64,000 nt of DNA from Aquabacterium sp. Its GTDB lineage: Bacteria; Pseudomonadota; Gammaproteobacteria; Burkholderiales; Burkholderiaceae_C. Below, piece after piece: positions 1 to 64,000 of this stretch. The stretch covers positions 1 through 64,000 of the forward strand of contig NZ_JAUSAR010000113.1 in the NCBI RefSeq assembly GCF_030652515.1, written 5' to 3'. The notes below the pieces were generated by a model. It was not told the DNA's origin. It did not search any database and saw only the letters and a program-made list of their open reading frames with translations. Numbering within the stretch: the stretch's first letter is position 1; the number at the start of each line of letters is the position of its first letter. Position numbers and translations under genes: made by a program.

Positions 1-3000
1 GATCGGAGCGCCAGGCACGCCCAGTTGCAGGCGGGCAGCGTCGCTGACCTGGCCCGCGCTGTTGCCAGCCGCGTCCACGATGCTGGCCGTGGACACGAAG
101 TCGGTGTTGTCGGCCGGGGGATTGACCTTCAGGTCCACGAAGCCGGCGGCCAATTGGCCCGCCGTCAAGGTGATCACTTGGGCCACGTTGCCCGAGCCCG
201 TCACGCTCAGGGTGTCGCCCGCGGCGGCACCGGCTGGCAGGGTGACCCGCACGCCGATGGTGTTGTCGGTCAACTCGGCCTTGCTGATGTAGCCGTCGTT
301 GTTGCCATCCGTGGTGATCGCGATGCCCAGGCCGCTGTAGCTGGTCGTGTCGATCTTGGCGCTGTCAGTGCCGGTGGCACCCAGGTTGCCCGCCACATCC
401 TTGACTTGGGCGGTCACCGTCAAGGTGTTGCCGTCGCCTGGGTTGGTCACGCCAGGAATGGCCACAGCGTGGTTGTCGATGTCGGACTGTGTCAGAACGA
501 TCGGCGCCTGGCTCACACCGTTGATGTTCACCAGCAAGCTGTCGCCCGCCTTGGCTGAGCCGGGCAGATCGATCTGCACACCGATGGCGCTGCTGGCGCC
601 TTGCTCGGCTTGGTTGATGTAGCCGTCGTTGTTGGCGTCCGTGGTGATGGTCACCTTGGGGGCCGAGATGTCGTCCGTGGCAATGATGGCGTGGTCACTG
701 ACCACCGCCGATTGGTTGCCCGCCGCATCGCTCACTTGAGCAGTGGCCACCAGGTCGGTGCCACTGGCCGGAGCCGTCAGGCTGATTTGTACTTGGCCCG
801 CATCGATCTGCGCTTGCGTCAGAACAATCGTTTGCGGCGCGTTGCCCGTGGCGGTGATGTTCAGCGCATCGCCTGCGGCCGCATCGGCTGGCAACTTGAC
901 CTGCGCCGTGACCTGGCTGCCGCCCGCCAACTCGGCTTGGTTGATGAAGCCATCGTCGTTCGCATCGGTGCTGAGGGTGATGCTCAGGCCGCTCAGCGTG
1001 CTGAGGTCCAGCTTGGCGGCATCGCTGCCGGTGGCGCTGACATTGCCCGCCGAATCTTCGATGTGCGAAGTCACCGTCATCGTCGTGCCGTTGGCCGGGG
1101 CGGTGAAGGTCGTGGTGACGAAGCCGCTGGCCTTGTCTTGCGCCGTGATCGTCACGTCCTTGGTCACGCCACCGGAGGTGATCTTGACCACGTCGCCCAC
1201 GCTCACCTGCGCTGGCGTGAACGCCACCTTGACGTCCACGTCGCCATTCAGCTCGGCCTTGTTGATGAAACCATCGTTGTTGGCATCTTCCGTGATCGTC
1301 ACGGTGGGTGCGGCGCCGTTGTTGGGCACGCCCGTGTCGATGTTCAGGGGAACAGTGGTTTGCGTGGTGTTGCCTGCAGCGTCGGTCTCGGTGACTTGGG
1401 CTTGGCCCGTCGTGCCGTTGGGGATGTCTTGCGTGGGGGTGACCGTCCAGGTGCCGTTGGGCAACACGGTGGTTGTCAGCACTTCATTCGTGCCGGGCAT
1501 GGTCACCTTGATCTGCGCGCCAGGGTCGCCCGTGCCGCTGATCGTGGGGGTGGCATCGCTGGTGATGCCATCGCCTTTGGTGCCGCTGTCGGAGGCTGGG
1601 TCCAGCTGCGCGGTCAGGACTGACGGAGGTGTCGTGTCGATGAGGGCGCTGTCGGTGCCGGTGGCCCCCAGGTTGCCCGCCACGTCCTTGACTTGGGCCG
1701 TCACCGTCAAGGTGCTGCCTTCGCCAGGGTTGGTGATGCCGGGCACGGACACGCTGCCCTTGTCGATGTCGGCCTGTGTCAGCACGATCGGGGTTTGGGC
1801 GGTGCCATTGGCGCTGACCAGCAGGCTGTCGCCCGCCTTGGCCGTGGCAGGCAGGGCCACCGAGACGTCGATGTTGCCGCTCAGTTCGACCTTGTTGATG
1901 TAGCCGTCGTTGTTGCTGTCTTCGCCGATCGTGACCTTGGGCGCCAAGATGTCATCGGTCGCGATGACGGCATGGTCGCTGACGACAGCGGACTGGTTGC
2001 CCGCCGCATCGCTCACTTGGGCCGTGACCACCAGATCAGTGCCACTGGCCGGAGCGGCCACGCTCACTTGCACCTGGCCCGCGTCAATGTGCGACTGGGT
2101 GAGCGTGATGGTTTGTGGCGCACTGCCCGTGCTGGTGATGGTCAGCAAATCGCCTGCCACCGCGTCAACCGGCAATTTGACCTGCGCACCTGCCGTCTGG
2201 GCACCCGCCAGTTCGTTCTGGTTGATGAAGCCATCGTCATTCGCATCGGTGGTGAGGCTGACGCTCAGGCCCGTCAGCGTGCTCAGGTCCAGCTTGGCGG
2301 CATCGCTGCCGGTGGCGCTGCGGTTGCCGGCAGCATCCTCGATGTGCGAGCTCACCGTCATCGTCGTGCCATTGGCAGGGGCCGAGAAGGTGGTGCTCAC
2401 AAAGCCGTTGGCCTTGTCTTGGTCCGTGATGCTCACTTCGTTGGTCACACCACCAGAGGTGACCTTGACCACATCGCCCACGCTCACTTGCGCTGGCGTG
2501 AAGGCCACCTTGACGTCCACATTGCCGTTCAGCTCGGCCTTGTTGATGAAACCATCGTTGTTGGCGTCTTCCGTGATCGTCACGGTCGGTGCGGCACCGT
2601 TGTTGGGTACGCTCGTGTCAATGCTCAAAGGAACGTTGGTGACAACGGTATTGCCAGCCGTGTCGGTCTCCGTGACCTGCGCCTGGCCCGTTGTCCCGTG
2701 AGGAATGTCTTGCTGGGGCGTCACCGTCCAGGTGCCGTCGGTGCCCACCGTCGCGGTCAATTCTTCATTGGTGCCAGGCATGATCACCTTGATCTGTGCG
2801 CCAGGCTCGCCAGTTCCGGTGATCGTGGGGGTGGCATCGTTGGTGATGCCATCACCCTTGGTGCCGCTGTCCGAGGCGGGATCCAGTTGAGCCGTCAACA
2901 CCGACGGGGGCGTGGTGTCGATGCTCAAGGGGACCGTGGTGCTGGTGCTGTTGCCATTCGGGTCAGTGCCGGTGACTTGCACCACCCCACTGGTACCGTC

Positions 3001-4068
3001 CGGGACGTCCTGGGTTGGCGTCACGCTCCACGTGCCATCGTCCTTGACCGTCGTCGTGAGCTCTTCACCCGTGCCAGGAATGACCACCTTGATGGCCGTG
3101 CCGGGGTCGCCCGTGCCACTGATGGTTGGCGTCGCGTCGTTCGTGATGCCATCACCCTTGGTGCCGCTGTCAGAGCCCGGATCGAGCTGGGCCGTCAATG
3201 CAGGCCCTTCGTTGTCGATCAGGGTAATTTCATTGGAGGCGTCTGGCTGACCGAGGTCATCGGTGTTCTGGACCGTGCCACTGGTGACATGCGCATTCAG
3301 GATGAAGTATTCAAGCGATTCCTTGATGCTGTCATCCTTGGTCGCCACCCGCACCAGAACCTCGGTATCACCAGGCTTGAACGTGAGATCACTGCCCGCC
3401 ACATAAGCCTCCCACTGGCCCGTGGTGCTGTTGAAATACTCGATCTTCTCTGCCACATCCCAGTCGTTGCCCGACAAAGTGGCCGACGTGGCGGGGTCTA
3501 CGCCTGGCCTCAGGGACAGCGAGAACGTGATGGCTTCTTTGGACTCCACGCTCAGTTGCACGGCAAACACCGCAGACTGACCTTCAACCACGGGGTCACT
3601 TAAAACGCGGAGCACGGGAACAGGCGCGTCCACGGGTGGTACCTCGGCCGCAGGATACAAAGGCTGCTCGACCGATGCAAACGGCACTGTCGGTGCGCCG
3701 CGCTCCGTGCTGTATTGGTATTCCTGGGCCGTCACCGACTCGGAAACACGGTCAACGCGCAAGCCCGGCAGCAATCCACCGCTGCCGCCGCCTTGCAAAC
3801 CAGCCGCGGTGTTGAAATCCAACTCGTCGTTGTTCAGGCCGGTGATGACCTTGTCGGTATCGGCGGCGGCCAGCTTGGCCTTCAGCAATACCGTGGGGCC
3901 GTCATCCGAGGTGATTTTGACGATGCCGTCCTGGCTCGTCAGGATCGCTTCGCCGCCCTCGATGTGGTCACCAACCTTGACGGGGACGAGCTTGCCATTG
4001 GGCAGGTGATAAAACGCCTTGCCCCAAACAGCGATGACGGTACCGGCGGATTTACTCAGGATCGGCAT
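1..4068 (-). CDS. LapA-type retention-module adhesin with tandem Ig-like/EF-hand repeats (3' partial)
   Basis: Reads from ATG at 4068 through the left edge without a stop, giving 1,356 residues; the C-terminus (expected calcium-binding and type I secretion signal region) lies outside. Residues 1-90 look like the retention module of LapA/BapA-type adhesins: a short beta-rich domain followed by Thr-Ala-Ala-Gly at residues 87-90, the motif cut by the periplasmic protease LapG in Pseudomonas LapA. A Gly-rich linker (GGGSGG) follows. From about residue 280 the protein is Ig-like repeats with the recurring start LTAQLDPxSDSGTKGDGITxDATPT, interspersed with modules each headed by an EF-hand-like loop (D-x-N-x-D-G-x-I-x-x-x-E). 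Inferred role: cell-surface adhesion and biofilm formation, anchored in the outer membrane. No lapD, lapG or type I exporter is in the window. No good Shine-Dalgarno is visible, so the start rests on homology of the N-terminus. Confidence 0.88.
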   Translation of the reverse strand, partial: MPILSKSAGTVIAVWGKAFYHLPNGKLVPVKVGDHIEGGEAILTSQDGIVKITSDDGPTVLLKAKLAAADTDKVITGLNNDELDFNTAAGLQGGGSGGLLPGLRVDRVSESVTAQEYQYSTERGAPTVPFASVEQPLYPAAEVPPVDAPVPVLRVLSDPVVEGQSAVFAVQLSVESKEAITFSLSLRPGVDPATSATLSGNDWDVAEKIEYFNSTTGQWEAYVAGSDLTFKPGDTEVLVRVATKDDSIKESLEYFILNAHVTSGTVQNTDDLGQPDASNEITLIDNEGPALTAQLDPGSDSGTKGDGITNDATPTISGTGDPGTAIKVVIPGTGEELTTTVKDDGTWSVTPTQDVPDGTSGVVQVTGTDPNGNSTSTTVPLSIDTTPPSVLTAQLDPASDSGTKGDGITNDATPTITGTGEPGAQIKVIMPGTNEELTATVGTDGTWTVTPQQDIPHGTTGQAQVTETDTAGNTVVTNVPLSIDTSVPNNGAAPTVTITEDANNDGFINKAELNGNVDVKVAFTPAQVSVGDVVKVTSGGVTNEVSITDQDKANGFVSTTFSAPANGTTMTVSSHIEDAAGNRSATGSDAAKLDLSTLTGLSVSLTTDANDDGFINQNELAGAQTAGAQVKLPVDAVAGDLLTITSTGSAPQTITLTQSHIDAGQVQVSVAAPASGTDLVVTAQVSDAAGNQSAVVSDHAVIATDDILAPKVTIGEDSNNDGYINKVELSGNIDVSVALPATAKAGDSLLVSANGTAQTPIVLTQADIDKGSVSVPGITNPGEGSTLTVTAQVKDVAGNLGATGTDSALIDTTPPSVLTAQLDPASDSGTKGDGITSDATPTISGTGDPGAQIKVTMPGTNEVLTTTVLPNGTWTVTPTQDIPNGTTGQAQVTETDAAGNTTQTTVPLNIDTGVPNNGAAPTVTITEDANNDGFINKAELNGDVDVKVAFTPAQVSVGDVVKITSGGVTKDVTITAQDKASGFVTTTFTAPANGTTMTVTSHIEDSAGNVSATGSDAAKLDLSTLSGLSITLSTDANDDGFINQAELAGGSQVTAQVKLPADAAAGDALNITATGNAPQTIVLTQAQIDAGQVQISLTAPASGTDLVATAQVSDAAGNQSAVVSDHAIIATDDISAPKVTITTDANNDGYINQAEQGASSAIGVQIDLPGSAKAGDSLLVNINGVSQAPIVLTQSDIDNHAVAIPGVTNPGDGNTLTVTAQVKDVAGNLGATGTDSAKIDTTSYSGLGIAITTDGNNDGYISKAELTDNTIGVRVTLPAGAAAGDTLSVTGSGNVAQVITLTAGQLAAGFVDLKVNPPADNTDFVSTASIVDAAGNSAGQVSDAARLQLGVPGAPI
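355..2922 (-). repeat. Two tandem 1.28 kb copies of a four-module adhesin unit
   Basis: On the minus strand the block beginning with codons for IDTTPPSVLTAQLDP occurs at 2922 and again at 1641. The units are 1642-2922 (1,281 nt, 427 codons) and 355-1641 (1,287 nt, 429 codons). Each contains one Ig-like module and three EF-hand-headed modules in the same order. A further Ig-like copy precedes the first unit (about 2923-3215) and a diverged EF-hand module follows the second (1-354). The copies are highly similar but not identical, so they are an older or actively homogenised duplication rather than an assembly artefact. Confidence 0.85.
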
Positions 4069-4292
4069 GACAGGCCCAGTTGAACAGTTGGTAACAGTTC
4101 AAGTGTACCGTTCAGTGCCTCGCGCTTAACTGTTTTCAGCCCCCGATATAGGCGGCAGAAGTCACACTTCAGCAGGCTATTTGATTCAATAAGGCTCGTG
4201 ATTTCCGTGACTTATTTGGCATATTTCATCCCGCGAAGCGCGCACCAAAGCCGACGGGTCAGCCTGGCCCGACAAAAAAAACGACTGGGAGT
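4069..4292 (-). promoter_or_regulatory. Adhesin upstream region with repeated AACTGTT motifs
   Basis: This 224 bp gap between DUF1841 and the adhesin has no gene and should hold the adhesin promoter. Just before the start codon, at about 4080-4102, is TTGAAC-N11-GTTCAA (inverted half sites), and within it the minus strand reads AACTGTT twice; a third AACAGTT copy in the opposite orientation is near 4125-4135. The cluster could be a regulator site. No confident -35/-10 pair was picked. Confidence 0.35.
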
Positions 4293-4724
4293 TCAGCGGC
4301 TGGCGAGCGTCAGCACGCGGTCGATGTAGGCGAGGCCGTCAAATGGCAAGCCGGAGCGCTGGGAGTTCCAGACCATCTCCCCCAAGGCTTCCATGACCTC
4401 ATGATGAGCATCGTGCAAGGAAGCCCGGCGTTGCGCCAGCCGCTGCACGGCCGCGCGGATGCCCGGCGGTTGGTCGATGCTCACCTGCTCGGTGATCGAC
4501 AAGTGCATGGACAGGTGCAGGAAGGGGTTGGTGCGCCCGCCTTCCACGGCATACACCGCCTTGACCGCCGCCTCGGCATCCGCGAGGTCAGCGTGGTACT
4601 CGGGATGCTGGGCCGCCCAGTCGGTGGCCTGCAACTCCAGAGGGGTCAGAACCTGCCCGGCCTCGTGCTTGGCCCAGGCCTCGCAGAAAAAACGCCGAAC
4701 CTGGTCCTGACTGGGGGCAAACAT
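4293..4724 (-). CDS. DUF1841 family protein
   Basis: 143 residues, the usual size of DUF1841 proteins, which are common in Beta- and Gammaproteobacteria and have no established function. The recognisable core is the mid-protein stretch with NPFLHLSMHLSITEQ and the His-rich HDAHHEVMEALGEMVW, together with an aromatic N-terminus starting MFAPSQDQVRRFF. No signal peptide or membrane segment, so probably cytosolic. It begins 6 nt after the stop of the upstream FKBP gene on the same strand, so the two are likely co-transcribed. Recognition is by sequence pattern; the family is confident, the role unknown. Confidence 0.85.
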   Translation of the reverse strand: MFAPSQDQVRRFFCEAWAKHEAGQVLTPLELQATDWAAQHPEYHADLADAEAAVKAVYAVEGGRTNPFLHLSMHLSITEQVSIDQPPGIRAAVQRLAQRRASLHDAHHEVMEALGEMVWNSQRSGLPFDGLAYIDRVLTLASR

Positions 4725-4730
4725 GGTCGA

Positions 4731-5078
4731 TCAGACCGCCAGCAGATCGACTTCGAACAGCAAGGTTGCATTGGGAGGGATGACGCCGCCAGCGCCACGG
4801 GCACCATAGCCCAGCTCGGGCGGGATGACCAAGGTGCGCGTGCCGCCCACCTTCATGCCCTGCACGCCTTCATCCCAGCCACGGATCACATGGCCTGCAC
4901 CGAGGGGAAACTCGAAGGGATCATTGCGATCCTTGCTGGAGTCGAACTTGGCGCCTTTGACGCCACCTTCGTACAACCAACCGGTGTAGTGCACGGAAAC
5001 GTAAGTGCCGGCCTGAGCGACGGCGCCCTCGCCTTCAACGGTGTCTTCATATTGCAGGCCGGATGCGGTCGTGGGCAT
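4731..5078 (-). CDS. FKBP-type peptidyl-prolyl cis-trans isomerase
   Basis: 115 residues forming a single FKBP domain without signal peptide, so a cytosolic prolyl isomerase/chaperone. Family hallmarks are visible in order: VHYTGWLYEGGVKGAKFDSS, the active-site stretch FPLGAGHVIRGWDEGVQGMKVGG, the IPPELGYGARGAGGVIPPNATL loop and the final LLFEVDLL strand. It catalyses cis-trans isomerisation of X-Pro bonds. It sits upstream of DUF1841 with a 6 nt gap. The urt operon terminator lies between it and urtE, so it probably has its own promoter within 5079-5115. Confidence 0.95.
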   Translation of the reverse strand: MPTTASGLQYEDTVEGEGAVAQAGTYVSVHYTGWLYEGGVKGAKFDSSKDRNDPFEFPLGAGHVIRGWDEGVQGMKVGGTRTLVIPPELGYGARGAGGVIPPNATLLFEVDLLAV

Positions 5079-5111
5079 GTCGAGGGTCCTCAGGCTTAAA
5101 TTGGAAAAACA

Positions 5112-5140
5112 AACAGGGGCGCCAGTCTACTGCGCTCCCC
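5112..5140 (-). terminator. Rho-independent terminator of the urt operon
   Basis: GGGGCGC at 5116-5122 pairs with GCGC (5132-5135) and CCC (5137-5139) around a one-base bulge, giving a 7 bp GC stem. In the minus-strand transcript it is followed by a T-rich run (TGTTTGTTTTT). It lies 36 nt downstream of the urtE stop, the right place to end the urtABCDE transcript. Confidence 0.65.
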
Positions 5141-5175
5141 CGCCTTTTCCAAGGAATGGGCGCTTTCCGTTCAGG

Positions 5176-5880
5176 TCAGATGGACATCAGTTGCCGCACA
5201 CCGTCGGCCTCCATGTCCGCTCCCCGGCCACGCTTGATGATCTCGCCGCGCTCCATGACCAGGTACTGGTCAGCCAATTCGGCCGCGAAGTCGTAGAACT
5301 GCTCCACCAGCACCACGGCCATCTTCTGGCCGTTCAGCCCCTCATCGGCCAGTTTGCGGATGGCGCGGCCGATGTCCTTGATGATGCTGGGCTGGATGCC
5401 TTCGGTGGGCTCGTCCAGGATCAGCAGCTTGGGGCCGGCCGCGAGAGCGCGGGCAATGGCCAATTGTTGTTGCTGGCCGCCCGACAGGTCGCCGCCGCGC
5501 CGGTGCAGCATCTGCTTGAGCACCGGGAACAACTCGAACAATTGCTCGGGCAAAGGCGTGCCGCCGGATTTGCTGGCCAGGCCCATCTGCAGGTTTTCTT
5601 CGACCGTGAGGCGCCCGAAAATCTCACGGCCTTGGGGCACATAACCCACGCCCAGGCGCACACGCTCGTAAGGTTTCAGCTTGTCGATGGACTGCCCATC
5701 CAGCTTGATCGAGCCGGATTTGATGGCAACGACGCCCATCAGGCTTTTGAGCAAGGTGGTTTTGCCGACGCCATTGCGGCCCAACACCACCGTGACCTCG
5801 CCCAGCTTGGCCTCGAAACCCAAGCCACGCAGGATATGGGAGCCGCCGTAGTACTGATTGACGGATTCAACGTTCAACAT
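5176..5880 (-). CDS. urtE: Urea ABC transporter ATP-binding subunit UrtE
   Basis: 234 residues, a LivF-type ATPase. Walker A is GRNGVGKTT (about residues 34-42), the signature is LSGGQQQQLAIARAL and Walker B is LLILDEPTEGIQPS. The last gene of urtABCDE; it starts 6 nt after the urtD stop. With UrtD it energises import of urea through the UrtB/UrtC permease. LivF paralogues for branched-chain amino acids are similar, but the complete urtABCDE order and the adjacent urease genes decide for urea. Ends before a terminator-like hairpin. Confidence 0.95.
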   Translation of the reverse strand: MLNVESVNQYYGGSHILRGLGFEAKLGEVTVVLGRNGVGKTTLLKSLMGVVAIKSGSIKLDGQSIDKLKPYERVRLGVGYVPQGREIFGRLTVEENLQMGLASKSGGTPLPEQLFELFPVLKQMLHRRGGDLSGGQQQQLAIARALAAGPKLLILDEPTEGIQPSIIKDIGRAIRKLADEGLNGQKMAVVLVEQFYDFAAELADQYLVMERGEIIKRGRGADMEADGVRQLMSI

Positions 5881-5886
5881 GAATGG

Positions 5887-6786
5887 TCACCGTCCTAAAT
5901 AAACTTCGACAACTTTGTCATTGGCCTGCACATCGGCCAAGGTGCCCTCGGCCAGCACCGAACCTTCGTGCAGCACCGTGACCTTCTTCCTGGCGGCGTT
6001 CTTGCCTTGCGTGGTCAGCTCATTGATGAACTTCATGTCATGCTCGACCACCACCAGCGAGTGCGAGCCCTCTTCTTCCAGCGACAGGAAAAGCTCGGCC
6101 GTGCGTTCGGTTTCTTCGTCGGTCATGCCAGCCACGGGTTCGTCCAGAAGCAGCAGCTTGGGATCCTGCATCAGCAACATGCCGATCTCCAGCCATTGTT
6201 TCTGGCCGTGCGACAGCAAACCGGCTGTGCGTTGAGCCTGGTCGCGCAGGTGGATCAGCTTGAGCATCTCGCCAATGCGGTCGAGTTGTTCGCTGTTCAA
6301 CTTGAAGAACACCGACGAGCGCGCGCGGCGGTCGGCCTTCAGGGCCAGCTCCAGGTTCTCGAACACGCTGAGTTGCTCGAACACCGTGGGCTTTTGGAAC
6401 TTGCGGCCGATGCCGATGCGGGCGATCTCGTTTTCACGCATGGCCAGCAGGTCGATGGTCGAGCCAAAAAATGCCGAACCGGAATCCGGCTTGGTCTTAC
6501 CCGTGATCACGTCCATCATCGTGGTCTTGCCTGCGCCATTGGGCCCGATGATGCAGCGCATCTCACCCGCCGCGATGTTCAGGCACAGTTTGTTCAGCGC
6601 CCGGAAACCATCGAAGCTGACGGTGATGTCGTCCACGTAAAGGATTGAGCCGTGGGCCAGATCGACCTCATCGGGCACCAGCACGCGGCCATAGCTGGCC
6701 TCGCGGCCGCCGGACTCACTCTCCACAGGCCGGCCATGCGCCTTGTTCAGGGCTTGCACCCCGGCTTCCATCAGATCGGGCGTCAT
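5887..6786 (-). CDS. urtD: Urea ABC transporter ATP-binding subunit UrtD
   Basis: 299 residues, a LivG-type ATPase with an N-terminal extension of about 45 residues before the domain. Walker A GPNGAGKTTMMDVITG, the degenerate signature LSHGQKQWLEIGMLL and Walker B LLLLDEPVAGMTDEE are present; the LSHGQKQ signature is typical of UrtD as opposed to LivG. The ATG at 6786 overlaps the urtC stop by four bases (ATGA), implying translational coupling. Partner of UrtE on the cytoplasmic face. Confidence 0.95.
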   Translation of the reverse strand: MTPDLMEAGVQALNKAHGRPVESESGGREASYGRVLVPDEVDLAHGSILYVDDITVSFDGFRALNKLCLNIAAGEMRCIIGPNGAGKTTMMDVITGKTKPDSGSAFFGSTIDLLAMRENEIARIGIGRKFQKPTVFEQLSVFENLELALKADRRARSSVFFKLNSEQLDRIGEMLKLIHLRDQAQRTAGLLSHGQKQWLEIGMLLMQDPKLLLLDEPVAGMTDEETERTAELFLSLEEEGSHSLVVVEHDMKFINELTTQGKNAARKKVTVLHEGSVLAEGTLADVQANDKVVEVYLGR

Positions 6787-7925
6787 GCCTTGGTCTCCGG
6801 TGCATTTTTGTTGAACAACTTCTTCAGGCCGCCGACGATGCCTTGTGGCAGCAGCAGGGTCACCAGGATGAACAGCAGGCCCAGGAAGTACAGCCAGAAC
6901 TCGGGGTAGGCCACGGTCAGCCAGCTCTTGGCACCATTGACGAAGAAGGCGCCAACGATGGGGCCGATCAGCGAGGCACGCCCACCCACTGCGGTCCAGA
7001 TGGCGATCTCAATGCCCGCCGCGGCTGACATTTCACCCGGGTTGATGATGCCGACCTGGGGAACGTACAAGGCACCGGCGATGCCGCACATCACCGCCGA
7101 CAAAGTCCAGATGGCCAGCTTGTAGGCCAATGGGTTGTAGCCGCAGAACATGACGCGATTCTCGGCATCGCGGATGGCTTGCAGCACGCGGCCGAACTTG
7201 GTGTTCACCAGCCAGCGGGCCATCAGGTAGAAGCCGATCAGCGTCATGCCCGTGAGGATGAACAGCACCATGCGCGTGGAGGGCTGGGCCAGCGGGATGT
7301 CGAGGATGCGCTTGAAATCGGTGAAGCCGTTGTTGCCACCAAAGCCGGTTTCGTTGCGGAAGAACAGCAGCATGGCCGCGTAGGTCATGGCCTGGGTGAT
7401 GATCGAGAAGTACACGCCCTTGATGCGCGAGCGGAAGGCGAAGAAGCCAAAGATGAAGGCCAGAAGACCGGGCACCAGGATCACCAGCAACATCTGGCCG
7501 ATGAAGGACTCGCTCCAGGCCCAGTGCCAGGGCACTTCCTTCCAGTCCAGAAACACCATGAAGTCGGGCAGATCGCTCTTGTAGCTGCCATCGCGGCCAA
7601 TCTGGCGCATCAGGTACATGCCCATGGCATAGCCGCCCAGCGCGAAGAACAAACCGTGGCCCAGCGACAGGATGCCGGTGTAGCCCCAGATCAGGTCCAT
7701 GGCCAAGGCGCAGATGGCGTAGCACATGATCTTGGCGATCAGGCCAACGGCGTAGTCCGACAGGTGGAAGGCGGAATCCACCGGCACCATCAGGTTGAGC
7801 AGCGGCACCAGCAGGCAGACCACGATGATGGCCACCATGACGCTGCTCCAGCCTTTGGCGCCCAGAGCGCTGTGAGGCACGGTCACGGCCGGGGCAAGGA
7901 GGGATGGTTTCAACACTGCACTCAT
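6783..7925 (-). CDS. urtC: Urea ABC transporter permease UrtC
   Basis: 380 residues, a LivM-type inner-membrane permease with about ten hydrophobic segments. Recognisable landmarks are GYTGILSLGHGLFFALGGYAMGMYLMRQIG and the EAA-like region LQAIRDAENRVMFCGYNP. The ATG overlaps the urtB stop (ATGA). It forms the urea channel together with UrtB. The product ends in KKLFNKNAPETKA, a cytoplasmic basic tail. Confidence 0.95.
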   Translation of the reverse strand: MSAVLKPSLLAPAVTVPHSALGAKGWSSVMVAIIVVCLLVPLLNLMVPVDSAFHLSDYAVGLIAKIMCYAICALAMDLIWGYTGILSLGHGLFFALGGYAMGMYLMRQIGRDGSYKSDLPDFMVFLDWKEVPWHWAWSESFIGQMLLVILVPGLLAFIFGFFAFRSRIKGVYFSIITQAMTYAAMLLFFRNETGFGGNNGFTDFKRILDIPLAQPSTRMVLFILTGMTLIGFYLMARWLVNTKFGRVLQAIRDAENRVMFCGYNPLAYKLAIWTLSAVMCGIAGALYVPQVGIINPGEMSAAAGIEIAIWTAVGGRASLIGPIVGAFFVNGAKSWLTVAYPEFWLYFLGLLFILVTLLLPQGIVGGLKKLFNKNAPETKA

Positions 7926-9523
7926 GCTTCGGCACTCCGGCCCTTCATGGCAAACAAACCTTGGGGACGCTTCTGGATGAAGACGACGATGAACATCAGC
8001 ACCATGATCTTGGCCAGCACCGCACCGGTCCAGCCTTCCAGCAACTTGTTGAAAATGCCCAGTCCCATGGCGGCATAGACGGTGCCCGCAATCTGACCCA
8101 CACCGCCCAGCACCACGACCATGAACGAATCCACGATGTAGTTCTGACCGAGATCAGGGCCCACATTGCCGACCTGAGACAAGGCGCAGCCAGCCAGGCC
8201 TGCGATGCCCGCACCCAGCGAGAACGCCATGGTGTCGATCCGGGCGGTGTTGACGCCGACGCAGGCGGCCATGGGTCGGTTCTGCGTCACGCTGCGCACA
8301 AACAAGCCCATGCGCGTCTTGGCGATCAGCAGGGTCATGCCCAACAGAACCAGGCCCGCGAACGCGATGATGGCCAGGCGGTTGTAAGGCAAGGTCAGGT
8401 TGCTGAGGACGTTGAAGCCGCCAGACATCCAGGCCGGGTTCTCGACCTGCACGTTCTGCGCACCAAACAGGCCGCGCACAGCTTGCATCAAGACCAGGCT
8501 GATGCCCCAGGTGGCCAGCAGCGTTTCAAGCGGACGGCCGTAGAGGAAGCGGATCACCGTGCGCTCCAGCACCGCCCCGACCAGGGCCGCGGCCAAGAAG
8601 GACGCAGGCACGGCCGCGAGGATGTACCAGTCGAAAGCACCGGGCAGGTACTCGCGGAACAGGTTCTGCACCGCATAAGTGGCGTAGGCGCCGATCATCA
8701 TCAACTCGCCATGGGCCATGTTGATCACGCCCATCAGGCCGTAGGTGATGGCCAGGCCCAGCGCCGCCAGCAGCAGGATGGAGCCCAGGCTGATGCCGGT
8801 GAACAGCACGCCAGCGCGGTCACCCCAGGCCAGGCGGCTGGCGATGGAGTCGAGCGACTTCTTCACTTCGATCTTGACTTGCGGATCGGTTTCCACGCCG
8901 TCTTGCAGCCGCTCCATCAGCAAGGCTTGGGTCTCCGGGTCGGCGCTGGCGGCCAACTCTTGCGCAGCTTCGATGCGCTTGGCAGCGTCGGTGCCACTCA
9001 GCAAGGCCTTGGCGCGCAGGTTCTGCAGTTGGATCTTGAGCTTGGGATCGGCCTCGGCCGCCAGGGCCTGGTCGATCATGGGCAGCTTGGCTTCGTCCAC
9101 GCTCTGCGCGATGGTCTTGATGGCCTCGGCGCGCACGGCCACGTCGGGCGACAGGAGCTTGCCCACGGCCAGCACGGCCTCCAACTCACCGCTCATGCGG
9201 CCGTTGTTGGTGACGTCCTCGGCGTCTTCCGGCAAGGTGGCGGGTTGGCCGGTGGCCGCATCAAGCACCTTGTCGTCTTCAACGATGTAGGCCTTATCAC
9301 CCGACACCTTGACACTGTCGTTCAAAAGCGCCTGGACCAGGATGGGCAGGCGCGCGTCGTTCTTGGGAATGAGCGTTTGCAAGGCCTGGATGCGAGCATC
9401 GTTGTCGCCGGCCGAAACCGCATGAGCTTCCTCGGTGGTCAGTGCGCGGGCCGGGTTTGTCAGGCAAGCGATGGCGACCATCATGGCCAGCCCCAGCATG
9501 CGTGCTGCGTCAAATCGTTTCAC
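7922..9523 (-). CDS. urtB: Urea ABC transporter permease UrtB
   Basis: 533 residues from a GTG at 9523, giving the signal-like start MKRFDAARMLGLAMMVAI with cleavage after NPARA; an ATG at 9499 is the alternative start (525 residues). The first ~235 residues are the periplasmic alpha-helical domain seen in UrtB but not LivH. The rest is a LivH-type permease containing GLAITYGLMGVINMAHGELMMIGAYATY. Length matches the family. Separated from urtA by 135 nt that hold a strong hairpin, so its expression is probably attenuated relative to urtA. Confidence 0.93.
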   Translation of the reverse strand: MKRFDAARMLGLAMMVAIACLTNPARALTTEEAHAVSAGDNDARIQALQTLIPKNDARLPILVQALLNDSVKVSGDKAYIVEDDKVLDAATGQPATLPEDAEDVTNNGRMSGELEAVLAVGKLLSPDVAVRAEAIKTIAQSVDEAKLPMIDQALAAEADPKLKIQLQNLRAKALLSGTDAAKRIEAAQELAASADPETQALLMERLQDGVETDPQVKIEVKKSLDSIASRLAWGDRAGVLFTGISLGSILLLAALGLAITYGLMGVINMAHGELMMIGAYATYAVQNLFREYLPGAFDWYILAAVPASFLAAALVGAVLERTVIRFLYGRPLETLLATWGISLVLMQAVRGLFGAQNVQVENPAWMSGGFNVLSNLTLPYNRLAIIAFAGLVLLGMTLLIAKTRMGLFVRSVTQNRPMAACVGVNTARIDTMAFSLGAGIAGLAGCALSQVGNVGPDLGQNYIVDSFMVVVLGGVGQIAGTVYAAMGLGIFNKLLEGWTGAVLAKIMVLMFIVVFIQKRPQGLFAMKGRSAEA

Positions 9524-9562
9524 AGCTTGTTCCAGTCGTTTTTTAAATGAGGTGCGGCCAAC

Positions 9563-9597
9563 AAAAGCGCCCCGTTGGGTGACCCCCCAACGGGGCG
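9563..9597 (-). terminator. urtA-urtB intercistronic hairpin (partial terminator)
   Basis: A perfect 12 bp stem CGCCCCGTTGGG (9568-9579) pairs with CCCAACGGGGCG (9586-9597) around a 6 nt loop. In the minus-strand transcript the stem is followed by CTTTTG, a short T tract. Position between the binding-protein gene and the rest of the transporter operon suggests read-through control or 3'-end protection of the urtA mRNA, a common way to make more binding protein than permease. Confidence 0.75.
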
Positions 9598-9658
9598 AAC
9601 CGCTCTGCTTCGATAAATCAAGCCGCCTGGGCCACACGGCACCAGGCGGGGCCAAGCA

Positions 9659-10936
9659 TCACTTGGCTTCTGGCTCGTCCTTCTTCACGTCATTGCCGGC
9701 GATGTAAGGGCTCCAGGGTTGGGCCTTGACGGGGCCAGGTGTCTTCCAGACCACCTTGAACTGGCCATCGGCCTTGATCTCGCCGATGAACACTGGCTTG
9801 TGCAAGTGGTGGTTCTTGACGTCCATCGTGGAGGTGAAGCCACCGGGTGCCTTGAAGGTCTGGCCGGCCATGGCGGCGATCACCTTGTCGGTGTCGGTGC
9901 TCTTGGCCTTGGTCACGGCCTGGGCCCACATGTTGATGCCGATGTAAGTGGCTTCCATCGGGTCGTTGGTCAAAGGCTTGTCCTTGTGGCCAGCGATGTT
10001 CTTGGCCTTGGCATAGGCGGACCACTTCTTGATGAACTCGGCGTTGGTCGGGTTCTTGATGGACATGAAGTAGTTCCAGGCGGCCAGGTGACCAACCAGG
10101 GGCTTGGTGTCCACACCGCGCAATTCTTCTTCACCCACCGAGAAAGCCACGACCGGCACGTCCGAGGCCTTCAGGCCCTGGTTGCCCAGTTCCTTGTAGA
10201 AAGGCACGTTCGAGTCGCCATTGATGGTCGAGACCACGGCGGTTTTCTTGCCGGCGGCTGCGAACTTCTTGATGTTGGCGATGATGGTCTGGTAGTCCGA
10301 GTGACCGAAGGGGGTGTACTCCTCCATGATGTCCTCGTCCTTCACGCCCTTGGACTTCAGGAAGGCGCGCAGGATCTTGTTCGTGGTGCGGGGGTAGACG
10401 TAGTCGGTGCCCAGCAGCACGAAGCGCTTGGCGCTGCCGCCGTCCTTGCTCATCAGGTATTCGACGGCCGGGATGGCTTGCTGGTTGGGCGCGGCGCCCG
10501 TGTAGAACACGTTCTTTTCCAGCTCTTCACCTTCGTACTGAACGGGGTAGAACAGCACGCTGTTCAGTTCCTTGAACACCGGCAGCACCGACTTGCGGCT
10601 CACCGAAGTCCAGCAGCCGAAGGTCACGGCGACCTTGTCCTGGCTGATCAGTTGCTTGGCCTTTTCAGCGAACAGGGGCCAGTTGGAGGCCGGGTCAACG
10701 ACCACAGGTTCCAGCTTCTTGCCCAGCAGGCCACCCTTGGCGTTGATTTCATCGATGGCCATCAGGGCCACGTCCTTCAGGACGGTTTCCGAGATGGCCA
10801 TGGTGCCCGACAGCGAATGCAGAACGCCGACCTTGATCGTGTCGGCGGCATGGGCCAGGGAACCGACGAGCAGGCCAGCCACGCCCAAAGCGACGGCCGT
10901 CAGCGATTGGGTGGCATTGCGACGAGAAATGTTCAT
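9659..10936 (-). CDS. urtA: Urea ABC transporter substrate-binding protein UrtA
   Basis: 425 residues. Start ATG at 10936 is supported by AGGAG seven bases upstream and by the signal sequence MNISRRNATQSLTAVALG with cleavage after SLAHA; the Arg-Arg pair could suit Tat, but Sec is as plausible. Mature protein begins ADTIKVGVLHSLSGTMA and has the UrtA-specific FGCWTSVSRKSVLPVFKELNS and FYPVQYEGEE motifs, which separate it from leucine-binding LivK. Periplasmic receptor that binds urea and delivers it to UrtBC. First gene of the operon; its upstream region carries an inverted repeat at 11016-11033. Confidence 0.96.
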   Translation of the reverse strand: MNISRRNATQSLTAVALGVAGLLVGSLAHAADTIKVGVLHSLSGTMAISETVLKDVALMAIDEINAKGGLLGKKLEPVVVDPASNWPLFAEKAKQLISQDKVAVTFGCWTSVSRKSVLPVFKELNSVLFYPVQYEGEELEKNVFYTGAAPNQQAIPAVEYLMSKDGGSAKRFVLLGTDYVYPRTTNKILRAFLKSKGVKDEDIMEEYTPFGHSDYQTIIANIKKFAAAGKKTAVVSTINGDSNVPFYKELGNQGLKASDVPVVAFSVGEEELRGVDTKPLVGHLAAWNYFMSIKNPTNAEFIKKWSAYAKAKNIAGHKDKPLTNDPMEATYIGINMWAQAVTKAKSTDTDKVIAAMAGQTFKAPGGFTSTMDVKNHHLHKPVFIGEIKADGQFKVVWKTPGPVKAQPWSPYIAGNDVKKDEPEAK

Positions 10937-11015
10937 GGATGAAGCTCCTGGTAGACAACAAGTGGGGGTTGGGAAATCAGTGAACTCAGTGTGCACAGCC
11001 GCTTGTTTTCCAGGA

Positions 11016-11045
11016 ATACGCCACATGGCGTATCGGTGGCGTACT
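11016..11045. promoter_or_regulatory. Inverted repeat upstream of urtA (candidate operator)
   Basis: ATACGCCA-CA-TGGCGTAT at 11016-11033 is a perfect 8+8 bp inverted repeat with a 2 bp spacer. A third half site TGGCGTAC follows at 11036-11043, in direct repeat with the second arm, 11 bp on. It lies 80 bp before urtA and 40 bp before the divergent gene at 11073, so it could control either. Geometry suits a dimeric regulator such as a LuxR/NarL-type response regulator; the one encoded at 13551-14510 is the nearest candidate (inference). Confidence 0.6.
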
Positions 11046-11072
11046 TGTGGCTTGTGAGAGACTGACGCCATC

Positions 11073-11813
11073 GTGCCTCCGCAGTCCCCCTCCATCCACA
11101 AAAACCGGCAGACCCTGTCGCTGAGCCTGGACTCACCCTTGATCCAGAGCTGCATGCGGCGCAATGACCCCAACGCGCTGATCCTGGACTACACCCGGGC
11201 GATGATGGGATTCCTGCTTTTCAAGCCACAGCCCGCGTCCATGCTGATGATTGGCCTGGGCGGCGGGTCGGTGCCCAAGTATTGCCACCTGCATTTGCCC
11301 GGCGCCGACATCACCACCGTCGAGATCAACCCGGATGTGATCGCGCTGCGGGATGAGTTCCTGATCCCGACGGACAACGAGCGCTTTCGGGTGATCTGTG
11401 CCGATGGGGCGGCTTTTGTGGCGCAAACCCAGCGACGCTATGACGTGCTGATGGTGGACGGTTTCACGGGCGAAGGCCAGCCCGAGGCCCTGTGCTCGCG
11501 CCATTTTTACGACGCCTGCCAGGCCGCGCTGAGCGACGAAGGCATGCTGGTGGTCAACCTGCATGCCGAAATGCCCCGCTGTGGCGAGCTGACCCAACGC
11601 ATCGAGCGGTGCTTTGGCGGTCACGCGGTGTCGGTGGCCACCGACGATGGCGACAACTGCGTCGTGCTGGCCGGGTTGGGCCCTGCTTTCGCCCGTTGCC
11701 GCGTCGCCTTTGAAGAGCGCTGGGCGGCATTGTCCGCAGCGCATCAGCAAACCCTGGGCGCCTGCTCCAGCCGCATTGAGCGTGGCTTGATCAAGCGCTA
11801 TCCGGCTGTGTGA
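11073..11813 (+). CDS. Spermidine-synthase-like SAM-dependent transferase
   Basis: 246 residues from a GTG at 11073. Rossmann-type fold of the spermine/spermidine synthase family: motif I is MLMIGLGGGSVPKY (about residues 57-70), the acidic end of strand 2 is TTVEINPDVIALRD, then CADGAAFV and the strand 4 stretch DVLMVDGFTGEGQP. It lacks the N-terminal beta-domain and the strict active-site sequence of true SpeE, so polyamine synthesis is not assured; the substrate is unknown. Probably cytosolic. Divergent from urtA and convergent with the DUF342 gene, whose stop is 1 nt away. Confidence 0.75.
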   Translation: MPPQSPSIHKNRQTLSLSLDSPLIQSCMRRNDPNALILDYTRAMMGFLLFKPQPASMLMIGLGGGSVPKYCHLHLPGADITTVEINPDVIALRDEFLIPTDNERFRVICADGAAFVAQTQRRYDVLMVDGFTGEGQPEALCSRHFYDACQAALSDEGMLVVNLHAEMPRCGELTQRIERCFGGHAVSVATDDGDNCVVLAGLGPAFARCRVAFEERWAALSAAHQQTLGACSSRIERGLIKRYPAV

Positions 11814-11814
11814 A

Positions 11815-13416
11815 TCAACCGTCCACCACCAAGGCATCCCCATCCGGCGTGGTGAACAGGACCAGGCCTTTGTCGATGGAAAAGTAGCCGATGTCGTAAG
11901 TGCGGCGCAAGCGGCGCTGCGTCTTGCCGAAGGCCAGGTCGACCGCACCCGACACCCCCGCGCCAATCTCGACGCGCGCGTTGCCGAACAAGGCCATCTG
12001 CTTTTCCAGATCGTCCTTGCGCACCAGCAACAAGCCCAGGGCCTGCAGCGCCTGAGCCCAGGTGGAGCGCACCCGGTCCAGCACACCCGTCTTGTCGCCC
12101 TGCCGGGTCAGGTGCTGAACCAGCTTGCTGAGGTTTTCCTCTTCCTGATTCTGCTTGGCGATCAAGCCCAACACCTCCTGGTATTCGGCCTCCAGTGCCG
12201 GATTAACGCCCACCAGCACCTGGGTGACGGTGCTGGCCGAATCGCCCAGCAAGGGTGTGCGGATGAGCATCATGGCGCGGGCAGAACCGCCCACCAGACG
12301 CCCGCGCTGGGGCGACTGCGTGCCCACGATGATCTGGTTGCCGGCTTGCAACTGGCTTTGCAACGCCATGCTGTCGATCGCAATGCCGACACCGGCGTCA
12401 ACGCTGGAATTTTCAATGAACCGGGCCGACACCGAATCGCCTGCGCGCGCACTGGCGTGGGCAATGATGCCGCCGCCCACCCGGATGCTGCCCCCCGCCT
12501 CCAGGTGCCCACCATCCACGGTGCCCGTCACAATGATGTCGCCGCTGGCCTGCACTTTCATGCCCGTGAGGACATCGCCTTCAATCTGCACGGTGCCATC
12601 GAACGCGATGTTGCCCGAAGCCATGCTGGCGCCATTGAAGAACACCACCTTCTCAACCATGACACCATCGCCCACGCTCACGGGCTGTCCGGTGAACACG
12701 GCGCGCAGCAGCCTGGGGTCTTGCGGATCCACCTTGGCGCCGGGCAGTTCGGTCGCGAAAGCCACCGCTTGGCCGCGGACCGGCTCCAACACCTCGGCGC
12801 GGATGTTGCGGCCCAGGAAGCCCACGGTTTCAGGGATGATTTTCATCAAGGGCTGATCGGCCTCGACCACGGGGATGTCGCCCAGCTCCCGGAAGTCGAT
12901 CAGACCGTTCTCGCCCACCTTGGGCCGACGGTCGCGCGTGACATCGACCAACATCTCGAAGCGGGCGGTTTCGCCATTGCGAGCTGGTTTGCCCTGGGCG
13001 GCCACCACACGGCCCCCTGCGGGCGAGGCGCACACTTGCTGCAAGGCGGCCTCGTCAACGCCAAACACCACACCTGCCTGAGCGAAGGCCTGCACCATGT
13101 CGTTCAGATTCAGCAGGCTGCCCCCCCGCGCTGGCGTCACCGTCACCCAGGCACACATGGCATCGGGCGCGATTTCAAGTTCAAAGCTGGCGTCTCGCCG
13201 CTCGGCAACCAACACCTTGAAAGTCTCTTCGCTGGCGCATCGGCTCACCGCTTGTTGCAGTTCGTCGTCCAGCAAAAACCAATGGGCATGCCCGGCTTGG
13301 GCAATCAAGTCCTTTGCCGCATCCACACTCAAGGCGGGGCGGTTGGGCATCGGTCGGTGGTGCAACCAAAGCTGCCCGTCGGCCTCGATCAGATCAACAC
13401 CGGGAAAACCCGACAT
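11815..13416 (-). CDS. FapA family (DUF342) protein
   Basis: 533 residues. The central half (about residues 170-390) is the polymer-like beta-helix of DUF342/FapA proteins: repeated Gly-rich turns such as VFFNGASMASGNIAFDGTVQIEGDVLTG and SGDIIVTGTVDGGHLEAGGSIRVGGG. A helical segment around 415-480 could form a coiled coil. In Vibrio, FapA influences flagellar pole signalling, but most DUF342 proteins have no known role. It follows the response regulator by 134 nt on the same strand, so it may be co-regulated. No signal peptide. Confidence 0.8.
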   Translation of the reverse strand: MSGFPGVDLIEADGQLWLHHRPMPNRPALSVDAAKDLIAQAGHAHWFLLDDELQQAVSRCASEETFKVLVAERRDASFELEIAPDAMCAWVTVTPARGGSLLNLNDMVQAFAQAGVVFGVDEAALQQVCASPAGGRVVAAQGKPARNGETARFEMLVDVTRDRRPKVGENGLIDFRELGDIPVVEADQPLMKIIPETVGFLGRNIRAEVLEPVRGQAVAFATELPGAKVDPQDPRLLRAVFTGQPVSVGDGVMVEKVVFFNGASMASGNIAFDGTVQIEGDVLTGMKVQASGDIIVTGTVDGGHLEAGGSIRVGGGIIAHASARAGDSVSARFIENSSVDAGVGIAIDSMALQSQLQAGNQIIVGTQSPQRGRLVGGSARAMMLIRTPLLGDSASTVTQVLVGVNPALEAEYQEVLGLIAKQNQEEENLSKLVQHLTRQGDKTGVLDRVRSTWAQALQALGLLLVRKDDLEKQMALFGNARVEIGAGVSGAVDLAFGKTQRRLRRTYDIGYFSIDKGLVLFTTPDGDALVVDG

Positions 13417-13550
13417 CTGCAGCCCTTTCCAGTCGGGACAAGGTCCCAGGCCTCAGTACGGATCAGTGTACCGAGCCCACTTAAGCTGGCAATAGCGGAA
13501 ACACCTTTCTGCGGCCAATTGATCACAACTTGCCTGGGCGCATGCGCGAC

Positions 13551-14510
13551 TCAGCGCATTTTCAGCTGTCCCACCCGGCTCATGGCCAATCCGGCCGCCG
13601 CCGTGCGGGTCTCGACCCCCAGCTTGGCGAAAACATGCTCCAGCTGCTTTTTGACGGTGGCCGGGCTGGTGCCCAGGATGTCGCCGATGTCGCGGTTGGT
13701 CTTGCCCTTGACCACCCAATAGAGCACCTCGCCCTCCCGGGCGGTGAGCTTGAGTTCCTGGGTCAGCGCTTCGATGGCGGCCTCGTCCGAGGTCTCGCGC
13801 ATCACCAGCAGCCAGTTGTCGTCGCCCGTGGGTTCGTGCAGCGCAAAACTCAGGCGTCGGCCTGCCTGCTGCACCAGCCAGGGCGGTGGAGGCTTGCCGG
13901 TGGCCATGTCGGCCAGGGCGCTGGGCGTGACCTGACGCAGCCAGACCACCAACTCGTCTGGAGCCACCGTCTCGGGCGTCTCGAAATACTGCTGCAGGAG
14001 CTTGCGGGCCAAGGGCGTCTGCCACATCACCCGGCCATCCGACAGGCGGACCGTCATGGAGGCGTGGCCAAAGGCATCCAGGGCATTGCGCGCCTGGCGC
14101 GCCTGCCGGGCGCTGGCCATGTGCGAGACGATGCGGGCCAGCACTTCCCGGGGCCGGATCGGCTTGGTGACGTAATCCACGCCACCGGCTTCAAAGGCGG
14201 CCACCACGTGCTCGGTCTCGGTCAGGCCGGTCATGAAGACGATGGGGATGTGGCTGGTTTCGGGCTGCGCTTTCAGGCGCCGCGCCACCTCGAAGCCATC
14301 CATGCCGGGCATCAGGGCATCGAGCAAGATGATGTCGGGCACCGATTGGCTGGCGCGCTGCAGGGCGGCTTCACCATGCGTGGCAACCAGCACGGTGTAG
14401 CCCGCCTCGTCCAGCGCGTCGTGCAGCAGGGAGAGGTTGTCGGGCACGTCGTCCACGATGAGCACGACATCGGTACGGCTGCGGTCGAGTCGGTCAAGCA
14501 TCGGGATCAT
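13551..14510 (-). CDS. Response regulator, REC plus LuxR-type HTH
   Basis: 319 residues. Receiver domain at about 14-130 with acidic pair D20-D21, phospho-acceptor D64 in LLDALMPGMDG, the conserved Thr in VFMTG and Lys in YVTKPIRP. A middle region of about 110 residues links it to a LuxR-family helix-turn-helix at about 250-313 (LTAREGEVLYWVVKGKTNRDIGDILG, then SPATVKKQLEHVFAKLG). The ATG overlaps the stop of the NCS1-kinase gene (ATGA), so it is almost certainly that kinase's cognate regulator. Target promoters are not known; the urt and ure promoters close by are the obvious guess. Confidence 0.92.
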   Translation of the reverse strand: MIPMLDRLDRSRTDVVLIVDDVPDNLSLLHDALDEAGYTVLVATHGEAALQRASQSVPDIILLDALMPGMDGFEVARRLKAQPETSHIPIVFMTGLTETEHVVAAFEAGGVDYVTKPIRPREVLARIVSHMASARQARQARNALDAFGHASMTVRLSDGRVMWQTPLARKLLQQYFETPETVAPDELVVWLRQVTPSALADMATGKPPPPWLVQQAGRRLSFALHEPTGDDNWLLVMRETSDEAAIEALTQELKLTAREGEVLYWVVKGKTNRDIGDILGTSPATVKKQLEHVFAKLGVETRTAAAGLAMSRVGQLKMR

Positions 14511-17500
14511 GGCCGCGATTGTGCATGGAACTGCACCAGGGCCCGCTTGACGGCATCAGCCAGGGCGTCCAGCTGGAACTGCCTGGCCAGGTGGCGCATG
14601 TGCTGCACGAATGCTTCGCATTGGGGTTCGGCTGCCGCGATCTGGTCCAGCGTTTTGTGCACACCGCGCACGTAGCCGGCGTCGATCAGCTCTTCGAGGC
14701 TTTGCAAGGCCTTGAGCGATGGCAGCACTTGCGTGCCTTCGACCGCCCCTTGCGCGACCATGTCCAGCATGGGTTGCTTGACCGCGGGGCGCTGCGCCTC
14801 GATCCACTGCAAGGTCAGGCGCCGCCCCAGCCAGTCCAGCAACTCGCTCATGCGCACGGGCTTGACGATGAAGTCATCGAAAGTGATGCCCACGTCGTTG
14901 TCCATGCCCTTGTCAAAGGCATTGGCCGACACGATGGCGATGGGCGCGCGGCTCAAACCTTCTTGCTTGATGGTGCGGATCGTGGTCCAACCGTCGATGC
15001 CGGGCATGGCCAGGTCCATCAACACGGCATGGGGCTCTTGCGCCTGGGGGCAGCTGCGCAGCAAAGACAGGCATTCCACGCCCGAGGCCAGCGGGGTCAC
15101 GTCAAACCCCAGGGGTTCGAGGATGCGCACCAGCAGGCCGCGGTCGGCCTCTTCGTTGTCCACCACCCAGACACGACGGCGATCACCCACATAGCCGGTG
15201 CGCACGCCCAAGGGCACCGATCGGTCGGCGTGCGTCAGACGCACCTGAGGCAGGAACAGGCGGATGCGGAAGACCGTGCCCTGCCCTTCCACGCTGCTCA
15301 CCTTCATCTCGCCGCCCATCAGATCGGTCAGCATTTTGCTGATGGTCAGGCCCAGGCCGGTGCCCGCCACCACCGAGCCCGCCACCGATGAACCACGTGC
15401 AAAAGGCTCGAACACCCGCTCCAGCTCGTCGATCGGGATACCCGGCCCCGTGTCGATCACCTCGACCAGGGCGATCTCCCGCGCGTAGCTGACGCGGAAT
15501 TTCACGCTGCCTTGCGAGGTGAACTTCACCGCGTTGCCCAGCACATTGAAGAGGATCTGGCGCACCCGCCGCTCATCGGCGCGCACCACTTCAGGCAGGG
15601 CCGCGTCCAGCTCCACGTCAAAGATCAAGCCTTTGCTCAAGGCTTGTGGCTGCAGCATGCTGATGATCTGCTGCAGGGATTCGAACAGACGCATGGGCTT
15701 GACGTCCAGCGTCAGCTTGCCGCTTTCGATGCGGGCGATGTCCAGCGTGCCTTCGATCAATGACAACAGGTGGTCGCCACCGCGCTTGATCACCTCCACG
15801 CCGTGCTTGGCGTGCGCGGGCAGGCGCTGGTCTTCGTCCAGCAATTGCGCATAACCCAGGATGCTGTTGAGCGGTGTGCGCAGCTCGTGGCTGATGGTCG
15901 AGATGTAGCGGCTCTTGGCCTGGTTGGCCTGCTCGGCGGTTCGCTTGGCCTGCTGCAGTTTTTCATCGGTGCGGCGGTGCAATTCCACCTCGCGCACCAG
16001 CAGATGCGTCTGGCGGTTGGACTCTTCTTGCGCCACTTTGCGGCTTTTGTGCGCCAGCACCAGCCACCAGCCCACCACGCCCGAGATCACCAGCAGCACC
16101 GCGAAGACCTTGAGGAAACCGCTTTGCAAGGCCTCGATCAAGCCCACCGTGGCCGGTTGGTCCAAGGCGCGCAATTCGTGGTTGAAGATCAGGGCGAACA
16201 GCAGCGCCAGTGTCGGCACCAATGCGCCCATCAACAGCATGAAATGGCCCAGCTCGGTGTCCAGGTGGCGCCAGACGAAGGGCGGCAACAGCTTTTGCCC
16301 CACCGCCCGCCACTGCACCGACCAGCGCGCCTCGGGCTTGCACAGGTCGTGGCAGCGCGCGTCCAGCGAGCAGCACAATGAGCAGATGAAGCCCTGGTAG
16401 GCCGGGCAATGGGCCATGTCTTCGCCTTCGTACTCGCGCTCGCACACGGTGCAGCGGTAAACGCCTTTCATGCCTTGCCGGGATGGGCAGGTGTCGCAAC
16501 TGGGGGCCTTGGGCTCGGCCTGGCGGGCGATGTAATAGCGGCCCTGGGTGAACCAGGCGATCAGCGGTGAAGTGATCAAGGCCGTGACCAGCGCGATCAG
16601 TGCGGAAAACGCCTGCGCCATCGGCCCCAACCACCCCAGGTAGGCCGTCACCGACAGGATCGAGGCCGCGCTCATGGCGCCCACACCCACCGGGTTCACG
16701 TCGTACAAATAAGCGCGCTTGAACTCGATGCCTTTGGGCGACCAGCCCATGGGTTTGTTGATGACCAGGTCGGCCACCACCGCCATCATCCACGCGATGG
16801 CGACGTTGGAGTACAGGCCCAGCACACGGCCCAGGGCCTGGAACACGTTCAACTCCATCAGCATCAAGGCAATCATGATGTTGAACACCACCCACACCAC
16901 GCGCCCGGGGTGGCTGTGCGTGATGCGCGCGAAAAAGTTGGACCAGGCCAGCGAGCCCGCGTAGGCATTGGTGACGTTGATCTTGAGCTGCGAGATGACC
17001 ACGAACAGGCAGGTGGCCGCGACCGCCCAGCTCAGGTTCGAGAACATGGTCTCGTACGCCAGGAGGTACATCTGGTTGGGATCGACCGCGCGGTCGGCGG
17101 GCACCGACAGGCTCAGCGCCAGGTAGGCCAGCACCGTGCCGCCCAGCATCTTGAGCACGCCCGGGATCACCCAGCCCGGCCCACCCATGAACACGTTGAA
17201 CCACCAGCGGGCCTTGTGTTTGGGCTGCTGCTCGGGCATGAAGCGCAGGTAGTCGGCCTGCTCGCCCATCTGCGTGATCAGGGCCACGCCCACCGTCATG
17301 GCCGCGCCAAAAGACATCAGGTTGAAACCGGGGGCCTGCCCTTGCGCACCGCCATAGCCCACCAGGTCGCTCAACACATGCGGGTTCGCCTTGAACACAT
17401 AGATGTAGGGCAGCACCAGCATCACCAGCCAGATCGGTTGCGTCCACACCTGCAACCGGCTGATGACGGTGACCCCGTGCGTGACCAGCGGCACGACCAC

Positions 17501-18067
17501 CACCGCGCAGATCAGGTAGCCCCAGGCGGGCGGGATGTCGAAGGCCAGCTCCAGCGCGTAGGCCATGATGGCAGCCTCCAGCGCGAAGAAGATGAAGGTG
17601 AAGGTGGCGTAAATCAGCGAGGTGATGGTGGAGCCGATGTAGCCAAAGCCCGCCCCGCGCGTCAACAGATCCATGTCCACGCCATGGCGCGCCGCGTACA
17701 CGCTGATCGGCCAACCGGCCAGCAAGATGATCAAACCCGTGGCCAGGATGGCCCACAAGGCGTTGATGAAACCGTGCTCCACCATCAAGGTGGCACCCAC
17801 CGCTTCCAGCACCAGAAACGACGCCGCGCCGAAGGCCGTGTTGGCCACGCGCCATTCGCTCCATTTCCGGAAAGACCGGGGGGTGAAGCGCAGGGCGTAG
17901 TCTTCCAGCGTCTCGCTGCCGACCCAGGTGTTGTAGTCGCGCCGCACCTTGACCACGCGCTGCAGGGCCTGGTCTCCCAGCAAATCGGCGGAAGACTCGC
18001 CTTCGGCGGCGGGCGGGCCATCAATACGCCGTTCGGCGGCTGGACTCATTTGGCGTGTGTCTTGCAT
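14507..18067 (-). CDS. Hybrid histidine kinase with N-terminal NCS1 permease domain
   Basis: 1,186 residues from ATG at 18067. Order: (a) residues about 45-510, a complete NCS1/purine-cytosine-permease-like transporter of 10-12 membrane spans; (b) about 522-580, a Cys-rich knuckle with CDTC, CTVC, HC, CSLCC and further Cys, suggestive of metal binding; (c) two more spans near 609-632 and 652-672; (d) coiled linker and HisKA with H727 in SHELRTP; (e) HATPase with N box [16 protein letters not shown] and GTGLGL; (f) receiver with D1018 in [11 protein letters not shown]; (g) a C-terminal helical tail without a clear HPt His. Divergent from ureA (52 bp apart) and coupled to the response regulator. 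Inferred to sense a nitrogen compound or its flux; ligand unknown. Confidence 0.93.
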
Positions 18068-18081
18068 AGTGGGTACTTCAT

Positions 18082-18093
18082 CAACGGCCGTTG
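18082..18093. promoter_or_regulatory. 12 bp palindrome in the kinase-ureA divergent promoter
   Basis: CAACGGCCGTTG is a perfect palindrome centred in the 52 bp gap between the divergent starts of the kinase (18067) and ureA (18120). Separately, an ATACGCC half site identical to the urtA inverted repeat occurs at 18024-18030, with TGGCGTGT at 18051-18058, both inside the kinase N-terminal coding region. Either could bind a regulator; palindromes of this size also arise by chance in GC-rich DNA. Confidence 0.35.
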
Positions 18094-18119
18094 CCGCAAT
18101 TTCGGTGCCGAGAACAACA

Positions 18120-18422
18120 ATGGAACTGACCCCACGAGAGAAAGACAAGCTGCTGATCTTCACGGCCGCCCTGCTGGCCGAGCGCCGGAAGGCACGGGGA
18201 CTGAAGCTGAATTACCCGGAAGCCGTGGCCCTGATCACCGCCGCCATCATGGAAGGCGCCCGCGATGGCAAAACCGTGGCCGCCTTGATGAGCGAAGGCA
18301 AAACTGTGTTGAGCCGTCACGACGTGATGGATGGCGTGGCCGACATGGTGCCTGAAATCCAGGTGGAAGCGACCTTCCCGGATGGCACCAAATTGGTGAC
18401 CGTGCACCAACCCATTGCTTGA
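18120..18422 (+). CDS. ureA: Urease subunit gamma
   Basis: 100 residues, exactly the size of UreA. Begins [23 protein letters not shown] and contains the conserved [24 protein letters not shown] and [33 protein letters not shown]. Structural subunit of the cytosolic (UreABC)3 nickel enzyme that hydrolyses urea to ammonia and carbamate. Divergent from the permease-kinase. No ureD is found upstream, unlike most related urease operons. Confidence 0.97.
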
Positions 18423-18442
18423 GATCATTCAATCAGCCCTGA

Positions 18443-18463
18443 ATTGCACCAATAAAGTGCAAT
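18443..18463. promoter_or_regulatory. NtrC-like box between ureA and ureJ
   Basis: A perfect 7+7 bp inverted repeat ATTGCAC / GTGCAAT with a 7 nt spacer CAATAAA. Its core TGCAC-N7-GTGCA has the spacing and half sites of NtrC sites (TGCACC-N5-GGTGCA), with one mismatch in the inner G. It lies 36 bp before ureJ, inside the operon. No sigma-54 promoter was found next to it, so it may act at a distance, or simply be an RNA hairpin. Confidence 0.5.
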
Positions 18464-18498
18464 CAAACCCATCCACGTCCCAGCCTGGATTCAAGAAC

Positions 18499-19167
18499 AT
18501 GCCGAAAATCTCTTTCCGTCGCACCATTCTGGTCTGCGCTCCCTGGGCCACCGGCCTGGCTGTGGCCACCTTGACCTCCGTGGCGCAAGCCCACGTGGGT
18601 GCCGATGGCCTGGCCCACCACCACGGTGCCTTTGACAGCTTCACGGCGGGCGCCGCCCACCCCTTGACGGGATTGGACCACCTGGCCGCCATGGTCAGCG
18701 TGGGCTTGTGGAGTGCCTTGAGCCTGGGGGGGCAATCGACCTCATCCGCCAGCGCCAAGCGCCTTCTCTCCGCACCGCTGGCGTTTGCGGCCACCTTGCT
18801 GATCGGCGCCTTGATGGCGCTCAATGGCGTCACCCTGCCCGGCGTTGAACCCATGATCGCGGCCTCGCTGCTGGCCCTGGGGCTGCTGGTGGCCACGCGC
18901 ACTGCATTGCCGACCGGCGTGGGCGCTGCCCTGGTGGCCGGTTTTGCCCTCTTCCACGGATTGGCGCATGGCCAGGAGCTGGGCGGCCACGCCAGCGCCG
19001 CACTCACCGGCATGGTCTTGAGCACCATGGCCCTGCACACGGTCGGCATCGGCTTCGGGCTGGCTTTGGGCCAACAACGCAGCCGCTGGCTGCCGCGCAT
19101 CGCAGGCGTCGGTGTCGCCGCCTTGGGCCTTGGACTCTTGAGCCCCGCCATCGCTGGCGTGTTCTGA
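18499..19167 (+). CDS. ureJ: HupE/UreJ family nickel permease
   Basis: 222 residues with a cleavable-type signal ([19 protein letters not shown], ending SVAQA) and then about six membrane spans. The HupE/UreJ signatures [18 protein letters not shown] and [11 protein letters not shown] supply His residues thought to handle nickel. Inner-membrane nickel transporter feeding urease. Location between ureA and ureB, 11 nt before ureB, supports UreJ. The start was chosen from the signal sequence; the frame is open further upstream but that stretch is not conserved-looking. Confidence 0.9.
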
Positions 19168-19178
19168 GGAGCGCCACC

Positions 19179-19484
19179 ATGATCCCTGGCGAACTGCTCA
19201 CCGATGGCCCCGACCATCCCATCAACCCCGGCCGCCGCACCATCACCCTGGTCGTTGAGAACGCGGGCGACCGCCCCATCCAGGTCGGCTCGCACTACCA
19301 CTTTGCCGAGACCAATGGCGCCCTGAGCTTTGACCGCCAAGCCGCGCACGGCATGCGCCTGAACATCGCCTCCGGCACCGCCGTGCGCTTCGAGCCCGGC
19401 CAGCAGCGCACCGTCGAACTGGTCGACTACGCTGGCGAGCGCATCGTCTACGGATTCCGCGGCCTGGTTCAAGGCCCGCTCTGA
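19179..19484 (+). CDS. ureB: Urease subunit beta
   Basis: 101 residues, the normal length for bacterial UreB. Hallmarks are [38 protein letters not shown], the Arg-rich [21 protein letters not shown] and the [11 protein letters not shown] end. Second structural subunit of urease. GAGG-type ribosome site (CTGAGGAGCG) sits just before the start. 27 nt separate it from ureC. Confidence 0.97.
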
Positions 19485-19511
19485 CCACCATTTGCCAAGG
19501 AAACCACCCAG

Positions 19512-21239
19512 ATGGCCACCATCCAACGGCGTGCCTACGCTGAAATGTTCGGCCCCACCGTGGGCGACCGCCTGCGCCTGGCCGACACCAACCTCATCAT
19601 CGAAGTCGAGCAAGACCTGACCTTGGCAGCTGGAGGCTATGGCGAAGAAGTCAAGTTCGGCGGCGGCAAAACCATCCGCGATGGCATGGGCCAAAGCCAA
19701 CGCATCAATGGCCCTGGCGCCATGGAGGCGGCCGATTGCGTGCTGACCAATGCCCTGATCGTGGACCACTGGGGCATCGTCAAGGCCGACATCGGCATCA
19801 AGGCCAGCCGCATTTTCAAGATTGGCAAAGCGGGCAACCCCGACGTGCAACCTGGCGTGGACATCGTCATTGGCCCCGGCACCGAGATCATCGCGGCCGA
19901 AGGCATGATCGTGACGGCTGGCGGCATCGACACCCACATCCATTTCATCTGCCCGCAGCAGATCGAGGAAGCGCTCAACAGCGGCGTGACCAGCATGCTC
20001 GGTGGCGGCACCGGCCCGGCCACGGGCACCTTCGCCACCACCTGCACGCCTGGGCCGGACAACATCTCGCGCATGCTGCAAGCGGCCGAGGCTTTCCCGA
20101 TGAACCTGGGCTTTCTGGGCAAGGGCAACGCCAGCCGCCCCGAGGCCTTGCGCCAGCAGGTCGAGGCTGGCGTGATCGGCCTGAAGCTGCACGAAGACTG
20201 GGGCACCACGCCCTCGGCCATCGACTGCTGCCTGAGCGTGGCCGAAGAGACCGACACCCAGGTCTCGATCCACAGCGACACGCTGAACGAGTCGGGCTTC
20301 GTTGAAAACACCATCGCGGCCACCAAGGACCGCACCTTGTGCGCCTTCCACACCGAAGGTGCTGGCGGCGGCCACGCGCCCGACATCATGCGCGTGGTGG
20401 GCGAGGCCAACTTCCTGCCCTCGTCAACCAACCCGACCATGCCCTACACGGTCAACACCATCGACGAGCACCTGGACATGCTCATGGTGTGCCACCACCT
20501 GGACGCGTCCATCGCGGAAGACCTGGCCTTCGCCGAAAGCCGCATCCGCCGCGAAACCATCGCCGCCGAAGACATCCTGCACGACCTGGGCGCCATCAGC
20601 ATGTTCAGCTCTGACTCGCAGGCCATGGGCCGTGTGGGCGAAGTCATCATGCGCACCTGGCAGACGGCGCACAAGATGAAGTCGCAACGCGGCGCCCTGC
20701 CCGGCGATTCCGATCGCAATGACAACACGCGGGTGAAACGCTACGTGGCCAAGTACACGATCAACCCAGCTTTGTCGCATGGCATCGCGCACGAAGTGGG
20801 CAGCATCGAAGTGGGCAAGTGGGCCGATCTGGTGGTGTGGAAGCCCGGGTTCTTCGGCATCAAGCCCAGCCTGATCCTCAAGGGCGGTTTCATCGCTTCA
20901 GCGGCCATGGGCGATCCCAACGCCTCCATCCCCACGCCGCAGCCGGTGCACTACCGGCCCATGTTCGGCGCCTTTGGTGGCGCGCTGGCGCGGGGCTCGC
21001 TGACCTTCATGAGCCAGGCTGCCATCAATGCGGGCATGCCCGAGCAATATGGTTTGAAGAAGCAAGCCGTGGGCGTGCGGGGCAACCGCAGCGTCAAGAA
21101 GGCCGACATGATCCACAACCACTATCTTCCGGTGATGGAGATCGACGCGCAAACCTACCAGGTGCGCGCAGATGGGCAGTTGTTGACCTGCGAACCGGCC
21201 ACCGTGTTGCCGATGGCGCAGCGGTACTTCTTGTTCTGA
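19512..21239 (+). CDS. ureC: Urease subunit alpha (catalytic, Ni-binding)
   Basis: 575 residues. All active-site residues are present at a constant offset of +8 from the Klebsiella enzyme: H142 and H144 (THIHF), carbamylated K225 with H227 (GLKLHEDWG), H254, H280 ([13 protein letters not shown]), flap C327-H328 (VCHHLD) and D368 ([12 protein letters not shown]). It hydrolyses urea at a di-nickel centre in the cytosol. The frame is intact. It is followed, convergently and 1 nt away, by a PEP-CTERM gene rather than by ureE, which lies 5.8 kb downstream. Confidence 0.98.
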
Positions 21240-21240
21240 C

Positions 21241-22026
21241 TCAGACCACCCGCGATTGGCGAGCGCGAGCACGCCAGGCCACCATGCCCAGGCCCGCGGC
21301 CACCAACAGGTAGGCCGAGGGTTCTGGCACATTGCCGGAGTTCAGAGACACCTGGCTGTTCGACGTCAGGGTGACCCCAAGGTTCTGGTATTCGTTGCTG
21401 TAGTTCACGTAAGCGATCCTGGCCGTGTCAGTGTAAGAGTTCGACGCCGTCGACGCATTGGCACTGATGCCTTTGTAGTAGCTCGCGATGCCTGAGTAAG
21501 GTGATGAGGTTTGGTAGTTGTCCCGCCTCACTTCCACGTAGGCAGCAGACGAGGCCGAGCAAGTGAGTTGTGACTCGGTGCAGTTGACTTGCGCCGACAA
21601 TTCGATGTCAGCTGAAATCAGCAACATGGTGTTGGGTGCCAGCCGGATGTTGCCGTTGTAGACGTTGGGGCGGACCATCGCCCACGCGCCATCTTCGATC
21701 GTTCCACTCCCCGACACCGAGGTTTGAAGCGACGTTGCCGTCGTCTGTGCAAGGTAGCCCGCCCCACTCACCGAAGTGTTGGCCAAAAAGGCGTTGCTTG
21801 ACTGGCCATCCCTGGTGGCGTAGTACTGGCTATACAGCACGCGGGTCGACCCCCCGCTCGCCAACACCTCAAACGAGGCGGCCACGCCATCGCCTGGCGT
21901 GAGGTCAACGGCTGCCAAGGACAGGTTCGTGAACCGCGAGTAAGCTGTTCCGGTATTGGCATGCACCGCACCCGCCAGCATCGCAAACGTCAGCGCGGAC
22001 ATCTTCAAGCATTGAACTTTTTTCAT
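21241..22026 (-). CDS. PEP-CTERM sorting-domain protein
   Basis: 261 residues from ATG 22026, which has GGGAGA six bases upstream. Signal peptide MKKVQCLKMSALTFAMLAG (cleavage near VHA), a Ser/Thr-rich beta-type body, and a C-terminal PEP-CTERM tag: NVPEPSAYLLVAAGLGMVAW followed by RARARQ. Such proteins are sorted by exosortase, usually with exopolysaccharide export; no exosortase gene is in the window. Two Cys in NCTESQLTC may form a disulfide. Body function unknown. Its codon use and Ser/Tyr-rich composition differ from the urease genes flanking it. Confidence 0.85.
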   Translation of the reverse strand: MKKVQCLKMSALTFAMLAGAVHANTGTAYSRFTNLSLAAVDLTPGDGVAASFEVLASGGSTRVLYSQYYATRDGQSSNAFLANTSVSGAGYLAQTTATSLQTSVSGSGTIEDGAWAMVRPNVYNGNIRLAPNTMLLISADIELSAQVNCTESQLTCSASSAAYVEVRRDNYQTSSPYSGIASYYKGISANASTASNSYTDTARIAYVNYSNEYQNLGVTLTSNSQVSLNSGNVPEPSAYLLVAAGLGMVAWRARARQSRVV

Positions 22027-22075
22027 GAGTTTCTCCCAGTGATTGGTTGATTTGGAAATGGCCACTGCAATATAT

Positions 22076-22215
22076 CGCGCAACTGCGGGCTCATCGGATT
22101 CCTCAAGGCCGCCCAAGCAAACCGGGCAGCCGCCTCGCTGGCCCACGACCTGTTCCTGTTCGGCTTCGCGGCCACGGTGTTCATGCTGACGGAAAGCCAA
22201 GCACCTAAGCAATGG
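22076..22215 (+). pseudogene. Possible truncated membrane-protein remnant
   Basis: The 293 bp gap between the PEP-CTERM and DUF72 genes has no intact gene. On the plus strand a frame reads CGLIGFLKAAQANRAAASLA then HDLFLFGFAATVFMLTES, which looks like the C-terminal transmembrane part of a small DUF2834-like inner-membrane protein, without a start codon. It is short and the family guess is weak, so it could also be chance. Confidence 0.25.
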
Positions 22216-22319
22216 CGGCAGCGCATCCCAGGAGTGCAGGTCGTGGGCGTGTCCAACCCAGCCACCTGGTGCAGCACCATGTCCTTTTCTGAGGGGAAGG
22301 AAGCTGCGGCTCATTGTGG

Positions 22320-23102
22320 TCAAGGCCGTGGTTGCGGGTCAATGCCGAACCATGGCGAAGTCCCTCGCTCGAACAGGTTCGTTAACTCCAGCGCATTGAA
22401 GGTCGCCGCGCCCAGGGCGGTGTTATCAAAAATACACCAGACCGACTCAAAGCTCAGGGCATCCTCGTGCAGCCGGTGAGCCAGGGCTTGCAGATAGCCC
22501 GCGTCGTAGTTGTCGTAGTAGATGCGAGGCGAACCATGCAAGCGGTAATAGGCGATCCGGGAAGCAACATCACCACCGGCCAAAGGCCAAGCTGCGCCAG
22601 CGCAAGGCGCCGGATCGGCCAAGACCCGATCGATGCGATGCCGCGCCAGCAACGCTGAGCCTTGTTCACCGAACCAGCTCGCATGCCGGGGCTCGATCAC
22701 CACGTGTCCCTCATGCCGTGCGCGCAGCATGGCGAAGAACACATCGGCCCGGTTTGGATCGAGTGCCAGACTCGGCGGCAACTGGACCAAGAGACAGCCC
22801 AGCTTATGGCCCAATTGCCCGACTTCCAGCAAAAAGGCACCGAGCAAATCCTGGCAATCCACCAGACGGCGCTCGTGCGTGATGGCTTTGGGCACCTTGA
22901 CCGAAAACCGAAAATCTGACGGCACGCTGGCCGCCCACCGCGCGTACGTGGCAGGCTTGTGGGGCCGATAAAAGCTGGAGTTGATCTCGACGCCTGAGAA
23001 ACGGCTGGCATAGCGCTCAAGGTGGCTGCCCTCCGGCGCGAACAATCCCTGCGCCTCCTTGGGCAAGGCCCAGCCCGCACAGCAGATGCGGTACGCGCTC
23101 AT
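22320..23102 (-). CDS. DUF72 domain-containing protein
   Basis: 260 residues from ATG 23102, one base beyond the fbpC stop. DUF72 (YecE-type TIM barrel) hallmarks: start RICCAGWALPKEAQG, then LERYASRFSGVEINSSFYR, RFSVKVPKAITHERRL, the CLLVQLPPSLALD strand, VVIEPRHASWF, YYRLHGSPRIYYDNY and IFDNTALGAATFNALEL at the end. Function of the family is not established. Probably co-transcribed with fbpC, but no functional link to iron transport is known. Confidence 0.9.
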   Translation of the reverse strand: MSAYRICCAGWALPKEAQGLFAPEGSHLERYASRFSGVEINSSFYRPHKPATYARWAASVPSDFRFSVKVPKAITHERRLVDCQDLLGAFLLEVGQLGHKLGCLLVQLPPSLALDPNRADVFFAMLRARHEGHVVIEPRHASWFGEQGSALLARHRIDRVLADPAPCAGAAWPLAGGDVASRIAYYRLHGSPRIYYDNYDAGYLQALAHRLHEDALSFESVWCIFDNTALGAATFNALELTNLFERGTSPWFGIDPQPRP

Positions 23103-23103
23103 G

Positions 23104-24189
23104 TCAAAGCCCGTCACCCGGCGGAAACACGATGAGGTGATCCATCTCCAGGCGCACGCCGATGGATTCGTCGAGCGCATGGTCATGGTGTGAAGGCACC
23201 ATCGACAGCACCCTGGCGCCACTGGGCAGCTCCAGTGTGTAGAGGATCTCGGCCCCCCGGAAAGCCTTGTGTTTCACCAAAGCCCGCACCGTGCTGGCAT
23301 CGTCGTGGACTACGTCATCGGGCCGCAACAACACCTCCACCGGACTGTCGGGTGCGCACGGCGCCAGGTCATTGGCGTAGCAAATGGGCCCGGGTGAGAT
23401 CACATCGCCCAGTTCAATGCCCAAGCATTGCGCATCGCGCACCCGGCCCGACACGAACACCCCCTGCCCGATGAAGTCGGCAACGAAACGACTGCGGGGC
23501 CGGTGGTACAGGTTGTAAGCCGTGTCGATTTGCTGGATGCGCCCGTGATCCATCACCACGATCTGATCGGCCATGGCAAATGCCTCGTTCTGATCATGCG
23601 TGACGAACACCGCTGTGGTGCCCGTCGCTTTCAGCACACCACGCACCTCGGCGGCCAGTTGCTCACGCAAGGCCACGTCCAGGTTGGAAAAAGGCTCGTC
23701 CAGCAACAGCAAGCGTGGCCGAGGCGCCAAGGCCCGGGCCAAAGCCACCCGCTGCTGCTGCCCCCCGGACAGCTCATGCGGAAAGCGTTTGGCGGCCGAG
23801 GCCAGGCCCACCGTGTCCAGCCATTGCCGCGCCGTTTGAAGTGTTTCCGCCCCGCCCTTCAAGCCAAAGGCCACATTGCGTTCAACGCTCAGGTGAGGAA
23901 ACAGGGCGTAGTCCTGGAACACCATGCCGATGCGCCTGCGCTCAGGGGGCACATGCCGCCCCTGCCCGCTGACCACGTCGCCCTCCATGCTGATCGACCC
24001 CGCCGTCAGGCGCTCGAAGCCGCCCACACACCGCAGCACCGTGGTCTTGCCGCAGCCTGAGGGGCCCAGCAAACAGCAGATGTCTCCTGCAGCGACCGAC
24101 AGGCTCAACTGCTCAACGGTGGGCTGGCCCTCATAGGCGTGGTGGATGCCGTGCAACGCCAGCGATGGATGGGGTGTTGAATGAGTCAT
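23104..24189 (-). CDS. fbpC: Ferric iron ABC transporter ATP-binding protein
   Basis: 361 residues from ATG 24189 (a codon four positions upstream could also start). Walker A GPSGCGKTT, Q-loop VFQDYALFPH, signature LSGGQQQRVALARAL, Walker B LLLLDEPFSNLD and H-loop VTHDQNEAF, followed by a C-terminal TOBE-like regulatory region from about residue 240. Same family as FbpC/PotA/CysA; the FbpA and FbpB homologues beside it indicate ferric iron. Transcribed away from fbpB, with only 31 nt between their starts. Confidence 0.9.
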   Translation of the reverse strand: MTHSTPHPSLALHGIHHAYEGQPTVEQLSLSVAAGDICCLLGPSGCGKTTVLRCVGGFERLTAGSISMEGDVVSGQGRHVPPERRRIGMVFQDYALFPHLSVERNVAFGLKGGAETLQTARQWLDTVGLASAAKRFPHELSGGQQQRVALARALAPRPRLLLLDEPFSNLDVALREQLAAEVRGVLKATGTTAVFVTHDQNEAFAMADQIVVMDHGRIQQIDTAYNLYHRPRSRFVADFIGQGVFVSGRVRDAQCLGIELGDVISPGPICYANDLAPCAPDSPVEVLLRPDDVVHDDASTVRALVKHKAFRGAEILYTLELPSGARVLSMVPSHHDHALDESIGVRLEMDHLIVFPPGDGL

Positions 24190-24220
24190 ACAGGGCGGCA
24201 CCTTACACTAGCCCGCATCC

Positions 24221-25870
24221 ATGATGTCCTCCTACCCCCACCGCATTCGGCCCAGTGGGCTGACCCTGTTCGCGCTGCTCATCGCCGTCGTCATGGTCAT
24301 CCCCCTGCTGTCCGTGGCCACCAATGTGTTCAACGCAGGCACATCCGATACCTGGGCCCACCTGATGGCCACGGTGATGCCGGACTACATCACCACCACC
24401 GTGGTGTTGTGCCTGGGCGTGGGCATCGGCACGGCGCTGGTGGGCGTGGGCGCGGCCTGGCTGGTCACGCATTGCGAGTTTCCGGGGCGCCGTGTTTTTG
24501 AATGGGCCCTGGTGCTGCCGCTGGCCATGCCCGCCTATGTGATGGCCTATGCCTACACGGATGTCCTCCAGTTTTCAGGCCCCGTTCAAACCTGGCTTCG
24601 GGCCAGCTTCAACTTGACCCGTGCCGACTACTGGTTCCCCGACGTTCGCACCCTGGCCGGGGCCATCTTCATGTTCATCGGGGTGCTGTACCCCTATGTG
24701 TACATGCTGACCCGCACCGCTTTTCTGGAAAGAGGCGGCGCCGTGACCGAAGCCGCCCGGTCTCTGGGCTTGAGCCCGTGGCAGAGCTTTGTCAGGGTTT
24801 CGCTGCCCATCGCCCGCCCCGCCATCGCCGCCGGCATGGCCCTGGCTTTGATGGAAACATTGGCCGACTACGGCGCGGTCTCTTACTTTGCCGTTCAAAC
24901 CTTCACCACAGGCATCTACCGAGCCTGGTTCTCGTTGGGCGACCGTGTGGCCGCCGCCCAATTGGCCATGTGCCTGTTGGGCTTTGTGCTGGTGGTCTTG
25001 AGCATCGAGCAAAGCTCACGGGGACGGGCCCGCTTCCACGGCACCGGCTTGCGCAAGCCCTCGCGAGCTCACCGGCTGCGCAAGTGGCCGTCGGGCCTGG
25101 CGGTGGTGGCTTGCCTGATCCCCATCCTGATCGGCTTCGTGCTGCCAGGCGGCGTGATGCTGCACATGGCCCTGACCGACGGCGATGCCCAGTTCGGCAC
25201 ACGCTTCCTCACCCTGGCACGCAACAGTTTTCTGGTCTCGGCCATGACCGCCGTGCTGGCGGTGGCGCTGGCCCTCATCGTGGCTTATGCAAGGCGCCTG
25301 CACCCCACGCCCTGGACGAGCATGGCCCACCGAGCCATAGGCATGGGCTATGCCCTGCCGGGCTCCGTGATCGCCGTCGGCGTTTTGATCCCTGTCACCC
25401 AACTGGACAATGCCCTGGTATCGGCCTTGAAGGCTCACTTCGGGTGGCAAGGCGGCTTGATCCTCACCGGCGGCATTGCCGCCCTGGTGTACGCCTGCCT
25501 GGTTCGCTTTTTGACCGCCGCCCTGCAAAACGTGGACGCAGCCTTGCACCGGGTCACGCCCCACATGGACGACGCGGCGCGCAGCCTGGGGTTGTCCTCA
25601 GGCAAGACCTTGCTCAGGGTGCACCTGCCACTGCTTCGCCGAGGCCTGCTGACCGCGGGGCTGCTCGTGTTCATCGATGTGATGAAAGAGCTGCCCGCCA
25701 CGCTGGTCATGCGGCCGTTCAATTTCGACACCCTGGCCACGCAGGTCTACACCCTGGCCTCGGACGAGCGATTGAGCGAAGCCTCGACCGCCGCCCTGGC
25801 CATCGTGGCGGTGGGCCTGGTGCCGCTCATCATTTTGTGTCGGCAGATTGCCGCCGAGCGGCAAGCTTGA
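24221..25870 (+). CDS. fbpB: Ferric iron ABC transporter permease (double-domain)
   Basis: 549 residues with two homologous permease halves of about six spans each, as in FbpB/SfuB. EAA loops are visible twice: EAARSLGLSPWQSFVRVSLPIARPAI near residue 180 and DAARSLGLSSGKTLLRVHLPLLRRGL near residue 450. Inner-membrane channel for iron delivered by FbpA. It is divergent from fbpC and convergent with fbpA (1 nt between stops), an odd arrangement for an ABC transporter. Confidence 0.92.
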   Translation: MMSSYPHRIRPSGLTLFALLIAVVMVIPLLSVATNVFNAGTSDTWAHLMATVMPDYITTTVVLCLGVGIGTALVGVGAAWLVTHCEFPGRRVFEWALVLPLAMPAYVMAYAYTDVLQFSGPVQTWLRASFNLTRADYWFPDVRTLAGAIFMFIGVLYPYVYMLTRTAFLERGGAVTEAARSLGLSPWQSFVRVSLPIARPAIAAGMALALMETLADYGAVSYFAVQTFTTGIYRAWFSLGDRVAAAQLAMCLLGFVLVVLSIEQSSRGRARFHGTGLRKPSRAHRLRKWPSGLAVVACLIPILIGFVLPGGVMLHMALTDGDAQFGTRFLTLARNSFLVSAMTAVLAVALALIVAYARRLHPTPWTSMAHRAIGMGYALPGSVIAVGVLIPVTQLDNALVSALKAHFGWQGGLILTGGIAALVYACLVRFLTAALQNVDAALHRVTPHMDDAARSLGLSSGKTLLRVHLPLLRRGLLTAGLLVFIDVMKELPATLVMRPFNFDTLATQVYTLASDERLSEASTAALAIVAVGLVPLIILCRQIAAERQA

Positions 25871-25871
25871 T

Positions 25872-26897
25872 TCAGCGCCAGCCAGCGCGGTCGAACACCT
25901 TCTGAGCCAGCACCGCGTTGGCGCCCAGTTGGCCCACGGGCAGCGCATCAGCTTTGAAAGCGCCCAAGGATTCCAGCGCCGGGTTCTTGACCTTGGCCGA
26001 GCTCACCACGGGCCACTCGTTGTTGCCATCGGCAAAGTAAGCCTGGGCCTCATCGCTGCTCAGGTACTCCAGAAAACGGATGGCCGCGTCGCGGTTCGGT
26101 GCGGTCTTGATCACGCCAGCGCCAGACACGTTGATGTGCGTGCCCCAGGACTTCTGGTTGGGCCAAGCCACGCCCAGCTCCTTGACCACCTGAAGGTCTT
26201 CGGGCTTGCTGGAGCGCATGAGCCGCGCCAGGTAGTAGCTGTTTGAAATGGCCACGCCGCATTCGCCAGACGCCACCGCCTTGATCTGGTCGGTGTCTCC
26301 GCCCTTGGGCGAGCGGGCAAAATTGGCCACCAGGCCCTTGGCCCACGCTTCCGTCTTGGCCTCGCCCAGGTGAGCGATCATGGCGCCCCCGAGCGACAGG
26401 TTGTAGGGATGCGAGCCGGATCGCACGCAAACTTGCCCCTTCAAACGCGGCAAGGCCAAGTCTTCATAGGTCTGAACCATGTCAGCCTTGACGGTGGCCT
26501 TGTTGTAGACAACCAGGCGGGCCCGGGTTGAAAACGCCACCCAGGTGGGCGTGCGCAAAGCGGCTGGGATGCGGGCTTCCAACACCTTGGATTGCCAGGG
26601 TTGAAACAACCCGGCCTTGTCGGCGACTTCAAGGCGCGAAGCGTCCACGGTGATCAGCAGATCGGCCGGGCCATTGGCGCCTTCGTTTTTGATCCGCTCC
26701 AGCAACTCGTCTTCCTTGCCATCCAGGCGGTTGATCTTGATGCCGGTCTGCTTGGTGAAGTTGGCGTACATCGCCTCGTCGGTTTGATAGTGGCGCGCCG
26801 AGTAGATGTTGAGCACGCCGCCCGATTGAGCATGAGCACTGACCAGGGCAGCACCCGCAAGCACGCCGGTTAAAACGGATTTGACGAAGTTATTCAT
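25872..26897 (-). CDS. fbpA: Ferric iron ABC transporter substrate-binding protein
   Basis: 341 residues from ATG 26897 with signal peptide MNNFVKSVLTGVLAGAALVSA (cleavage AHA). Mature part starts GGVLNIYSARHYQTDEAMYANF, the FbpA/IdiA/FutA start with the iron-ligand Tyr region, and later has SNSYYLARLM containing the paired Tyr residues that bind Fe3+. Periplasmic. Preceded by an AT-rich stretch with a Fur-like motif, so probably iron-repressed. Confidence 0.92.
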   Translation of the reverse strand: MNNFVKSVLTGVLAGAALVSAHAQSGGVLNIYSARHYQTDEAMYANFTKQTGIKINRLDGKEDELLERIKNEGANGPADLLITVDASRLEVADKAGLFQPWQSKVLEARIPAALRTPTWVAFSTRARLVVYNKATVKADMVQTYEDLALPRLKGQVCVRSGSHPYNLSLGGAMIAHLGEAKTEAWAKGLVANFARSPKGGDTDQIKAVASGECGVAISNSYYLARLMRSSKPEDLQVVKELGVAWPNQKSWGTHINVSGAGVIKTAPNRDAAIRFLEYLSSDEAQAYFADGNNEWPVVSSAKVKNPALESLGAFKADALPVGQLGANAVLAQKVFDRAGWR

Positions 26898-26943
26898 GAG
26901 CTTTGAGGCCGGTTGGCGTCCAATTTGTTCTTCAAAAATAATA

Positions 26944-26963
26944 ACAGCAATGATTCTTATTTG
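26944..26963. promoter_or_regulatory. Candidate Fur box before fbpA
   Basis: The AT-rich stretch ACAGCAATGATTCTTATTTG resembles Fur sites (the core CAAATAAGAATCATTG on the fbpA strand is typical of AATAAGAATCATT-type half sites). It lies 47-66 bp upstream of fbpA and 41-60 bp upstream of ureE, so a bound repressor could affect both directions. It is a visual match only. Confidence 0.5.
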
Positions 26964-27003
26964 AGGAACATGGGTGTCACGTTTTTTGCTTACCATTGAG
27001 CCC

Positions 27004-27624
27004 ATGCTGACCGTCAACAAACTCCTCCCCCAAGGCCAAGGCCTGGCCAACGCGCTGCTCAAGCGCGCCCACACCGTTGAACTCGACTGGGACGTGCGCC
27101 AGAAAAGCCGCTTCGACGCCACCGACAGCGGCGGCCGCCAACTGGGCATCTTTCTGAGCCGTGGCACCGCCGTGCGGGGTGGCGATGTGCTGGTGGCCGA
27201 AGACGGCTCGCTGATCCGCGTCACCGCCAAACCCCAGCCCGTGCTGGTGATCACGCCCTGCGCCGAACATGGCAAGGCTTTCGACCTGACCCGTGCCGCC
27301 TACCACCTGGGCAACCGCCATGTGCAGATCGAGCTGCAACCTGATCACCTGAAGATCGAACCCGACCACGTGCTGGCCGACATGCTGCGTGCCATGCACT
27401 TGACGGTGGTCGAAGCCCAGGCCGCGTTTGAGCCCGAAGGTGGCGCCTATGCTGCAGGCGGCGCTCATGCACATGCTCATCATGACCATGGCCACGATCA
27501 CCATGACCACGGCCATGCCGCGCCTGCCACACCGGCACGCGGCAAGCCCATCGGCATTGCCGTGACGGCCGCTGCCAAGCCTCATGTGCACGGGCCGGGC
27601 TGCAACCACGGCCACGACCACTGA
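27004..27624 (+). CDS. ureE: Urease accessory protein UreE
   Basis: 206 residues. N-terminal peptide-binding domain (about 1-75) and central metal-binding domain with [13 protein letters not shown], including the conserved metal-site His in GNRH. The tail from about residue 155 is His-rich ([17 protein letters not shown], and a final CNHGHDH), typical of nickel-storing UreE. It hands nickel to UreG/UreF/UreD for urease activation. Chosen ATG 27004 gives the family-like start [13 protein letters not shown]. Overlaps ureF by one base (TGATG). Confidence 0.95.
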
Positions 27625-28379
27625 TGTCTCGCGTGCTGGGCGCCGCCGTGCCCCTCAGCGCCGCTGCTCGTCTGCAGTTGATGTGGCTGGCTTCACCGGC
27701 TTTGCCGGTGGGGGGCTTCAGCTACTCCGAAGGCCTGGAAGCCGCCGTTGAATCAGGCTTGGTCACCAACGAGGCCACTGCCGGTGCCTGGCTGCGCGAC
27801 CAGCTGTACCTGAGCCTGGCCCGTTCAGACATGGCCGTGGTGGCCAAGGCCCTGCCCGCCTGGCAGCGCCACGACCTGGCCCGCATCACCGAGCTGAACG
27901 ACTGGATCGTGCACACCCGCGAGACCACCGAGTTCAAATTGCAGGCCGAGCAGATGGGCCGCTCGCTGGTGGAATGGGTGCGCAACCGTGGCGCCTCGGT
28001 GGCCCCGAACGACCCACGCCTGGCTCAGTGTGCAGCCTTGAAGCCCGCGCCCACCTGGCCCGTGGCCTTTGCCCTGGCCGTGGCCCAGTGCCTGCCCGAC
28101 AACCCGGCCAGCACCGCGCCGCACGCCAACACGGTGAAAGACACCCTGTTGAGCTTCGCCTTCGGTTGGGCCGAAAACATGGTGCAAGCGGCCATCAAAT
28201 CCGTGCCCCTGGGCCAAAGCGCGGGCCAGCGCATCCTGCAAAGCCTGATCGACGACCTCCCCGCCGCCATTGACCACGCCTGCGCCCTGCCCGACAGCCA
28301 GCGCCAGGCCTTCACGCCCATGCTGGCCATCTTGAGCAGCCAGCACGAAACCCAATACTCACGCCTCTTCCGATCATGA
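27624..28379 (+). CDS. ureF: Urease accessory protein UreF
   Basis: 251 residues. The UreF start [29 protein letters not shown] is unmistakable, followed by [13 protein letters not shown] and a C-terminal [10 protein letters not shown] helix. All-helical cytosolic chaperone that gates UreG GTPase activity in the UreDFG complex. Overlaps ureE by 1 nt and ureG by 4 nt (ATGA), so translation of the three is coupled. Confidence 0.96.
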
Positions 28380-29020
28380 GCAATCTGCACAACATCCCCA
28401 ACCGCACCAAGAAACTGCCCCCCCTGCGCGTCGGCGTGGGCGGCCCGGTCGGCTCCGGCAAGACCACCCTGGTCGAAATGCTCTGCAAAGGCATGCGCGA
28501 CACCTACGACCTGGTCGTCGTCACCAACGACATCTACACCAAGGAAGACCAGCGCCTGCTGACCGTGGCCGGCGCGCTGGAGCCCGACCGCATCATGGGC
28601 GTGGAAACCGGCGGCTGCCCGCACACCGCCATCCGCGAAGACGCCTCCATCAACCTGGAGGCGGTGGACCGCATGCTGGCCAAGTACCCCAATGCCGACA
28701 TCGTGTTCATCGAATCGGGTGGCGACAACCTGGCCGCGACCTTCAGCCCCGAGCTGAGCGACCTGACGATTTACGTGATCGACGTGGCGGCTGGCGAGAA
28801 GATCCCACGCAAGGGCGGGCCCGGCATCACCAAAAGCGATCTGTTCGTGATCAACAAGACCGACCTGGCGCCCCATGTGGGGGCCAATCTGGACGTGATG
28901 GAGGCCGACACGAAGCGCATGCGCCCCACGCGGCCGTTCGTGATGAGCAATCTGAAGACCAAGGCGGGCCTGGACGAGGTGATCGCCTTCATCGAAACCA
29001 AGGGTTTGCTCAAGAGCTGA
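28376..29020 (+). CDS. ureG: Urease accessory GTPase UreG
   Basis: 214 residues. P-loop [16 protein letters not shown], nickel-site [13 protein letters not shown] (Cys-Pro-His), Walker B-like [17 protein letters not shown] and guanine-specificity [10 protein letters not shown]. GTPase that drives nickel insertion into urease with UreD, UreF and UreE. The stop codon abuts the 3' end of tRNA-Arg on the opposite strand, so the ure transcript must run into the tRNA antisense strand unless it stops abruptly. Confidence 0.97.
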
Positions 29021-29095
29021 TGGTGGCCCCAGCAGGAATCGAACCTGCATCTGCCCCTTAGGAGGGGGCTGTTCTATCCATTGAACCATGGAGCC
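29021..29095 (-). tRNA. tRNA-Arg (anticodon CCU)
   Basis: On the minus strand the 75 nt read as a full cloverleaf: acceptor GGCTCCA pairing with TGGGGCC (one G-U), D-arm GTTC/GAAC, anticodon stem GCCCC/GGGGC with loop CTCCTAA (anticodon CCU, reading AGG), T-loop TTCGAATC, and an encoded CCA at 29023-29021. It lies 20 nt downstream of eutC on the same strand and directly abuts ureG. Confidence 0.95.
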
Positions 29096-29115
29096 AGACC
29101 GGACGTGATTGTGCC

Positions 29116-29925
29116 TCAGGTCTGGCTTGCTTTTGGAATGAGGCTTGGGGCGTCGCCTTCGTCTTTCAAGGCCACGCCCGACAGGCGCAAGCGCCGCGAT
29201 TCGCGCAACAGTTGCAGCAGTTTGCCCGCGGCCTGGTCGCAGGGCAGCCCTTCCGGACGCACGTTCGAGATGCAATTGCGATTGGCATCGGTCAAGCCCA
29301 TGCGCGGCATCCAGGTGAGGTACAGGCCCATGCTGTCGGGTGAGCTCAGGCCCGGGCGCTCGCCAATCAGGATGACCGCCAGGCGTGCATCCAGCAGCTC
29401 GCCCACTTCGTCTTGAACGGCGACCCGGCCCTGCTCAACGATGGTCAATGGTGCGATCGCCCACCCTTCGGCCCGCAAAACAGGCAGCACGTTTTGCAGC
29501 AAAGACGGTGCATGCTTGCCCACGGCCACGGCCGACAAACCGTCTGCGACCACGAAGGCGATGTCGTGCTGGCGGGCGTCTGCTTCTGATGACCCAAAAG
29601 CAAGGCCAGCCACCCTGCTCAGCAAGGCCTGGCGCGATGGCGCATCCAACCTTCGCCCCAGGTCAGGCCGCTTCAGATACGTGTCCCTGTCGATGGCGGC
29701 GCTGTGCAAGACCAGCGTTTCCTGGCCCAGTGCTGTCAACGCGGCTTGAAGCGCTGTCACGTCCAGCGCCAGGTGCACGGCATCGCGCGCCTTCGCGTGC
29801 GCCAGTTGAAACGCCAGGTGCGGCTCGGTCGGCAAACTCACACCGGATCGGCCCAGGGCGATGCGCGCCTGCGTGAACTGGCGCAGCGCCAGCCAGGGGT
29901 TGGTGGTGACGGGGGACTGGCTCAT
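29116..29925 (-). CDS. eutC: Ethanolamine ammonia-lyase small subunit
   Basis: 269 residues from ATG 29925, which overlaps the eutB stop by four bases. EutC landmarks: PWLALRQFTQARIALGRSG, PTEPHLAFQLAHAKARDAVH, the IAFVVADGLSAVAV strand, LIGERPGLSSPDSMGLYLTW, and the Cys-containing RNCISNVRPEGL. With EutB it forms the adenosylcobalamin enzyme that splits ethanolamine into acetaldehyde and ammonia. No other eut or microcompartment genes are present, so this is the short, non-compartment form of the pathway. Confidence 0.94.
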   Translation of the reverse strand: MSQSPVTTNPWLALRQFTQARIALGRSGVSLPTEPHLAFQLAHAKARDAVHLALDVTALQAALTALGQETLVLHSAAIDRDTYLKRPDLGRRLDAPSRQALLSRVAGLAFGSSEADARQHDIAFVVADGLSAVAVGKHAPSLLQNVLPVLRAEGWAIAPLTIVEQGRVAVQDEVGELLDARLAVILIGERPGLSSPDSMGLYLTWMPRMGLTDANRNCISNVRPEGLPCDQAAGKLLQLLRESRRLRLSGVALKDEGDAPSLIPKASQT

Positions 29926-31283
29926 GGCGCACCCAGCAAGGCATGCTGAAAACCAGGCGGCAAGCCATCCAGCAGCCGAAACCCCGCGCCCTCGCCTTGC
30001 ATGATCTGCATCCTTTGCAGCCACGCCTCGAACTCGGGCGCCGCCCGCAGTCCCAGCACCCGTCGCACATACAGCGCATCGTGGAACGAGGTGCTCTGGT
30101 AGTTGAGCATGATGTCGTCCGAGCCGGGCACGCCCATCACGAAGGTGCAGCCCGCCGTGGCCAGCACCGTGAGCAGCACGTCCATGTCATCCTGGTCGGC
30201 TTCGGCGTGGTTGGTATAGCAAACGTCGCAGCCCATGGGCAAGCCCAACAGCTTGCCGCAAAAATGGTCTTCCAAGCCTGCACGGATGATCTGCTTGCCG
30301 TCGTACAGATACTCGGGCCCAATGAAGCCGACCACGGTGTTCACCAGCAGCGGCTTGAAATGCCGCGCCACCGCATAGGCCCGCGCCTCGCAAGTTTGCT
30401 GGTCCACGCCGTGGTGGGCATTGGCCGACAAGGCACTGCCCTGTCCCGTTTCGAAATACATGACGTTGTCGCCCACCGTGCCGCGCTTCAAGGACAAAGC
30501 CGCCTCGCGCGCCTGCCCCAGCAAGGACAGGTCGATGCCAAAGCTGCGGTTGGTGGCTTCGGTGCCACCAATGGACTGGAACACCAGGTCCACCGGCGCA
30601 CCACGCGCCACCGCGGCCAGGGTGTTGGTGACGTGCGTGAGCACGCAGGACTGGGTCGGGATGGCGTATTGCTCGATCAGCTCGGCCATCATCGTCACCA
30701 GCTTGATGACTTGCGGGACGTTGTCGGTGGCGGGGTTGATGCCGATGACCGCATCGCCGCTGCCATACAGCAAGCCATCGATCAGGCTGGCCGCGATGCC
30801 GCTGGCGTCGTCGGTGGGGTGATTGGGCTGCAGGCGGGTGGACAGCCGCCCCTTCAAACCAAGGGTGTTGCGGAAAGCGGTGAGCACCCGGCATTTTTGA
30901 CCGACCAGGATCAGGTCCTGGTTGCGCATGATCTTGCAAACGGCAGCGGCCATTTCGGGCGTGATGCCCGGCGCCACGGCGGCCAAGGTGTCACTGTCGG
31001 TGTCGTCTCGCAACAGCCAGTTTCTGAAATCCCCCACTGTGAAGTGCGCAATGGGTGCAAAGGCCTGCGCGTCGTGGGTGTCGATGATCAGGCGCGTGAC
31101 CTCGTCCTCTTCATAGGGGATCAGCGCGTCGTTCAAGAAGGTGCGCAGGGGCAGATCGGCCAGGGCCATCTGGGCCACCACCCGCTCTTGGGCGGTTTGC
31201 GCGGCAATGCCCGCCAGCAGGTCGCCCGATCGCGCGGGCGTGGCCTTGGCCAACAGGTCTTTCAAATCACGGAATGCGGGCAT
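29922..31283 (-). CDS. eutB: Ethanolamine ammonia-lyase heavy chain
   Basis: 453 residues from ATG 31283 (an in-frame ATG at 31295 would add four). EutB signatures: FRDLKDLLAKATPARSGD, GRLSTRLQPNHPTDD, DGLLYGSGDAVIGINPATDN (substrate site), QSIGGTEATNRSFGIDLSLL, and GLPMGCDVCYTNHAEADQDDM near the barrel end. Catalytic (beta/alpha)8 subunit that binds ethanolamine and cobalamin. Translationally coupled to eutC. Source of ammonia and acetaldehyde; fits the nitrogen-scavenging neighbourhood. Confidence 0.95.
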   Translation of the reverse strand: MPAFRDLKDLLAKATPARSGDLLAGIAAQTAQERVVAQMALADLPLRTFLNDALIPYEEDEVTRLIIDTHDAQAFAPIAHFTVGDFRNWLLRDDTDSDTLAAVAPGITPEMAAAVCKIMRNQDLILVGQKCRVLTAFRNTLGLKGRLSTRLQPNHPTDDASGIAASLIDGLLYGSGDAVIGINPATDNVPQVIKLVTMMAELIEQYAIPTQSCVLTHVTNTLAAVARGAPVDLVFQSIGGTEATNRSFGIDLSLLGQAREAALSLKRGTVGDNVMYFETGQGSALSANAHHGVDQQTCEARAYAVARHFKPLLVNTVVGFIGPEYLYDGKQIIRAGLEDHFCGKLLGLPMGCDVCYTNHAEADQDDMDVLLTVLATAGCTFVMGVPGSDDIMLNYQSTSFHDALYVRRVLGLRAAPEFEAWLQRMQIMQGEGAGFRLLDGLPPGFQHALLGAP

Positions 31284-31338
31284 GGCGGGACACATTCAGT
31301 CCAGACCAACGCAGTCTGCCTGATTTTGACGATGGGGG

Positions 31339-31354
31339 TGGCACCCGCATTGCT
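31339..31354 (+). promoter_or_regulatory. Sigma-54-type promoter element
   Basis: TGGCAC-CCGCA-TTGCT matches the -24/-12 consensus (TGGCAC-N5-TTGCW) with the invariant GG and GC exactly 10 bases apart. It points at the antiporter gene and lies in the divergent eutB-antiporter gap. A start of transcription about 12 bases on (near 31366) would exclude the GTG at 31360 as translation start and favour the ATG at 31393. No enhancer-binding site was recognised nearby. Confidence 0.5.
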
Positions 31355-31392
31355 GGTCAGTGGATCAAGCGCTTTTTGTCAGTCTGTTCCAC

Positions 31393-32649
31393 ATGCACAT
31401 AGCCTGGTTTGTGCTGGTGGGGGCCATGCTGATCGCGATGGCGTTTTCCAGCCATCTGGTCAAGCGGTTGCCCTTGTCACCCGCCATCCTTTACCTTGGC
31501 GTCGGCGCCCTGATCGGGCCGCTGGGCGCCAGCATGCTGGACCTGTCACCCCAGGACAGCATGCCCTGGCTGGAGTTGCTCACGGAAGTGGCGGTATTGA
31601 TCACCCTGTTCACGGTGGGCATGCGTTTGCGCGTGCCGTTCTCTCTGGTGGCATGGGCCGTGCCGCTGCGGCTGGCCACGGCGGGCATGGTGGTCACCAC
31701 GGCCTGCATTGCCTTGATCGGGTGGCTGTTGATGGACCTGTCCTGGCCCGCCCTGCTGCTGCTGGGCGCCATCTTGTCGCCCACCGATCCGGTGCTGGCC
31801 TCTGAGGTGCAGATCCGCCACCCCGATGACCGGGACGGTTTGCGCTTCTCGCTGACCGCTGAAGGGGGGCTGAACGATGGCATGGCCTTTCCGGGGGTGA
31901 TGCTGGCGTTGGGCTTGATGGGCCTGCATGAGATCGGTGACCTGGGCTGGCGGTGGCTGGCCATCGATGTGGTCTGGGCCGCGTCTTGCGGCCTCTTGCT
32001 GGGCTGGTTGTGCGGCTACGCCGTGGGGCGATCGGTGCACGCCTTGCGGCAAAGCGGGCAACCGCTGGAGGCCGAAGAGTTCCTGACCTTTGGGGTGATT
32101 GCCCTGGTCTATGGGGCCGCGCTGCTGGTCCACGCCTATGGCTTCCTGGCCGTGTTTGCAGCAGGTGCCGCGCTGGCCCATTGCGAACGCTCTTTGCGGG
32201 CCGACAAAGCACCCCATCCCGACGGAGCGCACTCGTCTCGATTGATCCACTTCAGCGCACAGAGCGAGCACCTCGCCGAGGTGGCGATCGTGCTCGTCAT
32301 CGGGGCCTCGCTGGCCTCGGTCGATTGGGACTGGGCCACCGTGGTGTTTGCCCTGTTGGTGATGGTGGTGGCGCGGCCCGTGTCGGTGCTGGCCACCGTG
32401 CCTGTGCGCCTGATGGCCCAGCCCCAGCGCCGCCTGGTGGCCTGGTTCGGCATCCGGGGCGTGGGGTCGGTGTACTACCTGGCCTATGCCATCAACCATG
32501 GCATCGATGGCACGGTGGCGCGCACCTTGACCAGCGCGGTCATGATCACGATCTTCATTTCCATCCTGGCCCATGGCATCTCGGCCACCCCCCTGATGGA
32601 ACGCTACATGAAGCTGAAGAAGCGTCAGCCCCGCCCCAAACGCGCCTGA
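31393..32649 (+). CDS. Cation:proton antiporter (CPA family)
   Basis: 418 residues from ATG 31393, which gives the common family start MHIAWFVLVGAMLIAMAF; a GTG at 31360 would add 11. About 12 membrane spans. The CPA transport core is visible as LLLGAILSPTDPVLASEVQI and, later, EGGLNDGMAFPGVMLALG, with FGIRGVGSVYYLAYA near the C-terminus. Likely exchanges Na+ or K+ for H+ at the inner membrane. Ion specificity cannot be read from sequence. Convergent with the penicillin-binding protein gene. Confidence 0.88.
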   Translation: MHIAWFVLVGAMLIAMAFSSHLVKRLPLSPAILYLGVGALIGPLGASMLDLSPQDSMPWLELLTEVAVLITLFTVGMRLRVPFSLVAWAVPLRLATAGMVVTTACIALIGWLLMDLSWPALLLLGAILSPTDPVLASEVQIRHPDDRDGLRFSLTAEGGLNDGMAFPGVMLALGLMGLHEIGDLGWRWLAIDVVWAASCGLLLGWLCGYAVGRSVHALRQSGQPLEAEEFLTFGVIALVYGAALLVHAYGFLAVFAAGAALAHCERSLRADKAPHPDGAHSSRLIHFSAQSEHLAEVAIVLVIGASLASVDWDWATVVFALLVMVVARPVSVLATVPVRLMAQPQRRLVAWFGIRGVGSVYYLAYAINHGIDGTVARTLTSAVMITIFISILAHGISATPLMERYMKLKKRQPRPKRA

Positions 32650-32664
32650 GCCCCGACTGGACTG

Positions 32665-35600
32665 TCAGCGCTTGGCCGCCACCAAAGGCTCTTTCTTGCG
32701 ACAACTGCCCGGGCCGTCAGGTGCTTTTTCCTGCACCAAGGGCATCAGGGCCGGTGCCAGCGACTTGAGCACTTGGGTCGACAGGGCACTGGTGAAGGTG
32801 TACTTGGCCGCGTAGGGCTCGTGCACATAGGCGGTCAATGTGCCAAAGAAGCGATCGCCAATCAGGAAAACGAAGGTGGCCGACCGGTTGACCACGCGCG
32901 ATGAGATGAGTCCGCCGCCCGGGCCATGAACGTCAAAGCGGTGGTCGCCCGTGCCGGTTTTGCCACCCACGTCAATCACGCTGCCGTCAGGGCGGACAAA
33001 GGCCCCCTTCAAGCGCCTGGCCGTGCCACCATCAACGACGGCAAGCACGGTACTGCGTACCACATCAGCCACTTCTTCCGGCAAAACGCGCTCGGCCTTG
33101 GCAGTGGTCTGCTCAAGCCGGGTCTCGAACGGTGTGCCCGATGCAAAATTCAGGCGTTGCAGCTTGCTGACCGGCATGCGCATGCCCTTGTTGACGATGA
33201 TGCCCATCAACTCGGCCAAGGCCGCGGGCCGATCACCGGAGGCGCCCAGGGCCGTGGCATAGGACGGGGTCAGCGTGGCGAACGGGTAGCCCAGGCGACG
33301 CCAGTCGCGGTTGATCTCGGCAAAGGTGTCCCGCTCCAGCAGGTTGCGGATGCGCGAGTCCTGGGCGGTCTTGTGGCGGGTTTTGAAGAGCCAGCCGTAG
33401 ACCGCCTGGCGCTGGTCGCGGCTGGCCGCCATCACCTCGGTCAGGCTGGCTTTGGGGTGGGCCTTCAGGTGGCCGACCAGCCAGAGGTCGAGCGGGTGAA
33501 CGCGGGCGATGTAGCCACGGTCGGCCAACGAGAACTTGTCAGGCGCGTAGTCGTCGTACAGGCGCTGCAGCTTGGCCTCGCTCAATTCCTTCTGAGGCAA
33601 CTGCTCGTTCATGAAGGCAGTGAACTCGGCCAAAGAGGCCTGGGGATCCATGCTGCGGAACATCACCGCCAGGCGCGAGGGCGCGGACTTGGCACGCTTG
33701 ATCAACTGGTCGCGGGCCTCTTCAGGGGGCTTGCCTTTGTATTTCTTGTAGAAACGGCGCAGGAACTCACGGCCTTCGCTGTCAGCAAAACGGGCCAGGT
33801 ACTCCTGGCGACGAGGGTCGTCCGAGTCTTCCAGCAAGTCGTTGTCTGACTTGCTGTTGTTGGCCATGTAGGCATACACCACATCGCGCATGAGGCGAAC
33901 GAACACCAGGTTCACCGACTTCTGGAAAGCCGTGCGCAAGTCCATGACCCCGCCGTCTTCCTCGGATTCGAAGTTGTTGAAGTGGTGCGCGCCACCGCCC
34001 GTGTAAAAGGTCTCGCCCGAGTTGGCCGAGTACTTGCGGTCCATGGCGGCCTCCAGCATGGTCTTGAGGCCCTTGTCCTTGGCATCGAGCAGGTAGTCAC
34101 GCGCCCAGCGGCGCAGCACATCCCGGCGCTGCACGGGCACGGCGGTGAGGTCTTCTTCGCTCATGGGGCTGAACTGCCCGTGCAGGTCGGCAATGACCTT
34201 GAGGTAGGAGATCAGTGTGCGCAGCTTGGCGGTGGAACCCAGATCGAGTTTGGCGCCTTCGTTGATGTCGAAAGGCTGGTCCAGGTTGTCGCTCTGCACG
34301 CGCAGCAGGTTGGCCTGGCCGCTGCGTTCGAACAGCGTGAAGCTCAAAGTCAGCTTGCTGGGGTCATCGCCTTCCTTCAGCATGTGATAACCATACAGGC
34401 CGTGGGTCTTGGCCATTTTGGGGTCTTTGAGGTCGCTGAGCAGGCGGGTGGCTGTGCGCTGCAGATCGCCATCCAGGGTGCTGTTGGTCTTCAGGTCCAG
34501 ACGATCCAGGTCGTACAGACGCGGCACCTTCAGCATGGTGGACAGGGTGGAACGCATGGCCGTGATGGCCTTGCGGTCCACGAAGGACACCGGCCGCTCG
34601 GTGGGTTGCACCGGGTGAAGCTTGAGCTTGATGGGCAAGGCGGCATCGCGCAGAGAGATGGGGATCAGGTTGACGCTGGCCAGCAGGCGCAGGTGGCTGT
34701 CGGTCAGCCTTTGCAGGTCTTCATGGCCATCCACCAGGTAATGAGAAGGACGGCGCTGGGCGATGAACAGCGACAGCACCTGCTTGTAGGCCTTGGCCTG
34801 CCGCTCCAGTTCAGGGCCCGGGGCAGCCGGCGATTTCACGGCCGCGTGCAGCAAGGCATTGACCTCGGCGAAATCGCGGCCGTACCAGGCCCAAAGGCCA
34901 TCGCCCACGCCGTGGACTTCACCCACGCCCGGCTTGGCAGACAGGGGCACGGAATTGACGTAGTCGAGGACGATGCGGCGGCGCGCGCCACGGGTGTCCT
35001 CGCCGTCCAGGTAGGCGCGCACCGAGGCGGAGGCCACCTGGCGCAGCTTTTCCTTCATGGACGAGGTGCGGCCATCGGGCGAATGCCGGTACTTTTCGAT
35101 TTGCGTGGCCAAGGTGCTGCCGCCAGCCGAGGCTTGCGAATCGCTGACGTGCCGGGCCACTTGCGTGATCACCGCTTTGCCCAAACGGCTCCACTCGATG
35201 GCCGGGTTGTGCGTGGGGTAGGTGGCGTCGAGCAATTCGCGGTTTTCGATGAACAGCAGCGCATCAACCAGGGGATCAGGGATCGCCTCGAAGCGCGGGT
35301 AGACCCGCTCTGGAAACCGCACCGCGTACATGGCCTGGCCACTGCAATCCAGGATCTGCAGCCCCGCCTGAGATGTCTCGTGGTAGGCCGTGAAGATGCC
35401 TTTGTTGGTCACGCGCAGCAGGTCGTCGGACATGCGCGCCTGGGCGCTGACCTGGTAGCCCTGCACCCCCAATCGCTTGACGAAATCAGGAATGTGGCTG
35501 TAGCCCAGCCGGTCGTCATAAGGCCCGGGCTGGGGGAAACTGAGGGCGGTGCTGGGCCCGGGCTCGACTTTGTAGGTCAAGCCCTGGGCCAGGCCGCTCA

Positions 35601-35736
35601 GATAGCGGGCCTGCAGCCGGGAGGTCTTCGCCTCGTCAGACACGAAATAGGCAAGCGCCGCGATGAAAGCCACCACGACACTGCCAATGAGCAGCCGCTT
35701 CAGTACACGGGGGGGCTTGGTGGGGGAATCGGTCAA
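32665..35736 (-). CDS. Divergent class A penicillin-binding protein (transglycosylase/transpeptidase)
   Basis: 1,023 residues. One N-terminal membrane anchor (about 13-33), then a GT51-like region (about 120-330) with degenerate motifs: LLFIENRELLDATYP in place of EDxxFxxHxG, and GGSTLATQIEKYRHSPDGRT for the GGSTITQQ motif. The penicillin-binding domain has S501-T-A-K504 (SxxK) and K926-T-G-T-G (KTG). Large inserts (about 570-800) make it longer than PBP1a/1b. Predicted to polymerise and cross-link peptidoglycan in the periplasm. The altered glycosyltransferase acid motif means the polymerase half may be weak or specialised. Confidence 0.82.
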   Translation of the reverse strand: MTDSPTKPPRVLKRLLIGSVVVAFIAALAYFVSDEAKTSRLQARYLSGLAQGLTYKVEPGPSTALSFPQPGPYDDRLGYSHIPDFVKRLGVQGYQVSAQARMSDDLLRVTNKGIFTAYHETSQAGLQILDCSGQAMYAVRFPERVYPRFEAIPDPLVDALLFIENRELLDATYPTHNPAIEWSRLGKAVITQVARHVSDSQASAGGSTLATQIEKYRHSPDGRTSSMKEKLRQVASASVRAYLDGEDTRGARRRIVLDYVNSVPLSAKPGVGEVHGVGDGLWAWYGRDFAEVNALLHAAVKSPAAPGPELERQAKAYKQVLSLFIAQRRPSHYLVDGHEDLQRLTDSHLRLLASVNLIPISLRDAALPIKLKLHPVQPTERPVSFVDRKAITAMRSTLSTMLKVPRLYDLDRLDLKTNSTLDGDLQRTATRLLSDLKDPKMAKTHGLYGYHMLKEGDDPSKLTLSFTLFERSGQANLLRVQSDNLDQPFDINEGAKLDLGSTAKLRTLISYLKVIADLHGQFSPMSEEDLTAVPVQRRDVLRRWARDYLLDAKDKGLKTMLEAAMDRKYSANSGETFYTGGGAHHFNNFESEEDGGVMDLRTAFQKSVNLVFVRLMRDVVYAYMANNSKSDNDLLEDSDDPRRQEYLARFADSEGREFLRRFYKKYKGKPPEEARDQLIKRAKSAPSRLAVMFRSMDPQASLAEFTAFMNEQLPQKELSEAKLQRLYDDYAPDKFSLADRGYIARVHPLDLWLVGHLKAHPKASLTEVMAASRDQRQAVYGWLFKTRHKTAQDSRIRNLLERDTFAEINRDWRRLGYPFATLTPSYATALGASGDRPAALAELMGIIVNKGMRMPVSKLQRLNFASGTPFETRLEQTTAKAERVLPEEVADVVRSTVLAVVDGGTARRLKGAFVRPDGSVIDVGGKTGTGDHRFDVHGPGGGLISSRVVNRSATFVFLIGDRFFGTLTAYVHEPYAAKYTFTSALSTQVLKSLAPALMPLVQEKAPDGPGSCRKKEPLVAAKR

Positions 35737-35812
35737 GGGTCACTCAGCTGGGAAAACAGGCCGCTGGCGAGCGGCCAACACGGGCAATTCGCAAAATCCA
35801 GCATAAAGCGGA

Positions 35813-35842
35813 ACAGCCATTTTCATCATTAAAAATGGCTGT
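35813..35842. terminator. Inverted repeat downstream of glgA
   Basis: ACAGCCATTTT (35813-35823) and AAAATGGCTGT (35832-35842) form an 11 bp stem with an 8 nt loop, about 60 nt beyond the glgA stop and 77 nt before the penicillin-binding protein start. No clean T-run follows on either strand, so this is a possible terminator of the glg/tre operon or a regulator site. Confidence 0.4.
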
Positions 35843-35903
35843 GGCTTTCACGCTTCTTTCGCGTTGCGCCACGCGATGTGTGCTGGGCGCAACGGCCACT
35901 TGC

Positions 35904-37346
35904 TCAGATAACCCTCAAGTGCAAATTCCGGTAGACGGATTCGTACCGTTCCGCACTGCCCGACCAATCCAGCGACTGTGCCATGCCCCCCTGAATCAGG
36001 CGCCCCCAGGCCACAGGATCCCGGTAGCGGCTCAAGGCACGCGTGATCGCGGCGATCAGCGCTTCGGCTGTGGAGGGCGTGAAAACGAAGCCGGTGACCT
36101 CATCCACCACAGAATCGGCCAGCCCGCCCGTGGCGTGAACAATGGGCGGTGTGCCGTAAACCAGGCTGTAGAGCTGGTTCAGGCCACAGGGCTCAAACCG
36201 GGACGGCATCAGAAAGCAATCGGCGCCAGCCTCGATCAGGTGGGCCAGGCCTTCGTCAAACCCGATGCTCACGTGGACGCGCCCTGGGTGCTGCTGCGCC
36301 ATGGAGCGCAGGGCGCTTTCCAGCTCGGCATCGCCCTTGCCCAACATGACCAACTGGCCACCCTGGGCGATGATTTCCGGCACCGCCTGCACGATCAGGT
36401 CGCTGCCTTTTTGCGCGGTCAAGCGGCTGACCACGCCAAACAGCATCGCCTGCGGATCAGGGTTCAGGTGGCAGCGCATCTGCAGCGCCGCCTTGTTGGC
36501 CCGCTTGCCGGTTTGCACAGTCGAGGCGTCATAGCGTTGCGGGATGAAGGTGTCCACGGCCGGATGCCACACCGCCGTGTCGATGCCGTTGAGGATGCCG
36601 TGCAAACGGTCGGCGTGGTCGCGCAGCACACCCTGCAGGCCAAAGCCGAGCGGTTCTTCCTGGATTTCACGGGCATAGGTGGGGCTGACCGTGGTGATGG
36701 CGTCCGCGAATTGCAAGCCACCTTTCATGAAGGACAGCTGCGACCAATACTCCAGGCCGCTGACCGACAGCCACTCGTCTGGCAGGTCCAGGCCAGCGGC
36801 CTCGTCCAAGGGGAACAGGCCCTGGAAAGCGAGATTGTGGATGGTCATGACGCTGGCCGCCCGGCCCGGCAGGCGGCTCAGGTAGGCGGGCGCCAGGCCG
36901 GTGGGCCAGTCATTGCAGTGGACGATGTCGGCCTGCCATCCCGGCACGGGCGTGAGGGTGCTGCCCAGGCGGGCCGCGACCTGGCTGAGCCAGCCAAAGC
37001 GGACGGCGTTGGTGGCATGGTCCTGGCTGCTTTCATCTTGATAAGGGCCGCCAGCCAGGTCATACAGCGCCGGACAGTCCAGCAGCCACAGCGTGAAGCC
37101 AGCAGTCTGATGGACGGATGGCGGGGCCTGCACCAGACGCGCAGCGGGCCACACGCCTTGAGCCGGGATGTCGGCCAGCAACTCGCCTTGGTCCAGCTGA
37201 TCCCGCAAGCTGCGGTAAGCCGGCATGAGCACTTTGACGTCATGGCCCCGTTCACCGAGGGCTTTGGGCAAGGCTGCCGACACTTCACCCAGGCCACCAG
37301 TCTTGACCCAGGGGGCGCACTCCGGGGTGACAAACAAGATCTTCAT
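35904..37346 (-). CDS. glgA: Glycogen synthase (ADP-glucose)
   Basis: 480 residues, usual GlgA length. Contains the ADP-glucose-binding VKTGGLGEVSAALPKALGERG at residues about 14-34, PDIVHCNDWPTG-type sequence (IVHCNDWPTGLAPAYL), FGVVSRLTAQKGSDL and the retaining GT5 motif SRFEPCGLNQLYSLVYGTPPIV. Transfers glucose from ADP-glucose to alpha-1,4-glucan. Its ATG overlaps the malQ-treY stop (ATGA); last gene of the operon. Confidence 0.96.
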   Translation of the reverse strand: MKILFVTPECAPWVKTGGLGEVSAALPKALGERGHDVKVLMPAYRSLRDQLDQGELLADIPAQGVWPAARLVQAPPSVHQTAGFTLWLLDCPALYDLAGGPYQDESSQDHATNAVRFGWLSQVAARLGSTLTPVPGWQADIVHCNDWPTGLAPAYLSRLPGRAASVMTIHNLAFQGLFPLDEAAGLDLPDEWLSVSGLEYWSQLSFMKGGLQFADAITTVSPTYAREIQEEPLGFGLQGVLRDHADRLHGILNGIDTAVWHPAVDTFIPQRYDASTVQTGKRANKAALQMRCHLNPDPQAMLFGVVSRLTAQKGSDLIVQAVPEIIAQGGQLVMLGKGDAELESALRSMAQQHPGRVHVSIGFDEGLAHLIEAGADCFLMPSRFEPCGLNQLYSLVYGTPPIVHATGGLADSVVDEVTGFVFTPSTAEALIAAITRALSRYRDPVAWGRLIQGGMAQSLDWSGSAERYESVYRNLHLRVI

Positions 37347-40300
37347 GACAGCCCAGACGCCTGGTCGGCGGGGACCAGCACGGCGGCCGGCCAGTGCCTG
37401 AACAGGTCAGCCAATGACAACGCCCCGGCAGGTCCATCGTTCACCGTCAGGATCCGGCCAGTGAGGACATCACGCCACCGAGCAGGTGCACCCACCGCCA
37501 AGTCCACACGCGCATCGCCCCAGCATTCCGGGCGGTGCAAGGCGCCGTGATCTCCTTGCGTCAGGGCGTGCAGCAGGCGGCTGCCGATGGTGATGCATTG
37601 TTGGCCGTCCATGGCCCGGGCGTAAGCCACCACGTGTGAGGCGGCCGCCCCCACCACGGGCAGCGCTTGGTAAGTGCCTCGGCTGAACAGCTCCGGGCAG
37701 CGAGCGCGCAATTGCAGCAGGCGCCAGGTGAACAACATCTTGGGTCCGCCGTCACGCCAGTTTTCCTGCAGGGTTGACAGCGCACGCTCGTCGGCCTGGC
37801 CGCCCGCGAACATCGTTTGCACCTGAGCGTGCCGGGCCCGCAAGGCTTCGAAATCCACGGGTCGGCGGTTGTCGGGGTCCACCAGGCTGAAGTTCCAGGT
37901 CTCGCACCCTTGGTAGATGTCGGGCACGCCCGGCGCGGTCAACTTGAAAGCCACCAGATTGAGGCTGTTCAACGCCCCGAAGGGCGCGATCTGGTCAACG
38001 AAGGCTTGCAGGTCCTTCAAGAAGGGATTGGGCTCCAGCTGCCCCAACAGTGAATCGATGAAGCGTGCCAAAGCGGCCTCGTACGCCTGGTGGGGGTTGA
38101 CCCAGCTGGTCTGCTCTTTGGCTTCGCGCACGGCCTTGAGCATGTAGGCTTGAACGCGCTGGCACACGTCGGCCAGCGTCTCGCTGTTGACGGGAGTCAG
38201 GGGCCACACACCCACCAAGGTCTGGTACAGGAGGTACTCGTCGTTGCGCGTGGGCGCGAGCATGCCGTCGATGCGGGTCGTGCGCTTGTGGTTCATGGCC
38301 TGCCACCGCTCAATGGCGCCTTGCCACGCTTGCGGCATTTCCGACAGGACGTCGATGCGGGTGCGCACGTCTTCGGAACGCTTCGTGTCGTGGGTCGAGG
38401 TGGCCAGCATGTTGTGGGGCGTGAAGCGGGCCCGGTGCTGGTTGGCCGCGTGGAAGGCGCTGACCGACAGGCCAAAGTGGCGCGGGTCGCCCCCCACGTC
38501 GTTGAGCGAAGCCAGGCGGTGGTATCGGTAAAACGCCGTGTCCTCCATGGACTTGGCCATGACCGGGGCGGTGAACTGCTGCCAACGGTAGACCAGGTTC
38601 AGCATGGCCTGGCGGCGTGCGAGATCGGGCTCGGTCGGCGCGCCCAGCATGATGTCACGCAGGTAGTCGATGACGCTGACCTCCGAAGCACGGCTGCGAC
38701 GCTTGGCGCTGGCGGTGGCCCAATCGATGTGCTGGCGATCCGCGTCGCTGAAGCCTCGCTCGCCAATGTAGGTGCGGTAAACCGGGAAGGCGGCCGCCAC
38801 AGCACGCAATGCCACGCGCAAACGGTTGCGGGTGAAATCGCAAGTGCGGCGATCACCCAAGGCGATGCGGTGCAAGGCCTCGGTCAGCACCTCCAGGTCA
38901 CTGGACAATGAGGTGGCGATGATGTCGAGCTTGGCCTGGTACAACACATCGTCGAACACCAGCTTGTGGCCGATGAAGTCGGTGTAAAGCCGATCGAAGT
39001 CTTCTTCGTGCTCGCCATCCACGAACAGGCCGTTGACCAGGTTGGAAAAGCGGTAGCCCGTGCCGCCATGCACGGGCCAATCTGGCGGCAGTCGCTCGTG
39101 GTCGGCCAGGATCTTTTCCACGGCCAGGAACAAGGCCTTGGGCGCTTCGTCCGGTTCGTCCGCCGTGCGCATGATGGCGAGGTGACGCGATTGCAGCCGC
39201 TTGAAATAGCCTTGCGGGTCGCAAAGGCCATCCGGGTGATCGACGCGCAAGCCCGCCACCTTGCGGGTTCTCAACCACTGGAAGATGGTGTGGTGCGTGG
39301 CCTCGAACACGGTTTCCCGCTCCATGCGCACGGCGGCCAGGGTGTTGATGTCGAAAAAACGGCGGTAGTTGATGTCATCGCCCGCGACCCGCCAGAAGGC
39401 CAGCCGGTAGGCCTGCTGCCTGATCAATGCATCCAGTGAATCGAAGCTGGCGGCCTCACCGGGGATGCCGTTCAGGGTGCTCAGGCAGGCATCCACCCAG
39501 TGGCCCAGCCAGTTGAAGCGGCTGGCCAGTTGGGCCAATTGCCGCTTGTGGATGCCCTTGTCACGGTGCCGCACGGCGCGCTGCGCTGGCGCCTCATCAT
39601 CTCGCGGTGGCAAGCTGGCGAAGGCATGCAGCAGCGACTGAACGATCTGGACCTCCTCGCTGACGGATTCATCTGATGGCGCAGGGGCCGACACCACGGC
39701 CATGATGTCGGCGTAGTGGCGGGGATCGATGGGGAAACGGTGGTCGTGGTAGTGGATCCTGAACTCGCCCGCCAACGCATCGAAAGACAGCTTGAGTTCG
39801 CCCGCCTCCAGCACCTTGCCGTAGTGGTCGCCCAGCACTGGCAGCAGGACCTGGCCCGACAGCTCGGGCGCGGGCGGGTTCCAGTCGATGTCAAAGGTCT
39901 CGGCATGCACCGAGGCCTGGCCGCTCTCCAGCACGTCCAGCCACCAGGCATTGTCGGCCTCCAGCACGCCCATGTGGTTGGGCACGATGTCGATCAACTG
40001 GTGCATGCCGTGGCGCGACAGGCTCGCGCACAGTTGCTCGAAATCGTCTTCGTCACCGATCTCGGGATTCAGCGCGTTGTGGTCAACGATGTCGTAGCCG
40101 TGCGTGCTGCCGGCTCGGGCTCGCAGGTAAGGCGAGGTGTACAGGTGGCTGATGCCCAACGCATCCAGGTAAGGCACGATGTCCATGGCATCGCTGAAGC
40201 GAAAGCCTTGGTGCAGTTGCACGCGGTAAGTGGCCCGGGGAATCACGGCGGTGGCCAGCGCCGGCAGTTCATCCATGGGGCCATGAGGCGCCACCTCGCT

Positions 40301-42499
40301 GGGCCGCGCGCGTCGCAACGCTGCGCTGACCGACAGCAGACGGGGATCGCTGGCCAGGCTTTCCAACGCGATGCCCAACTTGCGTCGCCAGTTGGGAAAC
40401 TGCGATTCACTGGTGCCCGGAATGTTCACCTGGATGAGCTGCTGGGTGACATCCTCCAGTTGGACACCCACCAGTTGCGAGGGCGTGCGCCCCAGGAAGC
40501 TGTAGACCGCATCGGTGAACGCGGGTGAGGTGTCGTCCATCGATGGCGGGTGCACGCTGGCATCCTGGGGCGTGACGCCTTCTTGCGCCAGGGCCAACAG
40601 CAATTGCGCCCGATCTTGCGCGCGGCCCACCACCTGCTGCGCCCGCACTTCATCGCTGGGAAACAGGCCCAACTCGCTCCGCAGGTCCACGTCCTTGCCA
40701 TTCCAGAAACCACGCAAGGTGGGCAAGTCATGCGTGCTGACCACGGCCAGGGCATGAGGCGGCCAATCGGCAGGCGGCTTGAAGCGCCCATCGTGCGTGC
40801 GCTCAAAAAACAAGGGGCAGTAAGACAGCAGGTATTGGTCGCGCATGGCCTCGCGCATGCGGGGCGGCACAGTTCCCAGGTCTTCTCCAATGACCAGACA
40901 ACCGTGGCGTTGGCTTTCCAGCGCCAGGATGCCCATCATCTCTTCAAAGGGGTAGTTCATGTAGGCGCCCGATTTGGCACCGTCTTCAGGGTGGATCCAG
41001 AACAGCCGCATCAAGGCCATCACATGGTCGATGCGCAAGGCCCCCGCGCAGCGCATGTTGGCGCGCAGGGTGTCAATGAAGGGTTGAAAATCCTGTTCGC
41101 GCAAGCGCGAGGGGATCATCGGCGGCAACCCCCAGTCCTGGCCATTCAGGTTGTAGTCCTCTGATGGCGCACCAACGTGCAGGCCCATGGCATACAGGCT
41201 TTGCCGGGACCAGGTTTCCGCCCCGCCCTCGTTCACGCCCACAGCGAGGTCGCGGTAAAGGCCGATCGGCATGCCCAATGACTCGGCCCGCGACTGGGCA
41301 GACTGCAGTTGCAACTCGGCCTGCCATTGCAGGTACTCGAAGAATTCGACATGGGCCTCGTGCTCGCGCTCAAAATCCGCCACGGCGGGCGACTGAGGAT
41401 CTTGGTAGGCTTGCGGCCACAAAGACCAGCCCCACACCGACGAGTCTTGCGCATGGAAGTGCGCCTGCAAGGTCTCGAACAAAGCCTGGCGGAGCAACTC
41501 GGTGCCACGCTCTTTCTGGAAGGCCCTGAACGCGCGGCCGCGGTGGGTATCGGCAGACAGGTGGCGCAGGTGGAAGTGCTTGAACAGCATCTCCAGCACC
41601 TCGAACTTGGCCGCCGCCACGCCCTGGTAGTTGACGATGTCCGGTGCGCGCAGGGCCTGCAGGCGCTGCTGAAACGCCACGCTGTTGACCAGGTCAAGCG
41701 CAAAGCGGCATTCGGCAAAATCAGGCACCGCCGTCACATCGATGTACAACACGTTCAGGGCATTGCGGCTGGACGGGCTGTAGGGGCTGGCCCGCTCGGG
41801 TTCATGCGGGAACAAGGCGTGCAAGGGGTTCAGGCCGACAAACGATGCGCCCTGCCCGGCCACGATCTCCAGCAAGCGTTTGAGGTCTGAAAAATCGCCA
41901 ATGCCCCAGTTGTCGTTGGAGCGCAGGGCGTAAAGCTGGATGCTGGGGCCCCATAGCCGCTCACCCTGCTTCAGCGCCTTGGGCTCGTAGCACCGGGGCG
42001 GACAGACGATGACCCTCGTGCGTGCCACCTCACCTGACGACTGCGCAGCCGATTTAAGGGTGAGCTGGTGGTACCCCAATGGCAAAGTTTGCGGCAGATC
42101 AATGCGCAGGTGGAGCGCATCAAGGCCGTCATCGTCACGCGCAAACATCAGACCGCCATAACGCTCGGCGTTGTCGCAAGCCAGCGCCCAGGTGTAGCGG
42201 CTGTCCGAATCGCCGTGCGGTGCATGCTTTGGCAGCGAGATGCTGATGCTCCCGGGCTGGCCCTGGCGCAGCACGACAACGGAAGGCATGCGCCGATGCT
42301 GCTCCTGGCCTTTCAAGCGGGACAAGGTGGATCGCGCCGCCTCATCGCTGTCGGCATCCAGGCCCATGGCTTTCAGCAACTTGCGCAAAGAAGTTTCCGG
42401 CACCTCGCGGGCATGCCCCCAAAAGTCGTTGTAGCGGCTGGCCAAGCCCACATGGGCGCACAGCGACTCAAGGCCCGAGGAACTTGGCATGTTGTCCAT
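37343..42499 (-). CDS. malQ-treY: MalQ-TreY fusion: 4-alpha-glucanotransferase / maltooligosyltrehalose synthase
   Basis: 1,718 residues in one uninterrupted frame. Residues 1 to about 735 are a GH77 amylomaltase with nucleophile Asp in ALRIDHVMAL (about 490), acid/base Glu in VIGEDLGTVPP (about 538) and the HD pair in VSTHDLPTLRGFW (about 588). From about 750 a full TreY follows, starting PRATYRVQLHQGFRFSDA, with GLRVDHPDGLCDP (about 1086), FLAVEKILADHERLP (about 1128) and STHDTKRSEDVRTR (about 1368). It should rearrange maltooligosaccharides and isomerise their reducing end to trehalose. Start overlaps the treZ stop (TGATG). A second Met nine bases on is the alternative start. Confidence 0.94.
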   Translation of the reverse strand: MDNMPSSSGLESLCAHVGLASRYNDFWGHAREVPETSLRKLLKAMGLDADSDEAARSTLSRLKGQEQHRRMPSVVVLRQGQPGSISISLPKHAPHGDSDSRYTWALACDNAERYGGLMFARDDDGLDALHLRIDLPQTLPLGYHQLTLKSAAQSSGEVARTRVIVCPPRCYEPKALKQGERLWGPSIQLYALRSNDNWGIGDFSDLKRLLEIVAGQGASFVGLNPLHALFPHEPERASPYSPSSRNALNVLYIDVTAVPDFAECRFALDLVNSVAFQQRLQALRAPDIVNYQGVAAAKFEVLEMLFKHFHLRHLSADTHRGRAFRAFQKERGTELLRQALFETLQAHFHAQDSSVWGWSLWPQAYQDPQSPAVADFEREHEAHVEFFEYLQWQAELQLQSAQSRAESLGMPIGLYRDLAVGVNEGGAETWSRQSLYAMGLHVGAPSEDYNLNGQDWGLPPMIPSRLREQDFQPFIDTLRANMRCAGALRIDHVMALMRLFWIHPEDGAKSGAYMNYPFEEMMGILALESQRHGCLVIGEDLGTVPPRMREAMRDQYLLSYCPLFFERTHDGRFKPPADWPPHALAVVSTHDLPTLRGFWNGKDVDLRSELGLFPSDEVRAQQVVGRAQDRAQLLLALAQEGVTPQDASVHPPSMDDTSPAFTDAVYSFLGRTPSQLVGVQLEDVTQQLIQVNIPGTSESQFPNWRRKLGIALESLASDPRLLSVSAALRRARPSEVAPHGPMDELPALATAVIPRATYRVQLHQGFRFSDAMDIVPYLDALGISHLYTSPYLRARAGSTHGYDIVDHNALNPEIGDEDDFEQLCASLSRHGMHQLIDIVPNHMGVLEADNAWWLDVLESGQASVHAETFDIDWNPPAPELSGQVLLPVLGDHYGKVLEAGELKLSFDALAGEFRIHYHDHRFPIDPRHYADIMAVVSAPAPSDESVSEEVQIVQSLLHAFASLPPRDDEAPAQRAVRHRDKGIHKRQLAQLASRFNWLGHWVDACLSTLNGIPGEAASFDSLDALIRQQAYRLAFWRVAGDDINYRRFFDINTLAAVRMERETVFEATHHTIFQWLRTRKVAGLRVDHPDGLCDPQGYFKRLQSRHLAIMRTADEPDEAPKALFLAVEKILADHERLPPDWPVHGGTGYRFSNLVNGLFVDGEHEEDFDRLYTDFIGHKLVFDDVLYQAKLDIIATSLSSDLEVLTEALHRIALGDRRTCDFTRNRLRVALRAVAAAFPVYRTYIGERGFSDADRQHIDWATASAKRRSRASEVSVIDYLRDIMLGAPTEPDLARRQAMLNLVYRWQQFTAPVMAKSMEDTAFYRYHRLASLNDVGGDPRHFGLSVSAFHAANQHRARFTPHNMLATSTHDTKRSEDVRTRIDVLSEMPQAWQGAIERWQAMNHKRTTRIDGMLAPTRNDEYLLYQTLVGVWPLTPVNSETLADVCQRVQAYMLKAVREAKEQTSWVNPHQAYEAALARFIDSLLGQLEPNPFLKDLQAFVDQIAPFGALNSLNLVAFKLTAPGVPDIYQGCETWNFSLVDPDNRRPVDFEALRARHAQVQTMFAGGQADERALSTLQENWRDGGPKMLFTWRLLQLRARCPELFSRGTYQALPVVGAAASHVVAYARAMDGQQCITIGSRLLHALTQGDHGALHRPECWGDARVDLAVGAPARWRDVLTGRILTVNDGPAGALSLADLFRHWPAAVLVPADQASGLS

Positions 42500-44376
42500 C
42501 AGCTTGCAGTCCGGTCAATCCACCAACCACCCGCCCAAGGCCCCAGCTCATGACCGGACACCTCGCCCACCACCATCAGCGCGGCCGCCACATCCAAAGC
42601 GGCGGCAGAACCGAGCCAACTCAAACGCTGCGCTGAAAGGTTGACCACCATGTGCAGCGCGGCCCCATCACCAAGCGCCCAACGCACCCTCAGCCCGTGC
42701 TCTCCGATGCGCTCAGCCTGGTGTTCGCCAGCCGGCATCGTGGGCAGGTGGGGGACGATCCACAAGCGTCGCAGGGCCAGCAGCTCGCGGTAGAAACTCA
42801 AGCACCGTTGACCTTCAGGCTTGGTGGCGGCAGTCCAATCCAGTTGGCTGCGCCGGAAGGTGACCTCATCGCAAGGGTCGGGGATCAGCGCTCGTGTCGC
42901 GGCGTTGGCAAACTGCGGGAACTGGGCAAACTCGCGACGGCGCCCTTCCGTCACGGCCGTGCGCAAGTCGCCGCTCCAGTCGCTGAAGTACAGAAATGGC
43001 GTGGCGGCACCAAACTCCTCACCCATGAACAACAACAGTGGCGCAGGATTCAGCAAGTGCATGGCGGTGACCAGGCGCAAAGCAGGCTCACCCACCAATT
43101 GCGCAAGGCGCTCGCCCATGGCGCGGTTGCCCACCTGATCGTGGTTCTGCAAGAAGTTGACCATGTTCAGCAAAGGCTGGGGCAATATCGTTCGGCGCCT
43201 TGGTTGGGCATGCGCCCAGTTGTGCGGCCCACCCTGCCACACCAGGCCATGGGTCAGGCTGGTGGCCAGTTGCCCCAGGGTATCGTCCACATACTCGGCG
43301 TAGTAACCATCGCGCTCGCCAGTCAACAGCACGTGCACGGCGTGATGAAAATCACCATTCCACTGCCCCTCAAACCGGCCTGGTGTGCCGGGCTTATCCA
43401 GGCGCGATGCATCATTGCTGTCGTTCTCCAGCACCAGGTGAATGTGGCGCTGCGGGAAGGCCTGACGCACACGGACCGAGAGCGCAGCCATGATGTCCAG
43501 GCGCGAGTCATCCAGCATCGCGTGCACTGCATCAAAACGCAGACCGTCAAAGCGGTACTCCTCCAGCCAGTACATGGCGTTGTCAATGAAGAAGTCGCGC
43601 ACCGTGGCGCTGCCAGGCCCGTCAAAGTTGATGGCCGCGCCCCAGGCCGTGTGATGCTGCTCAGAGAAAAACCCGGGCGCGTAGCGAGGCAGGTAATTGC
43701 CATCCGGCCCAAAGTGGTTGTAGACCACGTCCAACATCACCATCAAGCCCAGGCCATGGGCCGCGTCGATGAATCGCTTCAAGTCGTCTGGCGTGCCATG
43801 GCTGCACTGGGGCGCGAAAAGCAGCACGCCGTCATAGCCCCAGCCAAAGCGGCCCGGGTAGCTGGCCTGCGGCATCAGCTGGATGGCCGTGATGCCCAGC
43901 TCGGCCAAATCTGACAAGTGGGCCTGCGCAGCGGCGTAAGTGCCCTCTGGCGTGAAAGCGCCCACATGCATTTCGTACATCACGGCTTCGTGCCAAGGCA
44001 AGCCCTGCCAAGCCTTTGAGTGCACCCACTCAAAACTCAGCGGATCAATGACTTCGCTGAAGTCGTGCACCCCATCAGGGTTGCTGCGCGAAGCCGGGTC
44101 CGGCACGTCCAACTCGCCATCAATTCGCCAGCGGTAGCGGCTGCCCGCCGTCGCCTCTGGCACGAACAACTCGTACCACTCGCGGGCAGGATCATCACTC
44201 CCCTGACAGGCGTTGCCATGGACTTCGATGAAGCGCGCCTCGCCGCCTTCGGCCACCTGGATCTTCAACACCAGCTCGACGCGCTTGGCAGCCGGTGCCC
44301 ACAAGCGAAAATCAACGCCACCGCCTTCGCGCACCTGGGCACCGAAGCGCATGGCATGGGCCTGTCTCGCCATCAT
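42499..44376 (-). CDS. treZ: Maltooligosyltrehalose trehalohydrolase
   Basis: 625 residues from ATG 44376, overlapping the glgX stop (ATGA). N-terminal carbohydrate-binding-like beta domain (VDFRLWAPAAKRVELVL), then a GH13 barrel with GLRFDAVHAM (nucleophile Asp), HLVLENDSND (Glu) and FLQNHDQVGNRAMGERL (HD). PWHEAVMYEMHVGAFTPEGTY is the typical TreZ start of the barrel. Releases free trehalose from maltooligosyltrehalose made by the TreY half of the next gene. Confidence 0.94.
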   Translation of the reverse strand: MMARQAHAMRFGAQVREGGGVDFRLWAPAAKRVELVLKIQVAEGGEARFIEVHGNACQGSDDPAREWYELFVPEATAGSRYRWRIDGELDVPDPASRSNPDGVHDFSEVIDPLSFEWVHSKAWQGLPWHEAVMYEMHVGAFTPEGTYAAAQAHLSDLAELGITAIQLMPQASYPGRFGWGYDGVLLFAPQCSHGTPDDLKRFIDAAHGLGLMVMLDVVYNHFGPDGNYLPRYAPGFFSEQHHTAWGAAINFDGPGSATVRDFFIDNAMYWLEEYRFDGLRFDAVHAMLDDSRLDIMAALSVRVRQAFPQRHIHLVLENDSNDASRLDKPGTPGRFEGQWNGDFHHAVHVLLTGERDGYYAEYVDDTLGQLATSLTHGLVWQGGPHNWAHAQPRRRTILPQPLLNMVNFLQNHDQVGNRAMGERLAQLVGEPALRLVTAMHLLNPAPLLLFMGEEFGAATPFLYFSDWSGDLRTAVTEGRRREFAQFPQFANAATRALIPDPCDEVTFRRSQLDWTAATKPEGQRCLSFYRELLALRRLWIVPHLPTMPAGEHQAERIGEHGLRVRWALGDGAALHMVVNLSAQRLSWLGSAAALDVAAALMVVGEVSGHELGPWAGGWWIDRTAS

Positions 44377-46529
44377 CCAGGCTCCTGCGTGAACACAACC
44401 ATGGACCTGGCGGCCAAGGGATAAGCCTCGCCCGCCCGCCAAGCCTGCTGGTCGGGCTGGCCGTGGTCATGGCTGGTGTCAAAGCGCGCGGTCCAGTCCT
44501 TTTGTTCGTAGTGCGGCGGCAGGGTGAATGGCACGTCCTCGTGGTGCCCGTTGATCAGCATCAGCAGCGTCTCGGCATTGGCACGGCGGCCATGCTCGTC
44601 GTACTCGCCCGTGTGGCGGCCGCAGAACATGGAGGCCACGGTGCGGGCTTCTGGCTCTTCCCAGGCCTCGGTCGTCATCTCGCGGCCTTCGGCATCGAAC
44701 CAGGTGACATCGCGGTGGCCATCTTCGTCAATGTGGCCATCCAGGAAATCGGTGCGGCGCAAGCCGGGCTGGGCCTTGCGAAACTCGATCAGGCGCTGCA
44801 CGTAGGCCAGCAGGCCCTGCTGATCGGGTGTCAGGTTCCAGTCAAACCAGCTGATCTCGCTGTCCTGGCAGTAACCGTTGTTGTTGCCCCCTTGGGAGCG
44901 CCCGACCTCATCACCGCCCAGCAGCAAGGGCGTGCCTTGCGACAAGAACAAGGTGGTCAGCAGATTGCGCTGCTGCTGTAGGCGCAGGGCGCGGATGGCC
45001 TCGTCGTCAGTCTCGCCCTCGGCCCCGCAGTTCCAGCTGCGGTTATGGCTCTCGCCATCGCGGTTGTCTTCGCCATTGGCCTCGTTGTGCTTGTCGTTGT
45101 AGCTGACCAGGTCGCGCAGGGTGAAGCCATCATGCACGGTGATCAGGTTGACACTGTCGGTCGGGCAGCGCCCTCGGTGTTCGTACAGGTCACTGGAGCC
45201 ACACATGCGGCGTGACAACTCGGCTACCGTGTGTTCTTGCCCACGCCAGAAGTCGCGCACGGCATCGCGGTAAAGGCCGTTCCACTCCACCCAACCGGGC
45301 GGAAAACCGCCCACCTGGTAGCCGTTGTCACCCAGGTCCCAAGGCTCGGCGATCAGTTTGACGCGCGACAGCACCGGGTCTTGTGCCAGCGCGGCAAAGA
45401 AACTGCTGTGGTGGTCAAAGGCCGATGCACTGCGGCCCAATGTGGTCGCCAGGTCAAATCGAAAGCCATCCACGTGCATCTGTGTGACCCAGTAGCGCAG
45501 GCTGTCCATGATCAAGCGCAGCACCACCGGGTGGTGGCTGTTCAGGGTGTTGCCGGTGCCGGTGTAGTCCACGTAATAGCGCGGGTCTTCTGGGCTGAGT
45601 CGGTAGTAGGTGGCGTTGTCAATGCCCTTGAAGCACAGCGTGGGGCCCAGATGGTTGCCCTCGGCCGTGTGGTTGTAGACCACGTCCAGGATCACCTCCA
45701 GCCCGGCGGCGTGCACGTCCTTGACCATCTGCTTGAACTCGTTGATCGAGCCCGCGGCGCTGTAGCGCATCTCGGGCGCAAAGAAGCCGATCGTGTTGTA
45801 GCCCCAGTAGTTGCGCAGGCCTGACTCGACCAGGCGCTGGTCATCGATGAAGGCATGCACGGGCAACAACTCGATCGACGTCACGCCCAGCTTTTTCAAG
45901 TGGTTCAACACCGGGGGCGAAGCCAAGCCGGCGTAGGTGCCCCGCTGGGCCTCGGGCACTTCAGGATGGCTTTGGCTCAAGCCTTTGACATGAACCTCGT
46001 AGAAGATGGTGTCGCGCCAAGGCACTTGCGGCGGCTGGTCATCGCCCCAGTCAAAGGACTCGTCCACCACTTGCGACTTGGGCATGCCTGGCGCGCTGTC
46101 GTCATTGTTCTGCGCCAGGTCTTCGTCAACTGCGTCCAACTCATAATCGTAGTGGGCTGGGGACCAATCCACCGACCCGACGATGGCCTTGGCGTAGGGA
46201 TCAATGAGCAGCTTGCTCGGATTGAAGCGCTGTCCTTCTTCAGGCTGGTGCGAGCCATGCACCCGATAGCCATACAGGGTGCCCGCCGAGCAACCTCGCA
46301 CATAGCCATGCCAGACATGGTGCAACCTGCGGCTCAACTCAAAGCGGCGGATCTCGTGGCCGTCTGGCGCATGAAAGCACAACTCGACCTTGTCGGCCGT
46401 GCTGGCGTAAAGCGCAAAATTCGTGCCGTTGCCATCGAACGTGGCCCCCAGCGGATAGGCCTGCCCGGCTTCCAGATGCCAGGCGCGCACAGCTTCAGCA
46501 GCCCGCTTCTCTCCCGATGACTTCTTCAT
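44373..46529 (-). CDS. glgX: Glycogen debranching enzyme
   Basis: 718 residues. N-terminal CBM48-type domain (PLGATFDGNGTNFALYASTADKVELC), then a GH13 isoamylase-type barrel with DVVYNHTAEGNHLGPTLCF, GFRFDLATTLGR (Asp nucleophile), LIAEPWDLGDNGYQVGGFP (Glu) and LITVHDGFTLRDLVSYN (HD). Cleaves alpha-1,6 branches of limit glycogen, giving the linear chains used by MalQ, TreY and TreZ. Starts 3 nt after the glgC stop. Confidence 0.96.
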   Translation of the reverse strand: MKKSSGEKRAAEAVRAWHLEAGQAYPLGATFDGNGTNFALYASTADKVELCFHAPDGHEIRRFELSRRLHHVWHGYVRGCSAGTLYGYRVHGSHQPEEGQRFNPSKLLIDPYAKAIVGSVDWSPAHYDYELDAVDEDLAQNNDDSAPGMPKSQVVDESFDWGDDQPPQVPWRDTIFYEVHVKGLSQSHPEVPEAQRGTYAGLASPPVLNHLKKLGVTSIELLPVHAFIDDQRLVESGLRNYWGYNTIGFFAPEMRYSAAGSINEFKQMVKDVHAAGLEVILDVVYNHTAEGNHLGPTLCFKGIDNATYYRLSPEDPRYYVDYTGTGNTLNSHHPVVLRLIMDSLRYWVTQMHVDGFRFDLATTLGRSASAFDHHSSFFAALAQDPVLSRVKLIAEPWDLGDNGYQVGGFPPGWVEWNGLYRDAVRDFWRGQEHTVAELSRRMCGSSDLYEHRGRCPTDSVNLITVHDGFTLRDLVSYNDKHNEANGEDNRDGESHNRSWNCGAEGETDDEAIRALRLQQQRNLLTTLFLSQGTPLLLGGDEVGRSQGGNNNGYCQDSEISWFDWNLTPDQQGLLAYVQRLIEFRKAQPGLRRTDFLDGHIDEDGHRDVTWFDAEGREMTTEAWEEPEARTVASMFCGRHTGEYDEHGRRANAETLLMLINGHHEDVPFTLPPHYEQKDWTARFDTSHDHGQPDQQAWRAGEAYPLAARSMVVFTQEPG

Positions 46530-46532
46530 GGT

Positions 46533-47786
46533 TCAGGCGTGCCGGCTGGTGACGTCACGCTCCACCGGAACGGTGCCTGAAAAGTAACCTCGGGGAACGA
46601 CCACGATGCCGCCCTCGCTCACGTGGAAGCGCTGCCGATCCTTCTCCAGGTCATGGCCGATCAACTCGCCCGGCGGAATGTGGTTGTTCTGGTCAATGAT
46701 GGCGCGCCTGATGCGCGCACCGGCGCTGATCACCGAGCGCTCCATCACGATGCAATGCTCAAGCTGGGCGTCGGGCTCAACGATGACCGACCTGCGCAAC
46801 ATGGCATGGTCCAAGCGCGCGCCATTGATCACACTGCCTGAGCCCACCACCGAGCGATTGATCAAACCATTTTCGATCTGCGCCGATTCAGCCGAATCGT
46901 TGCTGGAGTAAATCGGCCACTGCGGGTTGCTCATGCGAAAGCGCGGCTTGGCGCCCAAGGTGTCGAAATGCGCGTCGAAATAGGCATCGATGGTGCCCAC
47001 ATCCCGCCAGTAGGCCGCTTCCTCATAAGGCTGGGTACCCGGCACCTCGTTGGTGCCGAAGTCGTAGGCCACCAGCTTGTGCGTTTTCATCATGCGCGGC
47101 AGGATGTGCTTGCCGAAATCGCTCTCACCCAATTCTTTGGCACGCTTCAATTCCCGCAACAGCACATCGGCCTTGAAGATGTAGTTGCCCATCGAAGCCA
47201 ACGCATGCCCCGGCCGACCTGGCATTGACTTGGCGGTGGGCGGCTTTTCAATGAAATCAACCACACGGTGCTCGTCATCAATCTCGACAATCCCGAACGA
47301 GGAGCTTTGCGAAACCGGCACCGGCAAGGTCGCCACACTCACATCAGCCTGGGTCTTCAAATGGAACTCGACCATCTGGCGAACATCCATGCGGTAGATG
47401 TGATCGGCCCCAAACACCGCCACCAGGTCGGGTTGGGCGCTTTCAATCAAGTGGATGTTCTGAAAAATGGCGTCGGCCGTGCCCTGAAACCATTCTTTGC
47501 CCGAGTGCATCTGGGGCGGCACCACGGTGATGAAATGGTTGGGGATGAACCGACTCATGGTCCAGGACTGGCGCACGTGCTCAATCAAGGACTGCGACTT
47601 GTACTGCACCAGCAGGTACACCGAGTAGATCTCGGAGTTGACCAGGTTGCTGAGCACGAAGTCCACGATTCGATGCTTGCCGTTGAACGGAACCGAAGGC
47701 TTGCAACGATCTGCCGTGAGCGAGTGCAGGCGCGTGCCCTCACCGCCCGCCATGACGAAAGCCAGCACGTTCTTGCCGGCGATCAT
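46533..47786 (-). CDS. glgC: Glucose-1-phosphate adenylyltransferase
   Basis: 417 residues from ATG 47786, supported by GGAGG about six bases upstream. Nucleotidyltransferase signature [25 protein letters not shown], then [10 protein letters not shown], the substrate site [17 protein letters not shown] and a C-terminal left-handed beta-helix with [14 protein letters not shown]. Makes ADP-glucose, the committed step of bacterial glycogen synthesis, usually allosterically controlled. First gene of glgC-glgX-treZ-malQ::treY-glgA. Confidence 0.96.
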
Positions 47787-47859
47787 GGCAGCCTCCGCCC
47801 AGTCAGCTTGGTGTTTGCAGTCATCGCCAGGTCCTTGAATAGATCGATGATCTCTTGGG

Positions 47860-47873
47860 GCAATCAGCGTGCC
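47860..47873 (-). promoter_or_regulatory. Sigma-54-like element upstream of glgC
   Basis: On the minus strand GGCACG-CTGA-TTGC keeps the invariant GG and GC 10 bases apart and matches TGGCACG-N4-TTGC except for the leading T (G here). Predicted start near 47848 leaves a leader of about 60 nt before glgC. Matches of this length are expected about once per window by chance, so position is the main support. Confidence 0.35.
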
Positions 47874-47956
47874 CATTCATCGAACGCTTCAAATCCGGAA
47901 ACCCAGGCCCGTGCGTGTAAACCTGTCGAAAAGCCTTGTAAAAGCTGCGCGTCAAA

Positions 47957-49378
47957 TCAGCCGGCGGGCACCGGCTTGGTGTTGACCGGCCAGCACAATG
48001 CCGCCGTGAGCACGGCCAAGGCCACGTGGATGAGGTAGACCGGCTGGAAGTCGGCATGTTGCACGCCTCCGTGGCCAATCAACACCACCGTGATCGCCAC
48101 CCCCAGCACCGAACCAATCTGCCGTGTGGCCTGGTTGACGGCACTGCCCACCGCATAGTGCTCCGCTGGCAGCTTGTTCACGGCCGCGGCCGACAAGGAC
48201 GGCAACACCATGCCCACGCCCACACCGCTGAGCAGCAAGCCTGGCAGCCAGTCGCGCAGGTAGTTCACCTCGGCGCCCGGCACCAGCAGGAACCACAAGC
48301 CACTGGCCGCGTAGATCAGGCCGCCACCCACCAGGAAGGGCCGATGCCCCAGCCGCCCCGCCAGCCGCCCCGTGATGATGGCCACCGGCATGACCAGCAA
48401 AGGCCCCGGCGTGATCGCCAAACCGGCGCGCGGCAGCGTGTAGTGCCAGACCCCGGTCATGTAGAAAAAGAAGGCGAAGAACATCATCGAGAACGCGATG
48501 CCAAACGACAGCGTGGCCAGGTTCACGTAGCTGTAAGTGCGGTGGCGGAACAAGCCCAGGTCCACCAGCGGCGCTGGCGTGAATCGGGCCCAGGCGATGA
48601 AGCCGATGAAAGCAATCGCACCGGTGGCAAAGGTCATCAGCAGATCGGTGCGGTGCCAGCTTGGCGCGTCGGACTGCACGATGCTCAAGGCGATGGTGCC
48701 CACCGCCACGATCAGCAAGCCCACACCCACCGCATCCACGCGGCGACGGGTCTCGGGGCGAACCGATTCGGTCAGCCTGGACGCCCCGCGCCACAAAGCA
48801 ATCGCACCCAAAGGCAGGTTCAGGTAGAAAGCCCACTGCCAGCCCACGGCATCCACCACGAACGAGCCCAGGCTGGGGCCAATCGCCGCCGCCAAGCCGC
48901 CCACCGCGCCCCACAGGCTGATGGCGACGGCGCGCTTCTCCTGCGGAAACGCGGCCAGCACGATGGACAAGGATGCGGGCGTCAGCAAGGCCGCGCCGAT
49001 GGCCTGCAGCACACGCGCCGCGATCAGCCAGCCCACGCTGCCAGCCAAGCCGCAGGCCGCCGACGCGGCCAGGAACAACACCACGCCGAACATGAACACG
49101 CGCTTGCGCCCATGCGCATCGGCCAGGCCACCCGCCGGGATCAACATGGCGGCGTAGACCACGGTGTATGCATTGAGCACCCAGGACATGTCCGCCGCCG
49201 AGGCTTGCGGGAAGGCGGCGCGCAAGGCGCCGAAGGCCGCAAACAGCATGGTGCTGTCCAGCGACACCAGGAACACCGCCACGCTGGCGATCCAGAAAAC
49301 CGGCCACAGCGACGCCGCAGAAACCGATGGGTTTGGCGACACCACAGTGATGTCAGGATGGGTGGCTGCTGCGCGCAT
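47957..49378 (-). CDS. MFS exporter, DHA2 (EmrB/QacA) type
   Basis: 473 residues from ATG 49378 with GGAGAG upstream. Fourteen-span drug:H+ antiporter layout: span 1 motif FLVSLDSTMLFAAFGALRAAF (the D of motif D1), AGGLADAHGRKRVFMFG between spans 2 and 3 (motif A), and LQAIGAALLTPASLSIVLAAFP (motif C-like region). Inner-membrane exporter of an unknown toxic compound. Starts 34 nt after the SDR stop; probably one operon under the TetR regulator at 50216. Confidence 0.9.
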   Translation of the reverse strand: MRAAATHPDITVVSPNPSVSAASLWPVFWIASVAVFLVSLDSTMLFAAFGALRAAFPQASAADMSWVLNAYTVVYAAMLIPAGGLADAHGRKRVFMFGVVLFLAASAACGLAGSVGWLIAARVLQAIGAALLTPASLSIVLAAFPQEKRAVAISLWGAVGGLAAAIGPSLGSFVVDAVGWQWAFYLNLPLGAIALWRGASRLTESVRPETRRRVDAVGVGLLIVAVGTIALSIVQSDAPSWHRTDLLMTFATGAIAFIGFIAWARFTPAPLVDLGLFRHRTYSYVNLATLSFGIAFSMMFFAFFFYMTGVWHYTLPRAGLAITPGPLLVMPVAIITGRLAGRLGHRPFLVGGGLIYAASGLWFLLVPGAEVNYLRDWLPGLLLSGVGVGMVLPSLSAAAVNKLPAEHYAVGSAVNQATRQIGSVLGVAITVVLIGHGGVQHADFQPVYLIHVALAVLTAALCWPVNTKPVPAG

Positions 49379-49412
49379 GGCGGTCTCTCCGTCTCGGTGA
49401 GGTGAGGTCAGG

Positions 49413-50126
49413 TCAGGCGTCGGCCGGGACCAGGTACACGCCCGGCTCGGCGGACAAGCCCTGCTTGACCTGCTGCGTGAACTCATCGGCCAGCACCTCG
49501 TCGGCACCCGCTTCCAAGGCGTCAAACGTGCGCGCCACGACCACCCCGGGAGGTGTCTTGGGGGCATCAAAACCGCTCGTCATGTCGGTGTCGATGAACC
49601 CCACGTGCAGGCCCAGCACCTGCGTCTTTTGTCGGCGCAGCTCGTGGCGCAAGCCATTGGTCAGGCCCCAGGCGGCCGATTTGCTGGCGCTGTACACGCC
49701 CAGCACGGGCGAGTTGATCCAGCTCACCACTGACAACACGTTCACGATGCCGCCACCGCCATTGGCCGCCAGCACGCCCGCGAAAGCCTGGCTCAACAGC
49801 AGGGGGCCGAAGAAGTTGGTCTCCATGTGCGCTCGCGCGGACTCCACGCTGTTGGGCGCCAGAAATCCACCGGTGTTGGCAATGCCCGCGTTGTTGACCA
49901 GCAGCGTGACATCGCCCAGTTCGGCCGCCACGCGCGCCACATCCGCGGGATTGGTCACGTCCAGCTTCACGGGGATGACGCCGGGCAGCGTGACCGAGGC
50001 GGGATCGCGCGCGCCGGCATACACCTTGCGCGCACCACGGGCCAGCGCCTCTTTGGCGAAAGCCAAGCCCAGGCCCCGGTTGGCACCGGTGATGAGAACC
50101 ACAGCGTTGTCGAGTTTCATGGTCAT
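49413..50126 (-). CDS. SDR family oxidoreductase
   Basis: 237 residues, classical short-chain dehydrogenase: TGANRGLGLAFAKEA (TGxxxGxG cofactor site at about 13-20), LVNNAGIANTGG (NNAG), catalytic Ser in VVSWINS and Y-x-x-x-K in YSASKSAAWGL. Reduces or oxidises an unknown carbonyl/alcohol with NAD(P)H. The first gene after a palindromic operator; likely acts with the downstream exporter in detoxification. Confidence 0.9.
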   Translation of the reverse strand: MTMKLDNAVVLITGANRGLGLAFAKEALARGARKVYAGARDPASVTLPGVIPVKLDVTNPADVARVAAELGDVTLLVNNAGIANTGGFLAPNSVESARAHMETNFFGPLLLSQAFAGVLAANGGGGIVNVLSVVSWINSPVLGVYSASKSAAWGLTNGLRHELRRQKTQVLGLHVGFIDTDMTSGFDAPKTPPGVVVARTFDALEAGADEVLADEFTQQVKQGLSAEPGVYLVPADA

Positions 50127-50140
50127 GTCCTTGGTCTATT

Positions 50141-50160
50141 TATATGATGATCATCATATA
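50141..50160. promoter_or_regulatory. Perfect 20 bp palindrome before the SDR-exporter operon (TetR operator)
   Basis: TATATGATGATCATCATATA is a perfect palindrome 15-34 bp upstream of the SDR start. Its core TATGATGATC-TCATA is repeated before the tetR gene at 50821-50836, which makes it the likely binding site of that regulator. Confidence 0.75.
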
Positions 50161-50215
50161 TTTGGTTCAAAAAATCGCCATCATTCTGGATGGCGCGTTC
50201 AGGGAAACTGCAGTG

Positions 50216-50800
50216 TCAATCGGGCTGGTCGTGCTGAGCCAGCAAACTTTGGCGATTTGCCTTGAGCAAAGCCTTGCCTTGCGCGTTGTTGCCAAGGGCA
50301 CGGGCCAGTTGCAAGGCCCCCACCATGGTGCTGGCAATCACCATGGCTGCATCGGCTGCCGCGCTGGCGGGCAATGTCTTCTTCACCAACTTGACCATGC
50401 CTTGCACCCGCAGCACCGATGCGTCGCGCACCTCCGGGGCCTGGCGGGGTATATCGGAGCACAGCGCTGCCACAGGGCAGCCATGCTCGGCGCCGACCAG
50501 GTGAGCATCGGACAAGTAGGACTCGACCAAGGCGCGAAACTCGCTGGCACCCGCTGCCTGGCGTTCGGCCATGTGGCGCGTCATGTTGGTCAAGCCGTCC
50601 TGGCCGGCCCGCTCCACGGCTTCAACCAACAAGGCATTGCGGGAAGCAAAGTGCGCGTAGAAGCCGCCATGGGTGAGGCCCGCTTCCTTCATGATGTCGG
50701 CCACACCAACGCCTTGGTAACCGGCGCGGCGGATGGCCCGTGCAGCGGTTTCGACAATGCGATCGTGGGTGGCCTCGCGGCGGCTTGGTTTGGCGTCCAT
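50216..50800 (-). CDS. TetR/AcrR family transcriptional regulator
   Basis: 194 residues. N-terminal HTH (about 10-56): REATHDRIVETAARAIRRAGYQG, then VADIMKEAGLTHGGFYAHFASRNALL, the classical TetR signature. The C-terminal ligand domain has CPVAALCSDI, as in AcrR-type regulators paired with SDR/exporter genes. Probably represses both itself and the SDR-MFS operon through the two similar palindromes. Ligand unknown. Confidence 0.92.
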   Translation of the reverse strand: MDAKPSRREATHDRIVETAARAIRRAGYQGVGVADIMKEAGLTHGGFYAHFASRNALLVEAVERAGQDGLTNMTRHMAERQAAGASEFRALVESYLSDAHLVGAEHGCPVAALCSDIPRQAPEVRDASVLRVQGMVKLVKKTLPASAAADAAMVIASTMVGALQLARALGNNAQGKALLKANRQSLLAQHDQPD

Positions 50801-50820
50801 GTCGATATATTACTGCTTTT

Positions 50821-50854
50821 TATGATGATCGTCATATTTTTATGATGACGGCAT
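50821..50854. promoter_or_regulatory. tetR autoregulatory operator
   Basis: TATGATGATCGTCATA (50821-50836) is a near-perfect palindrome 20 bp upstream of the tetR start and shares its core with the 50141-50160 palindrome. A weaker extra copy, TATGATGACGGCAT, follows at 50841-50854. Confidence 0.7.
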
Positions 50855-50955
50855 GGGCATTGGTGAATTCGCCTGTTAACGCAGGCGTTAGGATTGCCCG
50901 GCATAATCAGCACAAGTTCAAAGGGGAGTCAGCATTCAATCATCAAGGCTCAACC

Positions 50956-51498
50956 ATGAAATTTCGTGAAGTGACGCTTGCAAGCGGTCAAAGCTTCCAA
51001 GTTCCTCAAGGCATCCAGCGCATCGACTCCAAATCCACCCATGGCTGGCAAGTCAGATGCCAGGGAACCAAGCTCTTCTCAGACGGTGAGAGCGCAGACG
51101 CCCAGCTTTCCTTGGCCAAGGCCACACGTGAACTGGCCGCACGAATCTCGGCCATGCCTGCGCCAAGTGGTCTCAAGCAAGGCCCAAGCGCCAACAAAAC
51201 GTCTGACCTTCCTGCGGGGATCTCCGGGCCCATTGTTCGGCAACGCGCTGGCCGCGCACCCTCGGCGGTCCTTTCAGTCCTGCTGCCACGGTTTGGCATG
51301 TCGGCCGAGGTTAAGACCGTTCACATCGCTAGCGAGAATACGTACACGGTCGAGAAGTACCTCACCGCGCTCGCAAAAAGCACCGAAATGCGCGCTGCAG
51401 CCGTCAAACGCTATGAACAGGATGCACTGCAAGCCCAGCATTCAACGATCGTGAGTTTGCGCAAACAAGCTCAGGCGTTGCGGACGCATCGCGCGTAA
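50956..51498 (+). CDS. Hypothetical protein, possibly AP2-like DNA-binding fold
   Basis: 180 residues from ATG 50956 (the frame is open further upstream but runs through the tetR control region). Not recognised with confidence. Two strand-helix blocks stand out: THGWQVRCQGTKLFSDGESA with SLAKATRELAARI, and later a basic block ending SVLLPRFGMSAEVKTVHIAS with TVEKYLTALAKSTEMRAAAV. That three-strand-plus-helix pattern recalls AP2/integrase-type DNA-binding domains, but this is only a suggestion. No signal peptide or membrane segment. Divergent from tetR. Confidence 0.6.
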   Translation: MKFREVTLASGQSFQVPQGIQRIDSKSTHGWQVRCQGTKLFSDGESADAQLSLAKATRELAARISAMPAPSGLKQGPSANKTSDLPAGISGPIVRQRAGRAPSAVLSVLLPRFGMSAEVKTVHIASENTYTVEKYLTALAKSTEMRAAAVKRYEQDALQAQHSTIVSLRKQAQALRTHRA

Positions 51499-51650
51499 TT
51501 GGTCAGCGTCTTCTGGTGCAAGTCGTTGAACAGAACGGCGAATGTTCTCGGGCGAGAGTGCCTCCCGTCAATGTGGCTCAAAGCGCCAGCCGCAGGAGGA
51601 GGCTTCCACATCCTGCCGCCTTTGCAGCATGCCCTGGGCGAGCAGACAAC

Positions 51651-52157
51651 TCAGACGGGAGCGAGCGCCCCCTGCCCCACGCAGTTCATCTGCATTTTCT
51701 GGAAAAAAGCCATGGCAAAAATGGCATCCGTCCATTTGTCAGCCCGGTACAGAACATGGCGCGAACTGCCTACCAACGTCTTGGGCGAGATGCCCACGTC
51801 ATAGGCCTTTCTTGCTTCGTCGAAATCGATGTCCAACACAGCTCCGCGCAATGATGCGTCCCATTCATCGTCCGCCCGGCCAGCTTCACGCCCAACAACC
51901 GCCAGATGGCAATCATCGTGAAGCTCGTATCGCCAGGTGAAGCCCTGATGTCCAGCCTCGCCCAACTGGCGCAAATACTTTAAAAGCTGCGGTCGGTTCA
52001 TCTGCTCCGCTGTCAACGGTGAGACATCTGACGTTGGGTACCCATCGGAGCAGGCTGACAGCGCGACTGCCACCATCAACCAGACGCACATCTGCCGCCG
52101 ACCCCAACCAGCCCGAGCCGTGCAGGCATGCAAGGGAGTCGATGGCCGATCATTCAT
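51651..52157 (-). CDS. Small predicted lipoprotein
   Basis: 168 residues from ATG 52157, which overlaps the preceding CNNM gene by 8 nt; a Met 22 residues later would leave only a short signal. Signal stretch GWGRRQMCVWLMVAVALSAC ends in a lipobox (LSAC), so the Cys would be lipidated. The rest is mixed, with paired Cys in ELHDDCH and MNCVGQ. No family recognised. Likely an envelope protein co-expressed with the CNNM protein. Confidence 0.6.
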   Translation of the reverse strand: MNDRPSTPLHACTARAGWGRRQMCVWLMVAVALSACSDGYPTSDVSPLTAEQMNRPQLLKYLRQLGEAGHQGFTWRYELHDDCHLAVVGREAGRADDEWDASLRGAVLDIDFDEARKAYDVGISPKTLVGSSRHVLYRADKWTDAIFAMAFFQKMQMNCVGQGALAPV

Positions 52158-53442
52158 GGGTAGCCAGAACAGGCGTGGCCAACACCTTGTCGATTCGTTT
52201 ACCGTCCATGTCGACAATCTCGAATTTCCAGGCCTCCCACGTCGTGATGTCCCCCTCTTTCGGTAAACGCCCTGTCAACAACATCATCATGCCGCTGAGG
52301 GTGTGGTATCGACCGCGGTCTTCTTCTGGCGTGCAATCCAGGCCCAGGCGATCCTTGAGTTCGTGAATGGGGATGAACCCGTCCAGCAACCAAGACCCGT
52401 CGTCTCGTTGCATGGCCCAGGATGTGTCCGGATTGCGAGGGTGGAACTCGCCCGTGATGGCCTCGACCAGATCCTGCAAGGTGATGATGCCTTGCACCTC
52501 CCCAAATTCATCGATGACGAACGCCATGTGAACGTCGGACTCCCTGAAGTTGCCCAGCAGTTCCATGCCGGTCAAAGTCTCCGGGACATACAAAGGCGTT
52601 TGCACATGCTCGCTGAGATCCTTGGTCCCACTTCGCACAGTCCGCGCCAGCAATTGACGCGCATTGACCAGTCCAACGATGTGAGACAGTCCGCCTCTCA
52701 CCACCGGAAAGCGGGCATGATTGGACTGCTCGATGCGTCTAAGGTTCTCCTCGAACGGCTCATCAAGATCCAGCACCACCACGTCGCTGCGAGGCACCAT
52801 CAGAGAGCCGATCTGACGGTCATCGAGGCGAAAAACATTGCGAACCATCGCGTGCTCGTTGGACTCAATGACACCTGCACTCGTGCCCTCGGCCAGCACG
52901 GCGTGAATTTCTTCTTCGGTCACATTGAACGTTGCGCCCGCTTTGACACCCATGACCCGAAGCAAGGTGTTGGTTGACACGGTCAGCAAACGCACGAAGG
53001 GCTTGGTGGCCGTGGCCAACCACCCAATGGGCTTGGCCACCAACCGCGCCACGGCCTCAGGATTGGTCTGCCCCAGCCGCTTGGGCACCAGTTCGCCCAG
53101 CACGATCGAGAAATAGGTGATCAAAACCACCACCAAGCCGGTCCCTGCATAGCCCGCGTGAACCTCGTTGAGCCCCTGCGACACGAACCACAGCGACAAG
53201 GGCTTCGCCAGAGCGGCCTCACCCACAATGCCGTTCAAGACCCCGATGGAGGTGATGCCGATCTGAATGGTGGACAGAAACCTGGTCGGATCCTCCCCCA
53301 ACTTGACGGCCGCGGCCGCCCCACTGTCCCCCTCGTCGATGTGCCGCTGCAGCCTGGCTTTGCGGGCGGTCATCAGACCGATCTCGGACATGGCAAACAA
53401 GCCATTGAGGATGATGAGGAATAGAAGAAGGGCAATTTCCAT
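52150..53442 (-). CDS. CNNM/hemolysin-III-type transporter-associated protein (CorC/HlyC family)
   Basis: 430 residues from ATG 53442. N-terminal CNNM (DUF21) membrane domain of about four spans (MEIALLLFLIILNGLFAMSEIGLMTARKARL), then two CBS motifs (about 205-330: LMVPRSDVVVLDLDEPFEENL and HVQTPLYVPETLTGMELL, with FVIDEFGEVQGIITLQDLVEAI), and a CorC/HlyC domain at the end (DGFIPIHELKDRLG). This family is tied to Mg2+/Co2+ efflux. The neighbourhood of NhaA, CaCA and a Ca-type ATPase supports an ion role. Confidence 0.92.
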   Translation of the reverse strand: MEIALLLFLIILNGLFAMSEIGLMTARKARLQRHIDEGDSGAAAAVKLGEDPTRFLSTIQIGITSIGVLNGIVGEAALAKPLSLWFVSQGLNEVHAGYAGTGLVVVLITYFSIVLGELVPKRLGQTNPEAVARLVAKPIGWLATATKPFVRLLTVSTNTLLRVMGVKAGATFNVTEEEIHAVLAEGTSAGVIESNEHAMVRNVFRLDDRQIGSLMVPRSDVVVLDLDEPFEENLRRIEQSNHARFPVVRGGLSHIVGLVNARQLLARTVRSGTKDLSEHVQTPLYVPETLTGMELLGNFRESDVHMAFVIDEFGEVQGIITLQDLVEAITGEFHPRNPDTSWAMQRDDGSWLLDGFIPIHELKDRLGLDCTPEEDRGRYHTLSGMMMLLTGRLPKEGDITTWEAWKFEIVDMDGKRIDKVLATPVLATHE

Positions 53443-53606
53443 GATGGGATTCGGGTGGGCCGTGATGGGCCGGATTGGGTCAGGCGGCAGGCAAGAGACG
53501 ATCAACCGTCGTCGGAGTTACCCAGATCTGCGCGCGAAGCAGCGATCACGGAAAGCAGAACTGGATGAACGTCAGGCGCGCCTTGCTTCACAGCAAGGGG
53601 GCCTTA

Positions 53607-53966
53607 TCAGGTCGGAACTGGGTTGATCGATGGCGGCCGCAAGAGGCATTCGATGAATGGCGGCTGGTGTACCGAAAGGTGTCGGCATGGCGGCAAAGCA
53701 TGGCGGCGATCTTGAAGCGGAGACCACCGCCAGACCGGCACAGCCGCCATGTCCGCCAGCATGGAAAACTGGGACACATCGGCCAGTGTGCTAGGTCGCA
53801 GATCATCGATCACGCTCTCATCCAGAGATACGCCATCGTCGGTATTGACCTGGTGCATGGCAAATGCATGACCATCGCCAATCACGGACGGCCCTGTCCA
53901 TGTGCTGAGGAGTCCCGCGCACAGAAGAACGATCGAAGCAACGAACGCGATGGCCTGGCGATGCAT
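53607..53966 (-). CDS. Small exported hypothetical protein
   Basis: 119 residues starting MHRQAIAFVASIVLLCAGLL, a good signal peptide or anchor. The remainder includes FSMLADMAAVPVWRWSPLQD and ends HQPPFIECLLRPPSINPVPT. The size, signal and Pro-rich tail recall CzcI-like periplasmic proteins that accompany metal efflux systems, but the His-rich motif of CzcI is absent. An alternative frame on the other strand overlaps it, so it may not be real. Confidence 0.4.
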   Translation of the reverse strand: MHRQAIAFVASIVLLCAGLLSTWTGPSVIGDGHAFAMHQVNTDDGVSLDESVIDDLRPSTLADVSQFSMLADMAAVPVWRWSPLQDRRHALPPCRHLSVHQPPFIECLLRPPSINPVPT

Positions 53967-54050
53967 ACAGGCAGTGAGTATAGCGACTGACGCTCGGGCG
54001 GTGCTTGAACGGCAGCTGAAACGATCCGGGCACTGCAGGCCCGCGCTTGC

Positions 54051-55244
54051 TCAAGTTTCTATCAAACTATTGGGCGATTTGTGAGGTAAAAGCCGCAAGA
54101 CGAGCCACCCAGCCACCCCAGACAGCAGAGACCCGACCAATACCCCTAATTTCGTCGCCTGCTGCAACTCGGGCCCTTCAAAGGCAAGAAGCCCGATGAA
54201 CAGGCTCATGGTGAATCCAATGCCGCAAAGCAGGGCCACGCCATACACCTGCCCCCAGGAGGCACCCAACGGCAATTGGGCGATGCCTGCCATGCGGGCC
54301 AAGACCACTGCACCCATGACGCCAATCTGCTTGCCAAAGAACAAGCCGGCAGCGACACCCAGGGTCACAGGCTGGGCGAGCGTCTCCACGGTCATGCCGT
54401 GAAACGACACGCCCGCATTGGCGAACCCAAAAACGGGCACCACGACAAAGGCCGTCCAAGGCGCGATGCCATGTTCAAGCCGATGCAGCGGTGAGAGCCC
54501 CCTTGATGCAGGCCCGGTCCGCATGGGCACCACCATCGCCAACGCCACGCCAGCCAACGTCGCGTGCACGCCAGAACGAAGCACCAGGAACCAGAGCACC
54601 ACCCCGAGAATCACATACACCGCGAGGCTGCGGACACCCGCGCGGTTGCACAACACAAGCGCGCCCAGAGTGAGGCCCGCCAGGCCCAGGAACAGGGCGT
54701 TGATCTGCGCGGTGTAAAAGAACGCGATGACAAGCACGGCCACCAAATCGTCGATGATGGCAAGCGCCGCCAAGAAGACCTTGAGCGAAGGCGGAACCCG
54801 AGAACCCAGGATCGACAGGACACCCAGCGCAAAAGCGATGTCGGTGGCGGTGGGGACGGCCCAGCCTTGCAAGGCTTGCTGCTCCTGAAGATTGAAACCA
54901 ACGTAAACGAGCGCGGGCACGATCACCCCGCCCAGTGCGGCCAATCCAGGCAGGATTCGCTGATCCCAGGTCGAAAGCTCTCCGTCCAGGAATTCCCGTT
55001 TGATCTCCAACCCCACCAGCAGGAAGAAAATGGCCATGAGTCCATCGTTGATCCAGTGCAGAACACTCAGACCCGCCACATGCCGTTCCAGCACACTGAA
55101 GTAAACATCTGACCAGGCGGTGTTCGCAACCACCATCGCCAGTGCTGCGGCGCCCATCAACAGGATGCCGCCAGCGCTCTGGCTTTGCAGGAAAGCCTTG
55201 AGCGTGACCACGGACAGGATCGAGGAACTTTTTGAGCGTGTCAT
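54051..55244 (-). CDS. nhaA: Na+/H+ antiporter NhaA
   Basis: 397 residues, normal NhaA size, about 12 spans. Landmarks: LLMGAAALAMVVANT, HWINDGLMAIFFLLVGLEIKREFLDGEL, the transport-site AVPTATDIAFALGVLSILG (with the conserved Asp pair nearby, IIDDLVAVLVIA) and a C-terminal GIGFTMSLFIGLLAF. Exports Na+ in exchange for two H+ at alkaline pH or high salt. Ends after HKSPNSLIET. Confidence 0.95.
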   Translation of the reverse strand: MTRSKSSSILSVVTLKAFLQSQSAGGILLMGAAALAMVVANTAWSDVYFSVLERHVAGLSVLHWINDGLMAIFFLLVGLEIKREFLDGELSTWDQRILPGLAALGGVIVPALVYVGFNLQEQQALQGWAVPTATDIAFALGVLSILGSRVPPSLKVFLAALAIIDDLVAVLVIAFFYTAQINALFLGLAGLTLGALVLCNRAGVRSLAVYVILGVVLWFLVLRSGVHATLAGVALAMVVPMRTGPASRGLSPLHRLEHGIAPWTAFVVVPVFGFANAGVSFHGMTVETLAQPVTLGVAAGLFFGKQIGVMGAVVLARMAGIAQLPLGASWGQVYGVALLCGIGFTMSLFIGLLAFEGPELQQATKLGVLVGSLLSGVAGWLVLRLLPHKSPNSLIET

Positions 55245-55255
55245 GCGGATTCAAG

Positions 55256-55405
55256 TCAAGCGCTGCCGCGCGGAGAACAAATGATGGCCATGCCAATCAG
55301 GGTGATGGTACTGCCGATCAGATTCCATCGATCCGGGCGGGTGTCGTCGATCGGCCATGGCCAAAGCACGGCGACCGCCACGCCTACCGCCATCACGGTC
55401 AGGCG
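55256..55405 (-). pseudogene. 3' remnant of ynfA (small membrane protein)
   Basis: Between nhaA and the CaCA gene the minus strand reads VAVAVLWPWPIDDTRPDRWN, LIGSTITLIGMAIICSPRGSA, then a stop at 55256. This matches the C-terminal half of YnfA (UPF0060), whose end is normally like RPDRWDLIGAAVTLxGMAIIM. The N-terminal half is missing: the reading frame meets the stop codon of the CaCA gene at 55409. A deletion fused the two regions. Confidence 0.6.
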
Positions 55406-55408
55406 ATG

Positions 55409-56413
55409 CTACAACCCGTGCCGATACTGAATCACCGCATTGAGCAGGTACATGGCCAGCAATGACAGGCTGGCCCAACTCGCCGTGTGCCATACCCTCG
55501 AAACCGGACGGTAAGCCAAGGCCACCACAACCGCGCCACTCATCATGCAGGCCGTGATCGCCGTGGCAGCGTGGATGGGCGACACTTGTTGGTAGATGGC
55601 GCCTGGCAGGTAGGCAAAATCGTCCAGCGCCAGAATCACCACGTCGAACAGGTTGCTGCCCAGCAGATTGCCCAGTGCCATGTCGACAGCGCCAATGCGA
55701 AGCGCACCCCAGGTGGTGGCCAGCTCTGGTACCGAGGTGGCAAAAGCCACCAACAGCGTGCCCACAAAGGAGTTGGACCAACCCATGATCCGGGCCAGCT
55801 CGACGCCAATGAAGGGCAGCCAGATTCCTGCGCCCACGATAACGGCCGAGGCCACCCCATAACCCCACAAGGCCGCTTTGAGCGTCATCTCTGAGCGCGC
55901 TGCCACGTGGCTGCCGGCGTGGCGTTGCTCCGCCTTGTAGAGCGCTCGCATGGCAACCAGATAAAGCCCAAGGATGGCGACACTCGCCAGGCTGACATGC
56001 CCGATGGTCGGTATCTGACCCTGCGTTGCCAACAGGAGCACCAAGGCCACCCCGCCCAGCAAGATGACGCCAAAACCCGCCGACAGCACATGTTCGCTGG
56101 CCGCCACGCAGTACATCACTTTCTCGCGGTAAACCAGATCGATCAAAGCCAGGATCGCCAGGTTGAAGACGCAACTGCCCAAGACATCGCCCACGGCAAT
56201 ATCGGGGGCAGCCGCCACCGTCACGGCGCTCAGGCCCGTCACCAACTCAGGCAAAGACGTGACCGTGGCCACCAGGATCAGGCCAATCCAGTTGCGCGAG
56301 AGCCCCGTCAGGGTGGCCAAGGCATCGCCATAGCGGCTCAGGCGCACACCAGCCACGCCGATCACGCAGACACACGCGGCAAATTTCAGCCAGATCAAAA
56401 GGAGGGGGCTCAT
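55409..56413 (-). CDS. Calcium/sodium antiporter (CaCA/YrbG family)
   Basis: 334 residues from ATG 56413, overlapping the ATPase stop (ATGA). Two alpha-repeats typical of CaCA exchangers: IGLILVATVTSLPELVTGLSA near residue 45 and FVGTLLVAFATSVPELATTWGA near residue 215, each with the acidic/Ser motif, plus GDVLGSCVFNLAILALIDLV and GNLLGSNLFDVVILALDDFA. Inner-membrane exchanger of Ca2+ for Na+ or H+. Co-transcribed with the P-type ATPase upstream. Confidence 0.93.
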   Translation of the reverse strand: MSPLLLIWLKFAACVCVIGVAGVRLSRYGDALATLTGLSRNWIGLILVATVTSLPELVTGLSAVTVAAAPDIAVGDVLGSCVFNLAILALIDLVYREKVMYCVAASEHVLSAGFGVILLGGVALVLLLATQGQIPTIGHVSLASVAILGLYLVAMRALYKAEQRHAGSHVAARSEMTLKAALWGYGVASAVIVGAGIWLPFIGVELARIMGWSNSFVGTLLVAFATSVPELATTWGALRIGAVDMALGNLLGSNLFDVVILALDDFAYLPGAIYQQVSPIHAATAITACMMSGAVVVALAYRPVSRVWHTASWASLSLLAMYLLNAVIQYRHGL

Positions 56414-59049
56414 GCTTGGGCCTTCCGTCGACGCCAGGCTTTCTCCAACTCGACGACCACACCCACCATCGAGGCGGCCCCCACGCAGATGGCCAATTCG
56501 CTCAGGCTCAGGGCTTGGGTCTTGAAGATCGGCTGCAAGAGCGGGATGTAGATCGTGGCCATCTGCAGCAGGAACGTCAGCAACACCGCACCCAGCAAGG
56601 GCCGGTTGCTGCCCAGCCCCAGGCGCCACAAGGATTGCGTTTCCGACCGGATCGTCAAAACATGGACCATCTGCGACAGCGTGAGCACCGTGAACACCAT
56701 GGTCTGCCAATGGGCGTTGCCGTTGTGCAAGGCCCAGGCCTGCAGGCCCAGGCACAGCCCGCCAATCAGCAGCCCAATGCCCAGAATGTGCTGCCACATG
56801 CCACGCGCAAACAGGCTTTCGTCCGGCGCACGCGGTGGACGCTGCATGACGCCGGGTTCGGCCGGTTCGGCGGCCAGCGCCAGGCCCGGCAGGCCATCGG
56901 TGACCAGATTGACCCACAAGATGTGAATGGGCTGCAGGGGAATGGGCAGCAGCAGCATGGGCGCCAGAAACAGGGTCCAGATCTCGCCTGAATTGCCCGT
57001 CATGGCGTAGCGCACGAACTTGCGGATGTTGTCGTAGATGCGGCGCCCCTCCCGCACCGCTGCAACGATGGTGGCGAAGTTGTCATCAAGCAGGACGATG
57101 CTGGAGGCTTCGCGCGCCACATCGGTGCCGCCCTTGCCCATGGACACGCCAATGTCGGCACGCTTCAGGGCAGGTGCATCGTTCACGCCATCGCCTGTCA
57201 TGGCCACGAAGTGCCCCAAGGCCTGCAGGGCCTCGACGATGCGGATCTTCTGCGCCGGGTCCACGCGCGCATAGACACGCACATGGGCCACACGTTGCTG
57301 CAGGGTCTGCTCGTCCAGTGTGCTCAGATCCTGGCCGGTGAGCACATCGGCTTGAGCGTCGGCCACGATCCCCAGGCGGTGCGCGATGGCCCTTGCCGTG
57401 GAGGGGTGATCACCCGTGATCATGACCGGGGTGATGCCCGCCGCGATGCAGTCGCGCACAGCGGCGGCGGCTTCGGGGCGCGGCGGGTCGATCAGAGCGA
57501 TGAGGCCCAGGAACTGCAAGTCGCTTTCGACCGAAGCCAGCGCGTTGGTGTCCGGCAAGCGGGCGTGCTCGCGTCGCGCCAGAGCCAGCACGCGCAGGCC
57601 TTGTGCGGCCAGCTCCGTGGCACTGGCCAGCACTGCGGCACCATCCATCTTGGTGGGCCCTTGCGGCGTCCACTGCGCAGCGCAGCAAGGCAGCACCGAC
57701 TCGGGTGCTCCCTTGGTGTAGGCCACATACCCATCCTGGTTGCGATGGAAGGTGGTCATGCGCTTGCGCTCGGAATCGAAGGGCTGCTCTTGCACACGTG
57801 GCATGGCCAGGTCCAGCGCCGTCTTGTCGATCTTTGCGCTCAAAGCGGCCAGCACCAGCGCAGTTTCTGTCGGGTCGCCCTCCCAGTCTGGGGGCGCATG
57901 CCCCTGGCGGGCGTCATTGCACAGGGCTGCGGCCTTCAAGGCTTCACGGTGGACCTCTCCCGGCAACGCATCGCCCGGCACCCACGGCTGTCCTTGAGCC
58001 TGCAGCAACTCCGCATGCATCTTGTTTTGCGTCAGCGTGCCTGTCTTGTCGGAGCAGATGACCGTGACCGAGCCCAAGGTCTCCACCGATGGCAGGCGTC
58101 GAACCAGGGCATGCTGGGACACCATGCGGCGTGCGCCCAGCGCCAGCAACACCGTGACTACTGCGGGCAGGGCTTCGGGGATGGCCGCCACCGCCAGGCT
58201 GATCGCGGTGAGGGCCATCAGCAAGGGCGCCTCGCCACGCAGCACGCCGACGGCAAAGATCACCACGCAGATACCGATCACCCCCAGGGCCAGCCGCTTG
58301 CCAAACGCGGCCAGACGCCGCTGCAACGGGGTGCTGCGGTCTTCGCTGTTGAGCAACCGGGCCACCTTGCCAAGTTCGGTGTCCATCCCGATGGCCACCA
58401 CCAGGCCGCGTGCCCGCCCATGGGTGGCCGTGGTGCCCTTGAACACCATGTTGAGCCGGTCACCCAAGGCAGCGCCATCCGTCTGGGGCAGCGCATCCGT
58501 TTGCTTGTCCACCGGCACGGATTCACCGGTCAGGGCCGACTCGTCCACCTGAAGCCGGGCCAACTCGATCAAGCGAAGGTCGGCAGGGATCTGGTTGCCC
58601 GCCTCCAGCAAAACCACGTCGCCAGGCACCAGCGTGCTGGCAGCCACCACCAGAACTTCGCCGCCACGCAGCACCGTGGCCTGCGCGGCCGCGAGCAGAC
58701 GCAAGGCCGCCATTGCTTTGTCAGCCCGCCACGACTGCACAAAGCCGATGACCGCATTGAGCAAGACGATGACGATGATGGCCAGCGTGTCCGCCAACTC
58801 GCCGATGAGGCCCGCGATGACCGCAGCGGCCAGCAGGACCAGCACCATGAAGTCCTTGAACTGGTCCGCCAGCAAGGCAAGCCACCCCCGGCGCTCCTGG
58901 GTTTGCAAAGCGTTGGCGCCATAGCGCGCTGTCCGCTCTTGTGCTTGCGCCTGCTGCAGCCCAATGGCTGGATCGACAGCGTGTTCGCGTGCAACGTCAT
59001 GGGGCTCACGCTGGTGCCATGCGACCCCCTCCTCAGGCAAGTTCTTCAT
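56410..59049 (-). CDS. Cation-translocating P-type ATPase (P2, Ca2+-type)
   Basis: 879 residues. N-terminal cation-ATPase domain, actuator TGES in DESALTGESVPVDKQ, phosphorylation site D334 in ICSDKTGTLTQNKM, nucleotide site KGAPESVL, hinge MTGDGVNDAPALKRADIGVSMG, and about ten spans with AAIPEALPAVVTVLLALG (a PEALP motif in M4). The Glu-Ala-Leu in M4 fits Ca2+/Na+ P2-type pumps. Upstream partner of the CaCA antiporter; divergent from a universal stress protein. Confidence 0.93.
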   Translation of the reverse strand: MKNLPEEGVAWHQREPHDVAREHAVDPAIGLQQAQAQERTARYGANALQTQERRGWLALLADQFKDFMVLVLLAAAVIAGLIGELADTLAIIVIVLLNAVIGFVQSWRADKAMAALRLLAAAQATVLRGGEVLVVAASTLVPGDVVLLEAGNQIPADLRLIELARLQVDESALTGESVPVDKQTDALPQTDGAALGDRLNMVFKGTTATHGRARGLVVAIGMDTELGKVARLLNSEDRSTPLQRRLAAFGKRLALGVIGICVVIFAVGVLRGEAPLLMALTAISLAVAAIPEALPAVVTVLLALGARRMVSQHALVRRLPSVETLGSVTVICSDKTGTLTQNKMHAELLQAQGQPWVPGDALPGEVHREALKAAALCNDARQGHAPPDWEGDPTETALVLAALSAKIDKTALDLAMPRVQEQPFDSERKRMTTFHRNQDGYVAYTKGAPESVLPCCAAQWTPQGPTKMDGAAVLASATELAAQGLRVLALARREHARLPDTNALASVESDLQFLGLIALIDPPRPEAAAAVRDCIAAGITPVMITGDHPSTARAIAHRLGIVADAQADVLTGQDLSTLDEQTLQQRVAHVRVYARVDPAQKIRIVEALQALGHFVAMTGDGVNDAPALKRADIGVSMGKGGTDVAREASSIVLLDDNFATIVAAVREGRRIYDNIRKFVRYAMTGNSGEIWTLFLAPMLLLPIPLQPIHILWVNLVTDGLPGLALAAEPAEPGVMQRPPRAPDESLFARGMWQHILGIGLLIGGLCLGLQAWALHNGNAHWQTMVFTVLTLSQMVHVLTIRSETQSLWRLGLGSNRPLLGAVLLTFLLQMATIYIPLLQPIFKTQALSLSELAICVGAASMVGVVVELEKAWRRRKAQA

Positions 59050-59171
59050 GGTGGGTCAGATCCTTCAATACCGACAGGCAGCGAGACAAACTGAGCGCAT
59101 CCCAGTCTACTCCGCACACAGTTGACACCATTCGCAAACCGCCGCCGGGTGGGTCGCTTCGCTCGAAAAAC

Positions 59172-59201
59172 TTGACATGACGCAAGGTTGGGAAATACTG
59201 A
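59172..59201 (+). promoter_or_regulatory. Candidate promoter of the universal stress gene
   Basis: TTGACA at 59172-59177 followed after 18 bases by TACTGA at 59196-59201, about 50 bases before the usp start. The -35 is perfect but the -10 is poor. The 203 bp gap to the divergent ATPase holds no gene. Confidence 0.3.
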
Positions 59202-59252
59202 CCAGGTACAACCATCCATACCATCATTCGACGCCTGACACCGAGGGTCAAC

Positions 59253-60128
59253 ATGACACAAAGCAAAGATCCAATTCGCTTGCTGCTGGCTTCAGACATG
59301 AGCGCGCGGTGCGACCGTGCGCTTGATCGCGCCGCACAACTGGCCCAGCAATGGGATGGCGAGTTGCTCGTCGTGCATGCCGTCGATCCATCGGCAACAG
59401 CACAGGCCAGTCGATTTGCACGGACATTGCCGTCCTGGCGCCAGCCAGAGCAATGGACAGCCACCGTCACCCGTCGACTGCAATCCGATCTCCAGGAGGA
59501 AGGCGTCTCTGCGCAAGTCCAGGTGGTCGAGGACACCCCCGCCAGCGCGGTGCTTGATGCGGCACAACAGCACCATGTTGCCATGATCATTGGTGGCATT
59601 GCCAAAGACGACCCGATCGGACGCATCCAGTTGGGCAGCACGGTTGACCGACTGGTGCGCGAAGCCCATGCACCTGTTCTGACAGTGCGACGCCGGGTCC
59701 ACGGCCCCTATCGGCATGTGGTGTTGGCAACAGACTTTTCGCCCGCCTCGCGTGCTGCGCTGAACACCGCAGTTCGCTGGTTCGGCGACTGCAAACTGTC
59801 GCTCTTTCACGCCTACCCATCGACCGGCGCCGGCCTGGGAGGAGAACACCTCGTCGAGGACACATGGCGCGCAGTGGCAGCTGGCCAGTGCGACACGTTC
59901 CTCAAAGAATCTGGGCTCGGCACAGACGTGTCGCTGGGCATCTCGCTCATCCTTGAGCGAGGGCACCCTGAAGTTTTGCTGCCAGACTATGTCCGCTTCG
60001 CGGATGTCGATCTGGTGATCCTGGGCACGAATGGCCGCAGCGGCCTGCTCAAAGCACTGCTTGGCAGCACGGCAGAAAACCTTTTGCACACGCTCGATTG
60101 CGACACCATGGTCGTGCGTCCTCAGTAA
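59253..60128 (+). CDS. Universal stress protein, tandem UspA domains
   Basis: 291 residues made of two UspA folds (about 1-145 and 150-290). First: RLLLASDMSARCDRALDRAAQ. Second: HVVLATDFSPASRAALNTAV, with the ATP-type signature VDLVILGTNGRSGLLKALLGSTAENLLHTLDCDTMVVR (G-x2-G-x9-G-S/T). Cytosolic stress protein of unclear biochemical role. Divergent from the Ca-type ATPase; the second-domain motif suggests nucleotide binding. Confidence 0.92.
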   Translation: MTQSKDPIRLLLASDMSARCDRALDRAAQLAQQWDGELLVVHAVDPSATAQASRFARTLPSWRQPEQWTATVTRRLQSDLQEEGVSAQVQVVEDTPASAVLDAAQQHHVAMIIGGIAKDDPIGRIQLGSTVDRLVREAHAPVLTVRRRVHGPYRHVVLATDFSPASRAALNTAVRWFGDCKLSLFHAYPSTGAGLGGEHLVEDTWRAVAAGQCDTFLKESGLGTDVSLGISLILERGHPEVLLPDYVRFADVDLVILGTNGRSGLLKALLGSTAENLLHTLDCDTMVVRPQ

Positions 60129-60139
60129 AGGTGGGCGGC

Positions 60140-60290
60140 GTGGAGACAATCGCGCCGATGCCATTGCCTTGCTTGTCTGCGCCTTTCCATCATCGCAGGG
60201 GTGGACCCCAAAGTGGGCCTGTATGCCTCGTTCAGCATGGCGCTCGTGATCGCCATTGCTGGAGGGTGACCCGCCATGATCTCGGTTGCA
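60140..60290 (+). pseudogene. Remnant of a SulP-family anion permease
   Basis: From 60186 the plus strand reads SIIAGVDPKVGLYASFSMAL then VIAIAGG, a stop at 60267-60269 (TGA), and PAMISVA. This is the highly conserved SulP N-terminal motif (AFSIIAGVDPKVGLYASF...GGRPAMIS), with the Arg codon turned into TGA. Upstream, in another frame, GDNRADAIALLV looks like the preceding SulP segment, with a deletion of the stretch before AFS. Non-functional. Confidence 0.6.
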
Positions 60291-60560
60291 GGCCTCTGCT
60301 CAAAGGCCTGTCCTGCCACCTCGTGCATGTCGGAGCCGACACAGCTGGCATGCAGAGCAAGGTGAGCCGGGCCAGCCAAGGTCTGACTCAGGCTGATGGA
60401 CGGTGCATACAGCCATCGAGAGCGGCAAGGTGGAAAAGACGCTGTCTCTCTATGTCACCACACATCAGCTGCCGTTGGTGGGGATGGGCGCCTTGGCCAT
60501 AAACGCATTCTTGCGAAGACGAAGCATGAGAGGAGGCCGCTGGCATCCCGTGCTGAACGC
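60288..60560 (+). pseudogene. Frameshifted universal stress protein remnant
   Basis: Directly after the SulP remnant the plus strand reads, in successive frames, CRPLLKGLSCHLVHVGADTA, then AIESGKVEKTLSLYVTTHQL with PLVGMGA, and GHKRILAK. In order these resemble the second half of a UspA domain (LVHV...; VEKTLHxYVxxHxIDLLVMGAYGHSRIR), with at least two frameshifts. The segment up to DUF2239 contains nothing else recognised. It looks like a decayed partner of the intact usp gene 160 bp upstream. Confidence 0.5.
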
Positions 60561-60577
60561 TTTTCGCCTGATGCGTC

Positions 60578-61162
60578 TCAATGCCAGGCCAGGCGTTGCA
60601 CATAGCGGCGGATGTCTTCGGGCCAGCCCGCCACCAGCTTGGCAAAACGAATTGCATCATCGGCAAACAGTGCGCGGCTGGCTTCCTCGAAATCAGGCAG
60701 GTTGCCCGCCAAGGCTGACATCGCGCGGTAAGCCGCCTCTTGGGATTGGCGCTTGCGCTCTTTCTCGGGCAAGGCACGCCGCGCTTCTTCCACCAACTTG
60801 CGCAACGCCACAGACGCTCCACCCGCTTGGGCATTGAGCCAATCCCAATGGCGGGGCAACAAAGTCACCTCACGTGCGACCACACCGAGACGGGGCCTGC
60901 CTCGGCCACGCGGCTCGGCCGTGAGCGCGTCCACATCGACGGGCTGCACGCTGGGTGCCGGTTCCAGCCGTTGCATGATTTCTTGCTCCGAACCGCGCAG
61001 GTCCAGGTCGATCACGGTGCCGGTGGCATCCTTGAACACCAGGATCGGCTCAGTCGCCTCACCTGCGGCTTTCACGGCCAGGGCGACATGTTGAAGTGGG
61101 CCTGTGGCCAGCAGGCGATGCCCGATGAAGGCGGTGGCGGGGCTCAGTGATGAATGTTCCAT
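60578..61162 (-). CDS. DUF2239 family protein
   Basis: 194 residues from ATG 61162 (upstream GTG/TTG codons are in frame). DUF2239 pattern: N-terminal domain with ILVFKDATGTVIDLDLRGSEQEI, the basic linker PRGRGRPRLGVVAREVTLLPRHWDWLN and an Ala-rich helical C-terminus ending WPEDIRRYVQRLAWH. The linker resembles an AT-hook-like GRGRP motif, so nucleic-acid contact is possible but unproven. The promoter carries two ACCCGGGT palindromes. Confidence 0.85.
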   Translation of the reverse strand: MEHSSLSPATAFIGHRLLATGPLQHVALAVKAAGEATEPILVFKDATGTVIDLDLRGSEQEIMQRLEPAPSVQPVDVDALTAEPRGRGRPRLGVVAREVTLLPRHWDWLNAQAGGASVALRKLVEEARRALPEKERKRQSQEAAYRAMSALAGNLPDFEEASRALFADDAIRFAKLVAGWPEDIRRYVQRLAWH

Positions 61163-61172
61163 CACCAAATAA

Positions 61173-61210
61173 TACCCGGGTAAAATAAAAACGTCAATTA
61201 AACCCGGGTA
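61173..61210. promoter_or_regulatory. Double ACCCGGGT palindrome before DUF2239
   Basis: TACCCGGGTA at 61173-61182 and ACCCGGGTA at 61202-61210 are 28 bp apart centre to centre, in an otherwise AT-rich gap (TAAAATAAAAACGTCAATTA between them). The pair lies 11 bp before DUF2239 and is probably a two-site operator for that gene, perhaps self-recognised by the DUF2239 protein. Confidence 0.6.
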
Positions 61211-61230
61211 AATTTACATTGGTGCTTGTT

Positions 61231-61443
61231 TCACAGCATTTTTGGATGAAAGCCCTGGTCCTGAATGGCCATCAGCACAGCCTTCTCCGGCTGCGTGGTC
61301 ACCACATCGACAAAGCCCTGTTGCAAATCGAACTGCACCAAGGCGGTCGGGTCGAGTTTCTGAATGGCCTGGGTCAGCCGCTGCACGCATTGCGGGCCAA
61401 CCAGATCGCGCACGCTCACATGGACTTCGGAACCGATGGTCAT
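61231..61443 (-). CDS. Small HMA-like (heavy-metal-associated fold) protein
   Basis: 70 residues from ATG 61443, supported by AAGGAG seven bases upstream. The pattern VRDLVGPQCVQRLTQAIQKL then VQFDLQQGFVDVV, and EKAVLMAIQDQGFHP matches the beta-alpha-beta-beta-alpha-beta layout of heavy-metal chaperones, but the CxxC metal site is reduced to one Cys. Metal binding is therefore doubtful. Convergent with DUF2239's promoter region and divergent from the YciI gene at 61609. Confidence 0.6.
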   Translation of the reverse strand: MTIGSEVHVSVRDLVGPQCVQRLTQAIQKLDPTALVQFDLQQGFVDVVTTQPEKAVLMAIQDQGFHPKML

Positions 61444-61608
61444 GGTCTTGCTCCTTTGAATTGATGTCATCAAACGCTTTTGGCGTGCTTGAGCTTCCTT
61501 GTCGACCTTTTCGGGGCGACCGTCAAGCCAAGGCCTCACACGAGGTTGGGCGATATCATTTCCCCCAAGCTTTGGCCACCCCTTCAAACCACCCTTCTGG
61601 ACATCAAG

Positions 61609-61965
61609 ATGCCGTACATGTTGCTGATCGTCGAGCCCGTTGATCAAAGGCTCTCTCGCACTGAAGCTGAGGGCCGCGAGGCCTATGCCAGCATGGTTCG
61701 CTTTGGTGCCGACCTGAAAGAGCGCGGCCTGTTGCTGGCCAGCGAGTCCTTGAAATCCCAGCACGATGCGGCGCGCGTTGAAGTGCGCGGCGGTGCCAGT
61801 CGGGTGGTGGATGGCCCTTTCGCTGAGGCCAAGGAAATGATCGGTGGTTTCTTTTTGCTGGATTGCCAAACCCGCGACGAAGCCATCGCCATTGCCAAGC
61901 AATGTCCGGCGGCCGAATGGTGCACGGTCGAAGTGCGCGCCCTCGCCCCCTGCTACGAAACCTGA
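61609..61965 (+). CDS. YciI family (DGPF-motif) protein
   Basis: 118 residues from ATG 61609. YCII-related fold with the DGPF motif in RVVDGPFAEAKEMIGGFFLL and an N-terminal PYMLLIVEPV. DGPF proteins are the usual companions of ECF42 sigma factors, one of which is encoded at 63372. The family is related to lactoylglutathione-lyase-like ferredoxin folds; activity unknown. First gene of the sigma factor cluster. Confidence 0.9.
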   Translation: MPYMLLIVEPVDQRLSRTEAEGREAYASMVRFGADLKERGLLLASESLKSQHDAARVEVRGGASRVVDGPFAEAKEMIGGFFLLDCQTRDEAIAIAKQCPAAEWCTVEVRALAPCYET

Positions 61966-62037
61966 ATTTTTAGCAGCCAGGTTGTCGAAACCGTGGCACC
62001 CGGTTCGTCGTGTTCATGACAACCCAGGAGCATCCAG

Positions 62038-62421
62038 ATGCGATTCATGATCATGGTGAAAGCAAGGCCACAAAGCGAGGCCGGCGGCATGCCCGACAAG
62101 GCCCTCACCGCCTCGATGACCGAGTACCACGAGCAACTGGCCCAAGCCGGTGTGCTGCTCGATGCATCGGGCCTGCAGCCCACGGCCATGGGCTGGAGGG
62201 TGCACTTCGGAGCGCAGGGCCAACGCCAGGTGGTCGATGGCCCTTTCACGGAGGGCCAGGACCTTGTGGCCGGCTACACGCTGATCCAGGTGCGCTCACG
62301 TGAAGAAGCGGTGGAATGGACTCAGCGCTTTCCAGCCCCGATGGGCCCAGGCTGGAACGCTGAAATCGAGGCGCGCCAGTTGCATGAGCCAGGCGGCTTT
62401 GGCCCGAGCATCCAACCATGA
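62038..62421 (+). CDS. Second YciI family (DGPF-motif) protein
   Basis: 127 residues. Start MRFMIMVKARPQSEAG, DGPF motif in QVVDGPFTEGQDLVAGYTLIQ. Paralogue of the preceding gene, 72 nt downstream on the same strand. Stops 10 nt before the SRPBCC start. Likely target or co-factor gene of the ECF sigma factor. Confidence 0.9.
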   Translation: MRFMIMVKARPQSEAGGMPDKALTASMTEYHEQLAQAGVLLDASGLQPTAMGWRVHFGAQGQRQVVDGPFTEGQDLVAGYTLIQVRSREEAVEWTQRFPAPMGPGWNAEIEARQLHEPGGFGPSIQP

Positions 62422-62431
62422 GGAAAACACG

Positions 62432-62962
62432 GTGATCAAGACCATCTTCATCATCGCGGCCATGGGCATCGCGGGGCTGCTGTTTTACGCGGCCAGCAAG
62501 CCGGACACCTTCGCGGTTCAACGCAGTATCAGCATCAAAGCGTCGACCGACCAACTGCATTCGCTGATCAACGATTTGCACCAGTTCAACACCTGGAACC
62601 CCTACAACCAGAAGGATCCCAAGGTGAAGGGGTTCTACAGCGGCCCGGTGTCTGGCCCCGGTGCCCGCTACGAATTTGAAGGCAACAAGGATGTCGGCAA
62701 AGGCAGCATCCAGATCACCGATTCAACGCCCAGCCAGGTGGCGATGAAGCTGGACATCATCGAGCCTTTTGAAGGCCACAACCTGGTCGAGTTCACGCTG
62801 CGGCCACAAGATGACACCACAGAGGTGACCTGGGCCATGCGCGGCCCTGCCCCCTTCATGTTCAAGCTGGTGGGCATCTTCATGAACATGGACCAGATGA
62901 TTGGCCGCGACTTCGAGACCGGCCTGAACAGTTTGAAAACCAAAGCGGAGAAAACATCATGA
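62432..62962 (+). CDS. SRPBCC family (polyketide cyclase/START-like) protein
   Basis: 176 residues from GTG 62432, which has AGGA eight bases upstream; the N-terminus is a membrane anchor or signal (IKTIFIIAAMGIAGLLFYAA). Bet v1-like fold: VQRSISIKASTDQLHSLIND, FNTWNPYNQKDPKVKGFYSG and EVTWAMRGPAPFMFKLVGIF. Likely binds a hydrophobic ligand. Between the DGPF and VOC genes; overlaps the VOC gene by four bases. Confidence 0.88.
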   Translation: MIKTIFIIAAMGIAGLLFYAASKPDTFAVQRSISIKASTDQLHSLINDLHQFNTWNPYNQKDPKVKGFYSGPVSGPGARYEFEGNKDVGKGSIQITDSTPSQVAMKLDIIEPFEGHNLVEFTLRPQDDTTEVTWAMRGPAPFMFKLVGIFMNMDQMIGRDFETGLNSLKTKAEKTS

Positions 62963-63372
62963 GCCACCAGATCTTCGTCAACCTGGCCGTCAAGGACCTG
63001 AACAAGACCAAGGCGTTTTTCAGCAGCCTGGGCTTCAGCTTCAACCCGCAGTTCACCAACGAGCAAGGGGCCTGCATGGTCATCTCCGAGGGCCACAGCT
63101 ACGCGATGCTGCTGGTCGAGGACTTCTTCAAAACCTTCATCAAGAAAACGCTGGCCGATGCCACCAAAAGCACGGAGGTGCTGATCTGTCTGTCGTGCGA
63201 CAGCCGTGCTCAGGTGGACGAGATGGTAGCCAAGGCGATCGCCGCTGGTGGCAAGGCTTCGAAGGAAGCCAAGGACCACGGCTTCATGTACGAGCATGGC
63301 TTTGAAGACCTGGACGGCCACCTCTGGGAAGTGATGCACATGGACATGAGCGCCGCCCCGGCCCAGTTCTGA
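62959..63372 (+). CDS. VOC family (glyoxalase/bleomycin-resistance fold) protein
   Basis: 137 residues, ATG overlapping the SRPBCC stop (ATGA). VOC fold: IFVNLAVKDLNKTKAFFSSLGF, EGHSYAMLLVEDFFK and the C-terminal GFEDLDGHLWEVMHMDMSA, including the typical D-x-D-G-x-x-W-E metal-side motif. Function likely in small-molecule or metal-linked chemistry; substrate unknown. Overlaps the sigma factor start by one base. Confidence 0.9.
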   Translation: MSHQIFVNLAVKDLNKTKAFFSSLGFSFNPQFTNEQGACMVISEGHSYAMLLVEDFFKTFIKKTLADATKSTEVLICLSCDSRAQVDEMVAKAIAAGGKASKEAKDHGFMYEHGFEDLDGHLWEVMHMDMSAAPAQF

Positions 63373-64000
63373 TGGCGGCGTCGGCCACGCACCGGGCCAT
63401 CGAGGCAGTCTGGCGCATCGAATCGGCCAAGATCATCGCCGGGGTGGCGCGCCTGGTGCGCGACATCGGGCTGGCGGAAGAGTTGGCGCAGGACGCGCTG
63501 CTCACGGCGCTGGAACAGTGGCCATCCACCGGTGTGCCAGACAACCCGGGCGCCTGGCTCATGACCACCGCCAAAAACCGCGCGCTGGACCGGCTGCGGC
63601 GCGCCAAGATGATCGAGGGCAAGCTGCAAGAGCTTGGCCACGACCTGGAAGCGCAGGAGGCCTTGATCGTGCCTGACTTTGTGGATGCGCTGGACGCCGC
63701 CCGGGCCGATGAGATCGGCGACGACTTGCTGCGCCTGATCTTCACAGCCTGCCACCCGCTGCTGTCAACTGAGGCGCGTGCCGCCTTGACCTTGAAGCTG
63801 CTGGGCGGGCTGAGCACCGAGGAGATCGCCCGGGCTTTCCTGGCTTCAGAGACCACGATCGCGCAACGCATCGTGCGGGCCAAGCGCACGCTCACCGCGG
63901 CCAAGGTGCCCTTCGAGGTGCCGCGCGGCGAAGAGTTGGCGCAGCGCCTGGCCTCGGTGCTGGAAGTGGTCTACCTGATCTTCAACGAGGGATACACCGC
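63372..64000 (+). CDS. ECF42-type RNA polymerase sigma factor (3' partial)
   Basis: 209 codons before the right edge. Sigma-70 region 2 at about 1-75 (VARLVRDIGLAEELAQDALLTALEQW, then AWLMTTAKNRALDRLRRAK) and region 4 at about 115-175 (HPLLSTEARAALTLKLLGGL, STEEIARAFLASETTIAQRIVRAKRTLT). The C-terminal extension starts near LASVLEVVYLIFNEGYT, the beginning of the helical/TPR-like tail known from ECF42 factors. Regulated through its DGPF-protein partners rather than an anti-sigma factor (family knowledge). The tail is cut by the window end. Confidence 0.9.
   Translation, partial: MAASATHRAIEAVWRIESAKIIAGVARLVRDIGLAEELAQDALLTALEQWPSTGVPDNPGAWLMTTAKNRALDRLRRAKMIEGKLQELGHDLEAQEALIVPDFVDALDAARADEIGDDLLRLIFTACHPLLSTEARAALTLKLLGGLSTEEIARAFLASETTIAQRIVRAKRTLTAAKVPFEVPRGEELAQRLASVLEVVYLIFNEGYT

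Follow-up and report, generated by a model that had tools for sequence, protein, structure and literature searches.

The window considered here, a 64,000-nucleotide stretch of DNA from Aquabacterium sp., carries on its minus strand (14507–18067) a single continuous open reading frame, running from an ATG at 18067 to a stop at 14507 with no internal stop, whose 1,186-residue product joins an NCS1-type permease to a hybrid histidine kinase, as judged from the frame itself, Pfam, an AF2 model and Foldseek. An in-frame GTG at 18163 is a possible alternative start, giving 1,218 residues. In order along the protein come a predicted NCS1-fold membrane domain (about residues 39–516; 16520–17953; AF2, Foldseek and hhalign), an eight-cysteine knuckle that is a putative metal site (residues 539–576; 16340–16453; cysteine conservation and the AF2 model), two further transmembrane spans (about residues 605–671; 16055–16255; AF2 helices), HisKA with the phospho-acceptor motif SHELRTP at residue 726 (Pfam residues 717–783, 63 bits; 15719–15919), HATPase_c (Pfam residues 831–939, 94 bits; 15251–15577) and a receiver (Response_reg, Pfam residues 966–1078, 56 bits; 14834–15172), all on the minus strand. 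The set characteristic of hybrid histidine kinases is present in full by Pfam, and neither an Hpt nor a PAS domain has a Pfam match in the protein. A first-pass annotation of the same DNA had read all of these parts in one frame, and frame, Pfam and AF2 agree with it. The fusion architecture is kept within the genus at 69–97% identity, a second paralogue group there has the same architecture at about 50–55% identity, and, among the matches listed, both groups occur in at least 22 of the 37 genomes in the genus. Given this conservation and the second paralogue group, the fusion is not a chance frame. Among the plasmid records listed, those with a gene name label homologues ‘ATP-binding protein’, hybrid sensor kinase or ‘response regulator’.

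The gene for the cognate response regulator (13551–14510, minus strand) shares 4 bp with the kinase gene and encodes a receiver and a LuxR-type helix-turn-helix (Pfam Response_reg and GerE), the features of the NarL/FixJ type, so that the coupling of the kinase to a LuxR-type regulator, as originally described, holds. Also on the minus strand are urtA (9659–10936, ATG at 10936; TIGR03407, 584 bits against a cut-off of 493), urtB (7922–9655, start uncertain), urtC (6783–7925), urtD (5887–6786) and urtE (5176–5880), the last four likewise above their NCBIfam cut-offs. On the plus strand ureA (18120–18422; TIGR00193, above the NCBIfam cut-off), with its ATG at 18120, leaves a head-to-head gap of 52 bp to the sensor gene. 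It is followed by an open reading frame for a membrane protein (18415–19167; no NCBIfam match at E 1e-20) that we take to resemble HupE/UreJ, by ureB (19179–19484) and ureC (19512–21239), both above NCBIfam cut-offs, and by a region of reading frames conserved with the gene set (26974–29020), within which we presume ureE and ureF to lie, up to ureG (28376–29020; TIGR00101, above cut-off). The placing of the fusion between urea transport and urease genes, back-to-back with ureA, is correct; regulator and urtA are not adjacent, being separated by two other reading frames (11073–11813, plus strand, and 11815–13416, minus strand).

The permease half and the cysteine knuckle

The earlier description of a full NCS1-type transporter needs some qualification. 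The window protein has no match to PF02133 (Transp_cyt_pur) even at E 1, none of 15 sensor halves matched it at E 10, and sequence searches of solved structures, whether started from the sensor half or from its profiles, were uninformative, one chance-level match to a zinc protein (E 2.6) apart. Two stand-alone relatives do match PF02133 (L163, 31.8 bits, and L198, 36.4 bits; cut-off 23.5), and a third, L169, does not. In an AF2 model of the sensor fragment (pLDDT 92.2, pTM 0.92), Foldseek ranks 1–5 in the PDB are CodB (7qoa) and Mhp1 (4d1a, 2jln and 2x79), with E values of 2.8e-9 to 4.4e-7, TM scores by target of 0.68–0.76 and 14–18% identity in the alignments; a sodium/solute symporter first appears at rank 6, behind the NCS1 entries. 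The sensor half is also aligned by hhalign to a CodB-type NCS1 profile, TM1, TM3, TM6 and TM8 being alignable. The NCS1 label is accordingly drawn from the Pfam match of a stand-alone homologue, the profile–profile comparison and the predicted fold, and what stands of the earlier description is a predicted NCS1 fold.

Counted over 88 aligned sensor-half sequences, the NCS1 core is retained in the TM1 glycine (G49, 87/88) and in the aspartate and arginine of TM6 (88/88 each). The sodium-2 pair of CodB in TM8, Thr278/Thr279, is not kept, the aligned places holding lysine (88/88) and isoleucine (87/88) in the gap-free hhalign register (MAFFT put a five-residue gap there). NCS1 members driven by protons exist, according to the accessible part of PMC13390362. 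The CodB-type aromatic sandwich is not present in the sensor halves: the Trp108 place, that of the first stacking aromatic, has phenylalanine in 81 and leucine in 7 of the 88, and the Phe204 place, that of the second, is non-aromatic whether taken as position 232 (87/88) or 233 (88/88). Invariant are a glutamate at the Mhp1 Gln121 place and, close to the TM6 break, Gln235, Glu238 and Gln239. A separate observation concerns position 298 of the sensor fragment, occupied by aspartate in 35 of the 36 rows from urea contexts and in 6 of the 35 from formamide contexts (17 of the 88 rows, with no usable context label, being left out); as a candidate specificity residue it is a lead only, the contrast coming down to three to four independent ones on the tree, with a sign test that is not significant.

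The eight cysteines, all within residues 539–576, are each present in at least 87 of the 88 sequences, and AF2 models the knuckle as small strands and a helix. The last of the added spans continues as a long helix toward the kinase in the model (fragment helices 574–603 and 610–658). Both the cysteine-rich knuckle and the two extra spans had been proposed from the first reading, and conservation and modelled secondary structure respectively support them. Between the permease half and HisKA there is no Pfam match, with the proviso that Pfam may hold no STAC model.

Gene context and a palindrome upstream of urtA

Relatives are found across Pseudomonadota. In the class and phylum samples, 59 kinase-bearing copies have 5 kb or more on each side, and 58 of them adjoin urea genes (urt/ure) or formamide genes (Urt-like ABC, fmdA); with the flank filter removed, 62 of 70 adjoin ure, urt or formamidase genes and 65 of 70 have an adjacent regulator. 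Over 190 family loci a same-strand regulator lies within 300 bp in 173. The linkage is present in many families of two classes, in both the urea and the formamide contexts, an ABC uptake-system gene is also found in 48 of the 59 well-flanked loci, and 80 of 90 UreA matches on the opposite strand are arranged head to head with the sensor domain, at most 650 bp from its start. UreC is encoded in 50 of 54 sensor-positive as against 94 of 344 sensor-negative genomes (figures uncorrected for kinship or genome size). The idea of a local nitrogen-compound sensor co-occurring with urt/ure is supported by these counts. Homologues away from urea genes, to which the first-pass annotation had pointed as evidence that would speak against it, do exist, since 23 of the 190 copies have no urea or amide gene within the flanking stretch (8 of these have less than 1.6 kb on one side), but urease alpha is encoded elsewhere in 14 of 15 selected genomes with unlinked copies, two as partial matches, and on the whole this check, with the linkage counts above, comes out for the idea rather than against it. 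One genome (G197) has two copies of the module and no urease was found in it.

On two trees the urea and formamide contexts require 5 and 4 changes, an interchange from which it would follow that one receptor type serves both compounds. Kinase-less relatives adjoin formamidase genes, ureABC with a nickel transporter, or CN-hydrolase genes, and the sensor half is also joined to other outputs (plain kinases, PAS-kinase-receiver and PAS-GGDEF-EAL). In Sinorhizobium meliloti Rm41, pSymB encodes a sensor half that shares 80% identity with the Rhizobium-type one and has urtA-E-like genes and a regulator as neighbours. Neither the formamide branch of the family nor the other outputs nor the palindrome described next figured in the first-pass annotation.

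A consensus palindrome, TACGYCA-NN-TGRCGTA, precedes urtA in 46 of the 52 urea loci linked to a sensor, whereas none of 20 urtA genes from sensor-less genomes has it. The count of 20 leaves out G908, whose urtA begins its contig and so has no DNA ahead of it; p for the count without it is 0.023. In the window the proposed operator, TACGCCA-CA-TGGCGTA (11017–11032), is an exact match some 80 bp ahead of the urtA ATG and the sole match at up to two mismatches (19 of 100 shuffles also give one). It is the only exact match in its own genome, where near-matches are not in excess (at up to one mismatch, three places versus five for a reversed control). Two genomes, G167 and G889, have the palindrome upstream of urtA although urtA and sensor are not neighbours. 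The six linked urtA genes with no clear site are those of L144, L249, L250, L251, L261 and L263, and in the order sample urtA is without a site in 6 of 9 sensor-bearing genomes. The window's sensor–ureA gap has no palindrome, and among ure-labelled loci only 8 of 95 (5/54 and 3/41) have one in the 900 bp preceding the sensor, so that control of ureABC is not claimed. In the same 900-bp interval it is missing from 18 of 52 formamide-type loci, 13 of them in two families (f234 and f224). Of 69 sensor–ureA gaps left after dereplication, 4 contain a different, weak dyad, CGTGCC-N2-GGCACG (shuffled maximum 2). As to the regulators, where the operator is of the TACGT type all 27 helices read have R, N and H at positions 30, 33 and 35; where it is of the TACGC type, these positions hold A, K and Q in 17, 18 and 14 of 27 helices, respectively. 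This apparent correspondence is no proof of recognition, as only 27/49, 27/45 and 30/79 regulators matched the pattern used, those that did not were excluded, and the sets are not phylogenetically equivalent.

A candidate receptor for urea and short amides, and its nearest counterparts

From gene context and the model, the fusion is quite probably a transporter-derived receptor kinase for urea or short amides that acts via its regulator on the uptake operon. The NCS1-type permease half would have been retooled to bind a small amide, urea here and formamide or something similar in sister operons; ligand in the permease cavity would rock the domain, the cysteine knuckle and the final two helices would relay this movement to the kinase, and the kinase in turn would set phosphorylation of the LuxR-type regulator from the overlapping gene. 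The regulator, on binding the palindrome upstream of urtA, would then turn on urea uptake. Urea, uracil, allantoin and hydantoin had all been put forward as ligands; gene linkage favours the first of these, and the comparison with substrate-contacting residues, which had been suggested as a check, goes against the other three since the ring-stacking aromatics are changed. Such rings are the usual NCS1 cargo and, in what is accessible of PMC13390362, most of the ligands of characterised bacterial members, which with the NCS1 relationship of the sensor half is the case for them. Against it, besides both altered stacking places, are the urea or formamide linkage in 58 of 59 sampled loci (in a census that covered urea and formamide genes) and, from the same partial source, an NCS1 protein, MetT, that takes an acyclic compound. 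Sensing of a ring compound is not favoured, the linkage and the changed pocket leaving it highly improbable.

Much more plausible, though still the lesser possibility, is that the protein is a true transceptor whose permease half also transports the urea or amide, the kinase reading transport or occupancy as proposed for CbrA. The retained core residues of TM1 and TM6 fit this, as do stand-alone clade members in amide or urea neighbourhoods, which are probably transporters, and the invariant lysine at the CodB Thr278 place resembles K196 of CbrA, a protein that carries histidine with protons (PMC13022988, as far as accessible). However, 48 of the 59 loci already have an ABC uptake gene, and the Amt5 kinase has lost transport according to the accessible part of PMC5764959. 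That the knuckle is a nickel or zinc sensor tuning urease is very unlikely: its cysteines are nearly invariant and a nickel-transporter-like gene adjoins one stand-alone copy, but the knuckle is just as conserved in formamide-type copies, and a kinase-less stand-alone permease carries the same one, for which reason metal sensing through it is not favoured. Equally hard to credit as the ring compounds is a kinase reporting general nitrogen status that lies beside urea and amide genes by accident; the 23 unlinked copies speak for it, but 8 of them have the short flank noted, urease is still encoded in 14 of the 15 unlinked genomes examined, and linkage extends over many families, two classes and both contexts.

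Receptor kinases of the preferred kind, sensing urea and short amides, would on balance constitute a widespread and undescribed class, the NCS1 counterpart of the SLC5-STAC receptors, with a private eight-cysteine knuckle, a palindromic operator of their own, a direct pathway for sensing urea or formamide, and a sensor half that has moved to other outputs. No paper on an NCS1-fused kinase or on a two-component receptor for urea or formamide was found among the titles and abstract openings listed, in a collection largely lacking subscription journals, and to our knowledge not many receptors by which bacteria perceive external urea or formamide have been described. Urea ranks among the main sources of nitrogen in soil and waste water, and a candidate receptor, regulator and 16-bp operator are now at hand, also in species with laboratory strains such as S. 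meliloti.

Comparison with known systems is also pertinent. CodB and Mhp1, the best structural matches of the sensor half and alignable in TM1, TM3, TM6 and TM8, differ from it in the sodium-2 threonines, in the stacking aromatics and in having neither the knuckle nor the added spans. MetT, the metformin transporter, is likewise an NCS1 protein for an acyclic nitrogen compound (PMC13390362, in part), but a stand-alone transporter. The Methylophilus fmdCABDEF operon is similar in combining ABC uptake with formamidase and in being induced by formamide and urea; the accessible part of PMC10781810 names no sensor kinase for it. In Ks-Amt5 of Kuenenia a nitrogen-compound transporter is the receptor of a fused kinase, but the fold is that of a trimeric Amt and the accessible part of PMC5764959 identifies no regulator, whereas the window protein has an NCS1 fold by prediction, a linked regulator and a candidate operator. 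CbrA, CrbS and RpuS (SLC5-STAC histidine kinases) likewise combine a secondary transporter with a kinase in a single polypeptide and work with a regulator that controls nutrient genes, and in CbrA a lysine fills the sodium site (PMC13022988, in part), as by alignment it does here. Their transporter is SLC5 rather than NCS1, their linker is the four-helix STAC where a knuckle and two spans are predicted here, their ligands and operons are others, and CbrA has a PAS domain, for which the window protein, with its receiver, gives no match. The analogy with CbrA drawn at the outset is accordingly upheld as one of function, not of kinship, the Foldseek results placing the permease with NCS1 and not SLC5. 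NCS1 becomes the third transporter family, after SLC5 and Amt, among fused transporter-kinases, and since its linker would be a different one, the ways in which movement of a transporter is turned into control of a kinase can be compared. The best reading is that the window protein works like CbrA or Amt5 and belongs to neither.

The fused sensor and its NCS1 assignment

The sensor kinase frame (14507-18067, minus strand) is open from ATG to stop over 1,186 residues, with Pfam matches to HisKA, HATPase_c and a receiver, none before residue 717, and no match to an Hpt domain. The start of a response regulator with receiver and GerE domains (13551-14510, minus strand; Pfam) shares a 4-bp overlap with the kinase stop, and on the other side 52 bp separate the sensor start from that of ureA on the opposite strand. 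Two further ORFs stand between the regulator and urtA-E (5176-10936, minus strand; names from NCBIfam).

The urease operon is itself interrupted. Between ureC and ureE are a PEP-CTERM protein (21241-22323), a DUF72 gene (22320-23222) and an ABC set comprising an ATPase (23104-24201), a permease (24221-25870) and a binding protein (within 25872-27275), which we take to resemble iron-type transporters (23104-27275). ureD (PF01774), a frequent member of urease operons, is on a separate contig of the source genome (G000:C55:50489-51109). After ureG, on the opposite strand, come eutC and eutB for ethanolamine ammonia-lyase (29116-31295). At the far end, positions 1-3700 have strong AT skew and long repetitive plus-strand frames, and may represent a large repetitive minus-strand gene extending beyond the window.

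Assignment of the permease half to NCS1 is through three indirect tests, as Pfam gives no direct PF02133 match for the sensor protein and 0 matches in the whole source genome. The sensor profile recovers a stand-alone homologue (E 4.6e-171) that itself scores 31.8 bits with PF02133 (cut-off 23.5). Profile-profile alignment in local mode, pairing the 88 family sequences plus a distant stand-alone relative (L198) with CodB plus eight PF02133 members, gives a probability of 99.2, the E-value of such a single comparison being a rough guide. An AF2 model of the sensor half (the N-terminal part without the kinase), built on the 88 family members, has pLDDT 92.2 and pTM 0.92, its five best PDB matches being to CodB (7qoa) and Mhp1 (4d1a, 2jln, 2x79).

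Distribution and association with urea and formamide genes

At least 22 of 37 genomes of the genus carry two paralogues, whose identity to the window protein is 69-97% for one and about 50-55% for the other. Beyond it, sensor-half matches are present in 28 of 150 order-sample genomes (including a single weak fragment), and, with fragments and distant stand-alone relatives included, in 19/369 class-sample and 54/398 phylum-sample genomes. The best 80 of at least 571 confirmed places in named genomes are from Aquabacterium, Rhizobacter, Variovorax, Hydrogenophaga, Acidovorax, Zoogloea, Azonexus and others. Plasmid records matching the sensor half number 525, 342 of them from Klebsiella and 306 predicted conjugative; on the one examined for the kinase, pBVIE02 of Burkholderia vietnamiensis G4, it is present.

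Neighbourhoods of 190 distinct sensor ORFs with long flanks, a set containing many close relatives and in which the named 80 were selected by closeness to the window, were labelled by tblastn with the window's Urt, Ure and regulator proteins and one FmdA. The labels are ure (54), ure with close UrtA, i.e. at least 60% identical to that of the window (41), close UrtA (11), distant UrtA with FmdA (52), distant UrtA (5), FmdA (4) and none (23). From the class and phylum samples all matches were taken except two fragments (G098, G644); among the 70 kinase-bearing ORFs there, 62 are linked to urea or amide genes and 8 are not, and with at least 5 kb of flank on both sides linkage is 58/59, the exception being L216. 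The 58 comprise distant UrtA with FmdA (36), ure (7), ure with UrtA (6), UrtA (5), FmdA (3) and distant UrtA (1). A same-strand regulator gene lies no more than 300 bp from 173 of the 190 sensor ORFs and from 65 of the 70. In 80 of 90 opposite-strand matches UreA is head to head with the sensor, at most 650 bp from the start of the sensor domain, and UrtA-like genes are so placed at up to 820 bp in 56 of 67. Two loci (L080, L214) each contain two sensor ORFs. The formamide type is illustrated by pBVIE02 (L319), typed as conjugative, where HAAT amide ABC, formamidase, FmdB-family and nitrilase genes diverge from a hybrid kinase and LuxR-type regulator, the kinase and formamide operon being set among transposases.

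The first-pass annotation had taken homologues without nearby urea or purine/pyrimidine genes to count against a local sensor. Unlinked copies do exist, but the outcome mostly favours the local sensor: in 15 genomes chosen for a sensor with no urea or amide gene nearby, 14 have urease alpha elsewhere (partial matches in G806 and G810), with G197 the sole exception. In the phylum sample UreC is present in 50 of 54 sensor-positive genomes versus 94 of the 344 without a sensor, an odds ratio of 33 (p 1.2e-20, uncorrected for kinship or genome size); the four sensor-positive genomes without it are G470, G602, G632 and G644, the sensors of the first two (L228, L238) being of formamide type.

A candidate operator

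The proposed target of the regulator is the palindrome TACGYCA-NN-TGRCGTA. The dyad TACGT-N6-ACGTA occurs in 23 of 42 dereplicated gaps that separate the sensor from UrtA-like genes, with a maximum of 3 in 20 shuffles. In the 900 bp preceding the sensor, sites with at least 11/14 matches to TACGTCA-NN-TGACGTA are found at loci with distant UrtA and FmdA (34/52), distant UrtA (4/5) and FmdA (2/4), and at those with close UrtA (1/11), ure (5/54), ure and UrtA (3/41) and no label (1/23). Families f234 and f224 contribute 13 of the 18 formamide-type misses, so any operator there would be different. At urea loci TACGCCA-NN-TGGCGTA, or the TACGT form in family f237, is upstream of urtA instead of the sensor: among the 52 close urtA genes of sensor loci, 46 are preceded within 500 bp by a site of at least 12/14, against a background of 36 in 1,860 random 530-bp stretches drawn from those loci. 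As a control, urtA occurs in 40 of the 150 order-sample genomes and 30 were examined, G908 being excluded as it has no DNA upstream of urtA; the site is present in 0/20 sensor-less versus 3/9 sensor-bearing genomes (that of the window, G167 and G889; p 0.023). Of the six sensor-bearing genomes without it, G043 is formamide-type and the other five have sensor and urtA on different contigs.

The window has a single site at up to 2 mismatches, an exact one at 11017-11032 (19 of 100 shuffles likewise have a match when 2 mismatches are allowed), and none in the 52-bp gap between sensor and ureA. No other place in the source genome matches exactly, but up to 1 mismatch gives 3 places versus 5 for a reversed control pattern; the case for the putative operator thus rests on conservation and position, not rarity. 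On pBVIE02 one site (1 mismatch; 8826-8841 of L319) is between the ABC and sensor genes, and 28 of 200 shuffles contain one or more when 2 mismatches are allowed.

Proposed ligand, pocket and comparison with fused transporter-kinases

Context labels cluster on a sensor-half tree of 114 sequences, which was built by a fast method and is weak at 38 of its 111 inner branches. Urea contexts occupy the window clade, f237, a same-class group of other families (L249-L251, L261, L263) and L252/L031, the last three being inside formamide-type branches; f237 sensors share 80-89% identity with those of Rhizobium and Sinorhizobium. A merged urea/formamide label needs 5 changes over 96 labelled rows, and 4 over the 71 labelled rows of a second tree. 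With the operon alternating between urea and formamide, the ligand would most simply be small amides.

Pocket residues were placed by the profile-profile alignment to CodB and counted over 88 rows (fragment number + 31 = protein number), a remote register of 17% identity in which single places are uncertain, and are compared with the roles given in PMC9379551 and PMC4195764. G49 (87/88) is at the place of CodB Gly29, F129 (81 F, 7 L) at that of Trp108 and E133 (88/88) at that of Mhp1 Gln121, while CodB Phe204 aligns to L232 (85 L, 2 M, 1 F) or I233 (0 aromatic). No variation is seen at Q235, E238, Q239, D241 and R244 around the TM6 break or at N333, N336 and Y338 of TM8. The sodium-site places of Thr278 and Thr279 hold K331 (88/88) and I332 (87/88), recalling CbrA, where K196 occupies the sodium site (PMC13022988). 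The stand-alone clade members that were aligned also have Lys or Arg at the K331 place, which is thus a mark of the clade rather than of the fusion. Fragment position 298 (residue 329) is Asp in urea-context copies and Glu in most formamide-context copies, an association not significant on the tree.

Other outputs occur. G197, a genome in which urease was not found, has the sensor half fused to PAS-GGDEF-EAL (L215, 7352-11026) and to PAS-PAS-HisKA-HATPase-receiver (L216, 9023-12838), and in L203, L204 and L257 the kinase is without a receiver. Of the kinase-free permeases, one with the full Cys knuckle (L169/L200) adjoins FmdA, one with a shortened knuckle (L163/L201) adjoins ureABC and a NicT-like gene, and L198, a more distant PF02133 member, adjoins CN-hydrolase and Peripla_BP_5 genes. 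Because L169/L200 has the knuckle without the kinase, we infer the knuckle to be older than the fusion. In the AF2 monomer model the last span continues as a single helix to the end of the fragment, which suggests direct mechanical coupling to the kinase. With no Hpt domain matched, the internal receiver may serve either as a relay or as a brake.

Fused transporter-kinases are already known in CbrA, CrbS, RpuS and Amt5. At the level of titles and abstract openings, the literature yielded no NCS1-fused kinase and no urea or formamide two-component receptor. A Pseudomonas cluster of amiE, fmdA, fmdB and urtABCDE has been suggested to serve formamide uptake (PMC13209695), the accessible portion of that account naming no sensor kinase. 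We rate the NCS1-fused kinase as a further form of the known kind of fused transporter-kinase.
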